A stretch of 61,796 nucleotides of DNA from an uncultured Planctomycetota bacterium. Its GTDB lineage: Bacteria > Planctomycetota > UBA1135 > GCA-002686595. The translations under genes and the position numbers were made by a program. The DNA lies in contig CAIYPP010000058.1 in assembly GCA_903928115.1 (NCBI GenBank), positions 1 to 61,796 of the forward strand, given 5' to 3'. Position 1 is the first letter of the stretch; each line of letters opens with the position of its first letter. The notes beneath the pieces were generated by a model. That model ran no database searches and was not told the DNA's origin. It was given only the letters and a program-made list of their open reading frames with translations. Below are positions 1 to 61,796 of the stretch, in pieces.

Positions 1-111
1 CCCCCCCCCCCCCACCGATGGGCGCGCGAGCTCCCCCTCACCTCGAGCGGACCTGAACGCGCATGAAAAAAAGCGTGGTGATCGGGTCCCTCGGCATACA
101 ATCCGACGGTG

Positions 112-140
112 TTGACGGTCCTTTCCTACCCACACATCAT
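112..140 (+). promoter_or_regulatory. Possible promoter for the first lipoprotein gene
   Basis: TTGACG at 112-117 resembles a -35 box. After a 17-base spacer, CATCAT at 135-140 matches four of six -10 bases. Transcription would begin a base or two before the ATG at 150, so the mRNA would be almost leaderless. This is inferred from sequence only. Confidence 0.3.
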
Positions 141-149
141 CCAACACCC

Positions 150-953
150 ATGATACTCACGAAATTCCTGACCGCGGGCGCTTCGGCTCTCGCGATCGCG
201 GCTCTCACGGCCTGCAGCAGCACTCCGAAGTCCTACTCGCTCGAGTCCGTGTCGGATTCGATGAAGGCGCCCTTGGTGAATGTTCCTGCCGAGGAAGCGC
301 TAGCCGCCGAACTGCTTTCGTTCAGCGCGGAGCCCGAGTTCCCGCTCCCGACACCGACTCGGCAGAACACCAACCCCGGACAAAAATTCGTCGTCGAGGG
401 GCCCGCTCAAGACACCGAGGATTCCGCAATAGTGCAACAGCGCTGGTATGGCGGCCTTTATGGCTACTCTTTCGATGAATTTTATGGATCCACCACGGAC
501 TATGCCTTTGGCTTTGGAACCTACATGCTCAACCCCGACGGATTTGGTCCTTTTATGGACCTTGTCTTCGCAGGGACATCTACCGACCAGTACTCAAACG
601 AGGAGGTTGACTCCACTCTTATCGATTGGACTTTTGGGGGGCGTCGAAGCTTCTCGGTGGGCGAAGGCTCGTTCGTCCCATTCGTTGATTTTGGAGCGAA
701 TCTAGTTCTTGCGAGCCTGGATTACACTTTCAGCAATTCTACGACCTACTTTACCGACTCCATGTTGAGTGCGAGTCTTGGCTTCGTGGTAGGCGGAGGC
801 TTCGACTGGAGATTCAGTGACGGCATCGGCTTGTTCTTGGATTATCGTCTACGCTGGGGAACGACGATTGAGCCGGAGGGGACCTACGTGTACCTGATCG
901 AACAAAACCTCGACTATTCCCGCTCGTGCATCGGCCTTTCCTTCAGCAATTAG
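150..953 (+). CDS. Outer-membrane beta-barrel-like lipoprotein
   Basis: Encodes 267 residues. I chose the ATG at 150 because it gives a clean lipoprotein signal peptide: Lys5, a hydrophobic stretch, and a lipobox ending at Cys22. An upstream ATG at 63 would put 29 polar residues ahead of it. A Ser/Pro-rich linker is followed, from about residue 110, by alternating aromatic/glycine beta strands such as RWYGGLYGYSF, and the protein ends in an aromatic residue close to the C-terminus (LSFSN). This looks like a small outer-membrane beta-barrel of the OmpA/OmpW size class, anchored or exported to the envelope. No specific family was recognised. Its third codon positions are less GC-rich than those of its neighbours, which could mean relaxed selection or later acquisition. 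Confidence 0.75.
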   Translation: MILTKFLTAGASALAIAALTACSSTPKSYSLESVSDSMKAPLVNVPAEEALAAELLSFSAEPEFPLPTPTRQNTNPGQKFVVEGPAQDTEDSAIVQQRWYGGLYGYSFDEFYGSTTDYAFGFGTYMLNPDGFGPFMDLVFAGTSTDQYSNEEVDSTLIDWTFGGRRSFSVGEGSFVPFVDFGANLVLASLDYTFSNSTTYFTDSMLSASLGFVVGGGFDWRFSDGIGLFLDYRLRWGTTIEPEGTYVYLIEQNLDYSRSCIGLSFSN

Positions 954-1088
954 GCCACGTTTTCATGTAGTACCGAGGATGCGTGCGGCCTCCCGCCGAG
1001 CGACGGGGGGCCGCGCGCGTCGCGGGGCTGCTTCTTTTCTTGTTCCGCGATGGGCTGGCGGTCTCCGCGGCCTAGACTTCGCCGCCCC

Positions 1089-3242
<2,154 letters not shown>

Positions 3243-3272
3243 CGCTGCGGACACCGGGCTCGAAGCCCGCGC

Positions 3273-3767
3273 TCAGTGCTCGGGCTCGGGCGCGCCGCCG
3301 GTTCCGCCCGGGCGCATGGGCTTGCCCATGACGGCGCGCTCGCCGAACTTCAGCCGCTCTTCGATCTCGCGGTCGAAGCGCGGGTGCTTCGGCGTCGCGG
3401 CGAAGCCGCGATGCTCGCTGCGGCAGACGTAGCAGAGCACCACATTCGGCGCGAAGTGATAGAGCAGCGCATCGACGAGCGCGGCCACACCGAGCGAGAT
3501 GTAGTACGTGAAGGGGGCGAGCACCGCGGCGAGCACGACGATCGTGATGCCGAGCGAGCGCGGGAAGTCCTTCTGCGTGTAGAGCTCCGGGTGGCCACAT
3601 GCAGTGCAGCCCTGCAGGCCACCCTGCGCGTTGACGCTCTGCGGCACGAGCGTGTGCACGTCTCCACAGTGCGTGCAGCGCACCGCGTCGGGCACGGGCA
3701 CCGTCACGGGCGTCGGGCTCGCGGCTTCATCTCCGCGCGGGCAGCGCAGCGAGACGCGCGCGCTCAC
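3273..3767 (-). CDS. Zinc-ribbon membrane protein of unknown function
   Basis: Encodes 164 residues. The GTG start at 3767 overlaps the TGA of the upstream membrane gene as GTGA, so the two are probably translationally coupled. The N-terminal half has paired cysteines typical of zinc ribbons (RCTHCGD and GCTACGH). A hydrophobic segment follows (GITIVVLAAVLAPFTYYISL and onward), then another CxxC (VLCYVCRSEHRGF) and a basic/acidic tail ending in a Gly/Pro-rich stretch. The layout suggests a metal-binding, membrane-inserted accessory of the neighbouring multi-pass protein. The ORF stays open further upstream, but that part overlaps the neighbour and has no membrane or domain logic. Function unknown. 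Confidence 0.7.
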   Translation of the reverse strand: MSARVSLRCPRGDEAASPTPVTVPVPDAVRCTHCGDVHTLVPQSVNAQGGLQGCTACGHPELYTQKDFPRSLGITIVVLAAVLAPFTYYISLGVAALVDALLYHFAPNVVLCYVCRSEHRGFAATPKHPRFDREIEERLKFGERAVMGKPMRPGGTGGAPEPEH

Positions 3768-4549
3768 AGCGGCACTCCGTAGAGATCTTGCAGAAAGAGC
3801 GACACGGCCGTGCCGATGAGCACGAGCACCGTCGAGGCGTACAGGATGCCCGTCGCGGAGCGAGTGTTGCGATAGCGCAGCGACTGCGCACACATCCAGC
3901 CGAAGAGCAGCGGCATCGCGATCCCCAAGAGGAGGCGCGTCCCGATGTGGAACATCGGCCACATGCCGAAGATGTCGATGTCGCGTGCGGCGAGGTCGCG
4001 CTGGAACACCGCGCAGGTCGCGAGCACGGCGGCGAGCGAGAGGACCATCCAGATCATCGTGAGCCGATTGAGGCGCACGAGCCACGCGACCTCGAGCGTC
4101 GGGATCGTCAGGTACCAGTGCCCGAAGACCATCGCGAGTCCAACGCTGCCGCCGACGAGCCCGGTGCCGAGCGCGGAGAGGCTCGCAACGGCCCACGGCA
4201 GGCCCGAGCCGATCGAGCCGACGTCGCGCAGGTAGAGCGCGAGCGACGCGGCGGATGCGACCGACGCGACGACGAGCACCAGCTCGCGCGTGCGAGCGCG
4301 CACCGGGCCTGCATACACGAGGAAGGTCGCGGCGGCGACGCCTGCGAGGACGCGCGGCAAGGCGAGCCACTCGCCGGCGTCCGCCATCGGATCGAGGCCG
4401 ATCGCGACGCACAGCGGCACGAGCGCGGTCAAGCCCATCAACTGGAAGAAGAACGTGCCGAGCGGAGCGCGCGCGACGGCGGCCATCGTGACCAGCACGC
4501 CGAAGGCGAGCTCGAGACAGAACTGCGTGCCGAGGCTGCTCCAGGCCAT
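3764..4549 (-). CDS. Multi-pass integral membrane protein of unknown function
   Basis: Encodes 261 residues with about eight predicted transmembrane helices spread over the whole length. Histidines sit in or near membrane segments (VFGHWYLTIPTL, MWPMFHIGTRLL), which could point to a haem- or quinone-linked redox membrane subunit, but no signature confirms that. It overlaps the zinc-ribbon gene by four bases downstream (GTGA). The ATG at 4549 gives a short hydrophobic N-terminus that reads as the first helix. The gene is divergent from the SDR gene at 4655, leaving a 105-base shared promoter region. Confidence 0.75.
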   Translation of the reverse strand: MAWSSLGTQFCLELAFGVLVTMAAVARAPLGTFFFQLMGLTALVPLCVAIGLDPMADAGEWLALPRVLAGVAAATFLVYAGPVRARTRELVLVVASVASAASLALYLRDVGSIGSGLPWAVASLSALGTGLVGGSVGLAMVFGHWYLTIPTLEVAWLVRLNRLTMIWMVLSLAAVLATCAVFQRDLAARDIDIFGMWPMFHIGTRLLLGIAMPLLFGWMCAQSLRYRNTRSATGILYASTVLVLIGTAVSLFLQDLYGVPL

Positions 4550-4654
4550 GGGGCCGGAGAGTGTAGCGACGAGCCTGCGTACTCGTGTGAACTTGGGAGC
4601 GCACGACTGCTACGATGCGAGGCGGTTCGCTTTCTTCGTCCCAAGGGGCAGCAC

Positions 4655-5359
4655 ATGTCGGCACTTCGAGTCCTCGTCACCGGCGGCGGCCGCGGCATCG
4701 GCCGCGCCATCGCCCTCCGCTTCGCCCGCGAAGGCGCGAGCGTCGTCGTCGCAGCCCGCACGGCCACGGAGATCGACAAGGTGGTCGGCGAGATCGAGGC
4801 GGCGGGCGGCAAGGGCATGGCGGCCCAGCTCGACGTACGCGAGGAGCAGAGCGTCGCGGCCGCGATGTGGCGCGCGTTCGAGTTCCTCGGCGACGAGATC
4901 GACGTGCTCGTGAACAACGCGGGCGTGTTCCATGTCGCGCCGCTGGAGCAGACCGAGTACGACCGCTGGCGCTGGATGTTCCAAGCCAACGTCGATGGGC
5001 CCTTCTTCGTGACGAAGGAGTGCCTCCCCGCGCTCAAGGCGAGCGGCCGCGGGCACATCTTCAACATCGCGTCGCTCGCGGGGAAGCGCGGCTACGCGGG
5101 CAACACGGCCTACTGCGCGAGCAAGTACGCGCTGCGCGGGTTCGGCGATGCGCTGCGCGAGGAGCTGCGCCCGAGCGGCATCCGCGTCTCGACCGTGTAC
5201 CCCACCTCGACGGACACCGCGATCTTCGACGGCATACCCGGCAACTGGGACCGCTCGAAGATGCACAAGCCCGAAGAGGTCGCCGAGGTGCTCTGGAAGG
5301 CGTGGAGCTCGCCGCGCGACGCGAACGTCGACGACCTCGACATGCCGCCGCGCGCGTGA
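4655..5359 (+). CDS. Short-chain dehydrogenase/reductase (SDR family)
   Basis: Encodes 234 residues, the usual length of a classical SDR. The NAD(P)-binding motif TGGGRGIG is near residues 9-16, the structural NNAG motif near residues 88-91, and the catalytic Ser-Tyr-Lys set is present (IASLAGKRG followed by YCASK). It is a soluble NAD(P)-dependent oxidoreductase; the substrate cannot be read from the sequence. The start is the ATG at 4655, with AAGGGG seven bases upstream as ribosome-binding site. The longer in-frame ORF that begins at 3788 is antisense to the membrane gene and is not credible. TACGAT at 4611-4616 is a possible -10 element. Confidence 0.93.
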   Translation: MSALRVLVTGGGRGIGRAIALRFAREGASVVVAARTATEIDKVVGEIEAAGGKGMAAQLDVREEQSVAAAMWRAFEFLGDEIDVLVNNAGVFHVAPLEQTEYDRWRWMFQANVDGPFFVTKECLPALKASGRGHIFNIASLAGKRGYAGNTAYCASKYALRGFGDALREELRPSGIRVSTVYPTSTDTAIFDGIPGNWDRSKMHKPEEVAEVLWKAWSSPRDANVDDLDMPPRA

Positions 5360-5366
5360 GCGGCCT

Positions 5367-5996
5367 CTAGCGCGGCGGAATGCTGCGCACGAAGTTGAGG
5401 AACTCGTTGCGCGTCTTGGAGTCCGTCTGGAACGCGCCGAGCAGGCACGAAGTCAGCGCCGACGAGTTTTGCTTCTGCACGCCGCGCATCATCATGCACA
5501 GGTGATGCGCGTCGGCGACAACGCCGACACCCTTGGGCTGGAGCGCGACGTGAAGCGCCTGCGCGATCTGCTGCGTCATGCGCTCTTGCACCTGCAAGCG
5601 GCGCGCGAAGACGTCGACGATGCGCGGAATCTTCGAGAGGCCGATGATGCGGCCGTTGGGGATGTAGGCGACGTGCACACGGCCGTAGAAGGGCAGCATG
5701 TGGTGCTCGCACAGGCTGTAGAACTCGATGTCCTTGACGAGCACCATCTCCGAGCAGTCCTCGGTGAAGACGCCCTCGCCGATCACCTCGGCCACCGACA
5801 TCGTCGAGCCCGCCGTCAGTTCGCGCAGCGAGCGCTCGACGCGGTCGGGGGTGGCCTTCAGCCCTTCGCGCTTGGGGTCTTCGCCGAGCTCCTTGAGGAG
5901 CTTCGCGACGAGCTTGGCGATGCCGCCGTCTGCGGGCCGTAGTACTCGGCCCGATTGGCGCGACTTTCGTTGAGACGGATCCGGTAGAGCTTGCAT
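5367..5996 (-). CDS. folE: GTP cyclohydrolase I
   Basis: Encodes up to 209 residues. FolE converts GTP to 7,8-dihydroneopterin triphosphate, the entry step to folate and to queuosine/archaeosine precursors. Zinc-site and active-site motifs are intact (CEHHMLPF and [10 protein letters not shown]), with the family N-terminal helix [13 protein letters not shown] before them. The start is a problem: the nearest ATG/GTG/TTG in frame is the ATG at 5996, which places about 45 codons inside the 3' end of queD, whereas family similarity begins only near 5925. Either the two genes truly overlap by 139 bases or a base is missing and the product is a QueD-FolE fusion. The product call is firm; the start is not. 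Confidence 0.88.
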
Positions 5997-6352
5997 CCGG
6001 GGAACTTCCGTAGGGCCGGTTCGAGCTCGTCCCAGAAGGCGACGGCGACGTTCTCGGCGGTGGTGATCGTGCCCTTCAGGAAGGGCACGTCGTGGTTGAG
6101 ATGGCGGTGGTCGACGCGCTCGATGATGCGCTCGACGATCAGCATGCGCAGACGGTTCAGGTCCATGACCATGCCCGTGCGCGGCTCGACGGGGCCCCGC
6201 ACCGTGACCTCGACCGAGTAGTTGTGGCCGTGGTCGGTGAAGCAGGGGCCGTAGAGCTCGCGGTTCTCCTTGTCCGAGAGGTGTTCGCTCACCAGTCGAT
6301 GAGCGGCGGAGAACTCTTGGACGTGGGTGATCTCGACGATGGGGCGCGGCAT
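5858..6352 (-). CDS. queD: 6-carboxy-5,6,7,8-tetrahydropterin synthase (QueD/PTPS family)
   Basis: Encodes 164 residues. QueD converts dihydroneopterin triphosphate, the FolE product, to 6-carboxytetrahydropterin on the way to queuosine. Zinc histidines are visible in FSAAHRL and DHGHNY, with the catalytic Cys just before ([11 protein letters not shown]), and DHRHLNHD further on. The natural family C-terminus falls near residue 139 (NRAEYYG). The remaining 25 residues are a Ser/Arg-rich tail read through the start of folE in another frame, so they may be an artefact. The ATG at 6352 gives the family-typical N-terminus; the longer upstream ORF has no family similarity. FolE and QueD are consecutive enzymes, which supports co-transcription. 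Confidence 0.88.
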
Positions 6353-6597
6353 GGGTTTCGGGCGGGCAATGTAGCGGAGGGCGGGCAGGGCTGCCTCGTC
6401 GAGCTCGCGCGCGCAGGGTTGAAAGCCTGCTTGCGCCGCCGAGGGGAGCACCGAAAGAAGTTCGCACCCCGCTGCGAGCCGGACGCGCTCGAGGACCAAA
6501 AAGCGCGGCGCGGCGCGAATCTCCGCTCGCTCGGAGGGTCCACTCCGGCTCCGGAGCTTGTCCGAGACCTCCTACCCCCAACTTCGGAGCCCCACCC

Positions 6598-6957
6598 ATG
6601 CAGTCCAAGAGCTTTGCGATGTCCGAGGCCGAACGCCTGCTGCCCCTCGTGCGCGCCATCGGGCGCGAACTCGAAGAGCGCAACCGCGCGGTCGCCGCCC
6701 TCGAAAACCGTCTGGGACGGCTGTCCGTCGATCGCCACGAGCACCGCGACGAGCTCACGCGGCTCGAGAGCCAGCTCTCGACCGAGCGCCGCGAGCTGCG
6801 GCGGGCGGAGAAAGAGCTCGCGACGCTGGGCTGCGAGCTCGACGTCGACCATCCGCTGCGCGTGATCTTCCCTGGCGAGGGCGAGTGCTTCGCTTGGGAG
6901 GGTCCGCTCGGCCGAACCACCTTCTACCGCCGCGTGGGAGAACGCGCGGCGGGCTAG
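6598..6957 (+). CDS. DUF2203-like small protein
   Basis: Encodes 119 residues. It begins with an [13 protein letters not shown] segment, continues with a long charged coiled-coil-like helix (about residues 20-85), and ends with a compact domain containing [17 protein letters not shown] and a Tyr-Arg near the end. The order matches DUF2203 proteins, which have no established function. The start is the ATG at 6598; the Met at codon 8 (6619) is an alternative. It is divergent from queD across 245 bases in which I see no other feature. Downstream lies the 3' end of the EF-hand gene on the opposite strand, with a small CGCCAC/GTGGCG hairpin at 6963-6978 between them. Confidence 0.75.
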
Positions 6958-7030
6958 CGCGACGCCACGGGGGTGGCGAGGACCGAGCTCCGGGGGGAGA
7001 CTCGGTCCATGTGCCGCGACGGCGAGAGGT

Positions 7031-8941
7031 TCAGCCTCCGCCGTCGCGCTTCTTCTTGCCGCCCTGCCCTGCGCCGCCCGAGGCCTTGCGCTCGCCCTGG
7101 GCCGCGCGCTGCATGTCGGCGATGCGGCGCTCGAGCCGCTCGCGCGCGATCGCGGCCTCCTCGGGACTGGCTCCTGAGTCTGCGAGCTGGCGTTCGAGTG
7201 CCTCGCGCAGGTTGCGGGCGCGTGCTTCGAGCGACTGCTCGGGCGTGAGCGTCGGAGCTGCTTGCGGAGCGTCCGTCGGCGTGCCTTCGGATGCGGGTGC
7301 CGGCGCGGGCTCCGTCGGCTCGACGCGAGCGGTCGTCCCGCTCCCAGCCGCACGCGGGGCATTCGCGGTGTCCGGGCGCTCGGCGTCCTTGGCGCGCATC
7401 TGCGCAATACGCTCTTCGAGCCGCGCGCGCGCGTTGGCGGCCTGCTCCGGCGTCGCGCCGTCCGCGGCGAGCTTGGCCTCCAAGCTCGCGCGCAGCTCGC
7501 GGTCGCGCTCGTCGGGCGAGCGTGTCGGGTCGCGGCGGGAGCCCGGCGGCGGCTTGGGGCCGGCGCGCTTGGCGAGCGCCGCGAGGCGCTGCTCGAGCTC
7601 GGCGCGGGCCTTGGCCGCAGCCTCCGGAGTCGCGCCGCTGGCCGCGAGCTCCCGCTCGAGCGCGTCGCGCTGTTCTCGGGCCCGCTCTTCGAAGCTGCGG
7701 GCTGCGCTCGCGCTGTCGTCCGCTTCCCCCGCTTCCTCCGCAGCCGCGCGCTCGGCGTCCTTGGCGCGCATCTGCGCGATGCGCTCCTCGAGTCGAGCGC
7801 GCGCGTTGGCCGCTTGCTCGGGCGTGGCAAAGTCCGCCTTGAGCTTGGCTTCGAGGCTCTCGCGCAGCTCGCGGTCGCGCTCGTCGGGCGAGCGCGTCGG
7901 GTCGCGGCGCGAGCCCGGCGGCGGCTTGCTGGCCTCGCCCGCCACGAGTTCCGCGATGCGCTGCTCCAATCGAGCGCGAGCGGCGAGCGCCTCGTCCGGT
8001 GAGGCCTGACTCTCCGCGAGCCGGCGCTCCAAGCTCGCGCGCAGCTGGGCAGCGCGCTCCTCCGGAGAAAGCGGCGTCGCCGGCTCAGCGGAGTCCTCGC
8101 CCTCGACGGGCGTGCTCGGCGCGGGCGTCTTGCTCGGCGCAGGCGCCACGACGGGCTCCGCCGGCTTCTCGACGACGCGGGGCACGTACTTGTCCCCGAG
8201 ATTCTTGCGCAACGCCTCCTCGATCTTGCTCTCCAGCTCGACCTGAGCGGCGGTGCTGCGCGAAGGCGGAGCCACGGGCGCCGAGTCCGGCTTCAGAACC
8301 TGAGGACTCGGCGCGGCAGGTCGCGCCATGGCCGCGAGCTCGGGCTCGAGCTTCAGACCCTGCTTTGCGCCGAAGGCGGCGTAGGCCCCGAGAAACTCCG
8401 ATTCGGAGAGGCCGTGGTCGCCATCGACGTCGCCGAGAGTGTGCTCGCGGCGGCCGAGGCCCGTGGCTGCGACTTCGCGGAGTGCGATGACACCGTCGCC
8501 GTCGGTGTCCGCGGTTCGGAAGCGCTCCCGCAGGGCCAAGACGGTGAGCACCTCCGACTCGTCGCTCTTCGCGCGCTGGGGCTGCGGTGGCGGAGTCGCC
8601 GAGGGCGCCGCGGCGGGCTTGGGGCGCTCGGGTTGGGGCGCGACCGCCGCGGGCGGCGGGACCGGAGTCGGCGTCCCTGCGGGCGGCGGAGCGGTGCGGG
8701 CGCTCGCCGGAGCCGCGCCAGCGCCCTGCTCGGCAGGAGCCTTCTCGGCGTCTCCGCGCTTCGCCGGAGCCTTCCCCTGTGCCTTGCCACGCGGACCCGG
8801 CGCCTTGCCCTGACCGCCCGCGGGCGGGGTCGGCGCGGCCCCCTGAGGGGGCGCCGAGGGCGCAGCGCCCTGTCCGCGCTGGGCGAGCACGGGCGCACCG
8901 AGCGCGAGGAGGAGCGTCAGGAAGGCGGTCAGCGGGCGCAT
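7031..8941 (-). CDS. Secreted EF-hand protein with five helical repeats
   Basis: Encodes 636 residues. A signal peptide (residues 1-20, ending AxA at PVLA) precedes an Ala/Pro/Gly/Lys-rich low-complexity region to about residue 125. Two EF-hand calcium loops follow (TADTDGDGVIALRE with Asp145, then GDVDGDHGLSESEF with Asp171). After a Pro-rich linker come five imperfect repeats of about 33 residues (roughly LRxxLExxLAxxGATPExAAxARARLExRIAxM), alternating with linkers such as PPPGSRRDPTRSPDERD. The repeats look helical and highly charged. The protein is probably periplasmic or surface-located and calcium-binding; no enzymatic domain is seen. The last 20 residues are Gly/Lys-rich. Internal duplication is also visible at DNA level, listed separately. 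Confidence 0.8.
   Translation of the reverse strand: MRPLTAFLTLLLALGAPVLAQRGQGAAPSAPPQGAAPTPPAGGQGKAPGPRGKAQGKAPAKRGDAEKAPAEQGAGAAPASARTAPPPAGTPTPVPPPAAVAPQPERPKPAAAPSATPPPQPQRAKSDESEVLTVLALRERFRTADTDGDGVIALREVAATGLGRREHTLGDVDGDHGLSESEFLGAYAAFGAKQGLKLEPELAAMARPAAPSPQVLKPDSAPVAPPSRSTAAQVELESKIEEALRKNLGDKYVPRVVEKPAEPVVAPAPSKTPAPSTPVEGEDSAEPATPLSPEERAAQLRASLERRLAESQASPDEALAARARLEQRIAELVAGEASKPPPGSRRDPTRSPDERDRELRESLEAKLKADFATPEQAANARARLEERIAQMRAKDAERAAAEEAGEADDSASAARSFEERAREQRDALERELAASGATPEAAAKARAELEQRLAALAKRAGPKPPPGSRRDPTRSPDERDRELRASLEAKLAADGATPEQAANARARLEERIAQMRAKDAERPDTANAPRAAGSGTTARVEPTEPAPAPASEGTPTDAPQAAPTLTPEQSLEARARNLREALERQLADSGASPEEAAIARERLERRIADMQRAAQGERKASGGAGQGGKKKRDGGG
7376..7928 (-). 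repeat. 181-bp direct duplication inside the repeat-protein gene
   Basis: Bases 7376-7556 and 7748-7928 are near-identical direct copies, offset by exactly 372 bases (124 codons), so the frame is kept. Each copy covers the end of one helical repeat, the PPPGSRRDPTRSPDERD linker and the start of the next repeat. It reflects a recent in-frame duplication of a two-repeat block. Confidence 0.8.
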
Positions 8942-9077
8942 GCGGAGAGGCTGGGACGGGATCGGTCCCGCTCCAAGCTACGAAGGACGACCGGAAGGTC
9001 CAAAACCGGTCCGGTGTTTCTCGCACCGCGCGAAGACCTTCCTGAAGGCCGCGGGGCACCAGATAGGATCCCCCACC

Positions 9078-10403
9078 ATGACGAGCGACCCGGAACGAGC
9101 CGAGCGCACCGCCCAGCGCCGCCGTGACGCCCTCCACCTCGGCGTCGGCACCGTTCTAGGGGTCGCGCTGGGGCTCCTCGCCGCGAAGGTGCTCGCCCGC
9201 CCCTTGGACGCCGACGCGGCGCGGTACCGGGAAATTCGTTCCTTCATCGAGCGGGAGTACGTGCGCGACGTCGGGCGAGGCGAGCTGCTCGACGACGCGC
9301 TCGCGGGGCTGGTCGAAGGACTCGACCCGTACTCGCGCTACTACGGGCCCGAGGAGGTCGCGGCGGTCGAGCGCGAGACGAGCGGGCACTATCAGGGCAT
9401 CGGCGTCGTGTTCGCACAGCCGACCGGAGACGCGCGCGTGCTGTTCACGCTGCCGGGCTCGCCCGCGGAGAAGGCGGGGCTGCGCGTCGGCGACCAGATC
9501 GTCGAGGCCGGAGGGCGCGCGGTCGCGGGGCTCGGCCTCACGGAGCTGCGACGCGTGCTCGGCGAGCGCGACCGCGGCGCACTCGAGCTTCGGCTGCGCG
9601 CGCGCGACGGGAGCGAGCGGAGCGTGTCGATCGGACAGGACGCGCTCGTCGATCCGACGATGCGCCATGCGCGGATGCTCGCTCCGACGGTCGGCTACAT
9701 CGCGCTGTCGTCGTTCAGTCAGGAGACGCCCAACGAGTTCGACGCTGCGGTCGCGGAGCTGCGCGAACAGGGCATGACGTCGCTCGTGCTCGACGTGCGC
9801 GGGAATCTCGGCGGCGTCCTCCGCGCGGCGACGCGCATCGCCAATCGGTTCCTCGAGCGCGGGCTGATCGTGTCGCACGAAGGGCGCGGCGAGGTGCAGC
9901 GCTACGAGGCCGACGAAGACGAGGCCACGCTCGCGGGGCTGCCGCTGGCGATCCTCGTCGATGGCGAGTCCGCGAGCGCGAGCGAAGTGCTCGCTGCAGC
10001 GCTGCAAGAGCATCGCGTCGCAGTGACCGTCGGCGCCCCGACGTTCGGCAAGGGACTCGTGCAGAGGGTCGAGTCGTTCGGCGGCGGCGAGATGGTCGTG
10101 AAGCTCGTCAGCGCCTACTACTACACGCCGTCGCACCGCAACATCGAGCGCACCGTGGAAGGCTCGTGGGAGCACGGGCTCGTCCCGGATGTGCAGGTCG
10201 AGCTCGAGGCCGCGCAGCGCAGCGCGCTCCACCAATTCCTCGCGAGCTACAGTCCGCCGAAGTCGGCGCTCGCGGAGCTCGCCGCGTGGGAAGCGGAGGC
10301 AGGCCGCGAGATGTACCCGCGGCCGCCGCAGGATCCGCAGCTCGACGCGGCGCTCGCGCTGCTGCAGGGCGTGCATCCGTGCGCAACGGGAGGCGCGCGG
10401 TGA
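9078..10403 (+). CDS. S41 family C-terminal processing peptidase
   Basis: Encodes 441 residues. One N-terminal transmembrane segment (about residues 21-40) anchors a periplasmic protease. Then come an S41 N-terminal helical region with the LDPYSRYYGPEE signature, a PDZ domain around residues 105-190 (GIGVVF, PGSPAEKAGLRVGD), and the catalytic core with the Ser-Lys dyad in GESASASEV and TFGKGLVQ. It cleaves C-terminal regions of envelope proteins; the specific substrate is unknown. TAGGAT at 9064-9069 sits eight bases before the ATG at 9078. The stop overlaps the tsaD start as GTGA, so the two are coupled. Confidence 0.93.
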   Translation: MTSDPERAERTAQRRRDALHLGVGTVLGVALGLLAAKVLARPLDADAARYREIRSFIEREYVRDVGRGELLDDALAGLVEGLDPYSRYYGPEEVAAVERETSGHYQGIGVVFAQPTGDARVLFTLPGSPAEKAGLRVGDQIVEAGGRAVAGLGLTELRRVLGERDRGALELRLRARDGSERSVSIGQDALVDPTMRHARMLAPTVGYIALSSFSQETPNEFDAAVAELREQGMTSLVLDVRGNLGGVLRAATRIANRFLERGLIVSHEGRGEVQRYEADEDEATLAGLPLAILVDGESASASEVLAAALQEHRVAVTVGAPTFGKGLVQRVESFGGGEMVVKLVSAYYYTPSHRNIERTVEGSWEHGLVPDVQVELEAAQRSALHQFLASYSPPKSALAELAAWEAEAGREMYPRPPQDPQLDAALALLQGVHPCATGGAR

Positions 10404-11437
10404 GCGAACTCGTGCTCGGCATCGAGTCGTCGTGCGACGAGACCGCGGCGGCGGTCGTGCGTGCAGGACGCGAGATCCTCTCGTCGGAAGTCGACAGTCA
10501 AGTCGCGGAGCACGCGCAGTACGGCGGTGTCGTTCCGGAAGTCGCAGGACGCTCGCACTTGCGTGCGATCCTGCCGGTGATCGACCGCGCACTCGCGCGA
10601 GCGGGCGTCACGCTCGATGAACTCGGCGCGATCGCTGTGACCGCACGTCCGGGCCTGATCGGCTCGTTGCTCGTCGGAGTCTCGACGGCGAAAGCGCTCG
10701 CGTACGTGCGCGGGCTGCCGCTCGTCGACGTCGATCACATCCAAGCACACGTGTACTCGGCGGGCATGGGCCTGCCGCAGCCACCGTGGCCGTGCGTGGC
10801 GCTCGTAGTAAGCGGCGGACACACCGCGCTCTATCACGCGCGCTCGCCGCTCGAGATCGAGCGGCTCTCCGGCACGCTCGACGACGCCGCGGGAGAGGCG
10901 TTCGACAAGGTCGCACACATGCTCGGGCTCGCGTACCCCGGCGGACCGAGCGTGTCGAAGCTCGCGGAGCACGGGGATCCCAAGCGCTTCGAGTTTCCGC
11001 GCTATCGGCCGCGCGTCGAGCGCGGTGAAGAGCCGCCGCGATTCCCGCCGTTTTCGTTCAGCGGACTCAAGACCGCCGTGCTCTATCACGTGCGCGGGCA
11101 GAACGCGCAGGCGCCGCTCCCACCACCCGAGTCGATCCCCGCGCGCGAGCACGTCGCCGCGTCGTTCCAAGAGGCGGTCGTCGACGCGCTCGTCGAGCCG
11201 ACGGTGCGCGCAGCGCTCGAGCTCGGCGTCGGTGACGTGCTCGTCGGCGGCGGCGTGGCCTGCAACCGCCGTCTGCGCGAGAAGCTGGCCGCGGCGGCGC
11301 ACGCGCGCGGGCTGCGAGCCCATTTTCCGGCCCCGAGCTACTGCACGGACAACGCGGCGATGATCGCCGGACTGGGCTGGCAGCGCTGGAAAGCGGGTCT
11401 CGTGGCCGACCGGAGCCTCGACGCAGCCTCCAGCTAG
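10400..11437 (+). CDS. tsaD: tRNA N6-adenosine threonylcarbamoyltransferase
   Basis: Encodes 345 residues from the GTG at 10400, which shares four bases with the preceding stop. TsaD transfers the threonylcarbamoyl group to A37 of ANN-decoding tRNAs, together with TsaB and TsaE, which are not in this window. Family motifs are complete: GIESSCDETAAAVV at the N-terminus, metal-binding DHIQAHVYS, VSGGHTALY, FDKVAHMLGL, PGGPSVSKLA, FSFSGLKTAV, and GGGVACNRRLRE near the C-terminus. Length fits the bacterial family (about 340). Confidence 0.97.
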   Translation: MSELVLGIESSCDETAAAVVRAGREILSSEVDSQVAEHAQYGGVVPEVAGRSHLRAILPVIDRALARAGVTLDELGAIAVTARPGLIGSLLVGVSTAKALAYVRGLPLVDVDHIQAHVYSAGMGLPQPPWPCVALVVSGGHTALYHARSPLEIERLSGTLDDAAGEAFDKVAHMLGLAYPGGPSVSKLAEHGDPKRFEFPRYRPRVERGEEPPRFPPFSFSGLKTAVLYHVRGQNAQAPLPPPESIPAREHVAASFQEAVVDALVEPTVRAALELGVGDVLVGGGVACNRRLREKLAAAAHARGLRAHFPAPSYCTDNAAMIAGLGWQRWKAGLVADRSLDAASS

Positions 11438-11496
11438 GCGAGGGTCGCGCCCGGGCGGGTCGCTCGCCATAATCTGCGCCCGCTCGGACCGCCCCC

Positions 11497-12264
11497 TTGG
11501 ATCCCCAGCCGCTCGAACAGCTCCTGCACGCCGTCCGCGACGGCCGCATCGACGTTTCCAAGGCGATGGCGGAGCTCGCGGCACTGCCGCAGCGCTCCCT
11601 CGGCCACACGACGCTCGACACGCACCGCGCGCTGCGCTGCGGACATCCAGAGGTCGTGTTCGGCGCGGGCAAGACTCCCGAGGAGCTCGTCGACATCGCG
11701 CAGGCGCTCCTCGAACACCACGAGCGTCTGCTCGTGACGCGCACGACCTCGGCGGGGCGCGCCGCGCTCGCTGCGCGGCTGCCGCGCGCTCGTGTTTGGG
11801 AGCGCTCGGGTTGCGTGACGGTCGAGCCGGAGCCTCGCACGGAGGGAAGCGGCTTGGTGCTCGTGATCAGCGCGGGCACTTCCGACGGCGCTGTCGCGGA
11901 GGAAGCCGCCGTCACCGCGCGCATGCACGGCGCGCACGTCGAAGAGGTGCGCGACGTCGGAGTCGCCGGCATCCATCGCATCCTGTCGCACACGCAGAAG
12001 CTGCGCGAAGCGAATGCGCTCATCGTGGTCGCGGGAATGGAAGGCGCGCTCCCGAGCGTGGTCGGCGGACTCGTCGATCGGCCGGTGATCGCCGTGCCGA
12101 CGTCCGTGGGCTACGGCGCGTCGTTCGGCGGCCTCTCGGCGCTGCTCGGCATGCTCAACTCGTGCGCCTCCGGCGTCACGGTCTGCAACATCGACAACGG
12201 CTTCGGCGCAGGCTGCGCCGCGGCCCGCATCAACGCCCTCGTCAAAGAGCCGCGACAGTCCTGA
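11497..12264 (+). CDS. larB: LarB, nickel-pincer cofactor biosynthesis carboxylase
   Basis: Encodes 255 residues. LarB carboxylates and hydrolyses nicotinic acid adenine dinucleotide to pyridinium-3,5-biscarboxylic acid mononucleotide, the first step to the nickel-pincer cofactor of lactate racemase and related enzymes. The C-terminal half is the PurE-like core, with SAGTSDGAVAEEAAVTA, DVGVAGIHRIL, VAGMEGALPSVVGGLVD and TSVGYGASFGG. The N-terminus has the family helix plus LDTHRALRCGHPEVVFG. The start is TTG at 11497; no better codon exists nearby. CATAAT at 11468-11473 could be a -10 box. larC and larE do not occur here. Confidence 0.93.
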   Translation: MDPQPLEQLLHAVRDGRIDVSKAMAELAALPQRSLGHTTLDTHRALRCGHPEVVFGAGKTPEELVDIAQALLEHHERLLVTRTTSAGRAALAARLPRARVWERSGCVTVEPEPRTEGSGLVLVISAGTSDGAVAEEAAVTARMHGAHVEEVRDVGVAGIHRILSHTQKLREANALIVVAGMEGALPSVVGGLVDRPVIAVPTSVGYGASFGGLSALLGMLNSCASGVTVCNIDNGFGAGCAAARINALVKEPRQS

Positions 12265-12272
12265 ACAACCCC

Positions 12273-13406
12273 ATGAGCAACCACGAAGCACTCGCCCCCA
12301 CCGCGTGGCTCGCACTCGAGAACGGCCTCGTCCTGCCCGGTCGCGCCGTCGGTGCGCGCGGCGAAAAGGGCGGCGACATCGTCTTCAACACCGCGATGAG
12401 CGGCTATCAGGAGGTCCTCACGGATCCCTCCTACTTCGGTCAGGTGGTCGTGATGACCTACCCGCTGATCGGAAACTACGGGATCGTCGCGGAGGACGAC
12501 GAGAGCAGCTCGGCGTGGCCCGAGGCCTTCGTGATGAAGGAGATGAGCTCGATTCCGTCGAACCGTCGCGCGACGAGCTCGCTGCCCGACTGGCTGGCGG
12601 CGAAGGGCGTGGTGGCGATCGACGGCGTCGACACGCGGCGGCTGACGAAGATCGTGCGCGAGGAGGGCTGCCTGAAGTGCGTGGTGTCGACGGTCGACTC
12701 GAACCCCGAGTCGCTCGTGAAGAAGGCGCGCGCCACGCTCGCCACGGACAACCGCGATCTCGCGCGCGTCGTGACCTGCAAGCAGGTCTACGAGTGGAAC
12801 CACGACTTCGATCCGAGCTATCCGGCGCTCGTCGAGAGCTGGCGCGGCAAGCGCAAGCGCTGCGTCGCGTTCGACTTCGGCGCGAAGCGCAACATCATGC
12901 GCTCGCTCGTCCACGCGGGGTTCGACGTCACCGTCGTTCCTGCGACGACGAAGGCGAGCGACGTGCTCGCGCTCGGCCCCGACGCGATCTTCCTCTCCAA
13001 CGGCCCCGGTGACCCCGCGCCGGTCTGCGCGATTCCCGAGATCGCCAACCTGATCGGCAAGAAGCCGATCTTCGGCATCTGCCTCGGCCACCAGATCCTC
13101 GGAATCGTGCTCGGCGCGAAGACGCACAAGATGCCCTTCGGCCACCACGGAGCGAACCACCCCGTGCGCGACCTGCTGACCGGGCGCGTCGAGATCACCT
13201 CGCAAAACCACTCCTTCGCGGTCGATCCGACCACGCTGCCCAAGGAGCTCGAGCTCACGCACGTGAACCTGAACGACATGACCGTCGAGGGCATCCGCCA
13301 TCGGACGGCGAAGGTGATGAGCGTGCAGTACCACCCCGAGGCGGCGCCGGGACCGCTCGACAGCGCGCACCTCTTCGCGCGCTTCCGCGAGCTCGTCGCG
13401 AGCTAG
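12273..13406 (+). CDS. carA: Carbamoyl-phosphate synthase small subunit
   Basis: Encodes 377 residues. CarA is the glutamine amidotransferase subunit that supplies ammonia to CarB for arginine and pyrimidine synthesis. The N-terminal CPSase domain has FNTAMSGYQEVLTDPSY and GVDTRRLTK. The C-terminal class I glutamine amidotransferase domain has the catalytic Cys in FGICLGHQILG and the His-Glu pair in VQYHPEAAPGP, with SNGPGDP upstream. The ATG at 12273 lies eight bases after the larB stop, implying co-transcription. carB is not in the window. Confidence 0.97.
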   Translation: MSNHEALAPTAWLALENGLVLPGRAVGARGEKGGDIVFNTAMSGYQEVLTDPSYFGQVVVMTYPLIGNYGIVAEDDESSSAWPEAFVMKEMSSIPSNRRATSSLPDWLAAKGVVAIDGVDTRRLTKIVREEGCLKCVVSTVDSNPESLVKKARATLATDNRDLARVVTCKQVYEWNHDFDPSYPALVESWRGKRKRCVAFDFGAKRNIMRSLVHAGFDVTVVPATTKASDVLALGPDAIFLSNGPGDPAPVCAIPEIANLIGKKPIFGICLGHQILGIVLGAKTHKMPFGHHGANHPVRDLLTGRVEITSQNHSFAVDPTTLPKELELTHVNLNDMTVEGIRHRTAKVMSVQYHPEAAPGPLDSAHLFARFRELVAS

Positions 13407-13447
13407 AACGCTGCAAGAGCCGTGGGCTGCGCGCTAACTTGGCGCGC

Positions 13448-15997
13448 ATGCTCTCGCTTGTTCTCACGCTGCTGGCGGCCGCGCCGACAAGCGCGCAGGA
13501 GTCGCAGGGACTCGCCGCGCCGCTCGCTCTCCACGATCCCGCCTTCCGCCTCGTCTCGTCCCCAGCCGGACCGACGGGCGGCGTCACGACCGACGCGAGT
13601 GGATTGCACTTGCCGACGTGCGTGCTCGTTCGAGTCGACGGCGACAAGATCGTGCGCCTCCTCGGCGCCGAGCCGGCGGAGGTGCCTGCCCCTTCTGAGC
13701 TCGTGACGCAGGTCGACTTCACGACCACGAGATTCTCCGCGCTCTACGAGGGCGTCGAGTTGGTCCTCGCCTTCGTCACGCCTCGACTCCCCGACGACCT
13801 CGGTGTCTTTGCGCGACCCGCAACGTACGTGGAGCTGCGCGCACGCTCCCTCGACGGAAAAGAGCACGGAATCGACTTCTATCTCGACATCTCGGCGCGC
13901 GCTGCGGTCTTGGACTCGGCGCGGAGCGTGCAGGGGAAGCTGCTCGACATCGAAGGGCTGGAGACCGCGATGGTTGCGGCCGTGGAGCCGGAGGACTTGG
14001 CGCCGCAGGCGATGTATGTGAGCGCGCGCAAAGGCCCGGGAGTCCGTTCCAACTACGGATCGGCGGCGGAGCTGCGGCAGGCGTTCATCGAGCGACGCAG
14101 TGCTCGGGTGCCGCAAGAGTTCTCCGGTGCGCGAGCGGCGGATGCGGAGAACCCTGCCATCTCCGTGCGGCTCGAAGGACGCGGCGGTGCGGGATACGTG
14201 GTCGCAAAGGATGCCGTGGAGCCGGTGATCGCGCGGGCCATCCTCGCGAGCAGCGAAGAGTGGGCGATCCGCTACTTCGAGGAGCGACTGCGCCCATATT
14301 GGCGTCGAGACGGCGTCGATGCAGCGGGGATGCTGCAAGCGGCCGACGCGGCGGGGCCGCAGTTGATCGAGCGCTGTGAGAACTTCGACCGCGAGCTCGC
14401 GCAGGACCTGCTCGCCCTCGGCGGCACGCCCTGGCTACGACTCTGCCAACACGCGTACCGACAGGCGCTGGCAGGAACTGTCGTATCCGCGGATTCCAGC
14501 GGACGTCCCCTGCTGTTCTCCATCGACGGCTCGCAGGACCGGCGAGTCGCGAGCGTCGAACTCTCCGCATCGCTGGAGCCTCTCTGTCTGTTGCTCTCCA
14601 GCGATCTCACGAAGGCGCTCCTGACACCACTGCTCGACTACGCAGCATCGCCGCGCTGGAACGCGCCCCACGCACCCGAGGATCTGGGCAGGTTTCCGCG
14701 CGCTGCGTGCTCGACGGGGCAGGCGAGCGCCCCTTCGGTCTCGCGCGGGCTCGACTCGTCCGCCTCGCTCCTTTTGATGGTCGCAGCGCTGTGCGAGCGC
14801 GAGGGGCGCGTGGAATTCGCGGCCAAATACTGGAAGCAGCTGTCCGGCTGGGCGCGCTACCTCGAGGAGCAAGGCTTCGACATCGCAGAGTCCGCTGAAG
14901 CGGGATCCTCCACCGCACGCCTTGCGCACGATGCAGGGCTCTCCGCGAAGATCGTCCTCGCGCTTGGCGCGTACGCCCGCATGGCACGCCGAATGGGAAG
15001 CGCGCAGCGAGCCGACGAGCTGGAGCAGCTCGCGCGCACATGGGCTGCGGAGTGGGAGCATCGAGCGACGGAGGGCCAGCACACCAAGCTCGCCTTCGAC
15101 GTGCCGGGGTCTTGGGGTCAGAAGCCGGAGCTCGCCTGGGATGGACTCCTGAAGCTCGGCCTTTTTCCCGACGAACTGGAGCAACGCGAGGTCGCGCACT
15201 ATCGCAGCAAGCTCGGCGCGTTCGGACTGCCGCTCGACAGTCGCTCGAGCTCCACACGCGCCGACCGGACGATGGGGTGCGCGAGCCTCGCAAGAAATCG
15301 CGAGGACTTCGAGGCGCTGGTGACGCCGCTCCTCGCGGCGCTCGAGTCCATGCGGAGTCGCGGGCTCATCGCCGAGGAGTGGGATGCGCTGAGCGGCGCC
15401 AGCGACGCCCGCGCAGCAGGTGCGAGCGTTGGCAGCTTCTTCCTCCGCGCGCTGTTCGACGACGCTGTCTCGCGAAAGTGGCTTGCGCGCGGTGCGCGTG
15501 GCCCGCTGAATTGGGCGCGTCCCCCCGGGGATGTGGCTCGAGTGCTCGTCGCGGATGCACGAAGCGGTGAACAAGAATGGCGCTGGACTTCCCAAGGGCC
15601 GCAGAGCGGCTGGACATCGACGGAGTTCGACGATGCGACTTGGGGGCGTGGAATGGCGCCTTTTGGCGTGCGTGACCAAGCGAATGCAGCTGCGCGGTCG
15701 GAGTGGAGCGGCGCTCCGCTCTGGCTGCGACGGAGCTTCGAGCTAACGGCGACGCCGAACGAGGAACTGCGGCTCGCAGTGAACCACGCAAGTACGTGCG
15801 AGCTCTGGCTCAACGGCGTTTTGGCCGCGCGACTCTCGGGTTCGAGCGAAGGCTACGTGCTCGAGCGCGTGACACCCGAGGCGGTCGCGGCGCTGCGCTC
15901 GGGCAGGAACGTGCTAGCCGTTGCATGCACGCCGCCGAGCGGCGTGCCGTGCTTCGATGTCGGGCTCGTCACCGTTCCGCGTGCAGCTCCGCGCTAG
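13448..15997 (+). CDS. Secreted GtaA-type glutaminase-family protein (DUF5127/DUF4965/DUF1793-like)
   Basis: Encodes 849 residues with a signal peptide (MLSLVLTLLAAAPTSAQ). The domain order matches the fungal/bacterial GtaA family: an N-terminal beta domain (about 25-250), a middle domain with EWAIRYFEERLRPYWRRD and LAQDLLALGGTPWLRLCQHAYRQ, and an (alpha/alpha)6-like domain with REGRVEFAAKYWKQLSGWARYLEEQGFD, FDVPGSWGQKPELAWDGLLKLGLFP and FGLPLDSRSS. The last about 130 residues form an extra beta-sandwich that resembles carbohydrate-binding modules (LWLRRSFELTA, CELWLNGVLAARLSG). Fungal members hydrolyse L-glutamine outside the cell; in bacteria the substrate is largely untested, and the catalytic residue cannot be assigned from sequence alone. 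TAACTT at 13435-13440 lies seven bases before the ATG. Confidence 0.8.
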   Translation: MLSLVLTLLAAAPTSAQESQGLAAPLALHDPAFRLVSSPAGPTGGVTTDASGLHLPTCVLVRVDGDKIVRLLGAEPAEVPAPSELVTQVDFTTTRFSALYEGVELVLAFVTPRLPDDLGVFARPATYVELRARSLDGKEHGIDFYLDISARAAVLDSARSVQGKLLDIEGLETAMVAAVEPEDLAPQAMYVSARKGPGVRSNYGSAAELRQAFIERRSARVPQEFSGARAADAENPAISVRLEGRGGAGYVVAKDAVEPVIARAILASSEEWAIRYFEERLRPYWRRDGVDAAGMLQAADAAGPQLIERCENFDRELAQDLLALGGTPWLRLCQHAYRQALAGTVVSADSSGRPLLFSIDGSQDRRVASVELSASLEPLCLLLSSDLTKALLTPLLDYAASPRWNAPHAPEDLGRFPRAACSTGQASAPSVSRGLDSSASLLLMVAALCEREGRVEFAAKYWKQLSGWARYLEEQGFDIAESAEAGSSTARLAHDAGLSAKIVLALGAYARMARRMGSAQRADELEQLARTWAAEWEHRATEGQHTKLAFDVPGSWGQKPELAWDGLLKLGLFPDELEQREVAHYRSKLGAFGLPLDSRSSSTRADRTMGCASLARNREDFEALVTPLLAALESMRSRGLIAEEWDALSGASDARAAGASVGSFFLRALFDDAVSRKWLARGARGPLNWARPPGDVARVLVADARSGEQEWRWTSQGPQSGWTSTEFDDATWGRGMAPFGVRDQANAAARSEWSGAPLWLRRSFELTATPNEELRLAVNHASTCELWLNGVLAARLSGSSEGYVLERVTPEAVAALRSGRNVLAVACTPPSGVPCFDVGLVTVPRAAPR

Positions 15998-16006
15998 TCG
16001 ACGCAC

Positions 16007-18292
16007 TCAGAACATCGACACCGGATCGACATCGACAGTCGGGCGAAGCTTCGCGCCGCTCTCTCCCACCGCCCGCACGGCGGCGAGCACTAGCGCGCTC
16101 TCGGCCGGATCAACGGGGAGCTTGATCAGAAGATGCCGCCTGTGACGCTCGCGAGCCATCGCGATCGGCGCAGGTGCGGGGCCCAAGACCACGGCCTGCG
16201 AGTCCACGAGGCGCTCGCGCAGCAGCTCGCCGGCCGCGTCGGACGCGTCGATCACGAGCTTCTCGCTGAGATCCTCGTAGAGCAGTCGCACGATACGTCC
16301 ATGCGGCGGATACGCGAGCTCTGCACGCAGCGCGGACTCGTGCTCAGCAAAGCCCTCGTAGTCATGCTTCGCAGCGCGGACGATCGCAGGGTGCTGCGGT
16401 GACATGGTCTGCACGACGATGCGCCCCGGCAGCGCGCCACGGCCCGCTCGTCCGGCGACTTGACTGATCAACTGGAACGTGCGTTCGGCGGCACGGAAGT
16501 CCGGCAAGTGCAGCGCGCCGTCCGCCGAGATAATGCCGACGACGGTCACCCGCGGGAAATCGAGGCCCTTCGCGATCATCTGGGTGCCGACGAGGACGTC
16601 GATCTCACCGCGACCAAAGGCCGCGAGTGTGTCTTCGTAGTCCTCGCGGCGGCGCATCGTGTCCGAGTCCATGCGCCGTACGCGCGCCTTGGGAGCAACC
16701 TTCTGTAGCTCGAGTTCGATGCGCTCCGAGCCAGCACCGACGAAACGCATCCCCGGGCGAGTGCACGTCGGGCATGCCTCGGGCGCGCGACGCTCGTCGC
16801 AGCAGCTATGGCAGACCATGCGCCCGATGCGCTGATGCCACGCGAGCGCGACGTCGCACCGCTTGCAGCGCAAGGTCTCCTTGCAACCAGGGCACCACAA
16901 GACGGGCGCAAAGCCGCGGCGATTCTGGAACAAGATCGCCTGCTCGCCGCGCTCGAGCGCCTCGGAGAGCAGGAGCAGCAAGCGCCGCGAGAACAGCTTG
17001 TGACCCTGTGCGCTCGCGGGCTCGGAGCGGATGTCGACGACTTCGATCGGCGGGAATCCGTGGCCGCTGATGCGCTGGGGCATCGAGAGGCGCGTGAGCT
17101 GGCCGCGGCGCGCCGCCTCCCAGCTCTCCAGCGAGGGCGTCGCCGAGCCGAGCACGCACACGGCGTTGTTCGCGCGCGCGCGCTCGATCGCGACGTCTCG
17201 CGCGTGGTAGCGGGGCGTCGAGCCCTGCTTGAACGACGGCTCGTGCTCCTCGTCGACCACGATCACACCGATGCGCTCCATCGGTGCAAAGAGCGCGGAG
17301 CGCGCGCCGACGACCACGCGCGCCTCGCCGCGCTGCACGCGCTGCCACATCCGTAGCCGCTGCGCATCCGTCATGCGCGAGTGCAGTACCGCGACGTTCT
17401 CGAACCGAGAGCGGAACCAGCCCACGGTCTGCGGCGTGAGGGCGATCTCGGGCACCAGCACGATGGCACCGCGTCCCGCGGCGAGAGCACGCTCGATCAG
17501 CGCGAGGTACACCTCGGTCTTGCCGCTTCCGGTGACACCCTGCAGCAAGAACGCACCGTGGCGCTCGGCGTCGAGCGACGCGACCAAGGCTGCCAGCGCC
17601 TCCTCCTGCATCGGGTGCAGCCTCTCCGGGCGCGGCCGCTGCGCGCGCGACGTCTCGAGCTCGTCGGCATCGGCCTCGATTTTTTCGAGCCGAATCCAGC
17701 CGCGTCGATGGAGCGTGCGTGCGGCCGAGTCCGAGAGGTTGAGCTTGCGGCACAAGTCGCGCAGCTCGATACGCCCGCCGACTTCGAGGATCGTGCGGAG
17801 CATGCGGTGCTGTTTGGGCTGCGTTTCTTCGAGCTCCGCGAGCTCCTTCTCGCCGATCCCCGGCGCAGGCGACGCGACAATCACTTTCGCGCTCTCCCGC
17901 TCGCGCTTCAGCGCGGCGGGCAGGATCGCGTGCAGCGCTTCGCCCCACGAACACGCATAGCGCTCGCCGATCCAACGCGTGAGTTCGAGCAGGTCTGCCC
18001 CGACCAGCGGCTCGTCGTCGAGGAGCGCGGCGATTTCGCGCACTTTCTCGAGCGCACACTCCCGCGCGATGCCCGTGACGACGCCGACCTCGCGCTCTTG
18101 CCCGAAGGGCACCGCCACACGCACGCCGGGGACGACGCGCGGAGCCAACGCCGTCGGCACGGCGTACGTGAACTGCACCGCGACGGGGCGGTTGAGCGCG
18201 ACCTCCGCGTACAGCGCCGCGCGCGGCGCGGGCACGGGTCCGACATCGAAGAGCGTCAGTTCCCGCGCGACATCCTTCGGCGCGCGTGCCAC
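16007..18292 (-). CDS. priA: Primosomal protein N' (replication restart helicase)
   Basis: Encodes 761 residues from the GTG at 18292. PriA recognises stalled forks and reloads the replicative helicase. The order is family-typical: an N-terminal DNA-binding domain with FTYAVP and a PFGQEREVGVV segment; helicase lobe 1 with Walker A GVTGSGKTEVYL and DEEHEPSFKQGSTPRYHARD; a zinc-binding insertion with eight cysteines (CPGCKETLRCKRC, CHSCC, CPTC); helicase lobe 2 with GTQMIAKGLDFPRVTVVG and QVAGRAGRG; and a C-terminal domain with AYPPHGR. It follows the MazG-like gene by 10 bases. The convergent glutaminase-family gene ends nine bases away. Confidence 0.96.
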   Translation of the reverse strand: MARAPKDVARELTLFDVGPVPAPRAALYAEVALNRPVAVQFTYAVPTALAPRVVPGVRVAVPFGQEREVGVVTGIARECALEKVREIAALLDDEPLVGADLLELTRWIGERYACSWGEALHAILPAALKRERESAKVIVASPAPGIGEKELAELEETQPKQHRMLRTILEVGGRIELRDLCRKLNLSDSAARTLHRRGWIRLEKIEADADELETSRAQRPRPERLHPMQEEALAALVASLDAERHGAFLLQGVTGSGKTEVYLALIERALAAGRGAIVLVPEIALTPQTVGWFRSRFENVAVLHSRMTDAQRLRMWQRVQRGEARVVVGARSALFAPMERIGVIVVDEEHEPSFKQGSTPRYHARDVAIERARANNAVCVLGSATPSLESWEAARRGQLTRLSMPQRISGHGFPPIEVVDIRSEPASAQGHKLFSRRLLLLLSEALERGEQAILFQNRRGFAPVLWCPGCKETLRCKRCDVALAWHQRIGRMVCHSCCDERRAPEACPTCTRPGMRFVGAGSERIELELQKVAPKARVRRMDSDTMRRREDYEDTLAAFGRGEIDVLVGTQMIAKGLDFPRVTVVGIISADGALHLPDFRAAERTFQLISQVAGRAGRGALPGRIVVQTMSPQHPAIVRAAKHDYEGFAEHESALRAELAYPPHGRIVRLLYEDLSEKLVIDASDAAGELLRERLVDSQAVVLGPAPAPIAMARERHRRHLLIKLPVDPAESALVLAAVRAVGESGAKLRPTVDVDPVSMF

Positions 18293-18302
18293 GCAAGCAC
18301 CC

Positions 18303-18587
18303 TCAAGGACAGGCGCAGGGCGCCGCCTTGCAACGCGGGCAGCCGAGCTCGTACTTCTTGCGCGCGGCGGCCTCGAGGTCGATGCCCGACATCGACGCGA
18401 GCGTCGACAGCCACGCGAACACGTCCGCGAACTCGCCCTCGAGCTCTTCCTTCTTGTTGCGCCGCAACGCGCGGGTCAGCTCGCCGACCTCTTCGCAGAA
18501 CCACATGTGCGTGCCGTGCAGGCCGCGGGCCGAGTCTCGCTGGAAATAGATGCGCTCGATCAGCGCTTGGAATTCGCGTACTTGCAT
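18303..18587 (-). CDS. MazG-like nucleotide pyrophosphohydrolase
   Basis: Encodes 94 residues. The helical MazG metal-binding pattern ExxE...ExxD is visible (CEEVGELTRAL, then EFADVFAWLSTL), so an all-alpha NTP pyrophosphatase acting on (d)NTPs is likely. It is a single short MazG module. The C-terminus carries an extra cysteine cluster, CPRCKAAPCAC, that could bind a metal and is unusual for the family. The ATG at 18587 lies three bases after the stop of the SpoIIE-type gene, and priA begins ten bases after its own stop, so all three are probably one transcript. Confidence 0.85.
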   Translation of the reverse strand: MQVREFQALIERIYFQRDSARGLHGTHMWFCEEVGELTRALRRNKKEELEGEFADVFAWLSTLASMSGIDLEAAARKKYELGCPRCKAAPCACP

Positions 18588-18590
18588 GGC

Positions 18591-20195
18591 TCAGACCCGT
18601 CGGACGGTGACGATGGAGATGTCGCGCTCGCGCGCGGAGTCGCCCGCGTGGGCGAGCAGCGCCTCGCGCAGCTTCGCGAGGAAGGCCTCGGTCGGCAAGG
18701 CGCCGAGCTTCATCACGAGCGCGTAGAGCCCCTTCTCGCCGAGCTCTTGGCCGTCCGCGTTCGCCACCGTGACCGCCCCAGAGTTCACGAGCACGAGTCG
18801 ATCGCCGCGCTCCACGGGGACCAGCGCAACCTCGAGCTTGCTGTCGAACACGGGGCCCTTGTCGAAGCCGAGCGCGATGCCCTCGGGGTGTACTACGCGC
18901 ACCTTGTGATCGGCACCGGTGAAGCGGATCAGCGGGACCTTGTGCCCGGTGCACGCGACGGAAGCCACGCCTTCCTTCGGATCCAGCGAGGCGTAGAGCG
19001 CCGTGACGGCCATGCCGCGCCGCACGTCGCGGGCGAGCGCACGATTGGCGGTGCCGAGCGTGGCTTTGAGATCGCCGCCGTCGACGAGCTTCGCACGCAG
19101 GTACGAGCGCGCCGTCGCTCCGACGAGCGCGCCGGGCAGGCCCTTGCCCGAGACCTCGCACACGAGCAGGCCGACCCCGCCCTGCGCGCCGCTCTCGATG
19201 TAATCGAGGAAATCCCCGGAAAGTCCGCTGGACGCGAGGTGCAGGTGCCCGACCTCGTAGCCCGCGACCTTGGGCGTGGACTGGGGCAAGAGCTGCTCGC
19301 GCACTTCGGCCGCAACCTGCACTTCGCGCTGGCGGACCTCGAGCTCGACCTCGTTCTCGCGCGCCTCCGCAAGGCTCTTCGTCATGCGGTCGATCGCGCG
19401 TGCGAGCGTCCCAACTTCGCCGCCAGCGTCCGCGTTGATGCGGTGGTTGAGGTCGCCTGCAGCGATGTGGCGGACATCGTCGGCGATCTTGGCAATCGGC
19501 CGCGAGACTTGGCTCGCCACCCAGACCGACACGAGCGCACCGACGAGGATGATCACGAACGTGACACCGATCACGAGCCCCAGCAAGCTGCGATCAGCGA
19601 CGTGCGCCGTGTCAGGAAAGAGCAGATACACCGGAGCCTGACCGTCGCGCGCCTGATGCTTGAACACGACTCCGCTGCGGCCGTCCGCCAGCGTCACCTC
19701 GGCCTCGATCACCGCACCGTCCGCGTGCGAAGTCGCCTGTCCCGCCTGCTTCCAAGTCTCGAGCGCCGCGAGCTCCTTGTAGCGCGCCTCGCGCTGCTCT
19801 CGCTGCGCATGCAAGGACTCCCGCAGCGCGCCCTGATAGCCCACGAAACCACGCCGCAGCGCCTCGTAGCGCGAGTCACCGCCCTCGGGATACTCCTTCG
19901 CGGTCGCGACGATGTCCTTGGCGGTCTGCTGCTCGAGCGCGAACAGGAGCTCGCGCTCCGCGAGCATGCGCTGGCGATCGACGGCGGCCTGCACGACAGG
20001 AGACGTGAGCTCGGTCGCTTCGACCATCGTCGCCTGCTGCACGTTGTCGCTGACCTGCCGAGCGGTCTGATACAGCAGGAAACCCGCGGCCGAGGAGACG
20101 AGGGCCAGCGCCACCGTCATCGACAGCGTGAAGCGCATCCAGATTGGCAGACCGCCGCCCGTGCGCTCCTCGCTGCTGCGCTTGCGTGTGGTCAT
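18591..20195 (-). CDS. Membrane HAMP-SpoIIE (PP2C-type) phosphatase, metal site partly degenerate
   Basis: Encodes 534 residues. A first transmembrane helix (about 22-43), an extracytoplasmic helical sensor region (about 45-205), a second helix (about 208-230), HAMP (about 231-285), a short coiled coil, and a SpoIIE-type PP2C domain (about 310-533). This is the RsbU-like architecture that dephosphorylates anti-anti-sigma factors, but no anti-sigma partner lies nearby. The first metal motif is intact (SGDFLDY). The DVSGKG motif reads EVSGKG, the usual TDG loop reads VNSGAV, and the terminal DD reads RD. Activity may be reduced or lost. It begins one base after pgpA. Confidence 0.85.
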   Translation of the reverse strand: MTTRKRSSEERTGGGLPIWMRFTLSMTVALALVSSAAGFLLYQTARQVSDNVQQATMVEATELTSPVVQAAVDRQRMLAERELLFALEQQTAKDIVATAKEYPEGGDSRYEALRRGFVGYQGALRESLHAQREQREARYKELAALETWKQAGQATSHADGAVIEAEVTLADGRSGVVFKHQARDGQAPVYLLFPDTAHVADRSLLGLVIGVTFVIILVGALVSVWVASQVSRPIAKIADDVRHIAAGDLNHRINADAGGEVGTLARAIDRMTKSLAEARENEVELEVRQREVQVAAEVREQLLPQSTPKVAGYEVGHLHLASSGLSGDFLDYIESGAQGGVGLLVCEVSGKGLPGALVGATARSYLRAKLVDGGDLKATLGTANRALARDVRRGMAVTALYASLDPKEGVASVACTGHKVPLIRFTGADHKVRVVHPEGIALGFDKGPVFDSKLEVALVPVERGDRLVLVNSGAVTVANADGQELGEKGLYALVMKLGALPTEAFLAKLREALLAHAGDSARERDISIVTVRRV

Positions 20196-20196
20196 C

Positions 20197-20685
20197 TCAG
20201 CTCGCTCCGTAGGTCCAAGGGAGGTTCGGCAGGAGGAGCCGCGCGGGCAACATCACGAGCACGAAGCCGTACACGCCGGCCACCACGTCGTCGAGCAGGA
20301 TGCCGTCGCCCCCACCGATCGCCTCCATGCGTCGCGCGAGCTTCGGCTTGAACACGTCGAAGAAGCGGAACACGAAGAACGCGACAGCGAGCGCGAGGTA
20401 GCTCGGCCCGCCCGTCCACGCGATCGTGATCAGGTAGCCGATGACTTCGTCGAGCACGAAGATCCCAGGGTCTTTCTCGCCGGCGTACTGCTCGGACCAG
20501 TCGCCGAGGGAGCGGCCGACGAGGTAGAGCAGCGCCGCCGCGGCGAGGCTGAGCCAGAGGTAGTGCTCCTGTCCGCGCAGCGCCCACGCGATGGCGACGC
20601 CGCCGAGCGTGCCGACGGTTCCCGGCGCGAAGGGCGAGCAGCCGAGGTAGCCGCAGGAAACAATCCCGAGCTTGAGCCAATTCAT
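20197..20685 (-). CDS. pgpA: Phosphatidylglycerophosphatase A
   Basis: Encodes 162 residues. PgpA dephosphorylates phosphatidylglycerol phosphate to phosphatidylglycerol in the inner membrane. Family features: the N-terminal GYLGCSPFAPGTVGTLGG, the acidic site EKDPGIFVLDEVIGY, FRFFDVFKP, and the C-terminal DGILLDDVVAGVYG, with about four hydrophobic segments. The ATG at 20685 overlaps the pgsA stop by four bases (ATGA). Adjacent pgsA makes its substrate, so the two consecutive steps are coupled. Confidence 0.95.
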   Translation of the reverse strand: MNWLKLGIVSCGYLGCSPFAPGTVGTLGGVAIAWALRGQEHYLWLSLAAAALLYLVGRSLGDWSEQYAGEKDPGIFVLDEVIGYLITIAWTGGPSYLALAVAFFVFRFFDVFKPKLARRMEAIGGGDGILLDDVVAGVYGFVLVMLPARLLLPNLPWTYGAS

Positions 20686-21302
20686 CGCGCGCCCTCCGAG
20701 AGGAACTTGCGGGCCTTGAAGACGTACGAGAGCCCCGACCCCACCGAAGTGATCAGGGTGAGCCAGACCATCGCGTGCGCGGACCATGCCCAGCGCTCGC
20801 GAGCGATGTCGGAGAGCTCGAAGGCCTGCATCCCCAGCGGAATGCCGACGGCCCAGCACTGCACGAGCATCTTCACCTTGCCGAACCAGTCGGCGGGAAA
20901 CGCGTGGCCGAGGCTCTCGACGTAGCCGCGAATGCCCGTGACGAGAAACTCGCGCGCGAGGATGACGACCACGACCCACGCCGGAAAGAACTCGCGCGAC
21001 CACGGCAGCACCGCGAGGAAGATCATCGTGCCCATCACGAGCACCTTGTCGACGAACGGATCCGCGATGCGTCCGAAGGCCGTGATGTGATTCCCGCGCC
21101 GCGCGAGCCAGCCGTCGAGGATGTCGGACAGCGCGACGGCCACGAACAGCCACAGACAGGCATGCATCTCTCCGCGTCGTGACGCGAGCTCTTCAGCCCC
21201 TACGTCGCCGACATGTGCGAGCAGGGCAAAGAGGGCAACGGCGCCGAGAAAGCGCACCGCCGTGATGCGGTTGGGCCAGTGGGCGAAGACGCCGGAGGCC
21301 AT
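20682..21302 (-). CDS. pgsA: CDP-diacylglycerol--glycerol-3-phosphate 3-phosphatidyltransferase
   Basis: Encodes 206 residues. It forms phosphatidylglycerol phosphate from CDP-diacylglycerol and glycerol 3-phosphate in the membrane. The CDP-alcohol phosphotransferase motif is complete across SDILDGWLARRG and FGRIADPFVDK (D..DG..AR....G...D...D). N-terminal PNRITAVRF and five or six hydrophobic segments match the family. The ATG at 21302 shares one base with the rimO stop (TGATG), and the stop overlaps pgpA. Confidence 0.95.
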   Translation of the reverse strand: MASGVFAHWPNRITAVRFLGAVALFALLAHVGDVGAEELASRRGEMHACLWLFVAVALSDILDGWLARRGNHITAFGRIADPFVDKVLVMGTMIFLAVLPWSREFFPAWVVVVILAREFLVTGIRGYVESLGHAFPADWFGKVKMLVQCWAVGIPLGMQAFELSDIARERWAWSAHAMVWLTLITSVGSGLSYVFKARKFLSEGAR

Positions 21303-22645
21303 CAGCCCCGCACCGCCTTGGCGATCAGATTCGACTCGGCATCGAGCCCTTCGACGCGCACGCGCAGCCGCTTGCCGACCGCGAGCTTGCGCCCGGTGAC
21401 GAGCGTCACGAGGTCGACCTCGGGCGCGTCCATGTCGCTGCGCGCGACGTTCGGAACCCCGCGCGCGGGCGAGCTCTCGTCGACGAGCACATCGATCTCG
21501 CGCCCGACCAGCGCCTCCTGCTCCGCGCGCAGAACCTCGTCCCGCGCTGCGAGCACCGCGCGATGGCGCGCGCGCATCTCTTTCTCGCTCACGCGACCGG
21601 GGAGGTCGAAGCCCGACGTCCCCTCTTCCGGCGAGTACGTGAACGCGCCGAGCCGCGCGAGCCGGTACTCGCGGATGAACGCGCACAGTTCTTCGACATC
21701 CGCCTCGGTCTCACCGGGGAAACCGACGAGCACCGTCGTGCGCAGCGTGATGCCGGGCACCTCGCTGCGCAGTCGGTCGAAGAGCTTGCGAACCTGATCG
21801 CCCGAGCCCGCACGGCGCATCGCGCGCAGCATCGGCGTCGCGATGTGCTGCACCGGGATGTCGAGGTAGCGCGCGACGCGTGGGTGGTTCGCGAGCAGCT
21901 CGGTGAGCCCCCACGGAAAGCGGTTGGGGTACGCGTACATCACGCGCACCTTGTGGTCGCCTTCGAGATCGGCGAGCGCACGCACGAGCGCGTCGAGCTC
22001 GAGCCCCATGTCGCGCCCCCACGCCGTCGAGTCCTCGGCGACGATCACGAGCTCCTTCACGCCTGCGCTGACGAGCTCGCGCGCCTCGCTGACCACGTCG
22101 TCGGGCCGCTTCGAGCGGTGCGGGCCACGGATCGCCGGAATCGCGCAGAACGAACACGTGTGGTCGCAGCCGTGGCTGATGCGCAGGTACGCGTAGGAGC
22201 CGGGCGTCGAGAGCAAGCGCGCGTCGTCGCGCGTCGCCTCGCGCAGCCCGCCGTTGTCGAGGTAGCGCGGCGCCGAGCGACCCTGCGACAGATCCGAGAT
22301 CGCCTTGGCGAGCGCCTTGCCGTCGGAGATCTCCGCGAAGATGTCGACGAGCGGGAAGCGTTTCTGCAAGTCACGTTGGAAGCGCTGGACGAGGCAGCCC
22401 GCGACCACCACCCGCGCCAGCTCGCCGCGCTTCTTCTTCGCACACAGGCGCCGGATCTGGCTCTCGGACTCCTCGCGCGCCGGCCCGATGAAGGAGCAGG
22501 TGTTGAGCACGACCGTGTCGGCCTGCTCGGGATCACCGGACACGACGAGGCCTTCGTCGGCGAGGCGCCCGAGGATCAGCTCGGAGTCGATCTGGTTGCG
22601 GGCGCACCCGAGGTGCACCAAGGAGACGACGGCGGGGTTGGGCAC
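21302..22645 (-). CDS. rimO: Ribosomal protein S12 methylthiotransferase
   Basis: Encodes 447 residues from the GTG at 22645. RimO is a radical-SAM enzyme that adds a methylthio group to an aspartate of ribosomal protein S12. The N-terminal UPF0004 domain carries its cluster cysteines (HLGCARNQIDSE, LNTCSFIGPAREES, VAGCLVQRF). The radical-SAM motif is CDHTCSFCAIP, and a C-terminal TRAM domain is present. A longer frame from a GTG at 22711 is open but includes TATCCT at 22705-22700, which reads better as a -10 box for this gene. The rimO-pgsA neighbourhood after ftsK is common in bacteria. Confidence 0.93.
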   Translation of the reverse strand: MPNPAVVSLVHLGCARNQIDSELILGRLADEGLVVSGDPEQADTVVLNTCSFIGPAREESESQIRRLCAKKKRGELARVVVAGCLVQRFQRDLQKRFPLVDIFAEISDGKALAKAISDLSQGRSAPRYLDNGGLREATRDDARLLSTPGSYAYLRISHGCDHTCSFCAIPAIRGPHRSKRPDDVVSEARELVSAGVKELVIVAEDSTAWGRDMGLELDALVRALADLEGDHKVRVMYAYPNRFPWGLTELLANHPRVARYLDIPVQHIATPMLRAMRRAGSGDQVRKLFDRLRSEVPGITLRTTVLVGFPGETEADVEELCAFIREYRLARLGAFTYSPEEGTSGFDLPGRVSEKEMRARHRAVLAARDEVLRAEQEALVGREIDVLVDESSPARGVPNVARSDMDAPEVDLVTLVTGRKLAVGKRLRVRVEGLDAESNLIAKAVRG

Positions 22646-22699
22646 TGTGGAGCTCGCTGCGATCCCGCGGCCTCTTTTGTGGGCAGCGCGCGGGTGCGC

Positions 22700-22705
22700 A
22701 GGATA
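22700..22705 (-). promoter_or_regulatory. Possible -10 element for the rimO transcript
   Basis: TATCCT on the minus strand matches five of six bases of TATAAT and lies about 54 bases before the GTG at 22645. It follows the hairpin that ends the ftsK-like gene. No convincing -35 box is visible. Confidence 0.3.
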
Positions 22706-22752
22706 CCCCACCCCGCCGCAGCCCCGAAACGAAGCGGATCCTCAGAGCGCAC

Positions 22753-22785
22753 GCGGGGCGCCCACCTCGTCGGTGGACGCCCCGC
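22753..22785 (-). terminator. Strong hairpin after the ftsK-like gene, no U tract
   Basis: Arms at 22753-22766 and 22772-22785 pair over 14 bases with one G-U wobble and a five-base loop. It lies 27 bases beyond the stop of the ftsK-like gene. The A run on the plus strand at 22794-22799 is on the wrong side to give a U tract for this transcript, so it acts either without a U tract or as an mRNA 3'-end stabiliser. Confidence 0.55.
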
Positions 22786-22811
22786 GCAGGGCTAAAAAAG
22801 CGAGTTCGACC

Positions 22812-25031
22812 TCACTCGGCGACGCCGACCTTGTCCTGCCACTCGTCCTGACTCATCAGGATGTCGCGGCGCTGACCGCCGAGGTAGGGACCGATCAGGC
22901 CGACGTCCTGCAGCTGGTCGAGCACCGCCGTGGCGACCTTGAAGTCCATGTTGAACTCGCGCTGGAGCATCGAGACCGCGACGCGGTTGCGCTCGAGGAA
23001 CAGGCAGCCCGCGCGGTAGGTCGGCTCGGGCAGGAAGACGCGCGAAACCGAGCGCGACGGGACCGGAGTCAGCACGACGTCCGAGATGGCGTGCGGGGCC
23101 TCGGGCTCCTCGACCGCCTCGACGCGGCGCGAAGGCTTCGGCGTCGGGGCCACGCTGGCCGTCGCGGGCACGGAGCGCGGCTCGGCGCCGCGCGAGCCCT
23201 TGGACTTGGCGGCCGGGCGCACGGGCTCCGGCGCGATGTCGGCGAACAGCGACGGCTGGACCGGCTCCTCGAGGGTGGCGGGGATGACCGGCGCCGGAGC
23301 GACCGCGGGCGCCTCCTCGATGGCCTCCGAGAGGACGACCTCCGAGGCGACAACCTCCGAGACGATGGCTTCCGCAACGGCAACTTCCGGCTCGGCGACG
23401 AGCAAGGCGACCGCAGAGGAGAGTTCCGCCGAGGCTTCGCCCACCGTGGAGGCCGGAGCCTCTGCGCTGTAGGCCTCGCTCGTCATGGCCACCGGAGCTT
23501 CCGGCACGGCCTCCACTTCGGGCAGCGCCGGGACCTCGGGAATCGCCGCAATTTCCGGCTGGACCGGAACTTCCGCGACAGGCTCGAGCTCGGGCACCGC
23601 GGCGATCTCCGGCTGGACCGGCAGCTCGGGCTGAGCGGTCAACTCGGGTTCGGCTGGGTGCTCGGCGACCGTCGGCGGAATCGCGACCTCGGGTTCCTCG
23701 GGGAGCGCCATCTGCGAGACCACCACGGTCTCGACCTCGGCCTGCTCGACGACGAGCACGGTCGGCTCGCTCACCACCTCGGCGATCGCCTCGGCCTCGG
23801 GTGCGCGGACGGCCATCGGCGCAGACGCCACGGCCTCGAGCGGCTGCACACTCTCGACGTCCGCATCGTCTTCGAGATCGACACCGGCGAGGTCGAGCTC
23901 GGGAGCGACCTCCGACGGATTCTCCGCAGGGGCAGCGGGCTTGCGCAGCGACTCGACGAGCGACATCGGGGTGCCGTAGGCATCGACCGGCTCGTCGAAC
24001 ATCTCCGGCTGCTCCCAGCTCGGCGCGACCGGCGCCGTCGAGTACGGGCGGGCGGGAGCTTCTTGGACCGGGAGCTCGGCCGTGAAGGCTGCGTCGACCT
24101 CGGACGGGTCGAGCGCCTCGTCGCTCAGGCTTCCTGCACCGCCGAGGCCGACGGAACCCGCACCGAGAGCGGAAGCGGCGAAGGGACCAGCGGAGGGAGC
24201 TTCGAGTGGGTGCTCGGGCGCGGCGGCTGACGCAGCCACATCGCGAGCGGCTCCTGCTCCGGCGGGGTGAGCAGCGCCGTCGGAGTGGTGCAGGTCGACC
24301 ACGTCATGCGCACTTCGGAACGATCGGCCATAGGGGGACTCCAGCGGCTTGGCACCCGGGGGGATGCCGCCCGTGAGACGGACGTCGGTGGGATAGGGGG
24401 CGGTCGACGCGGGGGGCGCCGACACGTTGGAAGTGTTCGCCTTCGAGCTCGGCGCCGCGGTGACGGGCGCAGTGCGCGGCAGCAGGGCCTCGGCCTCGGA
24501 GGTCGTGACCGCTCCGGACTCCGTAGTTCCCGCGAGAGCGGAGGCGAGAGAACCGGATTTTTCGCTCTCCGCGTGGCGCTCGGCAGGGCGCAGCCACGCG
24601 AACCACGCGGGCAGGAGCACGAGCGCGATGCCGGTCGGCACCGCGACCCACACGGTGAAGCGCGCACGGACCGCGGAGCCGATCGTCGCGCCGAAGCTGC
24701 CGGCGAGCGAGGCGTCGATCGTGCCGACGAGGATCGACAGCATGAAGGTCGTGATCAGGATGCCGACGAGGTGGCGCACCACGGAGCCGTCGAAGCCCCG
24801 CAGCCAGATCCGCATGCCGACCAGAGCCACGCCCAGGGCCGCGAACAGGCCGCTCACCGGCCCAAGAAGGTGCGCGAACCGCATCGCGAGCCCGACGGGC
24901 TCTCCCTCGGCGTCGTAGACGGGCTGGCGGGTCGCCATGACCACCGAGACGGCGCCGAAGACGCCGATCACGATGCCGAGGATGCCGAGCGCGTCGCGCC
25001 CGATGCTGCGTCGATTGTTGTTCTCACTCAT
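22812..25031 (-). CDS. FtsK-like membrane protein lacking the ATPase motor
   Basis: Encodes 739 residues. Four N-terminal transmembrane helices (about 14-33, 55-77, 87-106, 125-147) resemble the FtsK 4TM domain. Residues 150-660 are a low-complexity linker rich in Ala, Pro, Glu and Val, with a repeated VQPEIAA(V/I)PE unit. The last about 68 residues match the FtsK gamma winged helix (VAVSMLQREFNMDFKVATAVL, then GLIGPYLGGQRRDILMS), which in FtsK reads KOPS sequences and contacts XerD. No Walker A or B motif exists anywhere in it. It directly follows ftsK (101-base gap, same strand), so it is probably a paralogue or partner that binds DNA at the membrane without translocating it. Function unproven. 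Confidence 0.8.
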   Translation of the reverse strand: MSENNNRRSIGRDALGILGIVIGVFGAVSVVMATRQPVYDAEGEPVGLAMRFAHLLGPVSGLFAALGVALVGMRIWLRGFDGSVVRHLVGILITTFMLSILVGTIDASLAGSFGATIGSAVRARFTVWVAVPTGIALVLLPAWFAWLRPAERHAESEKSGSLASALAGTTESGAVTTSEAEALLPRTAPVTAAPSSKANTSNVSAPPASTAPYPTDVRLTGGIPPGAKPLESPYGRSFRSAHDVVDLHHSDGAAHPAGAGAARDVAASAAAPEHPLEAPSAGPFAASALGAGSVGLGGAGSLSDEALDPSEVDAAFTAELPVQEAPARPYSTAPVAPSWEQPEMFDEPVDAYGTPMSLVESLRKPAAPAENPSEVAPELDLAGVDLEDDADVESVQPLEAVASAPMAVRAPEAEAIAEVVSEPTVLVVEQAEVETVVVSQMALPEEPEVAIPPTVAEHPAEPELTAQPELPVQPEIAAVPELEPVAEVPVQPEIAAIPEVPALPEVEAVPEAPVAMTSEAYSAEAPASTVGEASAELSSAVALLVAEPEVAVAEAIVSEVVASEVVLSEAIEEAPAVAPAPVIPATLEEPVQPSLFADIAPEPVRPAAKSKGSRGAEPRSVPATASVAPTPKPSRRVEAVEEPEAPHAISDVVLTPVPSRSVSRVFLPEPTYRAGCLFLERNRVAVSMLQREFNMDFKVATAVLDQLQDVGLIGPYLGGQRRDILMSQDEWQDKVGVAE

Positions 25032-25132
25032 CGCCGATGTCCTGACTCAACGGTGCGGTTCCTAGGGTGTTCGGTGCCCGGAAGCGTCGCGAGACCGCGA
25101 GGGTCGCCAACTTCCGGTGCGGGTTCAAGCTC

Positions 25133-28000
25133 TCAGGGCTCGTTGGAGTCGCCGAGCGACTCGGGGTCCTTGCCGTGGAGCTGCTCCCACTGGTCGAGGG
25201 TCATGAGCACTTCGCGGGCCTTGCTGCCCTTGTGATCGCTGCAGATTCCGGCCTCGCTCATCATGTCGAGCAGGCGCGAGGCACGCGTGTAGCCGATGCC
25301 GAAGGCGCGCTGGAGCATGCTCGCCGAGCCGCGGCGGCTCTTCAGCACCTGACGCACGGCCTTGTCCCACATCGGGTCGGAGAGCGCGTCCTCGAAGCCG
25401 CCGCCATCGTCGCCCCCACCCTCGACGTCGCCGCCTTCCGCATCGTCCCCCTCGGCCGGCAGCGCGCCCGGAGGCAGCGTTCCGACGGAGCCCGACGAGA
25501 GCTGCACGAGCTCCTGCGAGAAGCTCTGGACCGAGTCCTTGCACACGAAGTCCACGATCCCCTGCAGCTCGCCGTCCTCGACGAATGCGCCTTGCACGCG
25601 CTTGAGACTCGCTGCGCCCGGCGGGGTGTAGAGCATGTCGCCGTTGCCGAGCAGCTTCTCGGCGCCTTGGTTGTCGAGGATGACGCGGCTGTCGACGCCG
25701 CTGTTGACCTTGAACGCGATGCGGCAGGGCAGGTTGCCCTTCATGACGCCCGTGATGACGTCGGTCGACGGGCGCTGCGTCGCGAGGATCAGGTGGATGC
25801 CGACCGCGCGCGACTTCTGCGCGAGGCGCATGACCGCCTGCTCGGCCTCCTTCTTGGAGACCATCATCAGGTCGGCGAACTCGTCGATCACGACGACGAT
25901 GTAGTGGACCTTGCGCGGCGTGCGCTCCTCGTTCCACTCGTCGCCCATGCGCTGACGGAGCTCGTCCTCCGTGAGCGCGTTGTAGCCCTTGATGTTCTTG
26001 ACCTTGGCGTTCCTGAAGAGCTCGTAGCGCGACTCCATCTTCTCGACGATCCAGTTGAGGACCGCCGTCGCGCGCCGCATGTCCGTCACCGTCGGCGCCA
26101 TCAGGTGCGGGATGTTCGAGAACATGTCGAGCTCGACCTGCTTGGGGTCGATCAGGATCAGCTTCACTTCCTGCGGCGAACGCGTGAGCAGGAAGCTCGC
26201 GAGGATCGTGTTGACGCACACCGACTTGCCCGAGCCCGTGGTGCCGGCGACGAGCAGGTGCGGCATCTTCGCGAGGTCCTCGACCACCGCCGTGCCCTCG
26301 GTGTCGACGCCGAGGAACAGCGGTAGGCCGACGTTCTTGATGTCGTAGGCCTCTTCCTTCACGACCGCCGAGAGGCGCACCATGCGGCGCGCGGGGCTCG
26401 GCACTTCGACGCCGACCACCGACTTGCCCGGGATCGGCGCTTGGATGCGGACCGAGGTGGCCTTGAGCGCGCCGGCGATCTCCTGCTGCAGGCCGGTGAT
26501 CTTGTTCATGCGCGTGCCGGACGCGACTTCGAGGTAGTACAGGATCACGCTCGGACCGACCTTGGCGTCGACCACGACCGCCTCGACCTTGTACGAGCGC
26601 AGCACGGCCTCGAGCGCGCGGGCCTGATCTTGGATGAAGTCCCCGCTCGTCGGCCCCGTCGCCTCCGAGACCTTGAGCAGCGACACCGGCGGATAGGTCC
26701 AGTTGTCGGGGCCGAGCGTCGGCAGCTCGAACATGAGCTTGGACTGCACCTCGGTCTTCTGGGGCTTCGAGCGCTCGGCCAGCTTCTCGGCGAAACGGCG
26801 GCGCTTCTCCGCGGCTTCCTCCTCATCGAAGCTCGACGAGCCGCGCACCAGCTCGTCGTCCGGCGAGGGCAGCTCGAAGTCCTGCTCGGGCCCTGCGCGC
26901 CCGACGTCTCCGTCGTCGCTGTCGCCGACACGCTCTTCGAGCGGCTTGGCGTTCTCGCCGCCCGCGGCCGAGATCGCAGGCTCCGTGGGACGAGCGCTCG
27001 CAGCGACCGGCGTGAGCACGTGCACGCCGACGTCGTCGTCATCGTCGATCAGGTTGTCTTCGTCGAGCGGATGCTGGCGACGCGTGCGCGCAGGCTTCGC
27101 GGGCGCGCTCGCGACGGCCGCAGCGTTCGCCGCGTTCGCGCCGTTGTTCCCCGCTTCTGCCGCGACGAGCTTTTCGGCTGTCGCGCCGATGTCGTTGCCG
27201 CGCAAGAAGTCCCACAGCCCGAGCACCATGCGCCCGGTCCACAGCGACACGGAGCGCACGAGCGACTCGCCGCGCTCTTCGCGCCGCTTGCGCGCCCACT
27301 CTCCGAACGCCGCGAGCGCCGGATAGAACGCCATCTCGGTCGCGAGCATGAACGACACGACCGCGAGCACGGGCAAGAGGATCCACAGGCCGCCGTAGCC
27401 GAACTTCGCGACGAGCACGGGCGTGAGCCGGAACGCGAGCCAGCCGCCGGGTCCGTAGGGCGAGCGCGCGGTCGGCGCCATCGCGCCCTCGGGATCGACG
27501 GCGAGCTGCACGATGCACGCGATCGAGAGCACGAAGCACAGACCCGCGACGAGGCGCAGCGAGGCGAGCTTCACTTCCTTGCGCGCCACGAGCACCACGC
27601 CCCACGCGCAGCCGAGCACGCACAGGAACGCACCGGCGTTGCCCGCCGCGGCGAACGCGCCCTTGGCGTAGTAGTAGCCGACGAGTCCGCCCCAGTTGTA
27701 GCCCTGCGCCTGCGGATCGCTCGGCGGCGCATAGAAGCTCACCATCGAGACCGCGAGCCACAAAGACAGCGCGATCAAGAGGAGTCCCTTGATCTCTTGG
27801 ATGTGCGCGGCGGTCTTGCGCTCCTCCGCGGGCGTGAGCTCGCGCTCGTCCTTGCCCTTGCGCTTCTTGGCCCCCGCGCCGTCCTTGGCCTCGCTCTCCG
27901 CCGGCGCACTCTCGTCCGCGCCGAACAGTCCGCGGGCCCACGCGCTCGCGCGCGCAAACGCTCCGCCCTCCACCGACTTCGCAGAATCTCTCCGCGCCAC
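25133..28000 (-). CDS. ftsK: DNA translocase FtsK/SpoIIIE
   Basis: Encodes 955 residues. FtsK pumps chromosomal DNA at division and promotes dimer resolution by XerCD. The N-terminal domain has four or five transmembrane helices between about residues 60 and 240. A charged linker follows (about 260-450), with an Asp-rich patch. The RecA-like motor has Walker A GTTGSGKS at residues 586-593, LILIDPKQVELDMF, Walker B VVVIDEFADLMM, and ATQRPSTDVITG. The gamma winged helix lies near 875-945 (SASMLQRAFGIGYTRASRLLD). I prefer the GTG at 28000, preceded by AGGGG, over a TTG 18 bases upstream. The gene lies 60 bases after coaB. Confidence 0.95.
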   Translation of the reverse strand: MARRDSAKSVEGGAFARASAWARGLFGADESAPAESEAKDGAGAKKRKGKDERELTPAEERKTAAHIQEIKGLLLIALSLWLAVSMVSFYAPPSDPQAQGYNWGGLVGYYYAKGAFAAAGNAGAFLCVLGCAWGVVLVARKEVKLASLRLVAGLCFVLSIACIVQLAVDPEGAMAPTARSPYGPGGWLAFRLTPVLVAKFGYGGLWILLPVLAVVSFMLATEMAFYPALAAFGEWARKRREERGESLVRSVSLWTGRMVLGLWDFLRGNDIGATAEKLVAAEAGNNGANAANAAAVASAPAKPARTRRQHPLDEDNLIDDDDDVGVHVLTPVAASARPTEPAISAAGGENAKPLEERVGDSDDGDVGRAGPEQDFELPSPDDELVRGSSSFDEEEAAEKRRRFAEKLAERSKPQKTEVQSKLMFELPTLGPDNWTYPPVSLLKVSEATGPTSGDFIQDQARALEAVLRSYKVEAVVVDAKVGPSVILYYLEVASGTRMNKITGLQQEIAGALKATSVRIQAPIPGKSVVGVEVPSPARRMVRLSAVVKEEAYDIKNVGLPLFLGVDTEGTAVVEDLAKMPHLLVAGTTGSGKSVCVNTILASFLLTRSPQEVKLILIDPKQVELDMFSNIPHLMAPTVTDMRRATAVLNWIVEKMESRYELFRNAKVKNIKGYNALTEDELRQRMGDEWNEERTPRKVHYIVVVIDEFADLMMVSKKEAEQAVMRLAQKSRAVGIHLILATQRPSTDVITGVMKGNLPCRIAFKVNSGVDSRVILDNQGAEKLLGNGDMLYTPPGAASLKRVQGAFVEDGELQGIVDFVCKDSVQSFSQELVQLSSGSVGTLPPGALPAEGDDAEGGDVEGGGDDGGGFEDALSDPMWDKAVRQVLKSRRGSASMLQRAFGIGYTRASRLLDMMSEAGICSDHKGSKAREVLMTLDQWEQLHGKDPESLGDSNEP

Positions 28001-28060
28001 CCTGCCAACCCCTCGCAAGTGCCGAGCGGACGAGAGGGTCGCGCGCAGGATTGCGCGTTC

Positions 28061-28714
28061 CTAAGCGCGCGGGACCCGCCGCGGATCGACGAGGTCGACC
28101 AGCGAGTGAGCCACGGCGCGCTTCGCGCGGCGCTCGAGGCGCCGCACGGACCCGTCCACGGAGAGGATCGTCACGGTCGCGCGCTCGCTATTCAAGACCG
28201 TAGCGTCGTTCAGCACGACGAAGTCGGCGTTCTTGGCGCGCAGCTTCGCGCGCGCTCGGCGCAGGCCGGAGCCCGTCTCCAGCGCGAACGCGACCACCTT
28301 GCGAGCCCCCTTCGAGCGCGCGACGGTCGCGACGAGGTCGGGGTTGCGCACCAGCTCGATCGAGGCGCGCGCGCTCCCGCCGTCCTTGGCTCGCCACTTG
28401 CCCGCGCGTCGGCGCGCCGGACGCCAATCGGCGACCGCGGCCGCCATGAAGAGTGCGTCGGCGCGGCCAAAGGCGGCGCGCAGCGCCGCGAGCATCTCGC
28501 GGGCGCTCTCGACGTCGACCCGCGTCACTCCGGCCGGAGTCGCGAGCCCCACCGGACCCGCGATCAGGGTCACCGCCATCCCCCGCCGAGCCGCCTCGGC
28601 CGCGATCGCAAAGCCCATGCGGCCGCTCGAGGCGTTCGAGAGGTAGCGCACGGGGTCGAGCCACTCGCGGGTGGGCCCCGCAGTGACGACGACGTGGAAG
28701 CGGGCGCGCTTCAT
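28061..28714 (-). CDS. coaB: Phosphopantothenate--cysteine ligase (CoaB), stand-alone
   Basis: Encodes 217 residues. CoaB joins 4'-phosphopantothenate and cysteine in coenzyme A synthesis. Motifs include VVTAGPTREWLDPVRYLSN, SSGRMGFAIAAEAARRG, FMAAAVADWRP, LVRNPDLVATV, and a late Lys/Asn-rich AKNADFVVLNDA. In most bacteria CoaB is fused behind CoaC as one CoaBC protein; here it is a separate gene that starts at an ATG overlapping the coaC stop (ATGA), so stoichiometry is kept by coupling. Confidence 0.93.
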   Translation of the reverse strand: MKRARFHVVVTAGPTREWLDPVRYLSNASSGRMGFAIAAEAARRGMAVTLIAGPVGLATPAGVTRVDVESAREMLAALRAAFGRADALFMAAAVADWRPARRRAGKWRAKDGGSARASIELVRNPDLVATVARSKGARKVVAFALETGSGLRRARAKLRAKNADFVVLNDATVLNSERATVTILSVDGSVRRLERRAKRAVAHSLVDLVDPRRVPRA

Positions 28715-29256
28715 CGCCCCGCGAGGGCTTCGGCGACCGCGCGGACCAGCTCTTGGGGCTCGGGGAGCCGCCCCTTGCCGTCGACGCCGCAGGCCATGTG
28801 GCCACTGCCGGGCTCGATCACACGCCAGCCGTCGCCGCGCAGGGTGGCGAGGTTCCGCGCGATCGGCGGCGAGGCCAGCATGTGCGGGTTCATCGCCGGA
28901 GCGATCAGCCGGGGACGCCCCGCGGGGAGTGCGAGCGCGACGGTGCTCGCAAGGTCGTCGGCAAGCCCGAGAGCGAGCCGGGAGAGCAACCCCGCGCTCG
29001 CCGGAGCGACGAGCAGGAGCTCGGCCCAAGTCGCGAGCTCGATGTGGTCCATCGCGCCGCGGCGCTCGGGGCCGTACTCGTCGACGGCGGCGGGCTGTCC
29101 CGTGACCGCCTCGAAGAGCTGGGGGCTCACGAGCCGCGCGGCCCGCGGCGTCAGCACCGCGCGAACCTCGTGGCCGGACTGCGCGAGCTTGCTGGCCAGA
29201 TCGCAGGCCTTGTAGAGCGCCACCGAAGCTCCCGAGCACAGGACGATGTGGGCCAT
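28711..29256 (-). CDS. coaC: Phosphopantothenoylcysteine decarboxylase (CoaC), stand-alone
   Basis: Encodes 181 residues of the flavin-dependent decarboxylase that makes 4'-phosphopantetheine in coenzyme A synthesis. The HFCD flavoprotein features are present: N-terminal IVLCSGASVALYKACDLAS, the catalytic-His segment AMDHIELATWAELLLVAPASA, PAMNPHMLASPP, and the substrate-clamp cysteine in GSGHMACGVDGKGRLPEP. Length matches the isolated domain. It is coupled to coaB by a four-base overlap and begins 39 bases after gmk; no rpoZ lies in that gap, where Firmicutes place it. Confidence 0.93.
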   Translation of the reverse strand: MAHIVLCSGASVALYKACDLASKLAQSGHEVRAVLTPRAARLVSPQLFEAVTGQPAAVDEYGPERRGAMDHIELATWAELLLVAPASAGLLSRLALGLADDLASTVALALPAGRPRLIAPAMNPHMLASPPIARNLATLRGDGWRVIEPGSGHMACGVDGKGRLPEPQELVRAVAEALAGR

Positions 29257-29295
29257 GGTCTCTCCGCCTTGTTTGGAGGGTCGCGCGGGCGATGC

Positions 29296-29868
29296 TCAGT
29301 CGAGGCCGATCAACGAGCGGATCTGCTGCAGGGCGCGATCGAGGTCCTCGTTGACCACGACGTGGTCGTACTTCACGCGCTCGCGGTACTCGTCCTCGGC
29401 CTTCTTGAGGCGCCGCTCGACCACCTCGGGCGCGTCGGTGCCGCGGCCGACGAGGCGGCGGCGCAGGGTCTCGAAGTCCGGCGGGGCGACGAACACGTAG
29501 AGGCCGGGCTCGCCGAGCGCCTTGAGCTGGTTCGCGCCCTGCACGTCGATCTCGAGCAGGAACACGTCGCCGCGGGCGAGCGCATCCTCCATCGGCTTGC
29601 GCAGCGTGCCGTAGAGGTTGCCGTGGACCTCGGCGTGCTCGATGAACGCGCCCTCGCGGATCAGCTGGCGGAACTGCTCCGGGGTGATGAAGTGGTAGTC
29701 GCGGCCGTCGATCTCGCCCGTGCGCGGCTTGCGCGTCGTGGCGGAGACCGAGAAGTGCACGCGCGGATCTTCGAGCAAGCGGCGGCACAGGGTGCTCTTT
29801 CCGGCGCCCGAGGGGCCGCTCATCACCACCATCTGGCCCTTGCGCGGCCGGGATTCGCGGTTCGCCAC
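29296..29868 (-). CDS. gmk: Guanylate kinase
   Basis: Encodes 190 residues and phosphorylates GMP to GDP. The P-loop GPSGAGKS lies at residues 18-25, with SATTRKPRTGEIDGRDYHF for GMP binding, YGTLRKPMEDAL and EIDVQGANQLK following. The GTG start at 29868 has GGAG eight bases upstream, inside the end of yicC. The Met at codon 13 is the alternative. The yicC-gmk pairing is conserved in many bacteria. Confidence 0.96.
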   Translation of the reverse strand: MANRESRPRKGQMVVMSGPSGAGKSTLCRRLLEDPRVHFSVSATTRKPRTGEIDGRDYHFITPEQFRQLIREGAFIEHAEVHGNLYGTLRKPMEDALARGDVFLLEIDVQGANQLKALGEPGLYVFVAPPDFETLRRRLVGRGTDAPEVVERRLKKAEDEYRERVKYDHVVVNEDLDRALQQIRSLIGLD

Positions 29869-29873
29869 GCTCG

Positions 29874-30749
29874 CTACTCCACGTTCTGCACCTGCTCGCG
29901 CAGGCGCTCGATCTCGCTCTTCAGCTCGACCACCGCGTGCGCGACCTCGGCGTCGGAGCACTTGGAGCCGATCGTGTTCGCCTCGCGCAGGAACTCCTGC
30001 ACGAGGAAGTCGAGCTGACGCCCCACGGGCGCCTTCTTCGCGCACAGCGCACCGAGCTGACCCAAGTGGCTGTCGAGCCGCGTGAGTTCCTCGGTGACGT
30101 CGAGGCGGTCGGCGATCAACGCGATCTCGCGCGCGAGGTCGGTCGGAGCGAGATTGCTTCCCGGCCCGAGCAGCTCGGCGACGCGCTTGTGCAGGTTCTC
30201 TTGATGCGTGCGGACCACCGTCGGCATGCGCGTGCGAATGCGTCCGACGATGGCAGCGATGGACGCGCCGCGTGCCGCGAGGTCCTTCGCGAGCGCCGCG
30301 CCCTCGCGCTCGCGCATCTCCGCGAGCGAATCGAGCGCCGCGTCGACGACCGCGAGCAGCGCCGCGCGCGCGTCCGCGACGGCCTTCGAGTCCGGCGCAC
30401 TGCGGAATACGCCCGGCAGACGCGCGATGTCGTCGAGCGTCACCGGCGACGCGAGCTTCAACTCTTGCTTGAGACGCTCGAGCAGCTGCAGGTAGCGCTG
30501 GGCCGTCGCGACGTCGAGTTCGAGCGGCGCGAGCGCCGCGGCCGAGTCGAGCGAGACGTTCAGGTTCACCGCGCCGCGCTCGAGCCGCTCGCGCACGCGC
30601 ACCTCGACCTCTGCCTCGAGTGCCGAGAGCTCATCGGGCAGCCGCAGCTTGAGCTGCAGGAACTTGTGGTTCACCGCGCGCACCTCCGCGCGCAGCGCCA
30701 GCCCCTTCTCGCTCCGACTCGCGGAGCCGAAGCCGGTCATCGAGCGCAT
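29874..30749 (-). CDS. yicC: YicC family endoribonuclease
   Basis: Encodes 291 residues. It begins with the family hallmark MRSMTGFGSA and ends with the conserved C-terminal block FLVQEFLREANTIGSKCSD and VVELKSEIERLREQVQNVE. The YicC N-terminal domain and DUF1732 C-terminal region are both full length. E. coli YicC acts as an endoribonuclease on small RNA. The gene sits five bases after pyrE and five bases before gmk in one transcript. Confidence 0.95.
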   Translation of the reverse strand: MRSMTGFGSASRSEKGLALRAEVRAVNHKFLQLKLRLPDELSALEAEVEVRVRERLERGAVNLNVSLDSAAALAPLELDVATAQRYLQLLERLKQELKLASPVTLDDIARLPGVFRSAPDSKAVADARAALLAVVDAALDSLAEMREREGAALAKDLAARGASIAAIVGRIRTRMPTVVRTHQENLHKRVAELLGPGSNLAPTDLAREIALIADRLDVTEELTRLDSHLGQLGALCAKKAPVGRQLDFLVQEFLREANTIGSKCSDAEVAHAVVELKSEIERLREQVQNVE

Positions 30750-30754
30750 TCGCG

Positions 30755-31354
30755 CTAGCTCGACTTCAGCGCGCCGGGGCGGCTGCCGGGCTTGATCGCA
30801 GGGCCGTGCGTCTTCGCGGCGCACAGCGGGCACTGCTCGGGCAGCCACGACTGCACGTCGACCTGCGCGAGACAGGTGAAGGGCAGCCCGTCCTGCTCGA
30901 ACGGGTTCGCCTGACCCGAGCGGTTGATGATCGACGCGACGCCGACGGGGATCGCCCCGTAGCTGCGGACGACCTCGAACACTTCGCGGCAGCTACCGCC
31001 CGTGGTGAGCACGTCCTCGACCACGAGCACGCGCTGGCCCGCCTCGAGGTGGAAGCCGCGGCGCAGCGCGAACTTCTCGTTGACGCGCTCGGTGAAGTAG
31101 GAGCACAGGCCGAGCGCGCGCGCGACCTCGTGGGCCCATGTCACGGCGCCCATCGCGGGGCCGACCACGATGTCCGGCGTCACCTCCAGCTTGGCGGCGA
31201 CCGCCTGCGCGAGCTGCTCCGCCTTGCGGGGATCCGCGAGCAGGAGCGCGCACTGGAAGTAGCGGTTGGAGTGGCGGCCCGACGAGAGCTGGAAGTGGCC
31301 TTCCAGCATCGCGTTCGTGCGCCGGAACAGGTCGAGGACTTGTTCCTGATTCAT
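30755..31354 (-). CDS. pyrE: Orotate phosphoribosyltransferase
   Basis: Encodes 199 residues. PyrE makes OMP from orotate and PRPP. The N-terminal GHFQLSSGRHSNRYFQCA, VVGPAMGAVTWAHEVARALG and the PRPP loop VVVEDVLTTGGSCREV are present. The C-terminal about 25 residues include CPLCAAK, a CxxC extension seen in some thermophile-type OPRTases. The ATG at 31354 lies four bases after secG. Confidence 0.95.
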   Translation of the reverse strand: MNQEQVLDLFRRTNAMLEGHFQLSSGRHSNRYFQCALLLADPRKAEQLAQAVAAKLEVTPDIVVGPAMGAVTWAHEVARALGLCSYFTERVNEKFALRRGFHLEAGQRVLVVEDVLTTGGSCREVFEVVRSYGAIPVGVASIINRSGQANPFEQDGLPFTCLAQVDVQSWLPEQCPLCAAKTHGPAIKPGSRPGALKSS

Positions 31355-31358
31355 GGCG

Positions 31359-31718
31359 CTACTGGTTGGAGGGCGGCGTGGTCGAGTCGACGGGCGCCGG
31401 AGCGCTGGCGCCGTCGGCGGGAGCGCCCGCACCGGCGTCCGTCGGCAGGACGCTCGGGGCGGTCGGGATCGAGTCGATCGCCGTCTGCGGCGTCTTGTTC
31501 ATGTAGTGGATCACGAGCGCCGACGCGAGGAACACCCCGGCGGTCCAGCCCGTGAACGTGTTGATGCCCTTGGAGCCGGGGCCGAAGGTCTCGCGACCGT
31601 GGACGCCGAGCGCCTCGCCGAAGCCGCCACCGCGGCCTTCCTGAAGGAGGACGACGACGATCAGGACGATCGCCGCGAGGACGAAGAGGATGTAGCAGAG
31701 AACGGTGAGGATCGACAT
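31359..31718 (-). CDS. secG: Preprotein translocase subunit SecG
   Basis: Encodes 119 residues. Two transmembrane helices (about 3-24 and 52-70) flank the conserved loop LLQEGRGGGFGEALG, with a GINTFTGWTAGVFLASALV second helix. SecG assists the SecYE channel. The C-terminal about 40 residues are an Ala/Pro/Thr-rich tail beyond the usual SecG length (about 75-110). It lies between tpiA and pyrE; the tpiA-secG order is common. Confidence 0.93.
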   Translation of the reverse strand: MSILTVLCYILFVLAAIVLIVVVLLQEGRGGGFGEALGVHGRETFGPGSKGINTFTGWTAGVFLASALVIHYMNKTPQTAIDSIPTAPSVLPTDAGAGAPADGASAPAPVDSTTPPSNQ

Positions 31719-31791
31719 GGCGTGCGCCCGCCTCCGTGGCGGACGGTGGAACTCGAGTGGGAGGCGCAGAACTCTAGCAGAGTCGGGGGCT

Positions 31792-32553
31792 CTAGCGGAA
31801 ACGGACGATTCCGAGGAAGGAGTCGACCTTCAGGGCAGCTCCCCCGACGAGCGCGCCGTCGACGTCCGGCGCGGCCATCAGGGTCGAGATATTGTCGGGC
31901 TTGACGCTGCCGCCGTACTGGATGCGCACGGACTGCGCGAGGCGGGCGTCGTAGAGACCCGCGAGCACGCCGCGCAGGTGCGTGTGGGCGGCTCCGGCCT
32001 GCTCGGGGGTCGCGTTGCGGCCCGTGCCGATGGCCCAGACCGGCTCGTAGGCGATCGTGACGCGCGCGAGCGCCGCGGCATCGACGCCCTTCAGGCCCGC
32101 GGTCAGCTGGCGGCCGATCACGGCGTCGGTGCGGTTCGAGTCGCGCTCGTCGAGCTTCTCCCCCACGCACAGGACCACGTGGAGCCCGGCGCCGAGCGCG
32201 CGCGCGACCTTGCGGTTGCACAGCTCGTCCCCTTCGCCGTAGAGGTGGCGACGCTCGCTGTGACCGACGAGGACGCTGGTCGCGCCGACGTCGACGAGCA
32301 TCTCGGCCGAGACCTCGCCCGTGAAGGCGCCGTTCTTCTCGTCGCACAGGTTCTGCGCGCCGACCTTGATGCCCGAGCCCGAAAGCGCGCGCACGACCTC
32401 GTCCAAGTAGACGAAGGGCGGGAAGACCGCGACGTCGCGCTCGGCGAGCACCTCGGGCGAGAGCGCATCGCGCAGCGCGCGCGCAAGCTCGACCGCCTGC
32501 TTGCGGTCGAGGTTCATCTTCCAGTTGCCGGCGAGGAACGGCTTGCGCTTCAA
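31792..32553 (-). CDS. tpiA: Triosephosphate isomerase
   Basis: Encodes 253 residues. TpiA interconverts dihydroxyacetone phosphate and glyceraldehyde 3-phosphate. Catalytic residues are visible in AGNWKMN (Asn, Lys), VGHSERR (His) and AYEPVWAIGTG (Glu), with YGGSVKPDN for phosphate binding. The start is TTG at 32553, overlapping the aroF stop (TTGA), with GGAG about ten bases upstream. No ATG is available without losing the conserved N-terminus. Confidence 0.96.
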   Translation of the reverse strand: MKRKPFLAGNWKMNLDRKQAVELARALRDALSPEVLAERDVAVFPPFVYLDEVVRALSGSGIKVGAQNLCDEKNGAFTGEVSAEMLVDVGATSVLVGHSERRHLYGEGDELCNRKVARALGAGLHVVLCVGEKLDERDSNRTDAVIGRQLTAGLKGVDAAALARVTIAYEPVWAIGTGRNATPEQAGAAHTHLRGVLAGLYDARLAQSVRIQYGGSVKPDNISTLMAAPDVDGALVGGAALKVDSFLGIVRFR

Positions 32554-33584
32554 CGGGGGAGCTCCACGGAGGAGGACAGGCGCTTGCCGTCGAGCGCGAC
32601 CATGGCCTGCGCATCGGCGGCGATTCGCCCGAATTCTTCGAGGGAAATGGCCTGATGACCGTCGCAGTGCGCCTCGCTCGGCGCGGTGTGGACGTCGACC
32701 ATCACGCCGTCGGCGCCGGCGGCGAGGCCCGCGCGGGCGAGCGGACGCACGATGTCACCGCGGCCCGCAGCGTGGGAAGGATCGACGATCACCGGCAGGT
32801 GCGTCATGCACTTCAGCGCCGCGACCGCGCCGACGTCGAGCACGTTGCGCGTCGACGGGTCGAAGCCGCGGATGCCGCGCTCGCACAGGATCACGTTGGG
32901 GTTGCCCTCGGCGAGCACGTACTCCGCCGCGAGGCAGAACTCGCGCAGCGTGGCCGAGAAGCCGCGCTTCAGGAGCACGGGCTTGCGCTGGCGGCCGACC
33001 TCGGCGAGGAGCGCGGAGTTGGCCATGTTGCGCGATCCGATCTGGATCAGGTCCGCGACCTCCGCCACCGCCTCGACGTCGCGCGGGTCGAGCACCTCGG
33101 TCACGACCGCGAGACCGGTCTCGAGCTTGACGCGCGCGAGCATCTCGAGGCCGCGCTCGCGTGTGCCTTGAAACGAGTAGGGCGAGGTGCGCGGCTTGTA
33201 GGCGCCCCCGCGCAGCACGGTGGCGCCGCGGGCGCGCACGCCGCGGGCGATCTCGGCGAGGCGCTCGGCCGACTCGACGGCGCAGGGGCCGGCGATGACC
33301 GTCACGTGCCCGGCGCCGAAGCGGCCCTCCCCCACCTTGACGAGGGTGTCGGGGGCCCCGGGGGCGCGCTGGAAGCGCTCGCGGGCCTCCCCCGCGTCCA
33401 AGATGGACTCGACGCCGACCAAGTCCTCGAAGCGGGAGCGATGGTCGGGTGCGCCGCGGCCGGTGAGCTCGAGGAGGTCCCGGCGGGGCTCCAACGTGCG
33501 GACCTCGTAGCCGAGCTGACCGGCCAGCGAGAGCACGGCGGCCAGTTCGGGCTCGGAGAGGTTCTTGCGGAGTCGGACGAGCAT
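32550..33584 (-). CDS. aroF: 3-deoxy-7-phosphoheptulonate synthase, type I-beta (AroF-like)
   Basis: Encodes 344 residues. DAHP synthase condenses phosphoenolpyruvate and erythrose 4-phosphate, the entry to aromatic amino acids. An N-terminal ferredoxin-like regulatory domain (residues 1-70) precedes the barrel, as in the Thermotoga enzyme of similar length. Barrel motifs: VIAGPCAVES, GGAYKPRTSPYSFQG, QIGSRNMAN, LLKRGFSATL, CERGIRGFDPSTRN, VIVDPSHAAG and DGVMVDVHTAPSEAHCDG. It is the first gene of the long minus-strand run and has a good promoter at 33630-33658. Confidence 0.95.
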   Translation of the reverse strand: MLVRLRKNLSEPELAAVLSLAGQLGYEVRTLEPRRDLLELTGRGAPDHRSRFEDLVGVESILDAGEARERFQRAPGAPDTLVKVGEGRFGAGHVTVIAGPCAVESAERLAEIARGVRARGATVLRGGAYKPRTSPYSFQGTRERGLEMLARVKLETGLAVVTEVLDPRDVEAVAEVADLIQIGSRNMANSALLAEVGRQRKPVLLKRGFSATLREFCLAAEYVLAEGNPNVILCERGIRGFDPSTRNVLDVGAVAALKCMTHLPVIVDPSHAAGRGDIVRPLARAGLAAGADGVMVDVHTAPSEAHCDGHQAISLEEFGRIAADAQAMVALDGKRLSSSVELPR

Positions 33585-33629
33585 GGGCTGGGCTGAGCGG
33601 GGTCTCCCCGATCATCCAATGGGGCGAGG

Positions 33630-33658
33630 AGTATAGATACGCCTTTTCTCGCTCACAA
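33630..33658 (-). promoter_or_regulatory. Sigma-70-like promoter for the aroF-tpiA-secG run
   Basis: On the minus strand TTGTGA (33658-33653) and TATACT (33635-33630) are separated by 17 bases; TATACT matches five of six -10 bases and TTGTGA four of six -35 bases. Transcription would start near 33623, about 40 bases before the aroF ATG at 33584. It is the clearest two-box promoter in the window. Confidence 0.55.
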
Positions 33659-33880
33659 TCTGCCTTGGACCAGCCTTCCCGACCCCAAAAAACGGCCCGC
33701 GCGGCGCCGGGCGGGGTGCGGCGGCGGCAGCGACTCGATCCGCGACGTCTCCGCCCGCCCAAGCCGCCCGCCGGCGGGCCAAAAACCTGATTGGACGGGT
33801 CACATCGAGGTCCACGGAGGCTAGGCTCTCCTCGGGACTCGGCGCACGGGGCGCCGCGCTTCCCTCTCCAGAAGAACCGC

Positions 33881-33967
33881 ATGGACTACCAGCAATTCCG
33901 TCGTCTGGCGCTCGCCATGACGTTCGTGGCGTCGGTCGGGATCCCGGCCAGCGCCCTCCCGGGGTGA
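33881..33967 (+). other. Detached signal-peptide ORF ending in tandem TGA TGA
   Basis: The ATG at 33881 opens 28 codons reading as a Sec signal peptide (two Arg at residues 7-8, hydrophobic ALAMTFVASVGI, then PASALPG). The frame stops at TGA 33965-33967 and again at TGA 33968-33970. The same frame then stays open from 33971 through the whole thioredoxin-like gene to 34816. It is most simply the 5' end of that gene, separated by two in-frame stops or by a pair of indels. Confidence 0.6.
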
Positions 33968-34147
33968 TGAACGGGCCGCGGTGGGGCGAGTTCGCCCCCG
34001 TCCTTCCAACCTCCGGCGGGTCCCCCGCCTCCCAGTGGTGCCGGTCCCGCCTCGGGCGGAGCCAGCCTGCCTGAGGTCCTCCGCGGTCCGACCGCGAAGA
34101 GCGTCCTCAAGCTCACCTGGGAGTACCCCACGTACAAGGCCCCCGAG

Positions 34148-34816
34148 GTGTCCGAAGACGGACGCTCGAAGGCCGCCGCCGCGCGCCGCGCGCTCTCGCG
34201 CGAAGAGGCGCTCGCCTACATCGCGGGCAAGGATCCGCGGCCGCTGCTCGTCCTGCGCGAGTGCAAGACGTGCAACGGCACCGACGACGCGCTGCTCTCG
34301 CGCGGCAAGGTCGACAACGAGCGCACCTTCCTGCTCTCGCGCTGGTTCCACTGCGTGAAGCTGCCGGTGGACGTGCTCGAGAAGGACCACCCGTTCCACA
34401 ACCTGTTCGACGAGAAGGACCCCGAGCACATGTTCCTCGGGACCGCCGACGGCAGCGTGCGCAAGGCGCTCGAGAGCGAGCGCTCGCGCGTCGAGCTGTG
34501 GGACACGATGACGGCCGTGCTGCGCGCCTCCTACACGAAGGAGCCGGAGCCGACCGTCAAGAAGATGCAGAAGCTGATCGACGAGTTCGACCGCGTCGAC
34601 ACGCAGGTCCTCGCCGCCGAGAAGCGCATCGACGAGCTGCTCGAGAGCGAGGGACCCGACTCGAAGAAGCTGAAGAAGGCGAAGGACGAGCTCGAGGCTG
34701 CGCGCAAGGAGAAGGACGAGGTCTTCCGCTCGCTCGATCAGGCGACGGCAGAGCTCAAGCTGCGCAAGGCCGAGGCCAAGGCGGACGCGCCGAAGCCCGC
34801 GACCTCCGGCAAGTAG
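34148..34816 (+). CDS. Thioredoxin-like protein with C-terminal coiled coil (5' end disrupted)
   Basis: Encodes 222 residues from the GTG at 34148, but the same frame is open and protein-like from 33971, with a Pro/Gly-rich linker and then LPEVLRGPTAKSVLKLTWEYP. The body reads as a thioredoxin-like domain (PRPLLVLRECKTCNG with a CxxC, then LSRWFHCVKLPVDVLE and HMFLGTADGSVRKAL). Residues about 135-210 form a Lys/Glu-rich coiled coil. The intended protein was probably secreted, using the signal peptide at 33881-33964, but two TGA codons intervene. GTG 34148 is simply the first usable start after them, so the annotated N-terminus is doubtful. The gene lies 28 bases before a second secreted protein. 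Function unknown. Confidence 0.6.
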   Translation: MSEDGRSKAAAARRALSREEALAYIAGKDPRPLLVLRECKTCNGTDDALLSRGKVDNERTFLLSRWFHCVKLPVDVLEKDHPFHNLFDEKDPEHMFLGTADGSVRKALESERSRVELWDTMTAVLRASYTKEPEPTVKKMQKLIDEFDRVDTQVLAAEKRIDELLESEGPDSKKLKKAKDELEAARKEKDEVFRSLDQATAELKLRKAEAKADAPKPATSGK

Positions 34817-34844
34817 CGCCGCTCGAAGCACGCGTTCTCTCGCG

Positions 34845-36083
34845 ATGAAGTTCCGCACGCAGGGCAGTCCGCGCACGACGTGGGCTGCCCTGCTCGCGTT
34901 CCTCGCGCTCCTGTGCGGCGCGCCGCTCGCGCGCGCGCAAGACACCTCGCTCGAAGAGTTCGAGGAGGTCGACCCGTACACGAAGGGCGACCCAGCGGCG
35001 CTCGAGCGGCTCGGCATCGTGCGGACGGGCGCGATGCCTTGGACCGAGTCGCACAGCTCCGACGGCGTGCGCTCCGCGCTCGGCGGGATTCCCGTGATCT
35101 TTCTCGAGACCGCGCACTTCCGCGTCGCGTCGACCTTGGAGAGCTACCGGCCCAAGGGCGACGCGATCGAAAAGGCGGCACTCGAGGCCGAGTTCGCGGC
35201 GCTCAAGAAGAAGCTGCGCGGCTTCAAGGCGCCGGCGAAGCTCGACCCTTGGCTACGCGCGCACCTCTACGCGCAGCGCGCCGAAAAGCTCTACGCCGAC
35301 TTCACGCGCGCGTTCGGCATCAAGGAAGAGGACTTCCTGAGCCTCGAGGCGAAGGCCAAGGAGGGGCGTCCGATGGGGCAGGGCCCGTACCTCGGCCAGA
35401 AGAACAAGTACACGCTCCTGATCACCGAGAGCGCGAGCGCGATGGCGCGCTACCTGCGCGCGCACTTTCAGGTCGAGCCGGAGTACAGCTACCGCGCCAA
35501 GTGGCCGGACGGCTACATCCTCGCCGTCAACTGGGAGAGCTTCGAGCAGAACGGGCGTGACCTCGACATCTGCCTGCACACGGCGGTGGTCGGCGCGCTC
35601 GCGCAGAACCTGCTCGACGGCTACCGCGACTCGCATCAAGCGCCGCCGAACTGGCTGCGCTACGGCGTCGCGCACTGGTTCGCGCGCAAGGTCGACGAGC
35701 GCTGGAACCAATGGAACGCGGGCGGCACGGGCGACCTCGAAGCGGACAAGCTCTACGTCTGGGAGCCGCGCGTCTTCGGGCTCGTGAAAAACGAGGCGTG
35801 CACGAAGTGGCGCGACATGATGGCGTGGAAGGGCTACGAGGACATTCAGCCGCGCGAACACATGATCGCGTGGGCAGCGGTCGACTGGCTCTTGACGGCC
35901 CGAGCCGACACGGCGCGCTCGCTGCTCTTCGAGCTCGGAACGCCGGTCACGGACTACGGCCCCGAGCGCCCCGCGAAGCTCCTCGCGCAGCAGGAGCGCG
36001 CCTTCACCAAGGTGTGGAATCAGACGCCCGAAGAGCTCGACAAGGCCTTCGCGACGTGGGTGCTGAAGAACTACCGCAAGTAG
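34845..36083 (+). CDS. Secreted protein resembling an inactive peptidase_MA-type gluzincin
   Basis: Encodes 412 residues with a signal peptide (residues 1-31, cleavage after APLARA). The central part reads LHTAVVGALAQNLLDGYRD followed by PPNWLRYGVAHWFARKV. This parallels the HExxH...P.WL.EGLAEYF layout of peptidase_MA/DUF1570 proteins common in Planctomycetota, but the glutamate after the first His is Thr, the second metal His is absent, and the downstream Glu is His. A protease role is therefore unlikely, and the family assignment itself is tentative. An earlier CxxH-free region (residues 60-200) has no recognised domain. It follows the thioredoxin-like gene by 28 bases, so the two are probably co-transcribed. 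Confidence 0.7.
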   Translation: MKFRTQGSPRTTWAALLAFLALLCGAPLARAQDTSLEEFEEVDPYTKGDPAALERLGIVRTGAMPWTESHSSDGVRSALGGIPVIFLETAHFRVASTLESYRPKGDAIEKAALEAEFAALKKKLRGFKAPAKLDPWLRAHLYAQRAEKLYADFTRAFGIKEEDFLSLEAKAKEGRPMGQGPYLGQKNKYTLLITESASAMARYLRAHFQVEPEYSYRAKWPDGYILAVNWESFEQNGRDLDICLHTAVVGALAQNLLDGYRDSHQAPPNWLRYGVAHWFARKVDERWNQWNAGGTGDLEADKLYVWEPRVFGLVKNEACTKWRDMMAWKGYEDIQPREHMIAWAAVDWLLTARADTARSLLFELGTPVTDYGPERPAKLLAQQERAFTKVWNQTPEELDKAFATWVLKNYRK

Positions 36084-36141
36084 CACGGTGAGAGCGCCCC
36101 AGCGCGTGCAGCGCGGGACGGATTGCTAGAGTGCGCGCAGC

Positions 36142-37131
36142 GTGAAGCGTTTCATCGTGCTGCTGCCGATCGTGGTCTTCACCGCGCTGTTCGCGGGGTG
36201 GATCGTCGCACGCGTGAAGCGTGCGCAGAGCACGCTGCCTTCGTTCGCGCCCGCGCGTGCGCCGGACCTCGAGCCGCTCATGGCGCCGCTGGGCAACGCG
36301 CGACTCGCGGGGCGCGTGGTCGACCCCGATGGGCAGGGACTGGCGGAAGTCTCGGTCTATGCGCGCTGCCAATCCGTCCCGCACTGGACGCACACCGACG
36401 AGCAGGGACGCTTCGCACTCGAAGGGCTTGTCGAGGGTGAGGTGCAGGTGGCGCTGCTCGCCTGGGGCCGCGCTCCGACCTTGCTGACGGTTGAGACCGG
36501 CGAGGTCGAGCTCGTGCTGCCGCCGGTCGCGCCGCCGCCCGAGCCGCTTCCTGCAATGGAGAGCGCGCCGCTCAGTGGCCGCATCGCGCATCCCCTGCGG
36601 CGCGCATGGCGCGACGTCGACGGCTACGAAGTCGTGCTCGCGCCGCTCGCGGACCCGACCGAGTTCGGCATCCAGTCCGAGCGTCGCGTGCGCACCGATG
36701 CGAGCGGACTCTTCACGCTCGAAGGCCTCGCGCTCGGCAGCTATGCGCTGCGCGTGCTCCCCGCGTGGGCCGAAGGCGCCGACTGGCCCAACCTCGCGAA
36801 CCCGACCTACGCGCGGCTCGACCATCGCCGCGATCCCGAAGGGCTGGTCGCGGTGCTCGCGGTCGGCGCCATCGACGTACGGGTCCTCGGTCCCGATGGA
36901 CGGCCGCTCGAGGGGGCGCTGCTGCTGCTCTCGCCCAAGCTGCGACCCGAGCGCGTCTGGCCGCCGTTCACGAGCGACGCGGACGGCGCCGTGCGCATCC
37001 GCGATCTACCGCCCGAGCGCTACATCCTCACCGTGCGAGCCGGTGAGGCCGAAGTGAGCGAGGACGTCGGCGTCGAGTCCGGACGCATCGTCACGCTCGA
37101 ACTCGGCCCCCTCGCGATTCGCCAGCGCTGA
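36142..37131 (+). CDS. Membrane-anchored carboxypeptidase-regulatory-like domain protein
   Basis: Encodes 329 residues from the GTG at 36142. A single N-terminal transmembrane segment (residues 4-24) is followed by three beta-sandwich repeats. The first is LAGRVVDPDGQGLAEVSVYA...TDEQGRFALEGL, the second contains VRTDASGLFTLEGLALGSYALRV, and the third IDVRVLGPDGRPLEGALLLL...DADGAVRIRDLPPERYIL. These are the Ig-like CarboxypepD_reg fold, usually involved in envelope adhesion or structure. There is no enzymatic domain. TAGAGT at 36127-36132 lies nine bases before the start. Confidence 0.8.
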   Translation: MKRFIVLLPIVVFTALFAGWIVARVKRAQSTLPSFAPARAPDLEPLMAPLGNARLAGRVVDPDGQGLAEVSVYARCQSVPHWTHTDEQGRFALEGLVEGEVQVALLAWGRAPTLLTVETGEVELVLPPVAPPPEPLPAMESAPLSGRIAHPLRRAWRDVDGYEVVLAPLADPTEFGIQSERRVRTDASGLFTLEGLALGSYALRVLPAWAEGADWPNLANPTYARLDHRRDPEGLVAVLAVGAIDVRVLGPDGRPLEGALLLLSPKLRPERVWPPFTSDADGAVRIRDLPPERYILTVRAGEAEVSEDVGVESGRIVTLELGPLAIRQR

Positions 37132-37241
37132 GTCGAGCCGCCCGCGCGCGCATCCTTTGCGAAGGAGGCGCGCGCCGAGTGCGAAGAGCCGCGCGGCGCG
37201 CGGGCCGACTTCGTCGGGCTGCTACGCTCTAGGGGTCTTCG

Positions 37242-38393
37242 ATGCAGCCCGTCTACCTCGACCACGCGGCCACGACGCCGCTCCTCGCGTCGGCGCGCGA
37301 AGCCCTGCTGCCTTTCTTCGACAGCGAGTTCGGCAACGCCTCGTCGCGTCATCCGCTCGGCGCACGCGCCGCGGCAGCGCGCGAGCGAGCGCGCGAACAA
37401 GTCGCCGCCGCGCTGCTCGTCGAGCCGCGCCAAGTCACGTTCACGAGCGGCGGCACCGAAGCCGCGAACCTCGCGATGCTCGGGCTCGCGCGCGCGAGTG
37501 CCGCGCGGGGAAGACACGTGCTCGTCGGAGCGACCGAGCATGCGTGCGTGCGTGCCTGCGCGGTGCAGCTTGCTCGCGAAGGCTTCGACGTCGAGAGCGT
37601 GCCCCTCGACTCGCGCGGTGACGTCGACCTCGCCGCGTTTGCCGCTCGCGTCCGCACCGACACGGTGCTCGTGGCACAGATGCTCGTGAACAACGAGACC
37701 GGCGCGATCCATCCGGTATCGCGCATGGCGCGCGTCGCGAGGGCGAGGGCACCGCACGTGCGCGTCGCAGTCGATGCGGTGCAGGCGTTCGGCAAGCTCG
37801 ACTGCGCGCTCTCCGAGCTCCATGCCGACGCGCTCTTCTTCAGCGCCCACAAGATCGGCGGCCCCAAGGGCGCCGGTGCGCTGGCGCTCGCGTCCCACAC
37901 GCCGATCGAGCCGCTGCTCTACGGCGGTGGACAGGAGCACGGGCTGCGCCCCGGAACCGAGAACGTCCCCGCCATCGTCGGGTTCGGCGCGGCGGCCGAG
38001 CTCGCGGAGCAGCAGCGCGGCGAGCTGCTGGCACGCTTCAAGATGCTGCGCGCGCGCCTCGTGTCGCGTTTGAGCTCCTTGGAGGGCATGCGCCTCCTCG
38101 AGAGCCCTTCGGCGCAGCAACCGAGCATCGTCGCGCTCCTGCTGCGCGGCGCTCCCGCCGAGGTGACGCTGCACCATCTCGCGCAGCGCGGCGTGTTCGT
38201 GTCGGCGGGCAGCGCATGCCAAGCGCGCTCGCGCGAGCTCAGCCCTGGACTGAAGGCCATCGGACTCAGTGACGACGAGGCGCGGCGCATGCTGCGCATC
38301 TCGATGGGCCGCACAACGAGCGAGGCCGAGGTCGACCTCGCTGCCGACGCGATCGTCGAGGTCGCGCGCGAGCTGGAGCGCATCGCGTCGTGA
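37242..38393 (+). CDS. Cysteine desulfurase (NifS/IscS family)
   Basis: Encodes 383 residues. It is a PLP enzyme that removes sulfur from cysteine as a persulfide. Motifs: N-terminal VYLDHAATTPL, FTSGGTEAANLA, GATEHACV, VNNETGAIHPV, the PLP lysine in FFSAHKIGGPKGAG, RPGTENVPAIVGFG, and the catalytic cysteine in SAGSACQARSRE. The coupled downstream gene is thiI, so it most likely feeds tRNA 4-thiouridine synthesis, as NifZ does in Bacillus; it could also serve iron-sulfur assembly. TACGCT at 37223-37228 is a candidate -10 box, giving a leader of only a few bases. Confidence 0.95.
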   Translation: MQPVYLDHAATTPLLASAREALLPFFDSEFGNASSRHPLGARAAAARERAREQVAAALLVEPRQVTFTSGGTEAANLAMLGLARASAARGRHVLVGATEHACVRACAVQLAREGFDVESVPLDSRGDVDLAAFAARVRTDTVLVAQMLVNNETGAIHPVSRMARVARARAPHVRVAVDAVQAFGKLDCALSELHADALFFSAHKIGGPKGAGALALASHTPIEPLLYGGGQEHGLRPGTENVPAIVGFGAAAELAEQQRGELLARFKMLRARLVSRLSSLEGMRLLESPSAQQPSIVALLLRGAPAEVTLHHLAQRGVFVSAGSACQARSRELSPGLKAIGLSDDEARRMLRISMGRTTSEAEVDLAADAIVEVARELERIAS

Positions 38394-39619
38394 GCGTCGA
38401 CATGAACATGAGCGCCCCCGAGGCACTGCTGGTGCGCTACGGCGAGCTGACGCTGAAGGGCGCGAATCGCGTCGACTTCGAGAACGTGCTCGCGCGCAAC
38501 GTGCGCCTCGCCTGCGCTCCGATCGCTCCGGTGCGGCTGGAGCGCGAGCACGCACGCCTGCTCGTCTTTCCGGAGGGCCGCAGCGAAGCGATCGCACGGC
38601 GACTGACGCAGGTCTTCGGTATCTCGTCGATCTCGCCGGTGTGGGGCGCGCCGTGCGAGCCCGAGGCCATCGTCGAGCGCGCACGCGCCGTGCTCGAGGA
38701 CGCGCTGCTCTCGATCCCGCCCGGCGAGACACGCACGTTCCGGGTGCTCTCGCGCCGCGCCGACAAGCGCTTCCCGCTGAGCTCGATGGAGCTCGACCGA
38801 CTCGTCTCGGAGCGCATCGTGCGCGACGGGCAGCCGCTGCGCATCGACCTCGACCACCCCGAGCTCGTGCTTGGAATCGAAGTGCGCGAGACGCGCGCGT
38901 GGATCTACGCGCGACGCGACGCCGGCCCCGGCGGACTGCCCGTCGGAACCCTCGGCCGCGCCGTGTGCCTGCTCTCTGGCGGGATCGACTCGCCCGTCGC
39001 GGCGTGGATGGCGATGAAGCGCGGCTGCGAGGTCGTGTTCGTCACCTTCCACTCGCCGCCGTACATCGGCGAAAGCGCCAAGCAGAAGGTGATGGAGCTC
39101 GTGCGCACGCTCGGTCGCTGGCAGCGCAGCGCGCGGCTCTACGTCGTGCCGTTCGCGCCGGTCCAAGAAGCGGTTCGCGACGCGGGAGCCGAGGCGTACC
39201 GCACCGTCGTGTACCGTCGCATGATGCACCGCATCGCGACGCGCATCGCCGAGCTCGAACGTGCGAGCGCGCTGATCACCGGCGAGAGCCTCGGACAGGT
39301 CGCGAGCCAGACCATGGAGAACTTGGCCTGCATCGAGGCGGCGGCGGGCTTGCCGGTGCTGCGCCCGCTCCTCGGCTTCGACAAGCAAGAGACGATCTCG
39401 CGCGCGGAGTCGATCGGCACCTACGCGATCTCGAACGTGCAGGAACCCGACTGCTGCTCGCTCTTCCTGCCCCGCCACCCCGTGCTGCGCGGACAGGTGG
39501 CCGTGTGCGAGGAGATCGAGGCGCGGCTCGACGTCGGCGCACTCGTCGCTCAGGCGCTCGCTGGCGCGGAACCGCACAACTTGGGCTGGACGGCGCGCGG
39601 CGCCAAGGTGCGCGCGTGA
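38390..39619 (+). CDS. thiI: tRNA 4-thiouridine synthase ThiI
   Basis: Encodes 409 residues from the GTG at 38390, overlapping the desulfurase stop (GTGA). ThiI adenylates U8 of tRNA and transfers sulfur to it. The N-terminal ferredoxin-like and THUMP domains (residues 10-175, beginning LVRYGELTLKGANR) are followed by the PP-loop domain with LLSGGIDSPVAAW, YVVPF, RRMMHRIATRIAE and ITGESLGQVASQT. A cysteine pair in EPDCCSLFLPRHP aligns with the catalytic Cys region. There is no C-terminal rhodanese domain, as in Bacillus, which fits reliance on the adjacent desulfurase. Confidence 0.95.
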   Translation: MSVDMNMSAPEALLVRYGELTLKGANRVDFENVLARNVRLACAPIAPVRLEREHARLLVFPEGRSEAIARRLTQVFGISSISPVWGAPCEPEAIVERARAVLEDALLSIPPGETRTFRVLSRRADKRFPLSSMELDRLVSERIVRDGQPLRIDLDHPELVLGIEVRETRAWIYARRDAGPGGLPVGTLGRAVCLLSGGIDSPVAAWMAMKRGCEVVFVTFHSPPYIGESAKQKVMELVRTLGRWQRSARLYVVPFAPVQEAVRDAGAEAYRTVVYRRMMHRIATRIAELERASALITGESLGQVASQTMENLACIEAAAGLPVLRPLLGFDKQETISRAESIGTYAISNVQEPDCCSLFLPRHPVLRGQVAVCEEIEARLDVGALVAQALAGAEPHNLGWTARGAKVRA

Positions 39620-41592
39620 ACCGCACCACGGCGATCTTCGTCGCGCTCGCGATCCTGCTCGGGCACGCTCTCGCGATCCACAAGAATGCACTCAACGAGA
39701 TCGCGCCGCCCTACGACATGGCGTACGTCGCGTTCCGCATCGCGCGCAACTTCGTGCAGAGCGGGGACTTCGCGTGGGCCACCGGAAACTACGGGCTCGA
39801 CAGCTATCCGTCGGTGCTGTGGGTCGCGGTCGCCGCCATCGGCGAGCGGCTGTACATGCCCGTGAACGAGCTGTGTCAGGCCGTCGGCTTCGCGGCCGCA
39901 CTCGCGAGCGTGCTCGTCCTCGCGCGCTTCAGCCCCGACCGCCTCGCGGGTGTGATCGCGCCGCTCCTGTACGTCGTCTCGGGCGGCGTCGCGTCCGCAG
40001 CGCTCAGCGGGCTCGAGACCTCGCTCTTGTCGCTGTGGATCCTCGTCGCGCTTCTCGCCTACGAACGCGGTTCGCCGCGCTGGACCGCGATCGGACTCTC
40101 CCTCGCCGCCCTCACGCGTCCGCAGGGACTGGTGTTCGCGCTGCTGCTCCTCGTGGTGCACCTCGGCCGATCCGCGCTCGGAAAGAGCAACACGGCTCGG
40201 CCCAAGTTCCACTGGGCCTTCGCCGCTCCGCTCGTCATCGGCGTCGCGATGGCGCTCCTGCGTCACTCCGCGACCGGGCGCTATCTCTCAGCCTGGGACG
40301 AGATGGTTCTCGCGCTTCGGCCGCGCGCGCTACGAGAGGGCCTCGACTACCTGCTCGACTTCACGCTCGCCTCGGGCAACGCCTTCTTGTTCGCGTTTCC
40401 GCTGTGGTACTTGCTGCGGGGCGCGCTCTCCGGACTCGGCGTGCGCGCCTGCGTTTTGACGATCGGCTGGGCGGCGATGGTCGCGCTCGGCGGCGGCGGC
40501 TCCCTGCCGTTCTTCGAGGCGATGACGCCGATCCTCGCGGTGCTGCTGATCGCGGTGCAGGAAGCGATGCAGACCGCGCTCGACTCGCAGCGGCGCGGCT
40601 GGCCGCAGGTGACGTGGGTCCTGTTCGCGCTCGGCCTCGGCGGAGCGGCGCTCGCGAGCAAGTTCCCTGCGGACGAAGGACCTGGCGGCGCCGAGGCCTT
40701 TCATCGGCGCTGGATGGAGCCGCGAACGCAGGCGCGCTTTGGCTACCTCGAGCTGAACGGCCGCATGGGGCTCGCCGAAGAGATCCAGACGACCGAGCGC
40801 CTACGCGAGATCGGGATCTTCCTGCGCGACCACACGCCGCGCGATGCGACGGTCCTCTCGCCGTGGCCGGGCGCGATCGGCTACCTCTCGCGGCGCGAGG
40901 TGATCGATCCGCTGGGACGTACCGCACCGCCGCCGGGTGAGAGCCTCACGCGAGCTTGGGAAGGTCGACCGCGCGCCGACGTCGCGCGCGCGCTCGCCGA
41001 ACGCCCCGAGTACATCGTTCCGACGATCCGCTTCGGCGTGTCACCGCCGACGGCGCAAGAGATCGCCGCCGCGTGGGTCACGTCCCTCGACGACCAGTCG
41101 CACAAGCCGCAACGCGCGGTCGGCATTCGCTCCCAGTTCGCGGACTACGAGCTCGTCGCCGTGCCGGTCCTCGATCGCTACTCGCGCCAAGGCGTCTTCC
41201 CCAACGGCCATTTCTACCTTATGCGCCGCCGCGACCTCGGGCTCGCGCCCAAGCTCGCGCTGGAGATCGACGGCCGGAGACTGCGCGTGCACGCGACCCA
41301 TCGCTCGCATCCGCAGCTCGTCGATCTGCGCGTGCAGCTCGTCGAACGCGACGGGACTTCGCACAACCTGCGCCCAGACGGGAGCCTCGACTCCCCCACG
41401 GACATCGTCGCGCGCGCGCAGCTCCTGCTCTTGCCGAGCGGCGAGCGGCGCATCACGCTCCTCGACATGGAGCTACCGGAGCGCTCTTCGCCCATCGAGG
41501 TACGCGCGGTGCTGCGCAACCCCAACGCTGTCGGCGACTCGATCTTTTCCTTCGCCAGCGCAGAGGTCTCGGCGCCGATCGAGCAACGCTGA
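39616..41592 (+). CDS. GT-C type membrane glycosyltransferase-like protein
   Basis: Encodes 658 residues from the GTG at 39616, which overlaps the thiI stop (GTGA). The first about 360 residues have roughly nine to ten transmembrane helices. The first periplasmic loop reads PYDMAYVAFRIARNFVQSGDF and then DSYPSVLWVAV, in line with the DDAYISFRYARN...G.EGYT..LW pattern of membrane arabinofuranosyl- or mannosyltransferase-like proteins; here the usual Asp-Asp reads Tyr-Asp. Residues 360-658 are a large soluble domain. It probably transfers a sugar from a polyprenyl carrier, but donor and acceptor are unknown. Coupling to thiI is odd functionally. Confidence 0.7.
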   Translation: MNRTTAIFVALAILLGHALAIHKNALNEIAPPYDMAYVAFRIARNFVQSGDFAWATGNYGLDSYPSVLWVAVAAIGERLYMPVNELCQAVGFAAALASVLVLARFSPDRLAGVIAPLLYVVSGGVASAALSGLETSLLSLWILVALLAYERGSPRWTAIGLSLAALTRPQGLVFALLLLVVHLGRSALGKSNTARPKFHWAFAAPLVIGVAMALLRHSATGRYLSAWDEMVLALRPRALREGLDYLLDFTLASGNAFLFAFPLWYLLRGALSGLGVRACVLTIGWAAMVALGGGGSLPFFEAMTPILAVLLIAVQEAMQTALDSQRRGWPQVTWVLFALGLGGAALASKFPADEGPGGAEAFHRRWMEPRTQARFGYLELNGRMGLAEEIQTTERLREIGIFLRDHTPRDATVLSPWPGAIGYLSRREVIDPLGRTAPPPGESLTRAWEGRPRADVARALAERPEYIVPTIRFGVSPPTAQEIAAAWVTSLDDQSHKPQRAVGIRSQFADYELVAVPVLDRYSRQGVFPNGHFYLMRRRDLGLAPKLALEIDGRRLRVHATHRSHPQLVDLRVQLVERDGTSHNLRPDGSLDSPTDIVARAQLLLLPSGERRITLLDMELPERSSPIEVRAVLRNPNAVGDSIFSFASAEVSAPIEQR

Positions 41593-41613
41593 CCGGCGCG
41601 AGACGCTCGCGGC

Positions 41614-43581
41614 TCAGGGGATCTCGTAGCGCTTGAGCTTGCGGTACAGCGTGCTCTTGCCGACCTTGAGCAGCTTGGCAGCCTTGAGCTTGTCGTTGCC
41701 CGTGGCAGCGAGCGCGCGCTCGAGGCACTTGCGCTCGTAGTGGTCGAGGCTGATCGGATCGTCCGCGCCGATCTCGCCGGGGCGCTGACCGAAGGCGCCT
41801 GCGGGTGCGGCCGCCGGAACGAGCTGCGACGCACCGACTGCGGCAGCTGCAGCCGCCATCGTCGCGCGAGCCGTGGCCTTGCTGGCGCGCACCGGCGTGA
41901 GCTCGACGTCGTCCGCAGCACCTTCGCCCTCGCGCAGAACGGCGGGCAGGTGTTCGAGCTCGATCGTCGCGCCCTCGGTGCGACGCGCGGCGCGCTCGAG
42001 CGCGGCCTTGAGCTCACCGACGTTGCCCGGCCAGCGATGCGCGCGCAGGCGCTCGAGCGCGGCGGGCGCGAGCTCGAGGCGCGCGCGGCCGGCGCCGGCG
42101 AGGCGCAGGATGTGATCGACGAGCGGCTCGAGGTCTTCCGGGCGCTCGCGCAGCGGCGGCACCACGATCACGTTCGCGGCGAGCGCGCGCAGCAACTCGA
42201 CATCGAACGTGCCGGCCGCAACCGCTTGGTTGAGGTCGACCTTCGTCGACGCGACGACGCGCATCTCGGTCGCCTCGGTGCGCTCGGTGCCCGCGCGCGT
42301 CACGACGCCCTCGCGCAGGGCGCGCAGGAGCTTCTTCTGAAGCGACAGCGGCAGCGACTCGATGTCTTCGACGAACACGGTGCCCTTACCGAGCTGCAGC
42401 GCGCCGGGGCGCTCGCTCACGCCTTCGAGCGCGCCCTTCACGGCGCCGAAGAGCTCGACCTCGAGGTTCTCAGGCGACAGCTGGCTGCACGCGACCGCGA
42501 GGAACGGCTGGCCGGAGAGCTCGCCGCAGAAGTGGAGCGCGCGCGCGATGTGCTCGCGACCCGAGCCACTCTCGCCGACGAGCAGCACCGGCTCGGCGCT
42601 GTTGCTCAACTCGCGCACCTCGCCACGGATGCGCACCATCGCGGGGCTGGAGCCGACGAGGCTCGACATGCCGTAGGCGATGCGCGCGACCTCGAGCAGC
42701 GCGGGCAATTGCTGGCGCGGCAGGGTGTACTCGGCGAGGCGCGCGCTCTCGGTCGTGAGCTTGCGCTGGGCGAGGTCGACGAGCAGGACGACGCGCTTGT
42801 CGCCGAGGTTCTCGCCGGGGCGCGCAGAGAGCGGCACGACCGACGCGAGCACGGCGCGCGCGGCGCGGCCGCTGCGGGCGGGGAGGTCGAAGCGCAGACC
42901 GTCGCGGGGATCGACGTTGGCGTCGCGGGCGAAGGCCTCGAGGCCGGTCGCGGGCGCGAGTTTGCCGAGACCACGGCCTTCGACCTCGAAGCCGAAGAGA
43001 TCGGCGGCACCGCGGTCGGCGGAGAGCACGAGGCCTTCGTCGTCGACGACGAGCACGCCGTCGGGGCGCGCGGTGATCGGGGCAACAGTGGGCTCGGCGG
43101 CCGACTTGCGCGCCGGACGCGCGGGCTCGGGCGCTGCGCTGCTGCGCTCGGCCTGCATGCGGCGGTTCTGCTCCGCGAGCGTGCGCTGCGTCGCGAGCAC
43201 CTCGTCGAGCTCGGCCTTCTTGCGCAGGAACACCTTGAGCACGTGCTCGAGCACGGGCAGGTCGCTCTTCAAGAGGCACGCGTCGGCGCCCGCCTCGTAG
43301 GCCGCGGTGAACTCCTCGCGATTCGCGCCCTTGCCGGCGAGCACGATCGGAACGCCGAAGTTGCGCGGGATCTGGCGCAGGCGACGCACGACCTCGACAC
43401 CGCCGATGCCGCTCTTCAGGGTCGCATCGACGATCAGAAGGTCGAAGCGCTTGTCGCGCGAGAGCGCGATGCCCTGTGCACCGCTCTCGGCTTGCGTGAC
43501 CTCGAAGCCCGCCTCCTTCAGGCGGCTCGCCATCACCAGTCGGGTCGCGGTCTCGTCGTCGATGAGGAGGAGGTGGGTCAC
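41614..43581 (-). CDS. NtrC-family response regulator with degenerate AAA+ domain
   Basis: Encodes 655 residues from the GTG at 43581. Receiver domain 1-115 (LLLIDDE, phosphoacceptor in LLIVDATLKSG, Lys in GADACLLK); helix linker; PAS-like domain about 175-290; sigma54-activator AAA+ domain about 310-540; FIS-type helix-turn-helix at the end (ERALAATGNDKLKAAKLLKVGKSTLYRKLKRYEIP, split over two helices). Walker A reads GESGSGRE, with Arg342 in place of Lys. The sigma54-contacting GAFTGA loop reads GALEGV, Walker B reads FVEDI instead of FLDEI, and the arginine-finger FREDLYYRL reads FDVELLRAL. It probably cannot hydrolyse ATP or activate sigma54, but should still bind DNA. The partner kinase is not nearby. 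Confidence 0.88.
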   Translation of the reverse strand: MTHLLLIDDETATRLVMASRLKEAGFEVTQAESGAQGIALSRDKRFDLLIVDATLKSGIGGVEVVRRLRQIPRNFGVPIVLAGKGANREEFTAAYEAGADACLLKSDLPVLEHVLKVFLRKKAELDEVLATQRTLAEQNRRMQAERSSAAPEPARPARKSAAEPTVAPITARPDGVLVVDDEGLVLSADRGAADLFGFEVEGRGLGKLAPATGLEAFARDANVDPRDGLRFDLPARSGRAARAVLASVVPLSARPGENLGDKRVVLLVDLAQRKLTTESARLAEYTLPRQQLPALLEVARIAYGMSSLVGSSPAMVRIRGEVRELSNSAEPVLLVGESGSGREHIARALHFCGELSGQPFLAVACSQLSPENLEVELFGAVKGALEGVSERPGALQLGKGTVFVEDIESLPLSLQKKLLRALREGVVTRAGTERTEATEMRVVASTKVDLNQAVAAGTFDVELLRALAANVIVVPPLRERPEDLEPLVDHILRLAGAGRARLELAPAALERLRAHRWPGNVGELKAALERAARRTEGATIELEHLPAVLREGEGAADDVELTPVRASKATARATMAAAAAAVGASQLVPAAAPAGAFGQRPGEIGADDPISLDHYERKCLERALAATGNDKLKAAKLLKVGKSTLYRKLKRYEIP

Positions 43582-43646
43582 GGGAGTCCTCGGGCCTTGC
43601 GTGGAACTTGCGCTACGCTCTGGGGACCAGAGCCAGCGAGCGGATA

Positions 43647-44867
43647 GTGGCAAACGGAACGGGGTACCTGCACGCGTCGCTTCCCGAGGATCGGGAACTC
43701 GTCGCCGTGGAAGAGGCGTTGGAGCGGGTCGGCGGGGTGGCCGATCCCCTGCGGCGTGCCGAGGCGCTGAGACGCGCCTTGGGGCCGGAGCTGGGGCGCA
43801 AGGCCGTCGAGCTGGCGGCGCTGCGGGCGAGGGCGCAGGAGCGCTTCCCCTCGGGCTGGCTCAGGCTCCTGACGCGCCGAGGGTTGGAGCAGTCGACGCG
43901 GGAGTCCGTGGCGCGCGAGCGCGCACGGCGCATCGCGGCCATGGCCCCCGACTGCAGGGTCTTGGACGCCACCTGCGGGCTGGGGGCCGACGCGCGGGCC
44001 GTCTCAGAAATGGGAATGACCGTGGTGGCCGCCGACCGCGACCCGTCGATCGCGCGCTGCGCCCGGGCCAACCTGGCGGGCTCGAGGACGGCCCACGTGG
44101 TCGTGCAGGCCGAGGCGACGGCCCCGCCGCTCGACCCAGGCAGGGCGTTCCTCGTGATCGACCCCGACCGGCGGGCCGAGGGCGAGCGCGAGCTGGATCC
44201 CGAGCGCTGGTCGCCGCCCTTCTCCGCCGTCCGCTCGCTCGCGAGCCGCTTCCGCGGCGCGTGCATCAAGCTGTCTCCGGCGTTCGACATGGGTGAGCTC
44301 GGGGGCTGGGAGGAGGGCTCGGTGCTCGCCCAGTGGGTCAGCGAGCAGGGCGAGCTGTGCGAAGCGAACCTGTGGACCGGAGTCGGCGCAGGGCCCGAGG
44401 CGGGGCTCCGGGAGGCTGTGGCGCTCGCGGCCGATGGCTCGCGCGCCCGCCTCGCTGGGGTCCCCATCCCCGCGGCAGGCCACCTATCGGAAAATTCTTC
44501 CGGCAACTTTTGGCTCTTCGACCCAAATCCGGCGGTCGTTCGGGCTGGGCTGGTCGGAAACCTCGCGCGCGAGCAGGGCTGGCGGGCCGTCGACCCCCAC
44601 CTCGCCTACCTCACAGGACCGGCACCGAGCGCCACGCCGCTCGCGCGCGGATGGCGGGTTTTGGAGGTGGTTTCCGCAGATCCGCGCCGGGTACGCGAGG
44701 CCCTCGGCCGCCACGGCTTCGGCCCGGTCGAAGTCCGCAAGCGCGGGCATCCCGAGCCCGCGGAGGTGCTCGCCGCCGCCTTCCGTGGCAGCGGAGCGCG
44801 GCGCGGTCTCGTGGCAGTCGCGCGCACGGAGGAGGGGCACGTCGCCTTCGTGCTCGAGCCGAGCTAG
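43647..44867 (+). CDS. Class I SAM-dependent methyltransferase with THUMP-like domain
   Basis: Encodes 406 residues from the GTG at 43647. A helical N-terminal domain (about 1-95) precedes a Rossmann methyltransferase with motif I VLDATCGLGADARAVSEMG and acidic motif VVAADRDPS. Near residue 160 the VIDPDRRAEGERELDPERW segment is a recognisable family feature. The C-terminus (VRKRGHPEPAEVLAAAF, then GLVAVARTEEGHVAFVLEP) fits the THUMP-like domain of PF18096-type proteins. The substrate is probably RNA but untested. An alternative TTG start at 43608 is possible. It is divergent from the NtrC-like gene. Confidence 0.82.
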   Translation: MANGTGYLHASLPEDRELVAVEEALERVGGVADPLRRAEALRRALGPELGRKAVELAALRARAQERFPSGWLRLLTRRGLEQSTRESVARERARRIAAMAPDCRVLDATCGLGADARAVSEMGMTVVAADRDPSIARCARANLAGSRTAHVVVQAEATAPPLDPGRAFLVIDPDRRAEGERELDPERWSPPFSAVRSLASRFRGACIKLSPAFDMGELGGWEEGSVLAQWVSEQGELCEANLWTGVGAGPEAGLREAVALAADGSRARLAGVPIPAAGHLSENSSGNFWLFDPNPAVVRAGLVGNLAREQGWRAVDPHLAYLTGPAPSATPLARGWRVLEVVSADPRRVREALGRHGFGPVEVRKRGHPEPAEVLAAAFRGSGARRGLVAVARTEEGHVAFVLEPS

Positions 44868-44955
44868 GCCGCGGTCAGGTCGAAGCGGAAAGCTAAAAAA
44901 ACCCGCTTCCTGACCCCGCAAATGCCGTTTTCCGGCCCTCCAGCACATCCTCGGG

Positions 44956-45031
44956 TGGTGGGCGATGAGGGGATCGAACCCCCGACATCCTCCTTGTAAG
45001 GGAGGCGCTCTAACCGCTGAGCTAATCGCCC
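44956..45031 (-). tRNA. tRNA-Val (UAC anticodon)
   Basis: 76 bases on the minus strand, including an encoded CCA. The acceptor stem GGGCGAT (45031-45025) pairs with ATCGCCC (44966-44960). The anticodon loop CTTACAA is closed by CCTCC/GGAGG, giving anticodon UAC, which reads valine GUA. The D arm GCTC...GAGC and T arm GGGGG-TTCGATC-CCCTC (one G-U pair) complete a normal cloverleaf. Confidence 0.96.
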
Positions 45032-45209
45032 CTTGACGCTCTTTGTACCCTACCTTGCTTCCCCAGAGGTAGGAACGCGTGAAGGTTCCGCACTCTCCCA
45101 CTCCACTACGCTCCCCCCCCGCTCCGACAAGGCCCCCACCTGCCACCCCCCCCAGCGGGACCGGTGGCCTACCTAGCTCGCATCCTTCCAACCCCGTTCG
45201 GTTTCCGTC

Positions 45210-46511
45210 ATGCGCATCGCAGTCATCGGTACAGGCTACGTCGGTCTCGTCGCAGGCACCTGCTTCGCGGAGAGCGGCAACAACGTCATCTGCGTCGACG
45301 TCGACGAGCGCAAGATCGCGCGTCTGAAGGCGGGCGAGGTCCCGATCTACGAGCCGGGCCTCGAAGAGCTCCTGAAGCGCAACGTCCACGACGGGCGCCT
45401 GCACTTCACGACCAACTACGCCGAGGCCATCCCCAACGCTCAGGTGGTCTTCATCGCGGTCGGCACGCCCCCGGGCGAGGACGGCAGCGCGGACCTGAAG
45501 TACGTGCTCGCGGCCGCCAAGTCGATCGCCCAGAACATGACGGGCTACACGGTCGTCGTCGACAAGTCGACCGTCCCCGTCGGCACCTCCAAGAAGGTGG
45601 CGGCCGCCATCTCGGCCAACACGAAGCTCGAGTTCGACGTCGTCTCCAACCCTGAGTTCCTGAAGGAGGGAGCGGCGATCACGGACTTCATGAAGCCCGA
45701 CCGCGTCGTCGTCGGAGCCCGCACCCAGCGCGCCCGCGACGTGATGGACGAGCTCTACGCACCCTTCGTACGCACCGGCAACCCGGTGATCTTCATGGAC
45801 CCCGAGTCGGCCGAGCTCACCAAGTACGCCGCCAACGCCATGCTCGCGACGCGCATCTCGTTCATGAACGAGATCGCCAACATCTGCGACCGCGTCGGCG
45901 CCGACGTCGACATGATCCGCAAGGGCATCGGCACCGATGACCGCATCGGCTCGCGCTTCCTGTTCGCGGGCTGCGGCTACGGCGGCTCGTGCTTCCCCAA
46001 GGACGTCAAGGCGATCGTCAAGACCGCAGAGGAGCACGGCTACGACTTCAAGATCCTCCACGCCGTCGAGGCGGTGAACGAGAAGCAGAAGTACGTCGTC
46101 GCCGAGCAGGTGAAGAAGCACTTCGGCAACAACCTCAAGGGCCGCCACTTCGCGGTCTGGGGGCTCGCCTTCAAGCCGCAGACCGACGACATGCGCGAGG
46201 CGCCGGCGGTGGTGGTGATCAACGAGCTGCTCGCCGCGGGCGCCACCGTCACGGCCTGCGATCCGGAGGCCATCCAAGAGTGCAAGCGCCACCACTTGGG
46301 CGATCGCATCCGCTACTCCGAGACGCCGATGGAGGCCCTCGACGGCGCCGACGCGCTGCTCCTCATCACCGAGTGGAACGAGTTCCGCCGCCCGGACTTC
46401 GACGACGTCAAGCGCCGCCTGAAGTCGCCGGTCGTGTTCGACGGCCGCAACATCTACCGCCGCAAGACGCTCGAGGAGCAGGGCTTCACGTACTACGGCA
46501 TCGGCTGCTGA
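45210..46511 (+). CDS. ugd: UDP-glucose 6-dehydrogenase
   Basis: Encodes 433 residues. It oxidises UDP-glucose to UDP-glucuronate with NAD, feeding capsule, exopolysaccharide or lipid A modification. The NAD-binding motif GTGYVGLVAGTCFAESG is at the N-terminus; DKSTVPVGTS, NPEFLKEGAAI, the substrate-binding GTDDRIGSRFLFAG, and the catalytic Cys261 in GYGGSCFPKD follow. The C-terminal UDP-binding domain contains GLAFKPQTDDMREAP and the DGRNIY motif. The start is the ATG at 45210. The 178-base upstream gap after the tRNA has pyrimidine-rich C runs near 45113-45155. A strong hairpin ends the unit. Confidence 0.97.
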   Translation: MRIAVIGTGYVGLVAGTCFAESGNNVICVDVDERKIARLKAGEVPIYEPGLEELLKRNVHDGRLHFTTNYAEAIPNAQVVFIAVGTPPGEDGSADLKYVLAAAKSIAQNMTGYTVVVDKSTVPVGTSKKVAAAISANTKLEFDVVSNPEFLKEGAAITDFMKPDRVVVGARTQRARDVMDELYAPFVRTGNPVIFMDPESAELTKYAANAMLATRISFMNEIANICDRVGADVDMIRKGIGTDDRIGSRFLFAGCGYGGSCFPKDVKAIVKTAEEHGYDFKILHAVEAVNEKQKYVVAEQVKKHFGNNLKGRHFAVWGLAFKPQTDDMREAPAVVVINELLAAGATVTACDPEAIQECKRHHLGDRIRYSETPMEALDGADALLLITEWNEFRRPDFDDVKRRLKSPVVFDGRNIYRRKTLEEQGFTYYGIGC

Positions 46512-46534
46512 GCGCCGCAGCGAACTCCAGAACA

Positions 46535-46575
46535 CCGCGGCCCACCGTCCCTTTCCGAGGGGCGGTGGGCCGCGG
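46535..46575 (+). terminator. Hairpin terminator after ugd, no U tract
   Basis: Arms at 46535-46551 and 46559-46575 pair over 17 bases with one G-U wobble and a seven-base loop (TTTCCGA). It begins 23 bases after the ugd stop. The sequence after it (CGCTTCTCC) has no run of U, so it is a very stable hairpin of the kind also seen after the ftsK-like gene. Confidence 0.65.
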
Positions 46576-46864
46576 CGCTTCTCCGGCGGCGTCCGCGAGT
46601 CCCATCGCGGCCGCAGCCTCTCGAGCACGCGCAACGACGCGGTTCGCAGCCCTTGTTCCCGTGAGCGTAACTCGCGCTCGAGGCGCCTGTCGGGGTTCGG
46701 GCTCGAGGCCGCTGCGACGAAAAAATGAGCGCGCGGGGCGTTGGTATCGCGACGAACGGAGACTAGATCCTGCTGCGCGGGGAGCTGATCGGCAACTTCG
46801 CCGGAAGTGTGCCCGCAGTCTGCGAATCACTCGCGAGAGCGTGCTGCGATTCGGAGCAGGGAGC
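46576..46864 (+). other. Intergenic region without a gene
   Basis: Together with the terminator this 353-base gap between ugd and the next ORF is the longest non-coding stretch in the window. An ORF stays open through it in one frame, but with no codon pattern and no start of its own. TAGATC at 46765-46770 could be part of a promoter. I see no RNA gene or repeat. Confidence 0.5.
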
Positions 46865-47437
46865 ATGTCCATGATGAAGTCCAAGTCCCGCGAACGCGCG
46901 CGCCGCAAGCGTGAGTCGCGACGAGTGGTGCTCGTCCTCGACGATCTCGGCGAAGCGTTCCGACTCGACCTAGGACGTGAGCCTTCGCCCGCCGAGATGA
47001 TGATGGCGATCGTCCGCGGCGGTCTCGAGCGCGTCACGCCGCACGGCCTGCCCAACGGAATCGGCATCTACGTCAACGATGACTTTCTGCACGAAGAGTC
47101 GCTCTACGACAACGATGCAGCGACCGCGCTCGCGGCCCGCGAGAGTCTGACGATCTTCGGACCGGCTATCGTTGTCCGGGAACGCGGCTCGACCTTGGAG
47201 AGCCTCTCGGACGAGGACCTCGCGCACATCGCAACTCGAATCGAAGTGCCACTTGCGCCACGTGTACGTCGACCGAGCAAGAAGCTCCTCGGCCCGCGCA
47301 AGCACTTCACGCCAGAAGAACTCGAGAACTTCCGCAGGGCCCGTGCGTGGACGAAGTTGAACGATGGCCACGTTCGCGAAGAAGTGGCCGCGCAGCATGT
47401 GTTCGAGTTTGCTCCCGACGACGCCGTCGCGTTCTAG
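46865..47437 (+). CDS. Hypothetical basic cytoplasmic protein
   Basis: Encodes 190 residues. It starts with a very basic segment (KSKSRERARRKRESRR), followed by a beta-alpha-like VVLVLDDLGEAFRLDLGREP and a hydrophobic-charged body. The C-terminal part contains PSKKLLGPRKHFTPEELENFRRARAW, which is helical. No signal peptide, membrane segment, cysteine cluster or known family was recognised. I chose the ATG at 46865, with GGAG and AGGGAG just upstream; ATGs at 46871 and 46874 are close alternatives. The third codon positions show normal coding GC bias. The small lipoprotein gene begins 10 bases after its stop. Confidence 0.65.
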   Translation: MSMMKSKSRERARRKRESRRVVLVLDDLGEAFRLDLGREPSPAEMMMAIVRGGLERVTPHGLPNGIGIYVNDDFLHEESLYDNDAATALAARESLTIFGPAIVVRERGSTLESLSDEDLAHIATRIEVPLAPRVRRPSKKLLGPRKHFTPEELENFRRARAWTKLNDGHVREEVAAQHVFEFAPDDAVAF

Positions 47438-47447
47438 TTTGCTCTCC

Positions 47448-47900
47448 ATGCAAGTCCGACCCGTGTTGCTAGCTCTCCTGCTGACCTCGCTCGCAGGCTG
47501 CCACAGCGAAGACCACCCACGCGCCAAGCTCGATCACGCCAACCAAACCGAGTTGAACCTCTTCGCTGCCTCCCTCGCGTCGCACCAGAGAGTCCAGTTC
47601 GAACTCACGCGCGCGCAGCTGCAGCGCAAGCTCGACTTGAACGAGCTCGAGGAAGAGGAACGCGAGCACGTCGCATGGCGCGCGAACATCGATGCACAGG
47701 TCGCACTCGAAGTCGCGGAATACACGGGCGGCTCGATCGCACCCCTCGTCGAGTCCACAGCACAGGCCCGGGCATACGGAGAGCGCATGCTCGAGCTCCA
47801 AGCCCGCATCGACCGTCTCGATCGTGCCGAGCGCTTGCGCGGCTGGGTCGCAGACATACGCAGCGCAGTCTCGGACCTCGCGCGAACGCTGGGTCTGTGA
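47448..47900 (+). CDS. Small helical lipoprotein, unknown function
   Basis: Encodes 150 residues. The ATG at 47448 gives a short lipoprotein signal with lipobox LAGC and Cys18. The mature part is almost entirely helical and charged, with heptad-like Leu spacing (QLQRKLDLNELEEEEREHVAW, split by Ala), so it is probably a coiled-coil protein tethered to a membrane. There is one cysteine only, that of the lipobox. It ends six bases before the convergent TPR-like gene. TAGTTT at 47435-47440, overlapping the previous stop, lies seven bases before the start. Confidence 0.7.
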   Translation: MQVRPVLLALLLTSLAGCHSEDHPRAKLDHANQTELNLFAASLASHQRVQFELTRAQLQRKLDLNELEEEEREHVAWRANIDAQVALEVAEYTGGSIAPLVESTAQARAYGERMLELQARIDRLDRAERLRGWVADIRSAVSDLARTLGL

Positions 47901-47905
47901 TGGCT

Positions 47906-48727
47906 TCAGCGGAAGGGGAGCTTCGCCGTCCGAGGATCCTCACGCTGGACGCGGCGACGGGCGACGGCTCGCTCGAGCAGCTCGATCGAGCGCATGCCTT
48001 CCAGTGCGTCGCGCACGGACTCGCCGAGCTTCGTCTCCTCGGCGACGACCGGCGCAAGCGACGCACGGCAGGTCGCGAGCACGCCGGCTGCGGCTTCGAG
48101 GTCGTCGATCGACACGAAGAGCGCGCACCACTCGTCGAAGGCGCGCACGCGGTCGAGCGCGTGGCAAGCACGCTCCGCTGCACGGCGCAACCAGCGCTCG
48201 GCGTCGGCGAAGCGGCCGAGCAGCGCGTAGCTCTTGCCGACCCACAGCGCGGCTTCGTCGCGTCGGCGCGGCGGCGCGGACGCATCGGCGCACAGGCCGA
48301 GATAAAGGTCGAGCGCGCGATCGACATTGCGGCGTCGACGTTCCAAGTGCGCGCTCTCGAGCACGGCACGAGCGCGAAGCGTCGTGTCCGTCGCCATGGC
48401 GCGCACGACCTCGAACTCGCGCAATGCCGCGAGGTCCTCGTCGACCCAGCGCAGCTGCTCCGCGGCGCGAAACGCAGCGTCGGCCACGGCTGCGCGCTCC
48501 TGCGGGAAGTTCCTACGCACCGCGATCCACGCGAAAGCGCAGGCACGACGTGCGATGGGCAGATCCGCGGGCCGCGCGCTGCGGACGCGGGCCGCGAGCG
48601 CGAGGGCGTGCTCGCGCTGCGCGACCACCGTCTCGAACCGCGGGACGGCTGAAAGTTCGCGCTCGAAGCGCTCGTCTTGCGAAAACGACACGACGACGAG
48701 CGCAGGGATCAGGAGCGGCGGCAGCAT
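47906..48727 (-). CDS. TPR-like helical protein downstream of an ECF sigma factor
   Basis: Encodes 273 residues. A hydrophobic N-terminus (MLPPLLIPALVVVSFSQ) looks like a signal peptide or anchor. The rest is paired helices with TPR-type spacing (RDEAALWVGKSYALLGRFADAERWLRRAAERACHAL, spread over two helices, then VRAFDEWCALFVSIDDLEAAAGVLATCRA). It begins two bases after the sigma-factor gene, so it is co-expressed and could serve as its regulator or output, although it has no anti-sigma zinc motif. Function unknown. Confidence 0.7.
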   Translation of the reverse strand: MLPPLLIPALVVVSFSQDERFERELSAVPRFETVVAQREHALALAARVRSARPADLPIARRACAFAWIAVRRNFPQERAAVADAAFRAAEQLRWVDEDLAALREFEVVRAMATDTTLRARAVLESAHLERRRRNVDRALDLYLGLCADASAPPRRRDEAALWVGKSYALLGRFADAERWLRRAAERACHALDRVRAFDEWCALFVSIDDLEAAAGVLATCRASLAPVVAEETKLGESVRDALEGMRSIELLERAVARRRVQREDPRTAKLPFR

Positions 48728-48729
48728 CG

Positions 48730-49287
48730 CTAGCTCCTCCCCAGCTGCGACTCACGCAGCGCTGCGCGCGCGATCGGACCCGCGAGGGCGCGGCTCAAAC
48801 GTCGTCGCGCACGATAGAGACGGTGCTTGGCGCTGCCCGAGCCGCAATCGCCGGAATAGTGCGTCTCGAGCAAGCTGCGCTCCTCCTCGCGAAGATGCGA
48901 GAGCGCGCGCCGCAACAGGCCGAGCGCCGTCTCCCGCTCGACGAGATGGGGACCGAGCTGCCACAGGTCCGCATGGCGCTCGCCCACGCAGTCGGCCATC
49001 GACTCGGGACATGCCACGAAGTGGAGGTCCTCTTGCAGCTCACAACGCACGCGCCCCTCGCGCCGCCCGCGGTCGGCGAGAGCGTTGGCTGCGATCCGCA
49101 AGAGCCACGGCTCCAGCCGCTGCGGGTTTTGTCCACGGCGGCGCGAGCGCACCGCCCGCAGCAGCGTCTCCTGCACCAAGTCGTCGATCTCACTCGCGTC
49201 GGCGCAGCGACGCGCCGTCCAAGCGCGCACCAGCGGCACCAATTCCGCGAGGCCATTCCAGCTCTCACACTGCGTTCCCTTGTCCAT
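48730..49287 (-). CDS. ECF-type RNA polymerase sigma factor
   Basis: Encodes 185 residues. Region 2 is recognisable (DASEIDDLVQETLLRAVRSRR and RLEPWLLRIAANALADRGRRE). Region 4 near the C-terminus has LSHLREEERSLLETHYSGDCG and KHRLYRARRRLSRAL. The product is a short group IV sigma factor with a Cys-containing linker (RCELQEDLHFVACPESMADC). The ATG at 49287 fits the domain edge; the ORF is open further upstream without family similarity. No anti-sigma factor gene is adjacent; the next gene encodes a TPR-like protein. Confidence 0.85.
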   Translation of the reverse strand: MDKGTQCESWNGLAELVPLVRAWTARRCADASEIDDLVQETLLRAVRSRRRGQNPQRLEPWLLRIAANALADRGRREGRVRCELQEDLHFVACPESMADCVGERHADLWQLGPHLVERETALGLLRRALSHLREEERSLLETHYSGDCGSGSAKHRLYRARRRLSRALAGPIARAALRESQLGRS

Positions 49288-49485
49288 CGAGTCGTCGTCT
49301 CCTGCGGCCGGCACGGCGGCGCGGGACACAAGACGCCGAAGGACGCGCGCGGTGGCGGTGTGGAGAACGGCGCAGGGCACGCGCGATCGGAGTGCGGAGA
49401 GGCGGGCGGGGAATCGCGGGAGCCAAGCGCGGACGCTGGCGAGGGATTCCCCACCTTGCCGCAGAGCTTTCGCGACCCAAGCCGG

Positions 49486-49530
49486 AAAAGCACCGCGGGC
49501 GGCGGGGCGCCGAAGCACCCTGCCGCCCGC
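49486..49530 (-). terminator. Intrinsic terminator after the TPR secreted-protein gene
   Basis: Transcribed leftward from the gene ending at 49558. Arms 49530-49518 and 49507-49495 pair over 13 bases (one G-U), loop of ten bases, followed by GGTGCTTTTC on the minus strand. It lies about 28 bases beyond the stop. Confidence 0.65.
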
Positions 49531-49557
49531 GTGGTCGGGAAGCTCCCGTTGGCGCGA

Positions 49558-50673
49558 TTAGCGTCGCGAATCCCGGGCCTTCGCGGCCCACTCCGAGCCG
49601 GGGTATTCCGTGACGAGCTTGCGGTACATCTTGGTCGAGTTCGGCTTCGCGGCTTCACCCATGAACTCGAACACCTTGCCCGACTGGTAGAGCGCGCGCG
49701 GCACGTAGCGCGTCTGGTCCTTGTAGTTGACGACCACGCGCAGGTAGCTCAGCACCGCCTCTTCGAGGATCGCCGAGGCGTCGGCGTTGACGCGCAGCTT
49801 GTCGACGGCCTCTTGGAACAGGCAGTCGCCCATGCCGGTGTAGGCACCTGCGAGGGTCGCTCCGTCGGCCTTGGGGTCCTTGATGACCTGCTCGTAGAGC
49901 TTGCGAGCCTTGGCAAAGTCCTTCGACTCGCCTTCGATGTGGGTCTCGGCTTCGAGCACGCGGGCGCGGTTGCGGACGGCCGGGAAGCCCGAGCCCGCTT
50001 GGGTCCCGATCTCGATGTAGCGGTCGCGGCGCGCCTGCGCCTTGCCGGCGCCGAGCTCGACCTCGAGGAGCTCGGCCTGCAGGCGGAACGCGTCGGACAG
50101 GGCCTTCGACTTGACGAGCTCCTTGAGCGCGTTGACGGTGGCGACCGCGTCGTCGCCCTTCTTCAAGTCGCGCTGAGCCGAGGCCTTGGCGACGTAGGCG
50201 AGCGGGACGTAGCGCGACTCCGGCGCCTTCGCGACGAGCATGTCGGCGAGCGCGATCACTTCCGTGATCGACTCCTGGCTGCTCATCGCCATGTTGGTCT
50301 CGATGGCGCGGTAGAGCGCGTAGCCCGGCGCCCACGCCTGCTTGTCCTTCTTGTTCGAGCCCGCGAACACGGACTCGGCGAACTCCTTGAAGCCATCGGC
50401 GGCGGCCTCGAGGTTGCCGTCTTCGAGGTCGGAGTGGGCCGTCGCGATCAGGCCGGGGACCTTGCTCGTGTAGACGACCGAGAGCACCTGATCGGCGGCG
50501 ACGTTTTGCTCACCCGCCTTGCCCTTTTGCTTGTAGAGCACGCCGCCGAGCGTCTCGTTGGTGATCTCGACGTCGTCGAGGGTCTTGCCGTCGGTCGTGG
50601 TGATGCGGTCCGCGAGGGCCGGGGCGGCGAGCAGGAGGGCGGCGAAGAGGGCCGCGGGGCGGAGGGTCGGCAT
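49558..50673 (-). CDS. Secreted TPR-containing protein
   Basis: Encodes 371 residues. The signal peptide is residues 1-21 (ALLLAAPALA). A short beta region follows (DRITTTDGKTLDDVEITN, VLSVVYTS), of the type found before TPR arrays. Then come helical repeats from about residue 85 to the end, typical of tetratricopeptide arrays (EAAADGFKEFAESVFAG, ARKLYEQVIKDPKADG, TKMYRKLVTEYPGSEWA). It is probably a periplasmic or surface scaffold protein. The ATG at 50673 is separated by 126 bases from the xdhC stop and has its own terminator. Confidence 0.8.
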   Translation of the reverse strand: MPTLRPAALFAALLLAAPALADRITTTDGKTLDDVEITNETLGGVLYKQKGKAGEQNVAADQVLSVVYTSKVPGLIATAHSDLEDGNLEAAADGFKEFAESVFAGSNKKDKQAWAPGYALYRAIETNMAMSSQESITEVIALADMLVAKAPESRYVPLAYVAKASAQRDLKKGDDAVATVNALKELVKSKALSDAFRLQAELLEVELGAGKAQARRDRYIEIGTQAGSGFPAVRNRARVLEAETHIEGESKDFAKARKLYEQVIKDPKADGATLAGAYTGMGDCLFQEAVDKLRVNADASAILEEAVLSYLRVVVNYKDQTRYVPRALYQSGKVFEFMGEAAKPNSTKMYRKLVTEYPGSEWAAKARDSRR

Positions 50674-50799
50674 GGCGGGACGGAGGGGTGGGGTCGGAGC
50701 GGTGTGCGGGTGGAGTACCCGAGCCGGCTCCGGGGGTTACGTCGGCCCCGAGGGGGGCTGCGGCGGGCGGCGAAGGATACGTGGGGCGCGAGAAAACTG

Positions 50800-51639
50800 T
50801 CAACGCGGGCCGCAGGAGGGGTCGCGGGGGCCTTCGGCGCTGCGCTGGGGCTGCTCGGGCGGTCCGCCGAGGCGCCGGAAGCTGACGAGCTCGGCCGCGA
50901 CGGCCACGGCGATCTCCTCGTGGGTGCGGGCGCCGATCGAAAGGCCCATCGGCGTGCGCACCCGATCGAGGAAGGCCTGCGGGACCCCGCGCGCGCGGAG
51001 CTGCTCGAACAGGAGGACCTTCTTGGCGCGACTCCCGATCATGCCGAGGTACTTCGGGCGCGCGTGGGCGCGCGCGAGGGCCTCGAGTACCTCGCCGTCC
51101 TTGTCGTGGCCGCGCGTGACCGCGATCACGTACAGGTCCTCCCCCGGCGCGAAGCGCGCTGCGAGGTCCGCGAGCTCCCCGCTCGCGAGCTCGTCCGCGT
51201 CGGGGTGGCGCTCGGCCGTCACGAACTCCGCGCGGTCGTCGACGATCGTGACGTGGAAGCCCGTCATGTGCGCGAGCTTCGCGATCGCGCCCGACACGTG
51301 GCCGCCGCCGAAGAGCACGAGCCGCGGCACGACGATCGGCTCGACGAAAATCTCGAGTTGGCCGCCGCACAGAAGCCCGCTGTCGGGGTAGTCGCGCTCG
51401 TTGAGCGCGAACGAGAGCGTGCGCGAGCGCTCGTCCTTCATCGCGGCGAGTGCGGACTCCAGCACCTCGGCCTCGAGACACCCGCCCCCCACCGTGCCGA
51501 CGAAGCTGCCGTCGCGCCGCACGAGCATCTTCATCGTGGTCTTGCCCGGCGTGGAGCCGACGGTCTTGGTGATCGTGCACAGCGCACAGGGCTCGCCCGC
51601 ACGCTGGAGCTTCACGATCTCTTCGTAGATGTCGGCCAC
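50800..51639 (-). CDS. XdhC/CoxI family molybdenum-cofactor protein
   Basis: Encodes 279 residues. The N-terminal XdhC/CoxI domain contains LCTITKTVGSTPGKTTMKM and FVGTVGGGCLEAEV. The C-terminal XdhC Rossmann domain contains LVLFGGGHVSGAIAKLA, VIAVTRGHDKDGEVL and YLGMIGSRAKK. XdhC-type proteins insert sulfurated molybdenum cofactor into xanthine-dehydrogenase-family enzymes; no such enzyme lies in the window. The ATG at 51639 has TATCAT at 51652-51647 only seven bases upstream. The C-terminal 20 residues are low-complexity. Confidence 0.92.
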   Translation of the reverse strand: MADIYEEIVKLQRAGEPCALCTITKTVGSTPGKTTMKMLVRRDGSFVGTVGGGCLEAEVLESALAAMKDERSRTLSFALNERDYPDSGLLCGGQLEIFVEPIVVPRLVLFGGGHVSGAIAKLAHMTGFHVTIVDDRAEFVTAERHPDADELASGELADLAARFAPGEDLYVIAVTRGHDKDGEVLEALARAHARPKYLGMIGSRAKKVLLFEQLRARGVPQAFLDRVRTPMGLSIGARTHEEIAVAVAAELVSFRRLGGPPEQPQRSAEGPRDPSCGPR

Positions 51640-51691
51640 GGCGCGGATGATACGACTTCGGGCCGAGTTCGCGCGCCGTCGCGCGCGGAGC

Positions 51692-53347
51692 TCAGCGCCA
51701 GAAGTAGTGCCAGCCGCAGTCCAGCCGCGTCGAAGCGCCCGGCTCCAGCGTCAACTTCCAGCGGAACTCGCCGAAGCCGTTGAAGTGGAACCACCAGTAG
51801 GGCCAGTTCCACCAGCTCCACCATGTCGTCGAGCGCGACTCGCCCGAGAGCGCAACGAGGTCGAGCTGGCGACGCTCTCCCTTCTGCCCCACGGAGTCCG
51901 CCATGCCGAGCACGGCGCGGCGGACCTCGAGACGCACCGGCGTGCTCTTCGCGTTGCGCAGCTCGACCGTGCCGTCGAGGTCGATGCGTCCGTACTGCTC
52001 GCCGTTCCAGCTCTCGGCGTTGGGAGTGCGCCCGCGCTCGCTCTCGTCGACCTTGACCGAGATGTCGATCGCGGGATTGATCACGAGGTCCGTTTCGGCC
52101 CCGAGCGGTGCATAGCTCATGCGGCCTTGCGCGAGCACGCGGCCCTTCGAGAGCACGAGCGCGGGCGCTGTGGTGAGCGGCGCATCTGAGGTGTTGCGCA
52201 CGCGCAGCACGTGCATCACCTTGGGCGCGGCGAGCTGGCGCGCGAGCTCCATCAATCGATCGCTCTGGAGCTGCGTGCGCACGTCCATCGGCGGCGAGAG
52301 CGGGAGGTCGAGCGTGTAGACGTCTTCGTACTTGAGCGTGAACTCGCGCAGCGGGAGCACCATGCGCTCGCCCTTCTTGAGCGTGATGCGCTGGACGGTG
52401 AAGACAAAGAGATCTTCGGCGGCCTCGGCCCCCGAGACCGCGCCGGGCAGCGCAGCCGCAGCGTCCTGCTCGACGAATCCTGCGGCCTGCGTCATCAGCG
52501 CGTTCGAGAGCCGATTGGAGAAGTTCTGTCCGAAGTCCATGCGCTCGGCGACCTGCGCGAGCTCGCGTTGCAGCGAGATCGGATCGACGAGATCTTTGAA
52601 CTCGAAGCTCGGGACGCCGATCACGAGGTTGACCGTCGCGTCCTCGAGGTCGATCAGGTCGTTCTGCAGCGCGGCTTGAAGCTGCACGCGCGCCGTTCCG
52701 GCGCCGTCGATGTCGAGCTTGTAGCTCGGGATCCAGCGCAGACCGCGCTGCACGTAGACCACGCCCACCTTCGCGTCGGCTCCGCCACCGGAGACCTCCA
52801 GCGAGAGCTGCTCGCGGCGCTCCTTCTGCGCGACCTTGCGGCCGGCTTCGCCTTCGATCTCGATCCAGCGGACCTGTTCGAGCGGCACCGCGCGCGTGCC
52901 GTTCTCGTTCTCGACGAGCACGAAGCTCGCGCCGTTTCCCTGTTCGCGCTTGGGAACACCTCGAAGCGTGCCGACGAGCTCGTCGTCCGCGGAGTCCTTG
53001 ATGCGCACGCGCTTGCCCAAGTTGGCCTCGATCAGCTGACGCAGATCGAGCGCCTCGACCTCGCGCGTCACTTCTTCGCTTCCCGCTTTCGCGCTTACGA
53101 GCCGCGCTCCGCCGACGGCATAGGGCCAGAACGTGCCCATCACCGGCACGGGAAGCTCCTCGAGCACGACGCGTCCGCCCGCGTCCGGCGCGAGCGACTG
53201 CTCACGCAGGACATAGGCGTGTCCATCCTTGAAGACGGTCACCTCGCGCACCGGCAGCGCGGGGCGGGGCGACGAGGGTGTCTGGGCGCGTGCGACGGCG
53301 CAGGCCCCGAACGCGAGCGAGAGTGCAAGTGCGAGCGAGTGACGCAT
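51692..53347 (-). CDS. Secreted DUF4139-like beta-rich protein with Trp-rich C-terminus
   Basis: Encodes 551 residues. A signal peptide (to about residue 21, VARAQ) is followed by VREVTVFKDGHAYVLREQSL, VQRGLRWIPSYKLDIDG, and IDLEDATVNLVIGVPSFEFKDL. This order resembles the DUF4139 domain of the mucoidy-inhibitor MuiA-like superfamily, with the common RGLRWIPSY and DL.DA..L..G signatures. Near the C-terminus a cluster of tryptophans (TTWWSWWNWPYWWFHFNG) precedes the final beta strands and a single Cys. The family has no proven activity; an envelope location is likely. It is 152 bases upstream-divergent from the haem-dehydrogenase gene. Confidence 0.75.
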   Translation of the reverse strand: MRHSLALALSLAFGACAVARAQTPSSPRPALPVREVTVFKDGHAYVLREQSLAPDAGGRVVLEELPVPVMGTFWPYAVGGARLVSAKAGSEEVTREVEALDLRQLIEANLGKRVRIKDSADDELVGTLRGVPKREQGNGASFVLVENENGTRAVPLEQVRWIEIEGEAGRKVAQKERREQLSLEVSGGGADAKVGVVYVQRGLRWIPSYKLDIDGAGTARVQLQAALQNDLIDLEDATVNLVIGVPSFEFKDLVDPISLQRELAQVAERMDFGQNFSNRLSNALMTQAAGFVEQDAAAALPGAVSGAEAAEDLFVFTVQRITLKKGERMVLPLREFTLKYEDVYTLDLPLSPPMDVRTQLQSDRLMELARQLAAPKVMHVLRVRNTSDAPLTTAPALVLSKGRVLAQGRMSYAPLGAETDLVINPAIDISVKVDESERGRTPNAESWNGEQYGRIDLDGTVELRNAKSTPVRLEVRRAVLGMADSVGQKGERRQLDLVALSGESRSTTWWSWWNWPYWWFHFNGFGEFRWKLTLEPGASTRLDCGWHYFWR

Positions 53348-53499
53348 GAAAGTTCCTTCCGTCCGAATTCTGCCGATGCGCGGCGCTCGGCGCACGGGGA
53401 TGTTGGGCGCAGGCCTCAACGTGCCGTGTCGAACGCACGCGAGCAAGAACTGCGTAACAGCGCCGCCTCGCTAGGATGCGACGCCCTGCGGAGCACGCC

Positions 53500-56400
53500 A
53501 TGCGCACAACCCTGCCTCTAGCTCTCACGCTCTCGATCGCCTGCCACACCGACGCGCCCGCGCCCACAGCGCCGCCGCAGCTCTCGGAGGCGAACGCACC
53601 CGCGTCGCTGTTCGACGGCCGATCCCTTGCGGGGTGGGATGGAGACCCGCGCTTTTGGCGCGTCGAGAATGGCTGCATCGTCGGCGAGAGCACGGCCGCG
53701 AACCCCTGCGACGCGACGACCTACCTCACCTGGCGCGGGGGAACGCTCGAGGACTTCGAGCTGTCGTTCGAGTACCGCATCGTCGGGGGCAACTCGGGCG
53801 TGCAGTTCCGCAGCGAGTCCCGCGACGGCTGGCAGATCGCGGGCTTTCAAGCGGACATCGAGGACGGTCCCAACTGGACCGGCTGCCTCTACGAGCAAGA
53901 CGGCGCGGGCGTCGTCGCGACGCGCGGTGAGAGCGTGGAGCTCGACGGCGCGGGCGCGCGCAAGACGCGCTTCGACGACGCTGCGCAGCTGCTCGCCAAC
54001 GTGCGCATGCGCGAGTGGAACGAGTACACGATCCGCGCGCGGGGCGAGCAGGTCGAGCTCTCGGTCAACGGGCGTGTGACCGCGAAGGTTCGCGACCAGC
54101 GGCCGCAGCGGCGCCTCGCGGGCGTGCTCGCGCTGCAGCTACACGCGGGCCCGTCGATGAAGGTCGAGTACCGCGAGCTGCGACTCGTGAAGCTGCCGAC
54201 GAGCGACGCGGCGCCGGTGGTGCTCGCGCCTAAGCCCGAGGGTCCCGCGAAGCGCGCGTTCTCGCCCAAGTTCGACGGAGCGCGGCCGTCGTGGCTGTGG
54301 GCGAGCGCCGACTCCGCGGACGGAGATGTGGTCGCGCTCGCGCGACGCTTCGAGATGTCCAGCGCGGCCAGCAAAGCATGGCTGCGCGGCAGCGCCGACA
54401 ATCAAGTGCGCGTGTTCCTGAACGGCGAGCTCGTGCTCGCGCACGACGAATGGTCGCAGGCGGTCGAGGTCGATGTCGCGGCGCAGCTGCGCGCGGGCGA
54501 GAACACGCTCGTCGCGCTGTGCAGGAACGAGGGCGGGCCCGCGGGCGCTTGGTTTGAGCTCGAGATCGAACGGGCCGCCGCCAAGCCGATGCGCGTGCGA
54601 AGCGACGGCAGCTGGTTCGCCGAGCGTCTCTCGCCGGAAGTCGACTGGCGCGCGTGGAAGCCCGAGTCGATGTCCTGGAACCGTGTCTCGCCCGCGCACT
54701 CGGTCGGCGCGTTCGGCACCGCACCGTGGGGCTCGCTCGCTTGGACGCCGCAGCCCGTCGAGGATGATCAACGCGCGCTCGAAGCGAGCGCACTCGAGCT
54801 CCTGCCCGGCTTCAAGGCCGAGCTGCTCTACTCCGTTCCGAAGTCGAAGCAGGGCTCTTGGGTCTCCCTGTGCGAGGACCCCGCGGGCCGCTTCTACGTG
54901 AGCGATCAGTACGGCGGCCTGTTCCGCATCAGCGTGGGCGCGAGCGAAGCGGACACACGCGTCGAGAAGGTCGACGTCGACGTCGGTGGAGCGCACGGCC
55001 TGTGCTGGGCGCACGGCTCGCTGTACGCGGTCGTGAGCGAGGGACAGGGCCGCGGCCCAGGGCTGTATCGCATCCGCGACACCGACGGCGACGATCGCCT
55101 CGACTTCGCGCAGCTCCTGCGCGCGATGGGGAGCGGCGGCGAGCACGGGCCGCACGCGGTCATCCCCGGCGCCGACGGCGCGCTCTGGATCGTCGGAGGC
55201 AACCACACGCCGCTGCCGGAGCCGATCGACGTCTTCGCGCGGCCGCGCAACTGGGCGGAAGACCTGCTCGAACCGCGCATCGAAGATCCGAACGGTCACG
55301 CCGTCGGAATCCGCGCGCCCGCAGGCTGGATCGTGAAGACGGACGCCGATGCGAAGCACTGGGAGCTCTTCGCCTGCGGCTTCCGCAACGCCTACGACAT
55401 GGCGTTCTCGCGCGAGGGCGAGCTCTTCACGTTCGACTCCGACATGGAGTGGGACATGGGCGCTCCCTGGTATCGCCCCACGCGCATCTTCCACGTCGTA
55501 CGCGGCGCGGACTTCGGCTGGCGCGGCGGGCCGGGAAAAATGCCGCCGAGCTATCCCGACACGTGGCCGAGCGTCGTCGACATCGGCGCCTCGTCCCCCA
55601 CCGGCGTGACCTTCGGGTACGGCGCGAAGTTCCCGCCGCGCTACCAACGTGCGCTGTACGCGCTCGATTGGGCCTACGGGACGATCTATGCGGTCCATCT
55701 CGAGCCGCACGGCTCGACCTTCACCGGCACAGCTGAGAAATTCGCGACGGGCAAGCCGTTCCCCGTCACCGACGCGGTGATCGGACGCGACGGCGCCATG
55801 TACGTCACGACCGGCGGTCGCCGCACGCAATCCGGTCTCTATCGAATCACGCACGGCGGGCAACCTGTCGTCGACGCACAGGAAGAGCGCGCCCATCGCG
55901 ACGCGCTGCAGGCGACGGATGGCGCGCGAGAAGTGCGGCGCTCCTTCGAGGGCTTCATCGCCACCGGCTCGGCAGCGAGCGTCGACATGGCCAACGGCCT
56001 CGATGCTCCCGATCGCTTCATCGCCGCTGCCGCGCGCGTGGGGCTGGAGCATCGTCCCCTCGACGAGTGGCGCGCGTTCGAGCCTGCCACGACGTCCGGT
56101 GCGATTCAGGCCTGTGTCGCCCTCGCGCACATGGGAACCGACGAAGCGCGTACGGCGTTGCTCGCGCGCTTGGCCTCGCTCCCGCTCACGGACCTCGACG
56201 AGACGACGAAAATCGGCGTGGTACGCGCGCACCAGTTGGCGCTGATGCGCTTCGCGGACCTCGACGCGGCGTCGCGCGAGAGCTTCCGCCGACGCATGGA
56301 GCCGCTCTACCCGAGCGGAAACGCTGCGCTCGATCGCGAGCTGCTCGTGGTGCTCGTCCAACTGGACTCCGCACGTGCGCTCGATCCGGCGCTCGCGGTG

Positions 56401-57186
56401 CTCGAGAGCGACGCCCCGCAGGAGGAGCGGATCTGGGCCGCGTACTGCCTGCGCGTCGCCAAGTTCGGCTGGACGGCAGAGCTCCGCGAACGTCAGTTCC
56501 GCGGGCTCGCGAGCCTGCTCGCCGCGGCCAAGGGCGGGCACAGCCTGCGCAAGTATGTCGAGGAGATTCAGCGCCAGTCGGCGGCGCAGCTAGACGATGC
56601 AACTCGCGCGGCGCTCGCAGGCCACCTCGATGCCCCGAAGCCCGCAGCTGCTGCGCCGACGAGCGTCGAGCCGATGCGCTTCGTCCGCGCGTGGGACCGA
56701 GAGGCACTCGCAGCGTTCGTGCGCGAGCCGCTCGTCGGGCGTGACTTCGAGCGCGGTCGCGCGCTCTTCACTCGCGCGCGCTGCTACGAATGCCACCGCA
56801 TGGCGGGCGACGGCGGCGGCACCGGTCCGGATCTCACGGGAGCGGGCTCGCGCTTCAGCCGCTCGGACTGGCTCGACTCGCTGCTCGAGCCGTCGAAGGT
56901 GATCTCCGATCAGTACCAGGACACCGAGATCCTGACGGTCGACGGCGATCTCTTCGTCGGCCGCATCGAGCGCGACGACGCCGAGGGCGTCACACTCCGC
57001 CGCCTGCCGCCGCAGGAAGACGCGCTCGACTTCGCGCGGAGCGAGATCGAACGGCGGCGCCCCTATCCGATGTCGCGCATGCCGTCCGGCCTGCTCGACG
57101 TCCTCGCTGAAGACGAGATCCGCGACCTCGCGGCCTACATCTTGTCGGGCGCGAACCCGAACTCTGCGGAATTCCAAAAGCCGTGA
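53500..57186 (+). CDS. DUF1080 / PVC-type dehydrogenase / c-haem lipoprotein
   Basis: Encodes 1228 residues. The lipobox cysteine is Cys15 (LSIAC). Order: DUF1080 (3-keto-disaccharide hydrolase-like) domain about 33-230 (SLFDGRSLAGWDG, VGGNSGVQFRSES); a jelly-roll beta domain about 255-370; a PVC-type membrane-bound dehydrogenase beta-propeller about 410-790 (FKAELLYSVPKSKQGSWVSL, AFSREGELFTFDSD, FGWRGGPGKMPPSYPDTWPS split); HEAT-like helices about 830-1060; and a C-terminal cytochrome c-type domain with CYECH (Cys1095, Cys1098, His1099) and GTGPDLTGAG. It probably handles polysaccharide-derived sugars at the cell surface and passes electrons through the haem. Such fusions are characteristic of Planctomycetota and Verrucomicrobiota. 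Confidence 0.88.
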   Translation: MRTTLPLALTLSIACHTDAPAPTAPPQLSEANAPASLFDGRSLAGWDGDPRFWRVENGCIVGESTAANPCDATTYLTWRGGTLEDFELSFEYRIVGGNSGVQFRSESRDGWQIAGFQADIEDGPNWTGCLYEQDGAGVVATRGESVELDGAGARKTRFDDAAQLLANVRMREWNEYTIRARGEQVELSVNGRVTAKVRDQRPQRRLAGVLALQLHAGPSMKVEYRELRLVKLPTSDAAPVVLAPKPEGPAKRAFSPKFDGARPSWLWASADSADGDVVALARRFEMSSAASKAWLRGSADNQVRVFLNGELVLAHDEWSQAVEVDVAAQLRAGENTLVALCRNEGGPAGAWFELEIERAAAKPMRVRSDGSWFAERLSPEVDWRAWKPESMSWNRVSPAHSVGAFGTAPWGSLAWTPQPVEDDQRALEASALELLPGFKAELLYSVPKSKQGSWVSLCEDPAGRFYVSDQYGGLFRISVGASEADTRVEKVDVDVGGAHGLCWAHGSLYAVVSEGQGRGPGLYRIRDTDGDDRLDFAQLLRAMGSGGEHGPHAVIPGADGALWIVGGNHTPLPEPIDVFARPRNWAEDLLEPRIEDPNGHAVGIRAPAGWIVKTDADAKHWELFACGFRNAYDMAFSREGELFTFDSDMEWDMGAPWYRPTRIFHVVRGADFGWRGGPGKMPPSYPDTWPSVVDIGASSPTGVTFGYGAKFPPRYQRALYALDWAYGTIYAVHLEPHGSTFTGTAEKFATGKPFPVTDAVIGRDGAMYVTTGGRRTQSGLYRITHGGQPVVDAQEERAHRDALQATDGAREVRRSFEGFIATGSAASVDMANGLDAPDRFIAAAARVGLEHRPLDEWRAFEPATTSGAIQACVALAHMGTDEARTALLARLASLPLTDLDETTKIGVVRAHQLALMRFADLDAASRESFRRRMEPLYPSGNAALDRELLVVLVQLDSARALDPALAVLESDAPQEERIWAAYCLRVAKFGWTAELRERQFRGLASLLAAAKGGHSLRKYVEEIQRQSAAQLDDATRAALAGHLDAPKPAAAAPTSVEPMRFVRAWDREALAAFVREPLVGRDFERGRALFTRARCYECHRMAGDGGGTGPDLTGAGSRFSRSDWLDSLLEPSKVISDQYQDTEILTVDGDLFVGRIERDDAEGVTLRRLPPQEDALDFARSEIERRRPYPMSRMPSGLLDVLAEDEIRDLAAYILSGANPNSAEFQKP

Positions 57187-57647
57187 GAGAAGGAGAGGTT
57201 CCGGTGCTCGTGAGCGCGTGCCTCATCGGGCGCGAATGTCGCTACGACGCCAAGCACAACCTCGACCGCGCGCTCGAGCGCGAGCTGGCGGAGCGGGGTG
57301 AACGCGCGATTGCGTTCTGCCCCGAAGAGCACGGCGGGCTCGGCACTCCGCGACCTCCGGCGTGGATCGAGCGGGAAAGCGCCGATGCCGTGCTCGACGG
57401 ACGCGCGCGCATGGTCACGAATCAGGGTCGCGATGTGACGGCGGAATTCGTCGCCGGCGCGCAGGGTGCGCTCGCTGCATGCCGCGAACACGGGATCCTC
57501 AAGGCCTATCTGAAGGAGCGCTCCCCTTCTTGCGGCGCTTGCAACACGCACGTCGATGGAAAGCTCGTTCCGGGCCCGGGCCTCTCGACCGCGCTGCTGC
57601 GTCGCCACGGCATCGAAGTCGAAGGCGTCGAAGGGCGACGCGCGTGA
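57183..57647 (+). CDS. DUF523 family protein (thiouracil-desulfidase-like)
   Basis: Encodes 154 residues. The GTG start at 57183 overlaps the stop of the haem-dehydrogenase gene (GTGA). Signature: VSACLIGRECRYDAKHN, FCPEEHGGLGTPRPP, and KERSPSCGACNTHVDGK; Cys13, Cys19 and the Cys of SPSCG are the likely metal-cluster ligands. Some DUF523 members (TudS) are iron-sulfur desulfidases that remove sulfur from 2-thiouracil; others are uncharacterised. Length (about 150) fits the stand-alone family. Confidence 0.88.
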   Translation: MREGEVPVLVSACLIGRECRYDAKHNLDRALERELAERGERAIAFCPEEHGGLGTPRPPAWIERESADAVLDGRARMVTNQGRDVTAEFVAGAQGALAACREHGILKAYLKERSPSCGACNTHVDGKLVPGPGLSTALLRRHGIEVEGVEGRRA

Positions 57648-57661
57648 GCGACGCCGTGCGC

Positions 57662-60082
57662 TCAGCGCCCGGACTGGGGCGCGAGCAGCGCTGAGAGCTC
57701 GGGCGGCAGCGCGACACCCGAGCTTGCAGCAGCTTGAGCGTCATCGCGGGCCTCCTTCGTACGGCCGAGACCCAGCAACGCGAGCGCCCGATAGCTCCGC
57801 AACGCAGGAGTTCGGTCGAGCGCGATCGCGCGCGTGTAGGCATCCACGGCCGGCTGCAGCTCACCGAGCCGCAAGCGCAACGCTCCGAGGTTCGACCAGA
57901 GCTCGGCGTTCGTCGGGGTGAGTTCCAGACACGCCTGAAGGTCCATCGCCGCTTCAGCGAAGCGCTGCAAGCCCAAGTGAACGATGGCCCGATTTTGCAA
58001 CGCCTGCGCGTCACGCGGATGAAAGCGCAGCAGCGTATCGAGGGTCGCGAGCGCATCGATGCTCTTGCCCTGCTGCATCTGCACGGCACCGAGCACCGTG
58101 AGAGCGACGATGCTGCTCGGCTCTCCGGCGAGAACGGCACGACACTCGGCCTCGGCCGACGCAGGGCTTCCGCTCTGGGCGAGTAGCTCGCATCGTCGCT
58201 CGCGCACGCGTAGCTCGCTCGTCCGTCGCGACAGGAGCGCGTCGCAGTCGGCGAGCGCCTCCTGAAAGCGTCCCGCCTTCTGCAAGAGCAACAACCGCTC
58301 GTAGCGACGCTCGACGTCGTCCACATTCCCCTGAAGCTCGCGCGTGAGACGTGCAAGCTTCGCCGTATCGTCCTCGGTCGGCGCACCGAGCGAGGCCAGC
58401 CCCTTGCGCGCCACTTCGAGGCTGGGGTCGAGCTTCAGAGCAGCTTCGTAGTCCCTGCGCGCAGCCGCCAGTTCGCCACGTTCTTGGCGGAAGAACCCGA
58501 GGTTGCCGCGGGCAATCGCGTCGGTGGGCGCAGCAGCGACGGCAGCCGCGCAGTCCGCCAAGGCACCCTCGAGATCCCCCAACTTCCGACGCACCAGCGC
58601 GCGACCGACCAACGCCGGCGCATTGCGCACTTCGAGGGCCAGCGCACGATCGAACGCACCGCGCGCGGCTTCCAGCTCGCCGCGCTCCATCAGCACGATC
58701 CCTCGATTCGCATGCGCAGCGACGTTGTCGGGCGTGAGTTCCAGCGCGCGCGCGTAGTCTTGCAGCGCACCTTCCAAATCCCCCGCCTGCTGGCGCAGCT
58801 GTCCCCGATTGGCATAGGCGCGTCCGCTCGGAGCGACCTCCAGTGCGCGGGCCCAGAGCGTCTCCGAGCTCGTCCAGATCTGGACCTGCGAATAGGAGAG
58901 CGAAGCCCACAACGCACACGCGCCGCCGAGCAGGGCCAGCGGCACGACAGGTCCCCGACGCGCGGTCCAGTGCTCGACCGCCATTCCGAGCAAGAGCCCG
59001 GGTCCGATGTACGGAACGTAGGTGTAGCGATCGGCCATCGCTGCGCCGCCCACTTGCTTCAGCTGCAGCACGAGCAGCAAGTTCACCGCGAAGAATGCCA
59101 AGGCGAACGTGGCCGTCCGTGCGCCGCGGAGCGCCGAAACGACCGCGACCGCCACGAAGGCGAGCACCACGATGGGCGCCATCGAGTACACAGCCGGGAG
59201 CTCGGCCGATGCTTCGGGCAGCGGATAGAAGGGACTGAGTCCCGTCGGAGCGACGAAGCGGACGAGGTACATCATTACCCCGTAGCTCGCATGCGCGACG
59301 CCGCGAGCGAGAGACGTCTCGGCGAGCGCTGCCGTCGCGCCCGCGGCCGCTTGAGCTTGGAGGGTGAGCCACCCGACTGCGAGCGATGCCACGAAGAACG
59401 GCACTTTCTCGAGCAGAACGGCCCCTCGCAGCGCGCGCCGTCTCTGGCCGTCGATCAGCAGCAGCACGAGCGGCAACACCACCGCCGCGGGCTTCGACAG
59501 CATGGCGAAGACACCGAGCGCAAGCGTGGTGAGCAACGTCGACGTTCGCGGGCGATCCCCGTGGCGCAGATAGACGAGTAGAGCGAGCAGAAAGAACAGC
59601 GTGTACAGCGTGTCCTTGCGCGCTGAGATCCATGCGACCGACTCGACGTGCATCGGATGGAGCGCGAACGCCGCAGCGGTGACCAGCGCAACGAGCTCGG
59701 ATCGCTCCTGCGTCTTTCCACCCCGCAGGAGCAAGCCAGCGATGAAGAGAAACACGAGCAAGGTGCTCGCGAGATGTAGCAGCACGTTGACGAGGTGATA
59801 CCCCATCGGATCGAGGCCGCCGAGCGCGTGTTGCGCCGCAAGCGAGAGCATCGTCACGGGATGGTGATTTCCCACGAAAGGATCGAAGACGAGCACGCGC
59901 AGATCTCCCGCGCCCACAGCGTGATTCGCGGTCACGTACGCGTCGTCATCCCAGTTCGTGAATCCCGCCGAGAGCGTGGGCATGTACACGACCCACGTCA
60001 GCACCAGCAACGCAATGAGAGCCCACCGCGTCGATGCCCCGCCCGCCCTCGGAGCCGCCTCGCCTTGCCTTGCGGCGCTCAT
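57662..60082 (-). CDS. TMTC-like membrane protein with TPR domain
   Basis: Encodes 806 residues. The N-terminal half has about nine to ten transmembrane helices and the first-loop motif TNWDDDAYVTANHAVG, then NHHPVTMLSLAAQHALGG and GYHLVNVLLHLAST. This matches the TMTC/GT-C layout (WDD, HP..L, GYHL.N). From about residue 430 to the end there are ten or more tetratricopeptide repeats (YANRGQLRQQAGDLEGALQD, DRALALEVRNAPALVGRAL). In animals TMTC proteins mannosylate cadherins; bacterial relatives are presumed membrane glycosyltransferases, untested. The ATG at 60082 overlaps the methyltransferase stop (ATGA). Confidence 0.8.
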   Translation of the reverse strand: MSAARQGEAAPRAGGASTRWALIALLVLTWVVYMPTLSAGFTNWDDDAYVTANHAVGAGDLRVLVFDPFVGNHHPVTMLSLAAQHALGGLDPMGYHLVNVLLHLASTLLVFLFIAGLLLRGGKTQERSELVALVTAAAFALHPMHVESVAWISARKDTLYTLFFLLALLVYLRHGDRPRTSTLLTTLALGVFAMLSKPAAVVLPLVLLLIDGQRRRALRGAVLLEKVPFFVASLAVGWLTLQAQAAAGATAALAETSLARGVAHASYGVMMYLVRFVAPTGLSPFYPLPEASAELPAVYSMAPIVVLAFVAVAVVSALRGARTATFALAFFAVNLLLVLQLKQVGGAAMADRYTYVPYIGPGLLLGMAVEHWTARRGPVVPLALLGGACALWASLSYSQVQIWTSSETLWARALEVAPSGRAYANRGQLRQQAGDLEGALQDYARALELTPDNVAAHANRGIVLMERGELEAARGAFDRALALEVRNAPALVGRALVRRKLGDLEGALADCAAAVAAAPTDAIARGNLGFFRQERGELAAARRDYEAALKLDPSLEVARKGLASLGAPTEDDTAKLARLTRELQGNVDDVERRYERLLLLQKAGRFQEALADCDALLSRRTSELRVRERRCELLAQSGSPASAEAECRAVLAGEPSSIVALTVLGAVQMQQGKSIDALATLDTLLRFHPRDAQALQNRAIVHLGLQRFAEAAMDLQACLELTPTNAELWSNLGALRLRLGELQPAVDAYTRAIALDRTPALRSYRALALLGLGRTKEARDDAQAAASSGVALPPELSALLAPQSGR

Positions 60083-60846
60083 GCGCGGCGGGGACGTCCC
60101 GACACGACGACCTGGAAGCTCAGGATCCGCAGGAACCGCATCGAACAGATCCAACGATCGAGTGCGAGCATCCGTCGCACGATCCATGCGTTGCCGGGGA
60201 CCCAGCGCAGCACACCGATGTGGTCGGGAAAGCCAGCGAAGATGTACGCGAGGAACCCGTAGCGCCCTGCGTACTCGAGCTCGAAGCCCGCGCGCTCCAT
60301 CAAGCCGACGAGCTCGTCCTTGGTGAAGCCCTTGTCGTCCGGGTGGAAGTGCGGCGACACGCGATACATCGCCGCTCGCGCCCAGCGGATCAGGAAGTTG
60401 TCGTTGCAGGGCTCGCTCATGATGAGCACGCCATTCGAGCGCAGCGCGCGAGCGCAGTTCGAGAGGAAGCGCACGTGATCGCGCGTGTGGTGGAGGCTGC
60501 CCTTGCAGAAGATCGCGTCGAAGCTCTGGTCGCGAAACGGAAGTCGCTCCGCGTCCGCGGTGACGAGCTTCGCGCCCGGCACGTATTGCTCGCTCACGCG
60601 CAGCATCGCGTGGCTGATGTCGAGGCCGACGGCCCCCGGGCGCAGCGCTTCGAGCTCCGCGAGGAAGAACCCGGTGCCGCATCCAAGGTCGAGGACTCGC
60701 TTCGAGTGCGTCGGGAGCAGCCGCAGCATCTCGCGGTGCCAGTCCTCTTGGAAAAGTCGCGAGAACTCGAAGCTGTAGCGGTACGCGTAGCGCGGCGCGA
60801 GGGCCTTGTGCAGCTCGATCTGCTCTAGGGCGTTGGAGGCGGACAC
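60079..60846 (-). CDS. Class I SAM-dependent methyltransferase
   Basis: Encodes 255 residues. The Rossmann motif VLDLGCGTGFFLAELEALRP, the acidic GLDISHAMLRVSEQYVPG, ADAERLPFRDQSFDAIFC and LHHTRDHVRFLSNCARAL make a UbiE/methyltransf_11-type domain. The last 90 residues (GFTKDELVGLMERAGFELEY, then a hydrophobic stretch) suggest a lipid or polyprenoid substrate. The GTG at 60846 has GGAG eight bases upstream, just after the flippase-like stop. A TTG start at 60897 is possible but would run into the previous gene. Confidence 0.85.
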   Translation of the reverse strand: MSASNALEQIELHKALAPRYAYRYSFEFSRLFQEDWHREMLRLLPTHSKRVLDLGCGTGFFLAELEALRPGAVGLDISHAMLRVSEQYVPGAKLVTADAERLPFRDQSFDAIFCKGSLHHTRDHVRFLSNCARALRSNGVLIMSEPCNDNFLIRWARAAMYRVSPHFHPDDKGFTKDELVGLMERAGFELEYAGRYGFLAYIFAGFPDHIGVLRWVPGNAWIVRRMLALDRWICSMRFLRILSFQVVVSGRPRRA

Positions 60847-60862
60847 GGCGGGGACTCCAACT

Positions 60863-61796
60863 CTATCCCGCGCGCGGCCCGTCGGCGCGCTTCGCAAGCC
60901 CCATCAGCATGTGCCCGAGGACTCCGAAGAGCACGGTGTCGAAGAGCTGCACCAAATGCACGCCAACCCCGCCCGGGAGCGAAATTTCTGCCGGAACGCC
61001 GACCCAGCGGAACCCGAGCACCCATCCGGCTTCCTGCGTGCCGAAGCCTGCGAAGGAGTTGATCGGCAGGAGGTTCATCAGGACTGCGACGCTCGAACCG
61101 AAGCTCGCATGCAGAAATCCGACACCCTCGGGCAGCTCGAAACCTTGGGCAAGCACACCGTAGAAGGCGAAGATGAGCAGCCACACGACGAACGAGAGCG
61201 AAAGCGCCGCTGTTCGGAGCCGCCCGTCGCCGGCGGCGCGCAGCGCGTGCTCGAGAGACTCCGCGTGCTGTTCGATGCGCGCCCCGAGCGAGGTGCGGGC
61301 AAGTCCGACCCTTCGAACGATCCGCAGAAGCGGGGCAACCAGCAAGTCTCCGCGCGCGGCGAGCGCCAAAAAGAGCACCGCGCCTGCGAGCAGTCCGACC
61401 GCGATCGCGAAACCTAGCGCCCGCGGACCTTCCCAGTGGTCGCCGATGCAAAGCGCGAGCGTGACGGTCCCCATGCACGCGCACAGCGCCGCGAGGTCGA
61501 AGATCCTCGACACCACCAGCGTCGCGATGCTCTGCGCCGCCGGAACGCCGCAAGTGCGTCCCAAGTACAGCGGCAGCGTCGCCTCGCCCGTCTTCGCCGG
61601 GAGCACGTACACCGCCAAGTTGTGCGCGGACGTCACCGCCAGCAGGCTCGTGCGCGGCGGCCGCTGCGCTGCGGGGATCAGCAAGCGGAAGCGCTCGGCG
61701 CGCGCGATGTAGATACAGAAGTGCAGCCCGAGCGCCACGAGGAACGTCGCAGGCGAGAGTCGCGCGAGCGTCGCGAGGAGCTCGCCCCACTCGACG
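60863..61796 (-). CDS. Flippase-like protein, lysylphosphatidylglycerol-synthase TM family (partial)
   Basis: About 310 residues; the 5' end lies beyond the window edge because the frame stays open through 61796 (GELLATLARLSPATFLVALG precedes the internal GTG at 61738). The protein is almost all membrane, seven or more helices, with VYVLPAKTGEATLPLYLGR, LPINSFAGFGTQEAGWVLG and several conserved Gly/Pro positions of the UPF0104/LPG synthase transmembrane family, related to AglD/MprF transmembrane regions. The catalytic aminoacyl-transfer domain of MprF is absent. It likely moves a lipid or lipid-linked glycan across the membrane. Confidence 0.82.
   Translation of the reverse strand, partial: VEWGELLATLARLSPATFLVALGLHFCIYIARAERFRLLIPAAQRPPRTSLLAVTSAHNLAVYVLPAKTGEATLPLYLGRTCGVPAAQSIATLVVSRIFDLAALCACMGTVTLALCIGDHWEGPRALGFAIAVGLLAGAVLFLALAARGDLLVAPLLRIVRRVGLARTSLGARIEQHAESLEHALRAAGDGRLRTAALSLSFVVWLLIFAFYGVLAQGFELPEGVGFLHASFGSSVAVLMNLLPINSFAGFGTQEAGWVLGFRWVGVPAEISLPGGVGVHLVQLFDTVLFGVLGHMLMGLAKRADGPRAG

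What the first reader, a model, noticed from the sequence alone, without database searches (positions are those of the whole stretch)
22812..25031. Motor-less FtsK relative beside a full ftsK
Seen: four N-terminal transmembrane helices and a C-terminal block that aligns with the FtsK gamma winged helix, joined by a linker of about 500 low-complexity residues; no Walker A or B. Known: FtsK gamma recognises KOPS sites and activates XerD; the motor usually lies between. Inferred: a membrane tether that binds the same DNA sites or partners without pumping, possibly a regulator or anchor of FtsK. Planctomycetota generally lack FtsZ, so an unusual FtsK partner there would be of interest.
Basis: partly seen in the sequence, partly recalled or inferred. 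Interest (0 to 1): 0.7.

Follow-up and report, generated by a model that had tools for sequence, protein, structure and literature searches.

The report
Motorless FtsK twin in FtsZ-less bacteria
Beside the gene for the DNA pump FtsK, many planctomycetes (no FtsZ division gene was found in those checked) carry a second FtsK-like gene with a predicted membrane anchor and FtsK's DNA-reading type of head but no motor; the head has usually lost two arginines that FtsK keeps there, so the protein likely serves as a scaffold or partner of FtsK rather than a pump.

Summary
ORF 22812-25031(-) has four predicted membrane helices, a long acidic linker and a C-terminal FtsK gamma winged helix, and no motor. 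It lies directly downstream of a complete ftsK. The same motorless protein ("M") was seen in 17 planctomycete families, 10 of them outside this class. In 61 of 62 loci holding both genes it follows ftsK closely on the same strand; in three other genomes the two lie apart. In the least diverged copies the membrane part passes Pfam's FtsK_4TM cut-off, so M is FtsK with the motor missing. FtsZ was not found in any M-bearing genome checked.

Reading of the same DNA sites is not supported: FtsK keeps both recognition-helix arginines (E. coli R1297, R1300) in 75 of 76 proteins, M in 5 of 67. The Xer route is weak too, because XerD here mostly lacks the glutamate that gamma contacts in E. coli. Best reading: an old FtsK paralogue, predicted KOPS-blind, that likely co-assembles with FtsK as a membrane scaffold. 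The partner is inferred, not shown. No description was found in the literature library searched.

The parts
22812..25031 (-). motorless FtsK paralogue ('M'), 739 aa
24591..25004 (-). FtsK-like 4TM membrane region, residues 10-147
   Evidence: AF2 helices; profile comparison to FtsK 4TM, probability 96.4, reversed controls under 2; Pfam FtsK_4TM over cut-off in less diverged orthologues though not in this protein itself
23049..24590 (-). long acidic linker, residues 148-661; net charge -59 counted over residues 161-665
24480..24515 (-). conserved juxtamembrane motif GVSxAEAxALLP-like, residues 173-184
24348..24404 (-). conserved linker motif SPYPxDVRxxGxIPxGARPL-like, residues 210-228
23943..24023 (-). 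conserved linker motif WEQxxLFxEPVDAYGTPLSLVExLR-like, residues 337-363, a partly ordered island
22821..23039 (-). FtsK gamma winged helix, residues 665-737
   Evidence: Pfam; AF2; PDB matches
22902..22946 (-). former DNA-recognition helix, residues 696-710; V699 and A702 stand where FtsK has Arg (E. coli R1297, R1300)
25133..28018 (-). complete ftsK (4TM, alpha, motor, gamma), 961 aa
22801..22818 (-). terminator-like hairpin just after M; none found between ftsK and M on this strand
   Evidence: consensus scan only
21302..22711 (-). rimO-like gene, conserved downstream neighbour (start codon uncertain)

Best explanation
This gene encodes an FtsK paralogue with a predicted 4TM membrane anchor and a gamma winged helix but no motor, and it likely works next to FtsK as a membrane scaffold whose gamma head would no longer read KOPS DNA. 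Shown: domain make-up, absence of a motor, position behind ftsK, conservation inside and outside this class, absence of the recognition-helix arginines, no FtsZ match in the M-bearing genomes checked. Inferred: an old tandem duplication of ftsK lost the motor; M is made together with FtsK (candidate start codons often overlap the ftsK stop); its FtsKN-like base probably joins or flanks FtsK's membrane hexamers; the flexible acidic arm with short conserved motifs would dock other division or segregation proteins; and the changed gamma would bind a protein (FtsK, or something at the terminus complex) rather than KOPS. This would let FtsZ-less cells separate the septum-scaffold role of FtsK from its pumping role.
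For: Same-strand pair, M just downstream, in 61 of 62 loci holding both genes; order yicC-gmk-coaBC-ftsK-M-rimO-pgsA shared, in whole or part, with families outside this class. A candidate ATG overlapping the ftsK stop by 8 nt in 13 of the 63 pairs listed (two of the 63 are the same place, one is 6.3 kb apart). FtsK_4TM Pfam hit above cut-off in 3 of 9 M proteins of other families scanned. Both Arg1297 and Arg1300: FtsK 75 of 76, M 5 of 67. FtsK-invariant wing Lys1318 kept in 4 of 25 and Lys/Arg1315 in 0 of 25 M of this family. Gamma core net charge mean -2.8 in 28 M against +0.8 in 39 FtsK. Conserved linker motifs. PF00091 absent in 69 of 70 genomes checked, the exception having one gamma copy, and absent in the own genome. 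E. coli FtsKN hexamerises without the motor (PMC3870252, abstract) and FtsK builds the divisome of FtsZ-less Chlamydia (PMC11975371, abstract).
Against: No partner was tested; mixed hexamers are inferred. Five of 67 M proteins, in f4, f28 and f46, keep both arginines and may still read DNA. M is not always linked to ftsK: in f8 (G043, about 200 kb apart; G047, different contigs) and in G008 (different contigs, neither gene at a contig end) they lie apart, in G112 about 6.3 kb; several other genomes have the two copies on different contigs, unresolved. Family f5 (17 of 17 genomes) shows only one gamma copy, so M is dispensable there. The YGTP motif of this family's linker was found in no M of other families, and the other motifs only as scattered single matches, so docking partners are not universal. 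The window's own 4TM does not hit Pfam FtsK_4TM.
Confidence: 0.5

Rival explanations
1. M is a motor-independent XerD activator: gamma on a membrane leash that likely switches on Xer recombination without pumping.
For: M keeps Q1288 in 60 of 67 and R/K1289 in 64 of 67, the pair that contacts XerD in E. coli with R1289 most important (PMC5052618 Table 1 and section 5). KOPS-blind FtsK still activates Xer (PMC2680272 passages), and gamma fused to a Xer recombinase works without the motor (PMC5052618 section 5). Two XerC/D-type recombinases are present in the genome.
Against: XerD-like proteins carry Arg at the Glu184 position in 15 of 18 readable loci (17 of this family, one of f2; 12 of 30 loci not readable by the pattern) and Glu183 in 9 of 18. 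M also lost G1294, another contact, in 55 of 67. The Gln-Arg pair may be kept for the fold.
Confidence: 0.17
2. M is a chromosome tether: its gamma binds DNA with a new or relaxed specificity and would hold DNA at the membrane.
For: The fold is that of DNA-binding winged helices; R1320 is invariant in M of this family; some M outside this class keep R1300 (11 of 21).
Against: Recognition-helix surface positions vary freely and are often acidic in this family, the core is net negative on average, and the arm is strongly acidic.
Confidence: 0.15
3. M is a subunit-dose regulator: it enters FtsK membrane hexamers and would lower the number of working motors.
For: Shared 4TM ancestry, frequent candidate start-stop overlap, FtsKN hexamers form without the motor (PMC3870252, abstract).
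Against: It does not explain the conserved gamma or the linker motifs. Mixing of the two proteins is untested.
Confidence: 0.13
4. M is a decaying ftsK duplicate without function.
For: The motor is gone; the linker is poorly conserved; two M frames over the cut-off hold a stop (G101 and G058) and one is broken up (G020).
Against: Open frames of at least 300 aa in the 67 proteins counted, invariant gamma residues across 73 sequences, the same gene slot in families inside and outside this class.
Confidence: 0.02

Closest known systems
FtsK/SpoIIIE DNA translocases
   Same: 4TM membrane region, flexible linker, C-terminal gamma winged helix; the neighbouring gene is a full member
   Different: no alpha domain and no motor; linker about twice as long (medians in this family 428 against 192.5 aa); gamma lost the recognition-helix arginines
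E. coli FtsK N-terminal domain and linker (division part of FtsK)
   Same: membrane base plus flexible arm without the motor
   Different: a separate gene, ends in gamma, lives beside a complete FtsK and, as far as checked, without FtsZ
SftA of Bacillus subtilis
   Same: a second FtsK-type protein beside the membrane-bound one (PMC5357621 passages)
   Different: SftA has the motor and lacks the membrane part; M is the reverse
engineered FtsK[blind] (R1300A, E1303A, E1306A)
   Same: recognition helix altered at R1300 (PMC2680272 passages); 1306 is Gln in 24 of 25 M of this family
   Different: engineered and motor-bearing; M is natural and motorless, and keeps Asp at 1303 in this family

Membership tests
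FtsK/SpoIIIE translocase | motor domain with Walker A | tested here: not met
   no motor family in Pfam; Walker A in 3 of 67 M proteins, two of them chance in the wing
FtsK/SpoIIIE translocase | FtsK_4TM membrane region | tested here: met
   profile comparison 96.4 for this family and 99.6 for other M, reversed and PgsA controls under 2; Pfam above cut-off in 3 of 9 M proteins of other families scanned; not detected by Pfam in the window protein itself
FtsK gamma domain | Pfam FtsK_gamma above cut-off and winged-helix fold | tested here: met
KOPS-reading FtsK gamma | recognition-helix Arg1297 and Arg1300 | tested here: not met
   Val and Ala in the window protein; both Arg in 0 of 25 M of this family, 32 of 32 FtsK. 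Role of R1300 from PMC2680272 passages; DNA contact of R1297 is recalled
XerD-activating gamma | Gln1288-Arg1289 on gamma matched by Glu184 on XerD | tested here: inconclusive
   gamma side kept; XerD side is Arg in 15 of 18 readable loci of 30
XerD-activating gamma | activation of recombination at dif | not testable with these tools
   needs a recombination assay

The most novel reading that the evidence does not exclude
M is an old division protein of FtsZ-less planctomycetes: a motorless FtsK that forms mixed membrane complexes with FtsK and serves as its septal scaffold, with gamma converted from a DNA reader to a protein-docking head.
Probability: 0.3. Interest if true: 0.88.

Novelty: new variant of a known kind. 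Interest (0 to 1): 0.7.

Why it matters
How planctomycetes divide without FtsZ is open, and ftsK is the one essential dcw gene in Planctopirus limnophila (PMC10632474 and PMC12283558 passages). A second, motorless FtsK kept in the same gene slot in families inside and outside this class points to a specific, testable component of that machinery. It would also be a natural separation of FtsK's membrane/scaffold role from its pumping role, and a natural gamma predicted to be KOPS-blind. Database names mislead: where a source names these proteins it is mostly 'hypothetical protein', sometimes 'DNA translocase FtsK'.

Tried and rejected
Same-site DNA binding: rejected for this family on the recognition-helix counts. 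Plain Xer activation: demoted after reading XerD of the relatives. Separate recent duplications in each family: rejected by AU test for f28 (p 0.001) and f44 (p 0.007), not rejected for f1 (0.096), f13 (0.125) and f45 (0.072); one M clade not rejected (p 0.29) but only 77 columns, and for that tree I chose 54 rows and left out several long-branch rows. The fuller tree of 112 rows needs 6 changes of the M label and warns of long branches meeting. Single origin therefore rests mainly on synteny. Pseudogene: rejected. Split ftsK gene: rejected, the neighbour ftsK is complete.

Controls and slips: the rsbU control gave a one-column artefact and is not used. The line 'M f1 30' mixed in f10 and f13 rows through a name filter; one search recounts it. 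Loci L034-L036 duplicate L041, L038 and L040 and were left out of counts; L101 duplicates L073. M fragments cut at contig ends (L041, L064, L065, L067, L070, L071) and the two tiny gamma ORFs of L079 are not among the 67. Two gamma copies in a genome were taken as M only where the locus was read. One search (82 proteins) returned 75 with the motor domain and 7 with gamma alone, and does not settle whether M exists outside Planctomycetota; neither does, where those of the 120 listed hits (of 166) that name an organism are planctomycetes. Second gamma copies of six outside-class genomes (G158, G164, G177, G195, G199, G266) were not fetched. Rfam found nothing at gathering scores in 18000-31500. 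The NCBIfam scan gave no meaningful hit for M.

Papers: PMC5052618 sections 4, 5, 20 and passages; PMC2680272, PMC5147048, PMC12283558, PMC10632474 and PMC5357621 passages; PMC3870252 and PMC11975371 abstract and outline. No description of a motorless FtsK gamma paralogue showed in the listings of searches of the held library, or in the passages read; most subscription papers are not in it.

Full report

Where M comes from. Compared as profiles, the membrane region of M matches that of FtsK from the same loci (probability 96.4 for this family, 99.6 for M of other families), while reversed profiles and a PgsA control stay under 2. In three of nine M proteins of other families scanned, Pfam FtsK_4TM passes its cut-off (48.9, 32.7 and 26.7 against 23.1). 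M is therefore FtsK_4TM plus linker plus FtsK_gamma, with alpha and motor missing. Gamma trees put FtsK and M mostly apart: 2 label changes among 54 chosen rows against a shuffled mean of 18, 6 for M among 112 rows against 37.5. One M clade is not rejected (p-AU 0.29), and recent duplication within family is rejected for f28 and f44 but not for f1, f13 or f45. With 77 columns this alone is weak.

How widely it is kept. Of 61 genomes (own included) searched with the protein, 55 match (FtsK's own gamma accounts for some of these). In the class scan (completeness 85 or more) 108 of 110 genomes have an FtsK_gamma match; by my tally of its rows 88 of the 93 genomes outside f5 have two copies and 0 of 17 in f5 do. 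In the phylum scan 240 of 244 genomes match; of 204 outside this class, 28 have two or more (my tally). I fetched 22 of those 28: 21 have M downstream of ftsK, one (L079) has two tiny gamma-like ORFs instead. In all, M was seen in 17 families: f1-f4, f6-f8 and ten outside the class. Among 62 loci that hold both genes, 61 have M on the same strand directly downstream of ftsK, overlapping it or within 700 bases, the exception being L112 at about 6.3 kb. Genomes with the two genes in separate places (G008, G043, G047) cannot enter that denominator. A candidate ATG overlapping the ftsK stop by 8 nt occurs in 13 of 63 listed pairs. In the window the gap is 101 bases, with a terminator-like hairpin just after M and none between the genes.

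The gene slot. yicC-gmk-coaBC-ftsK-M-rimO-pgsA-rsbU is shared, in whole or part, by this class and by f13, f27, f28, f34, f44, f45 and f46. In the one f5 locus read, the order is coaBC-ftsK-rimO with M absent. In f8 and in G008 M stays with rimO-pgsA while ftsK lies elsewhere. The simplest history is one old M with vertical descent, local breaks and loss.

What changed in gamma. Numbering follows E. coli through the solved chain 2j5p and PMC5052618 Table 1. In FtsK, Arg1297 and Arg1300 are both present in 32 of 32 (f1), 22 of 22 (f2-f8) and 21 of 22 (outside the class); in M in 0 of 25, 1 of 21 and 4 of 21. R1300A impairs KOPS recognition (PMC2680272 passages); the DNA contact of R1297 is recalled. 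Position 1294 changes from Gly to Asp or Glu in 24 of 25 M of this family, wing Lys1318 is kept in 4 of 25 and Lys/Arg1315 is replaced by Leu, Met or Val in 24 of 25, whereas the wing motif GPYxGG and R1320 are close to invariant. Mean gamma core charge is -2.8 in 28 M and +0.8 in 39 FtsK. This pattern suggests that specific KOPS reading was given up under continued selection; that the new surface binds protein is inferred.

The Xer question. The Gln1288-Arg1289 pair, central to the E. coli gamma-XerD contact (PMC5052618 sections 4, 5, 20), is mostly kept by M, which at first suggested Xer activation. But XerD of the window's genome has Arg at position 184 and Glu at 183, and among 30 loci (own included) the pattern read 18, 17 of them f1: Arg184 in 15, Glu183 in 9. 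FtsK of the same lineage keeps the pair too, so its retention may reflect the fold or another partner. I keep Xer activation as a rival at 0.17.

The arm. In this family the linker is 278-749 aa (median 428, 25 proteins) with median net charge -98, against 192.5 aa and -36 in 30 FtsK. It is not featureless: 73 sequences share motifs around residues 175-183, 212-226, 337-363 and 654-656, one of them partly ordered in the model. In M of other families a pattern search found no YGTP motif and only scattered single matches to the others.

Cell biology. No tubulin/FtsZ match in the own genome or in 69 of 70 planctomycete genomes checked; the one exception, G222, has a single gamma copy. FtsKN of E. 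coli hexamerises without its motor (PMC3870252, abstract), FtsK organises the divisome of FtsZ-less Chlamydia (PMC11975371, abstract), and ftsK is essential in Planctopirus limnophila (PMC10632474 passages). Against this background the most likely role of M is a co-assembled, motorless scaffold of the FtsK site. Partner, localisation and stoichiometry are untested.

Novelty. No paper describing such a protein showed in the searches of the held library. The domains are known; the arrangement, its breadth of conservation and the natural loss of recognition-helix arginines appear new. Whether M exists outside Planctomycetota is not settled.

Noticed in passing
L079:4682-5458: In family f17 ftsK is followed by two tiny gamma-like ORFs (80 and 140 aa) without membrane helices, instead of M.
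   Followed up: partly
P0029: A 472-aa protein with a methyltransferase-like domain and a C-terminal FtsK_gamma close to that of M.
   Followed up: partly
L098:5516-7780: The M linker in one f44 locus has a weak, below-cut-off match to the histone H1-like HC2 family, unlike the acidic arms elsewhere.
   Followed up: no
L121-L142: XerD-like proteins of this planctomycete family mostly carry Arg where E. coli XerD has Glu184 (15 of 17 f1 loci readable), so the FtsK-XerD contact itself may be rebuilt here.
   Followed up: partly
G222:C32:116539-116874: A tubulin/FtsZ-family match in a planctomycete genome (37 bits, cut-off 33), the only one among 70 checked.
   Followed up: no
L075: Family f5 (17 of 17 genomes with one gamma copy); in the one locus read ftsK is directly followed by rimO, as if M had been cleanly deleted.
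   Followed up: partly
PMC12283558, Figure 2 legend (passage): The legend labels PF17854 as the FtsK gamma domain and PF09397 as a linker, whereas Pfam calls them FtsK_alpha and FtsK_gamma; its statement that P. limnophila FtsK lacks gamma may rest on this mix-up.
   Followed up: no
window:22305-24230: A 641-aa open frame on the plus strand overlaps the M gene; a mechanical product of GC-rich coding sequence, not taken as a gene.
   Followed up: no
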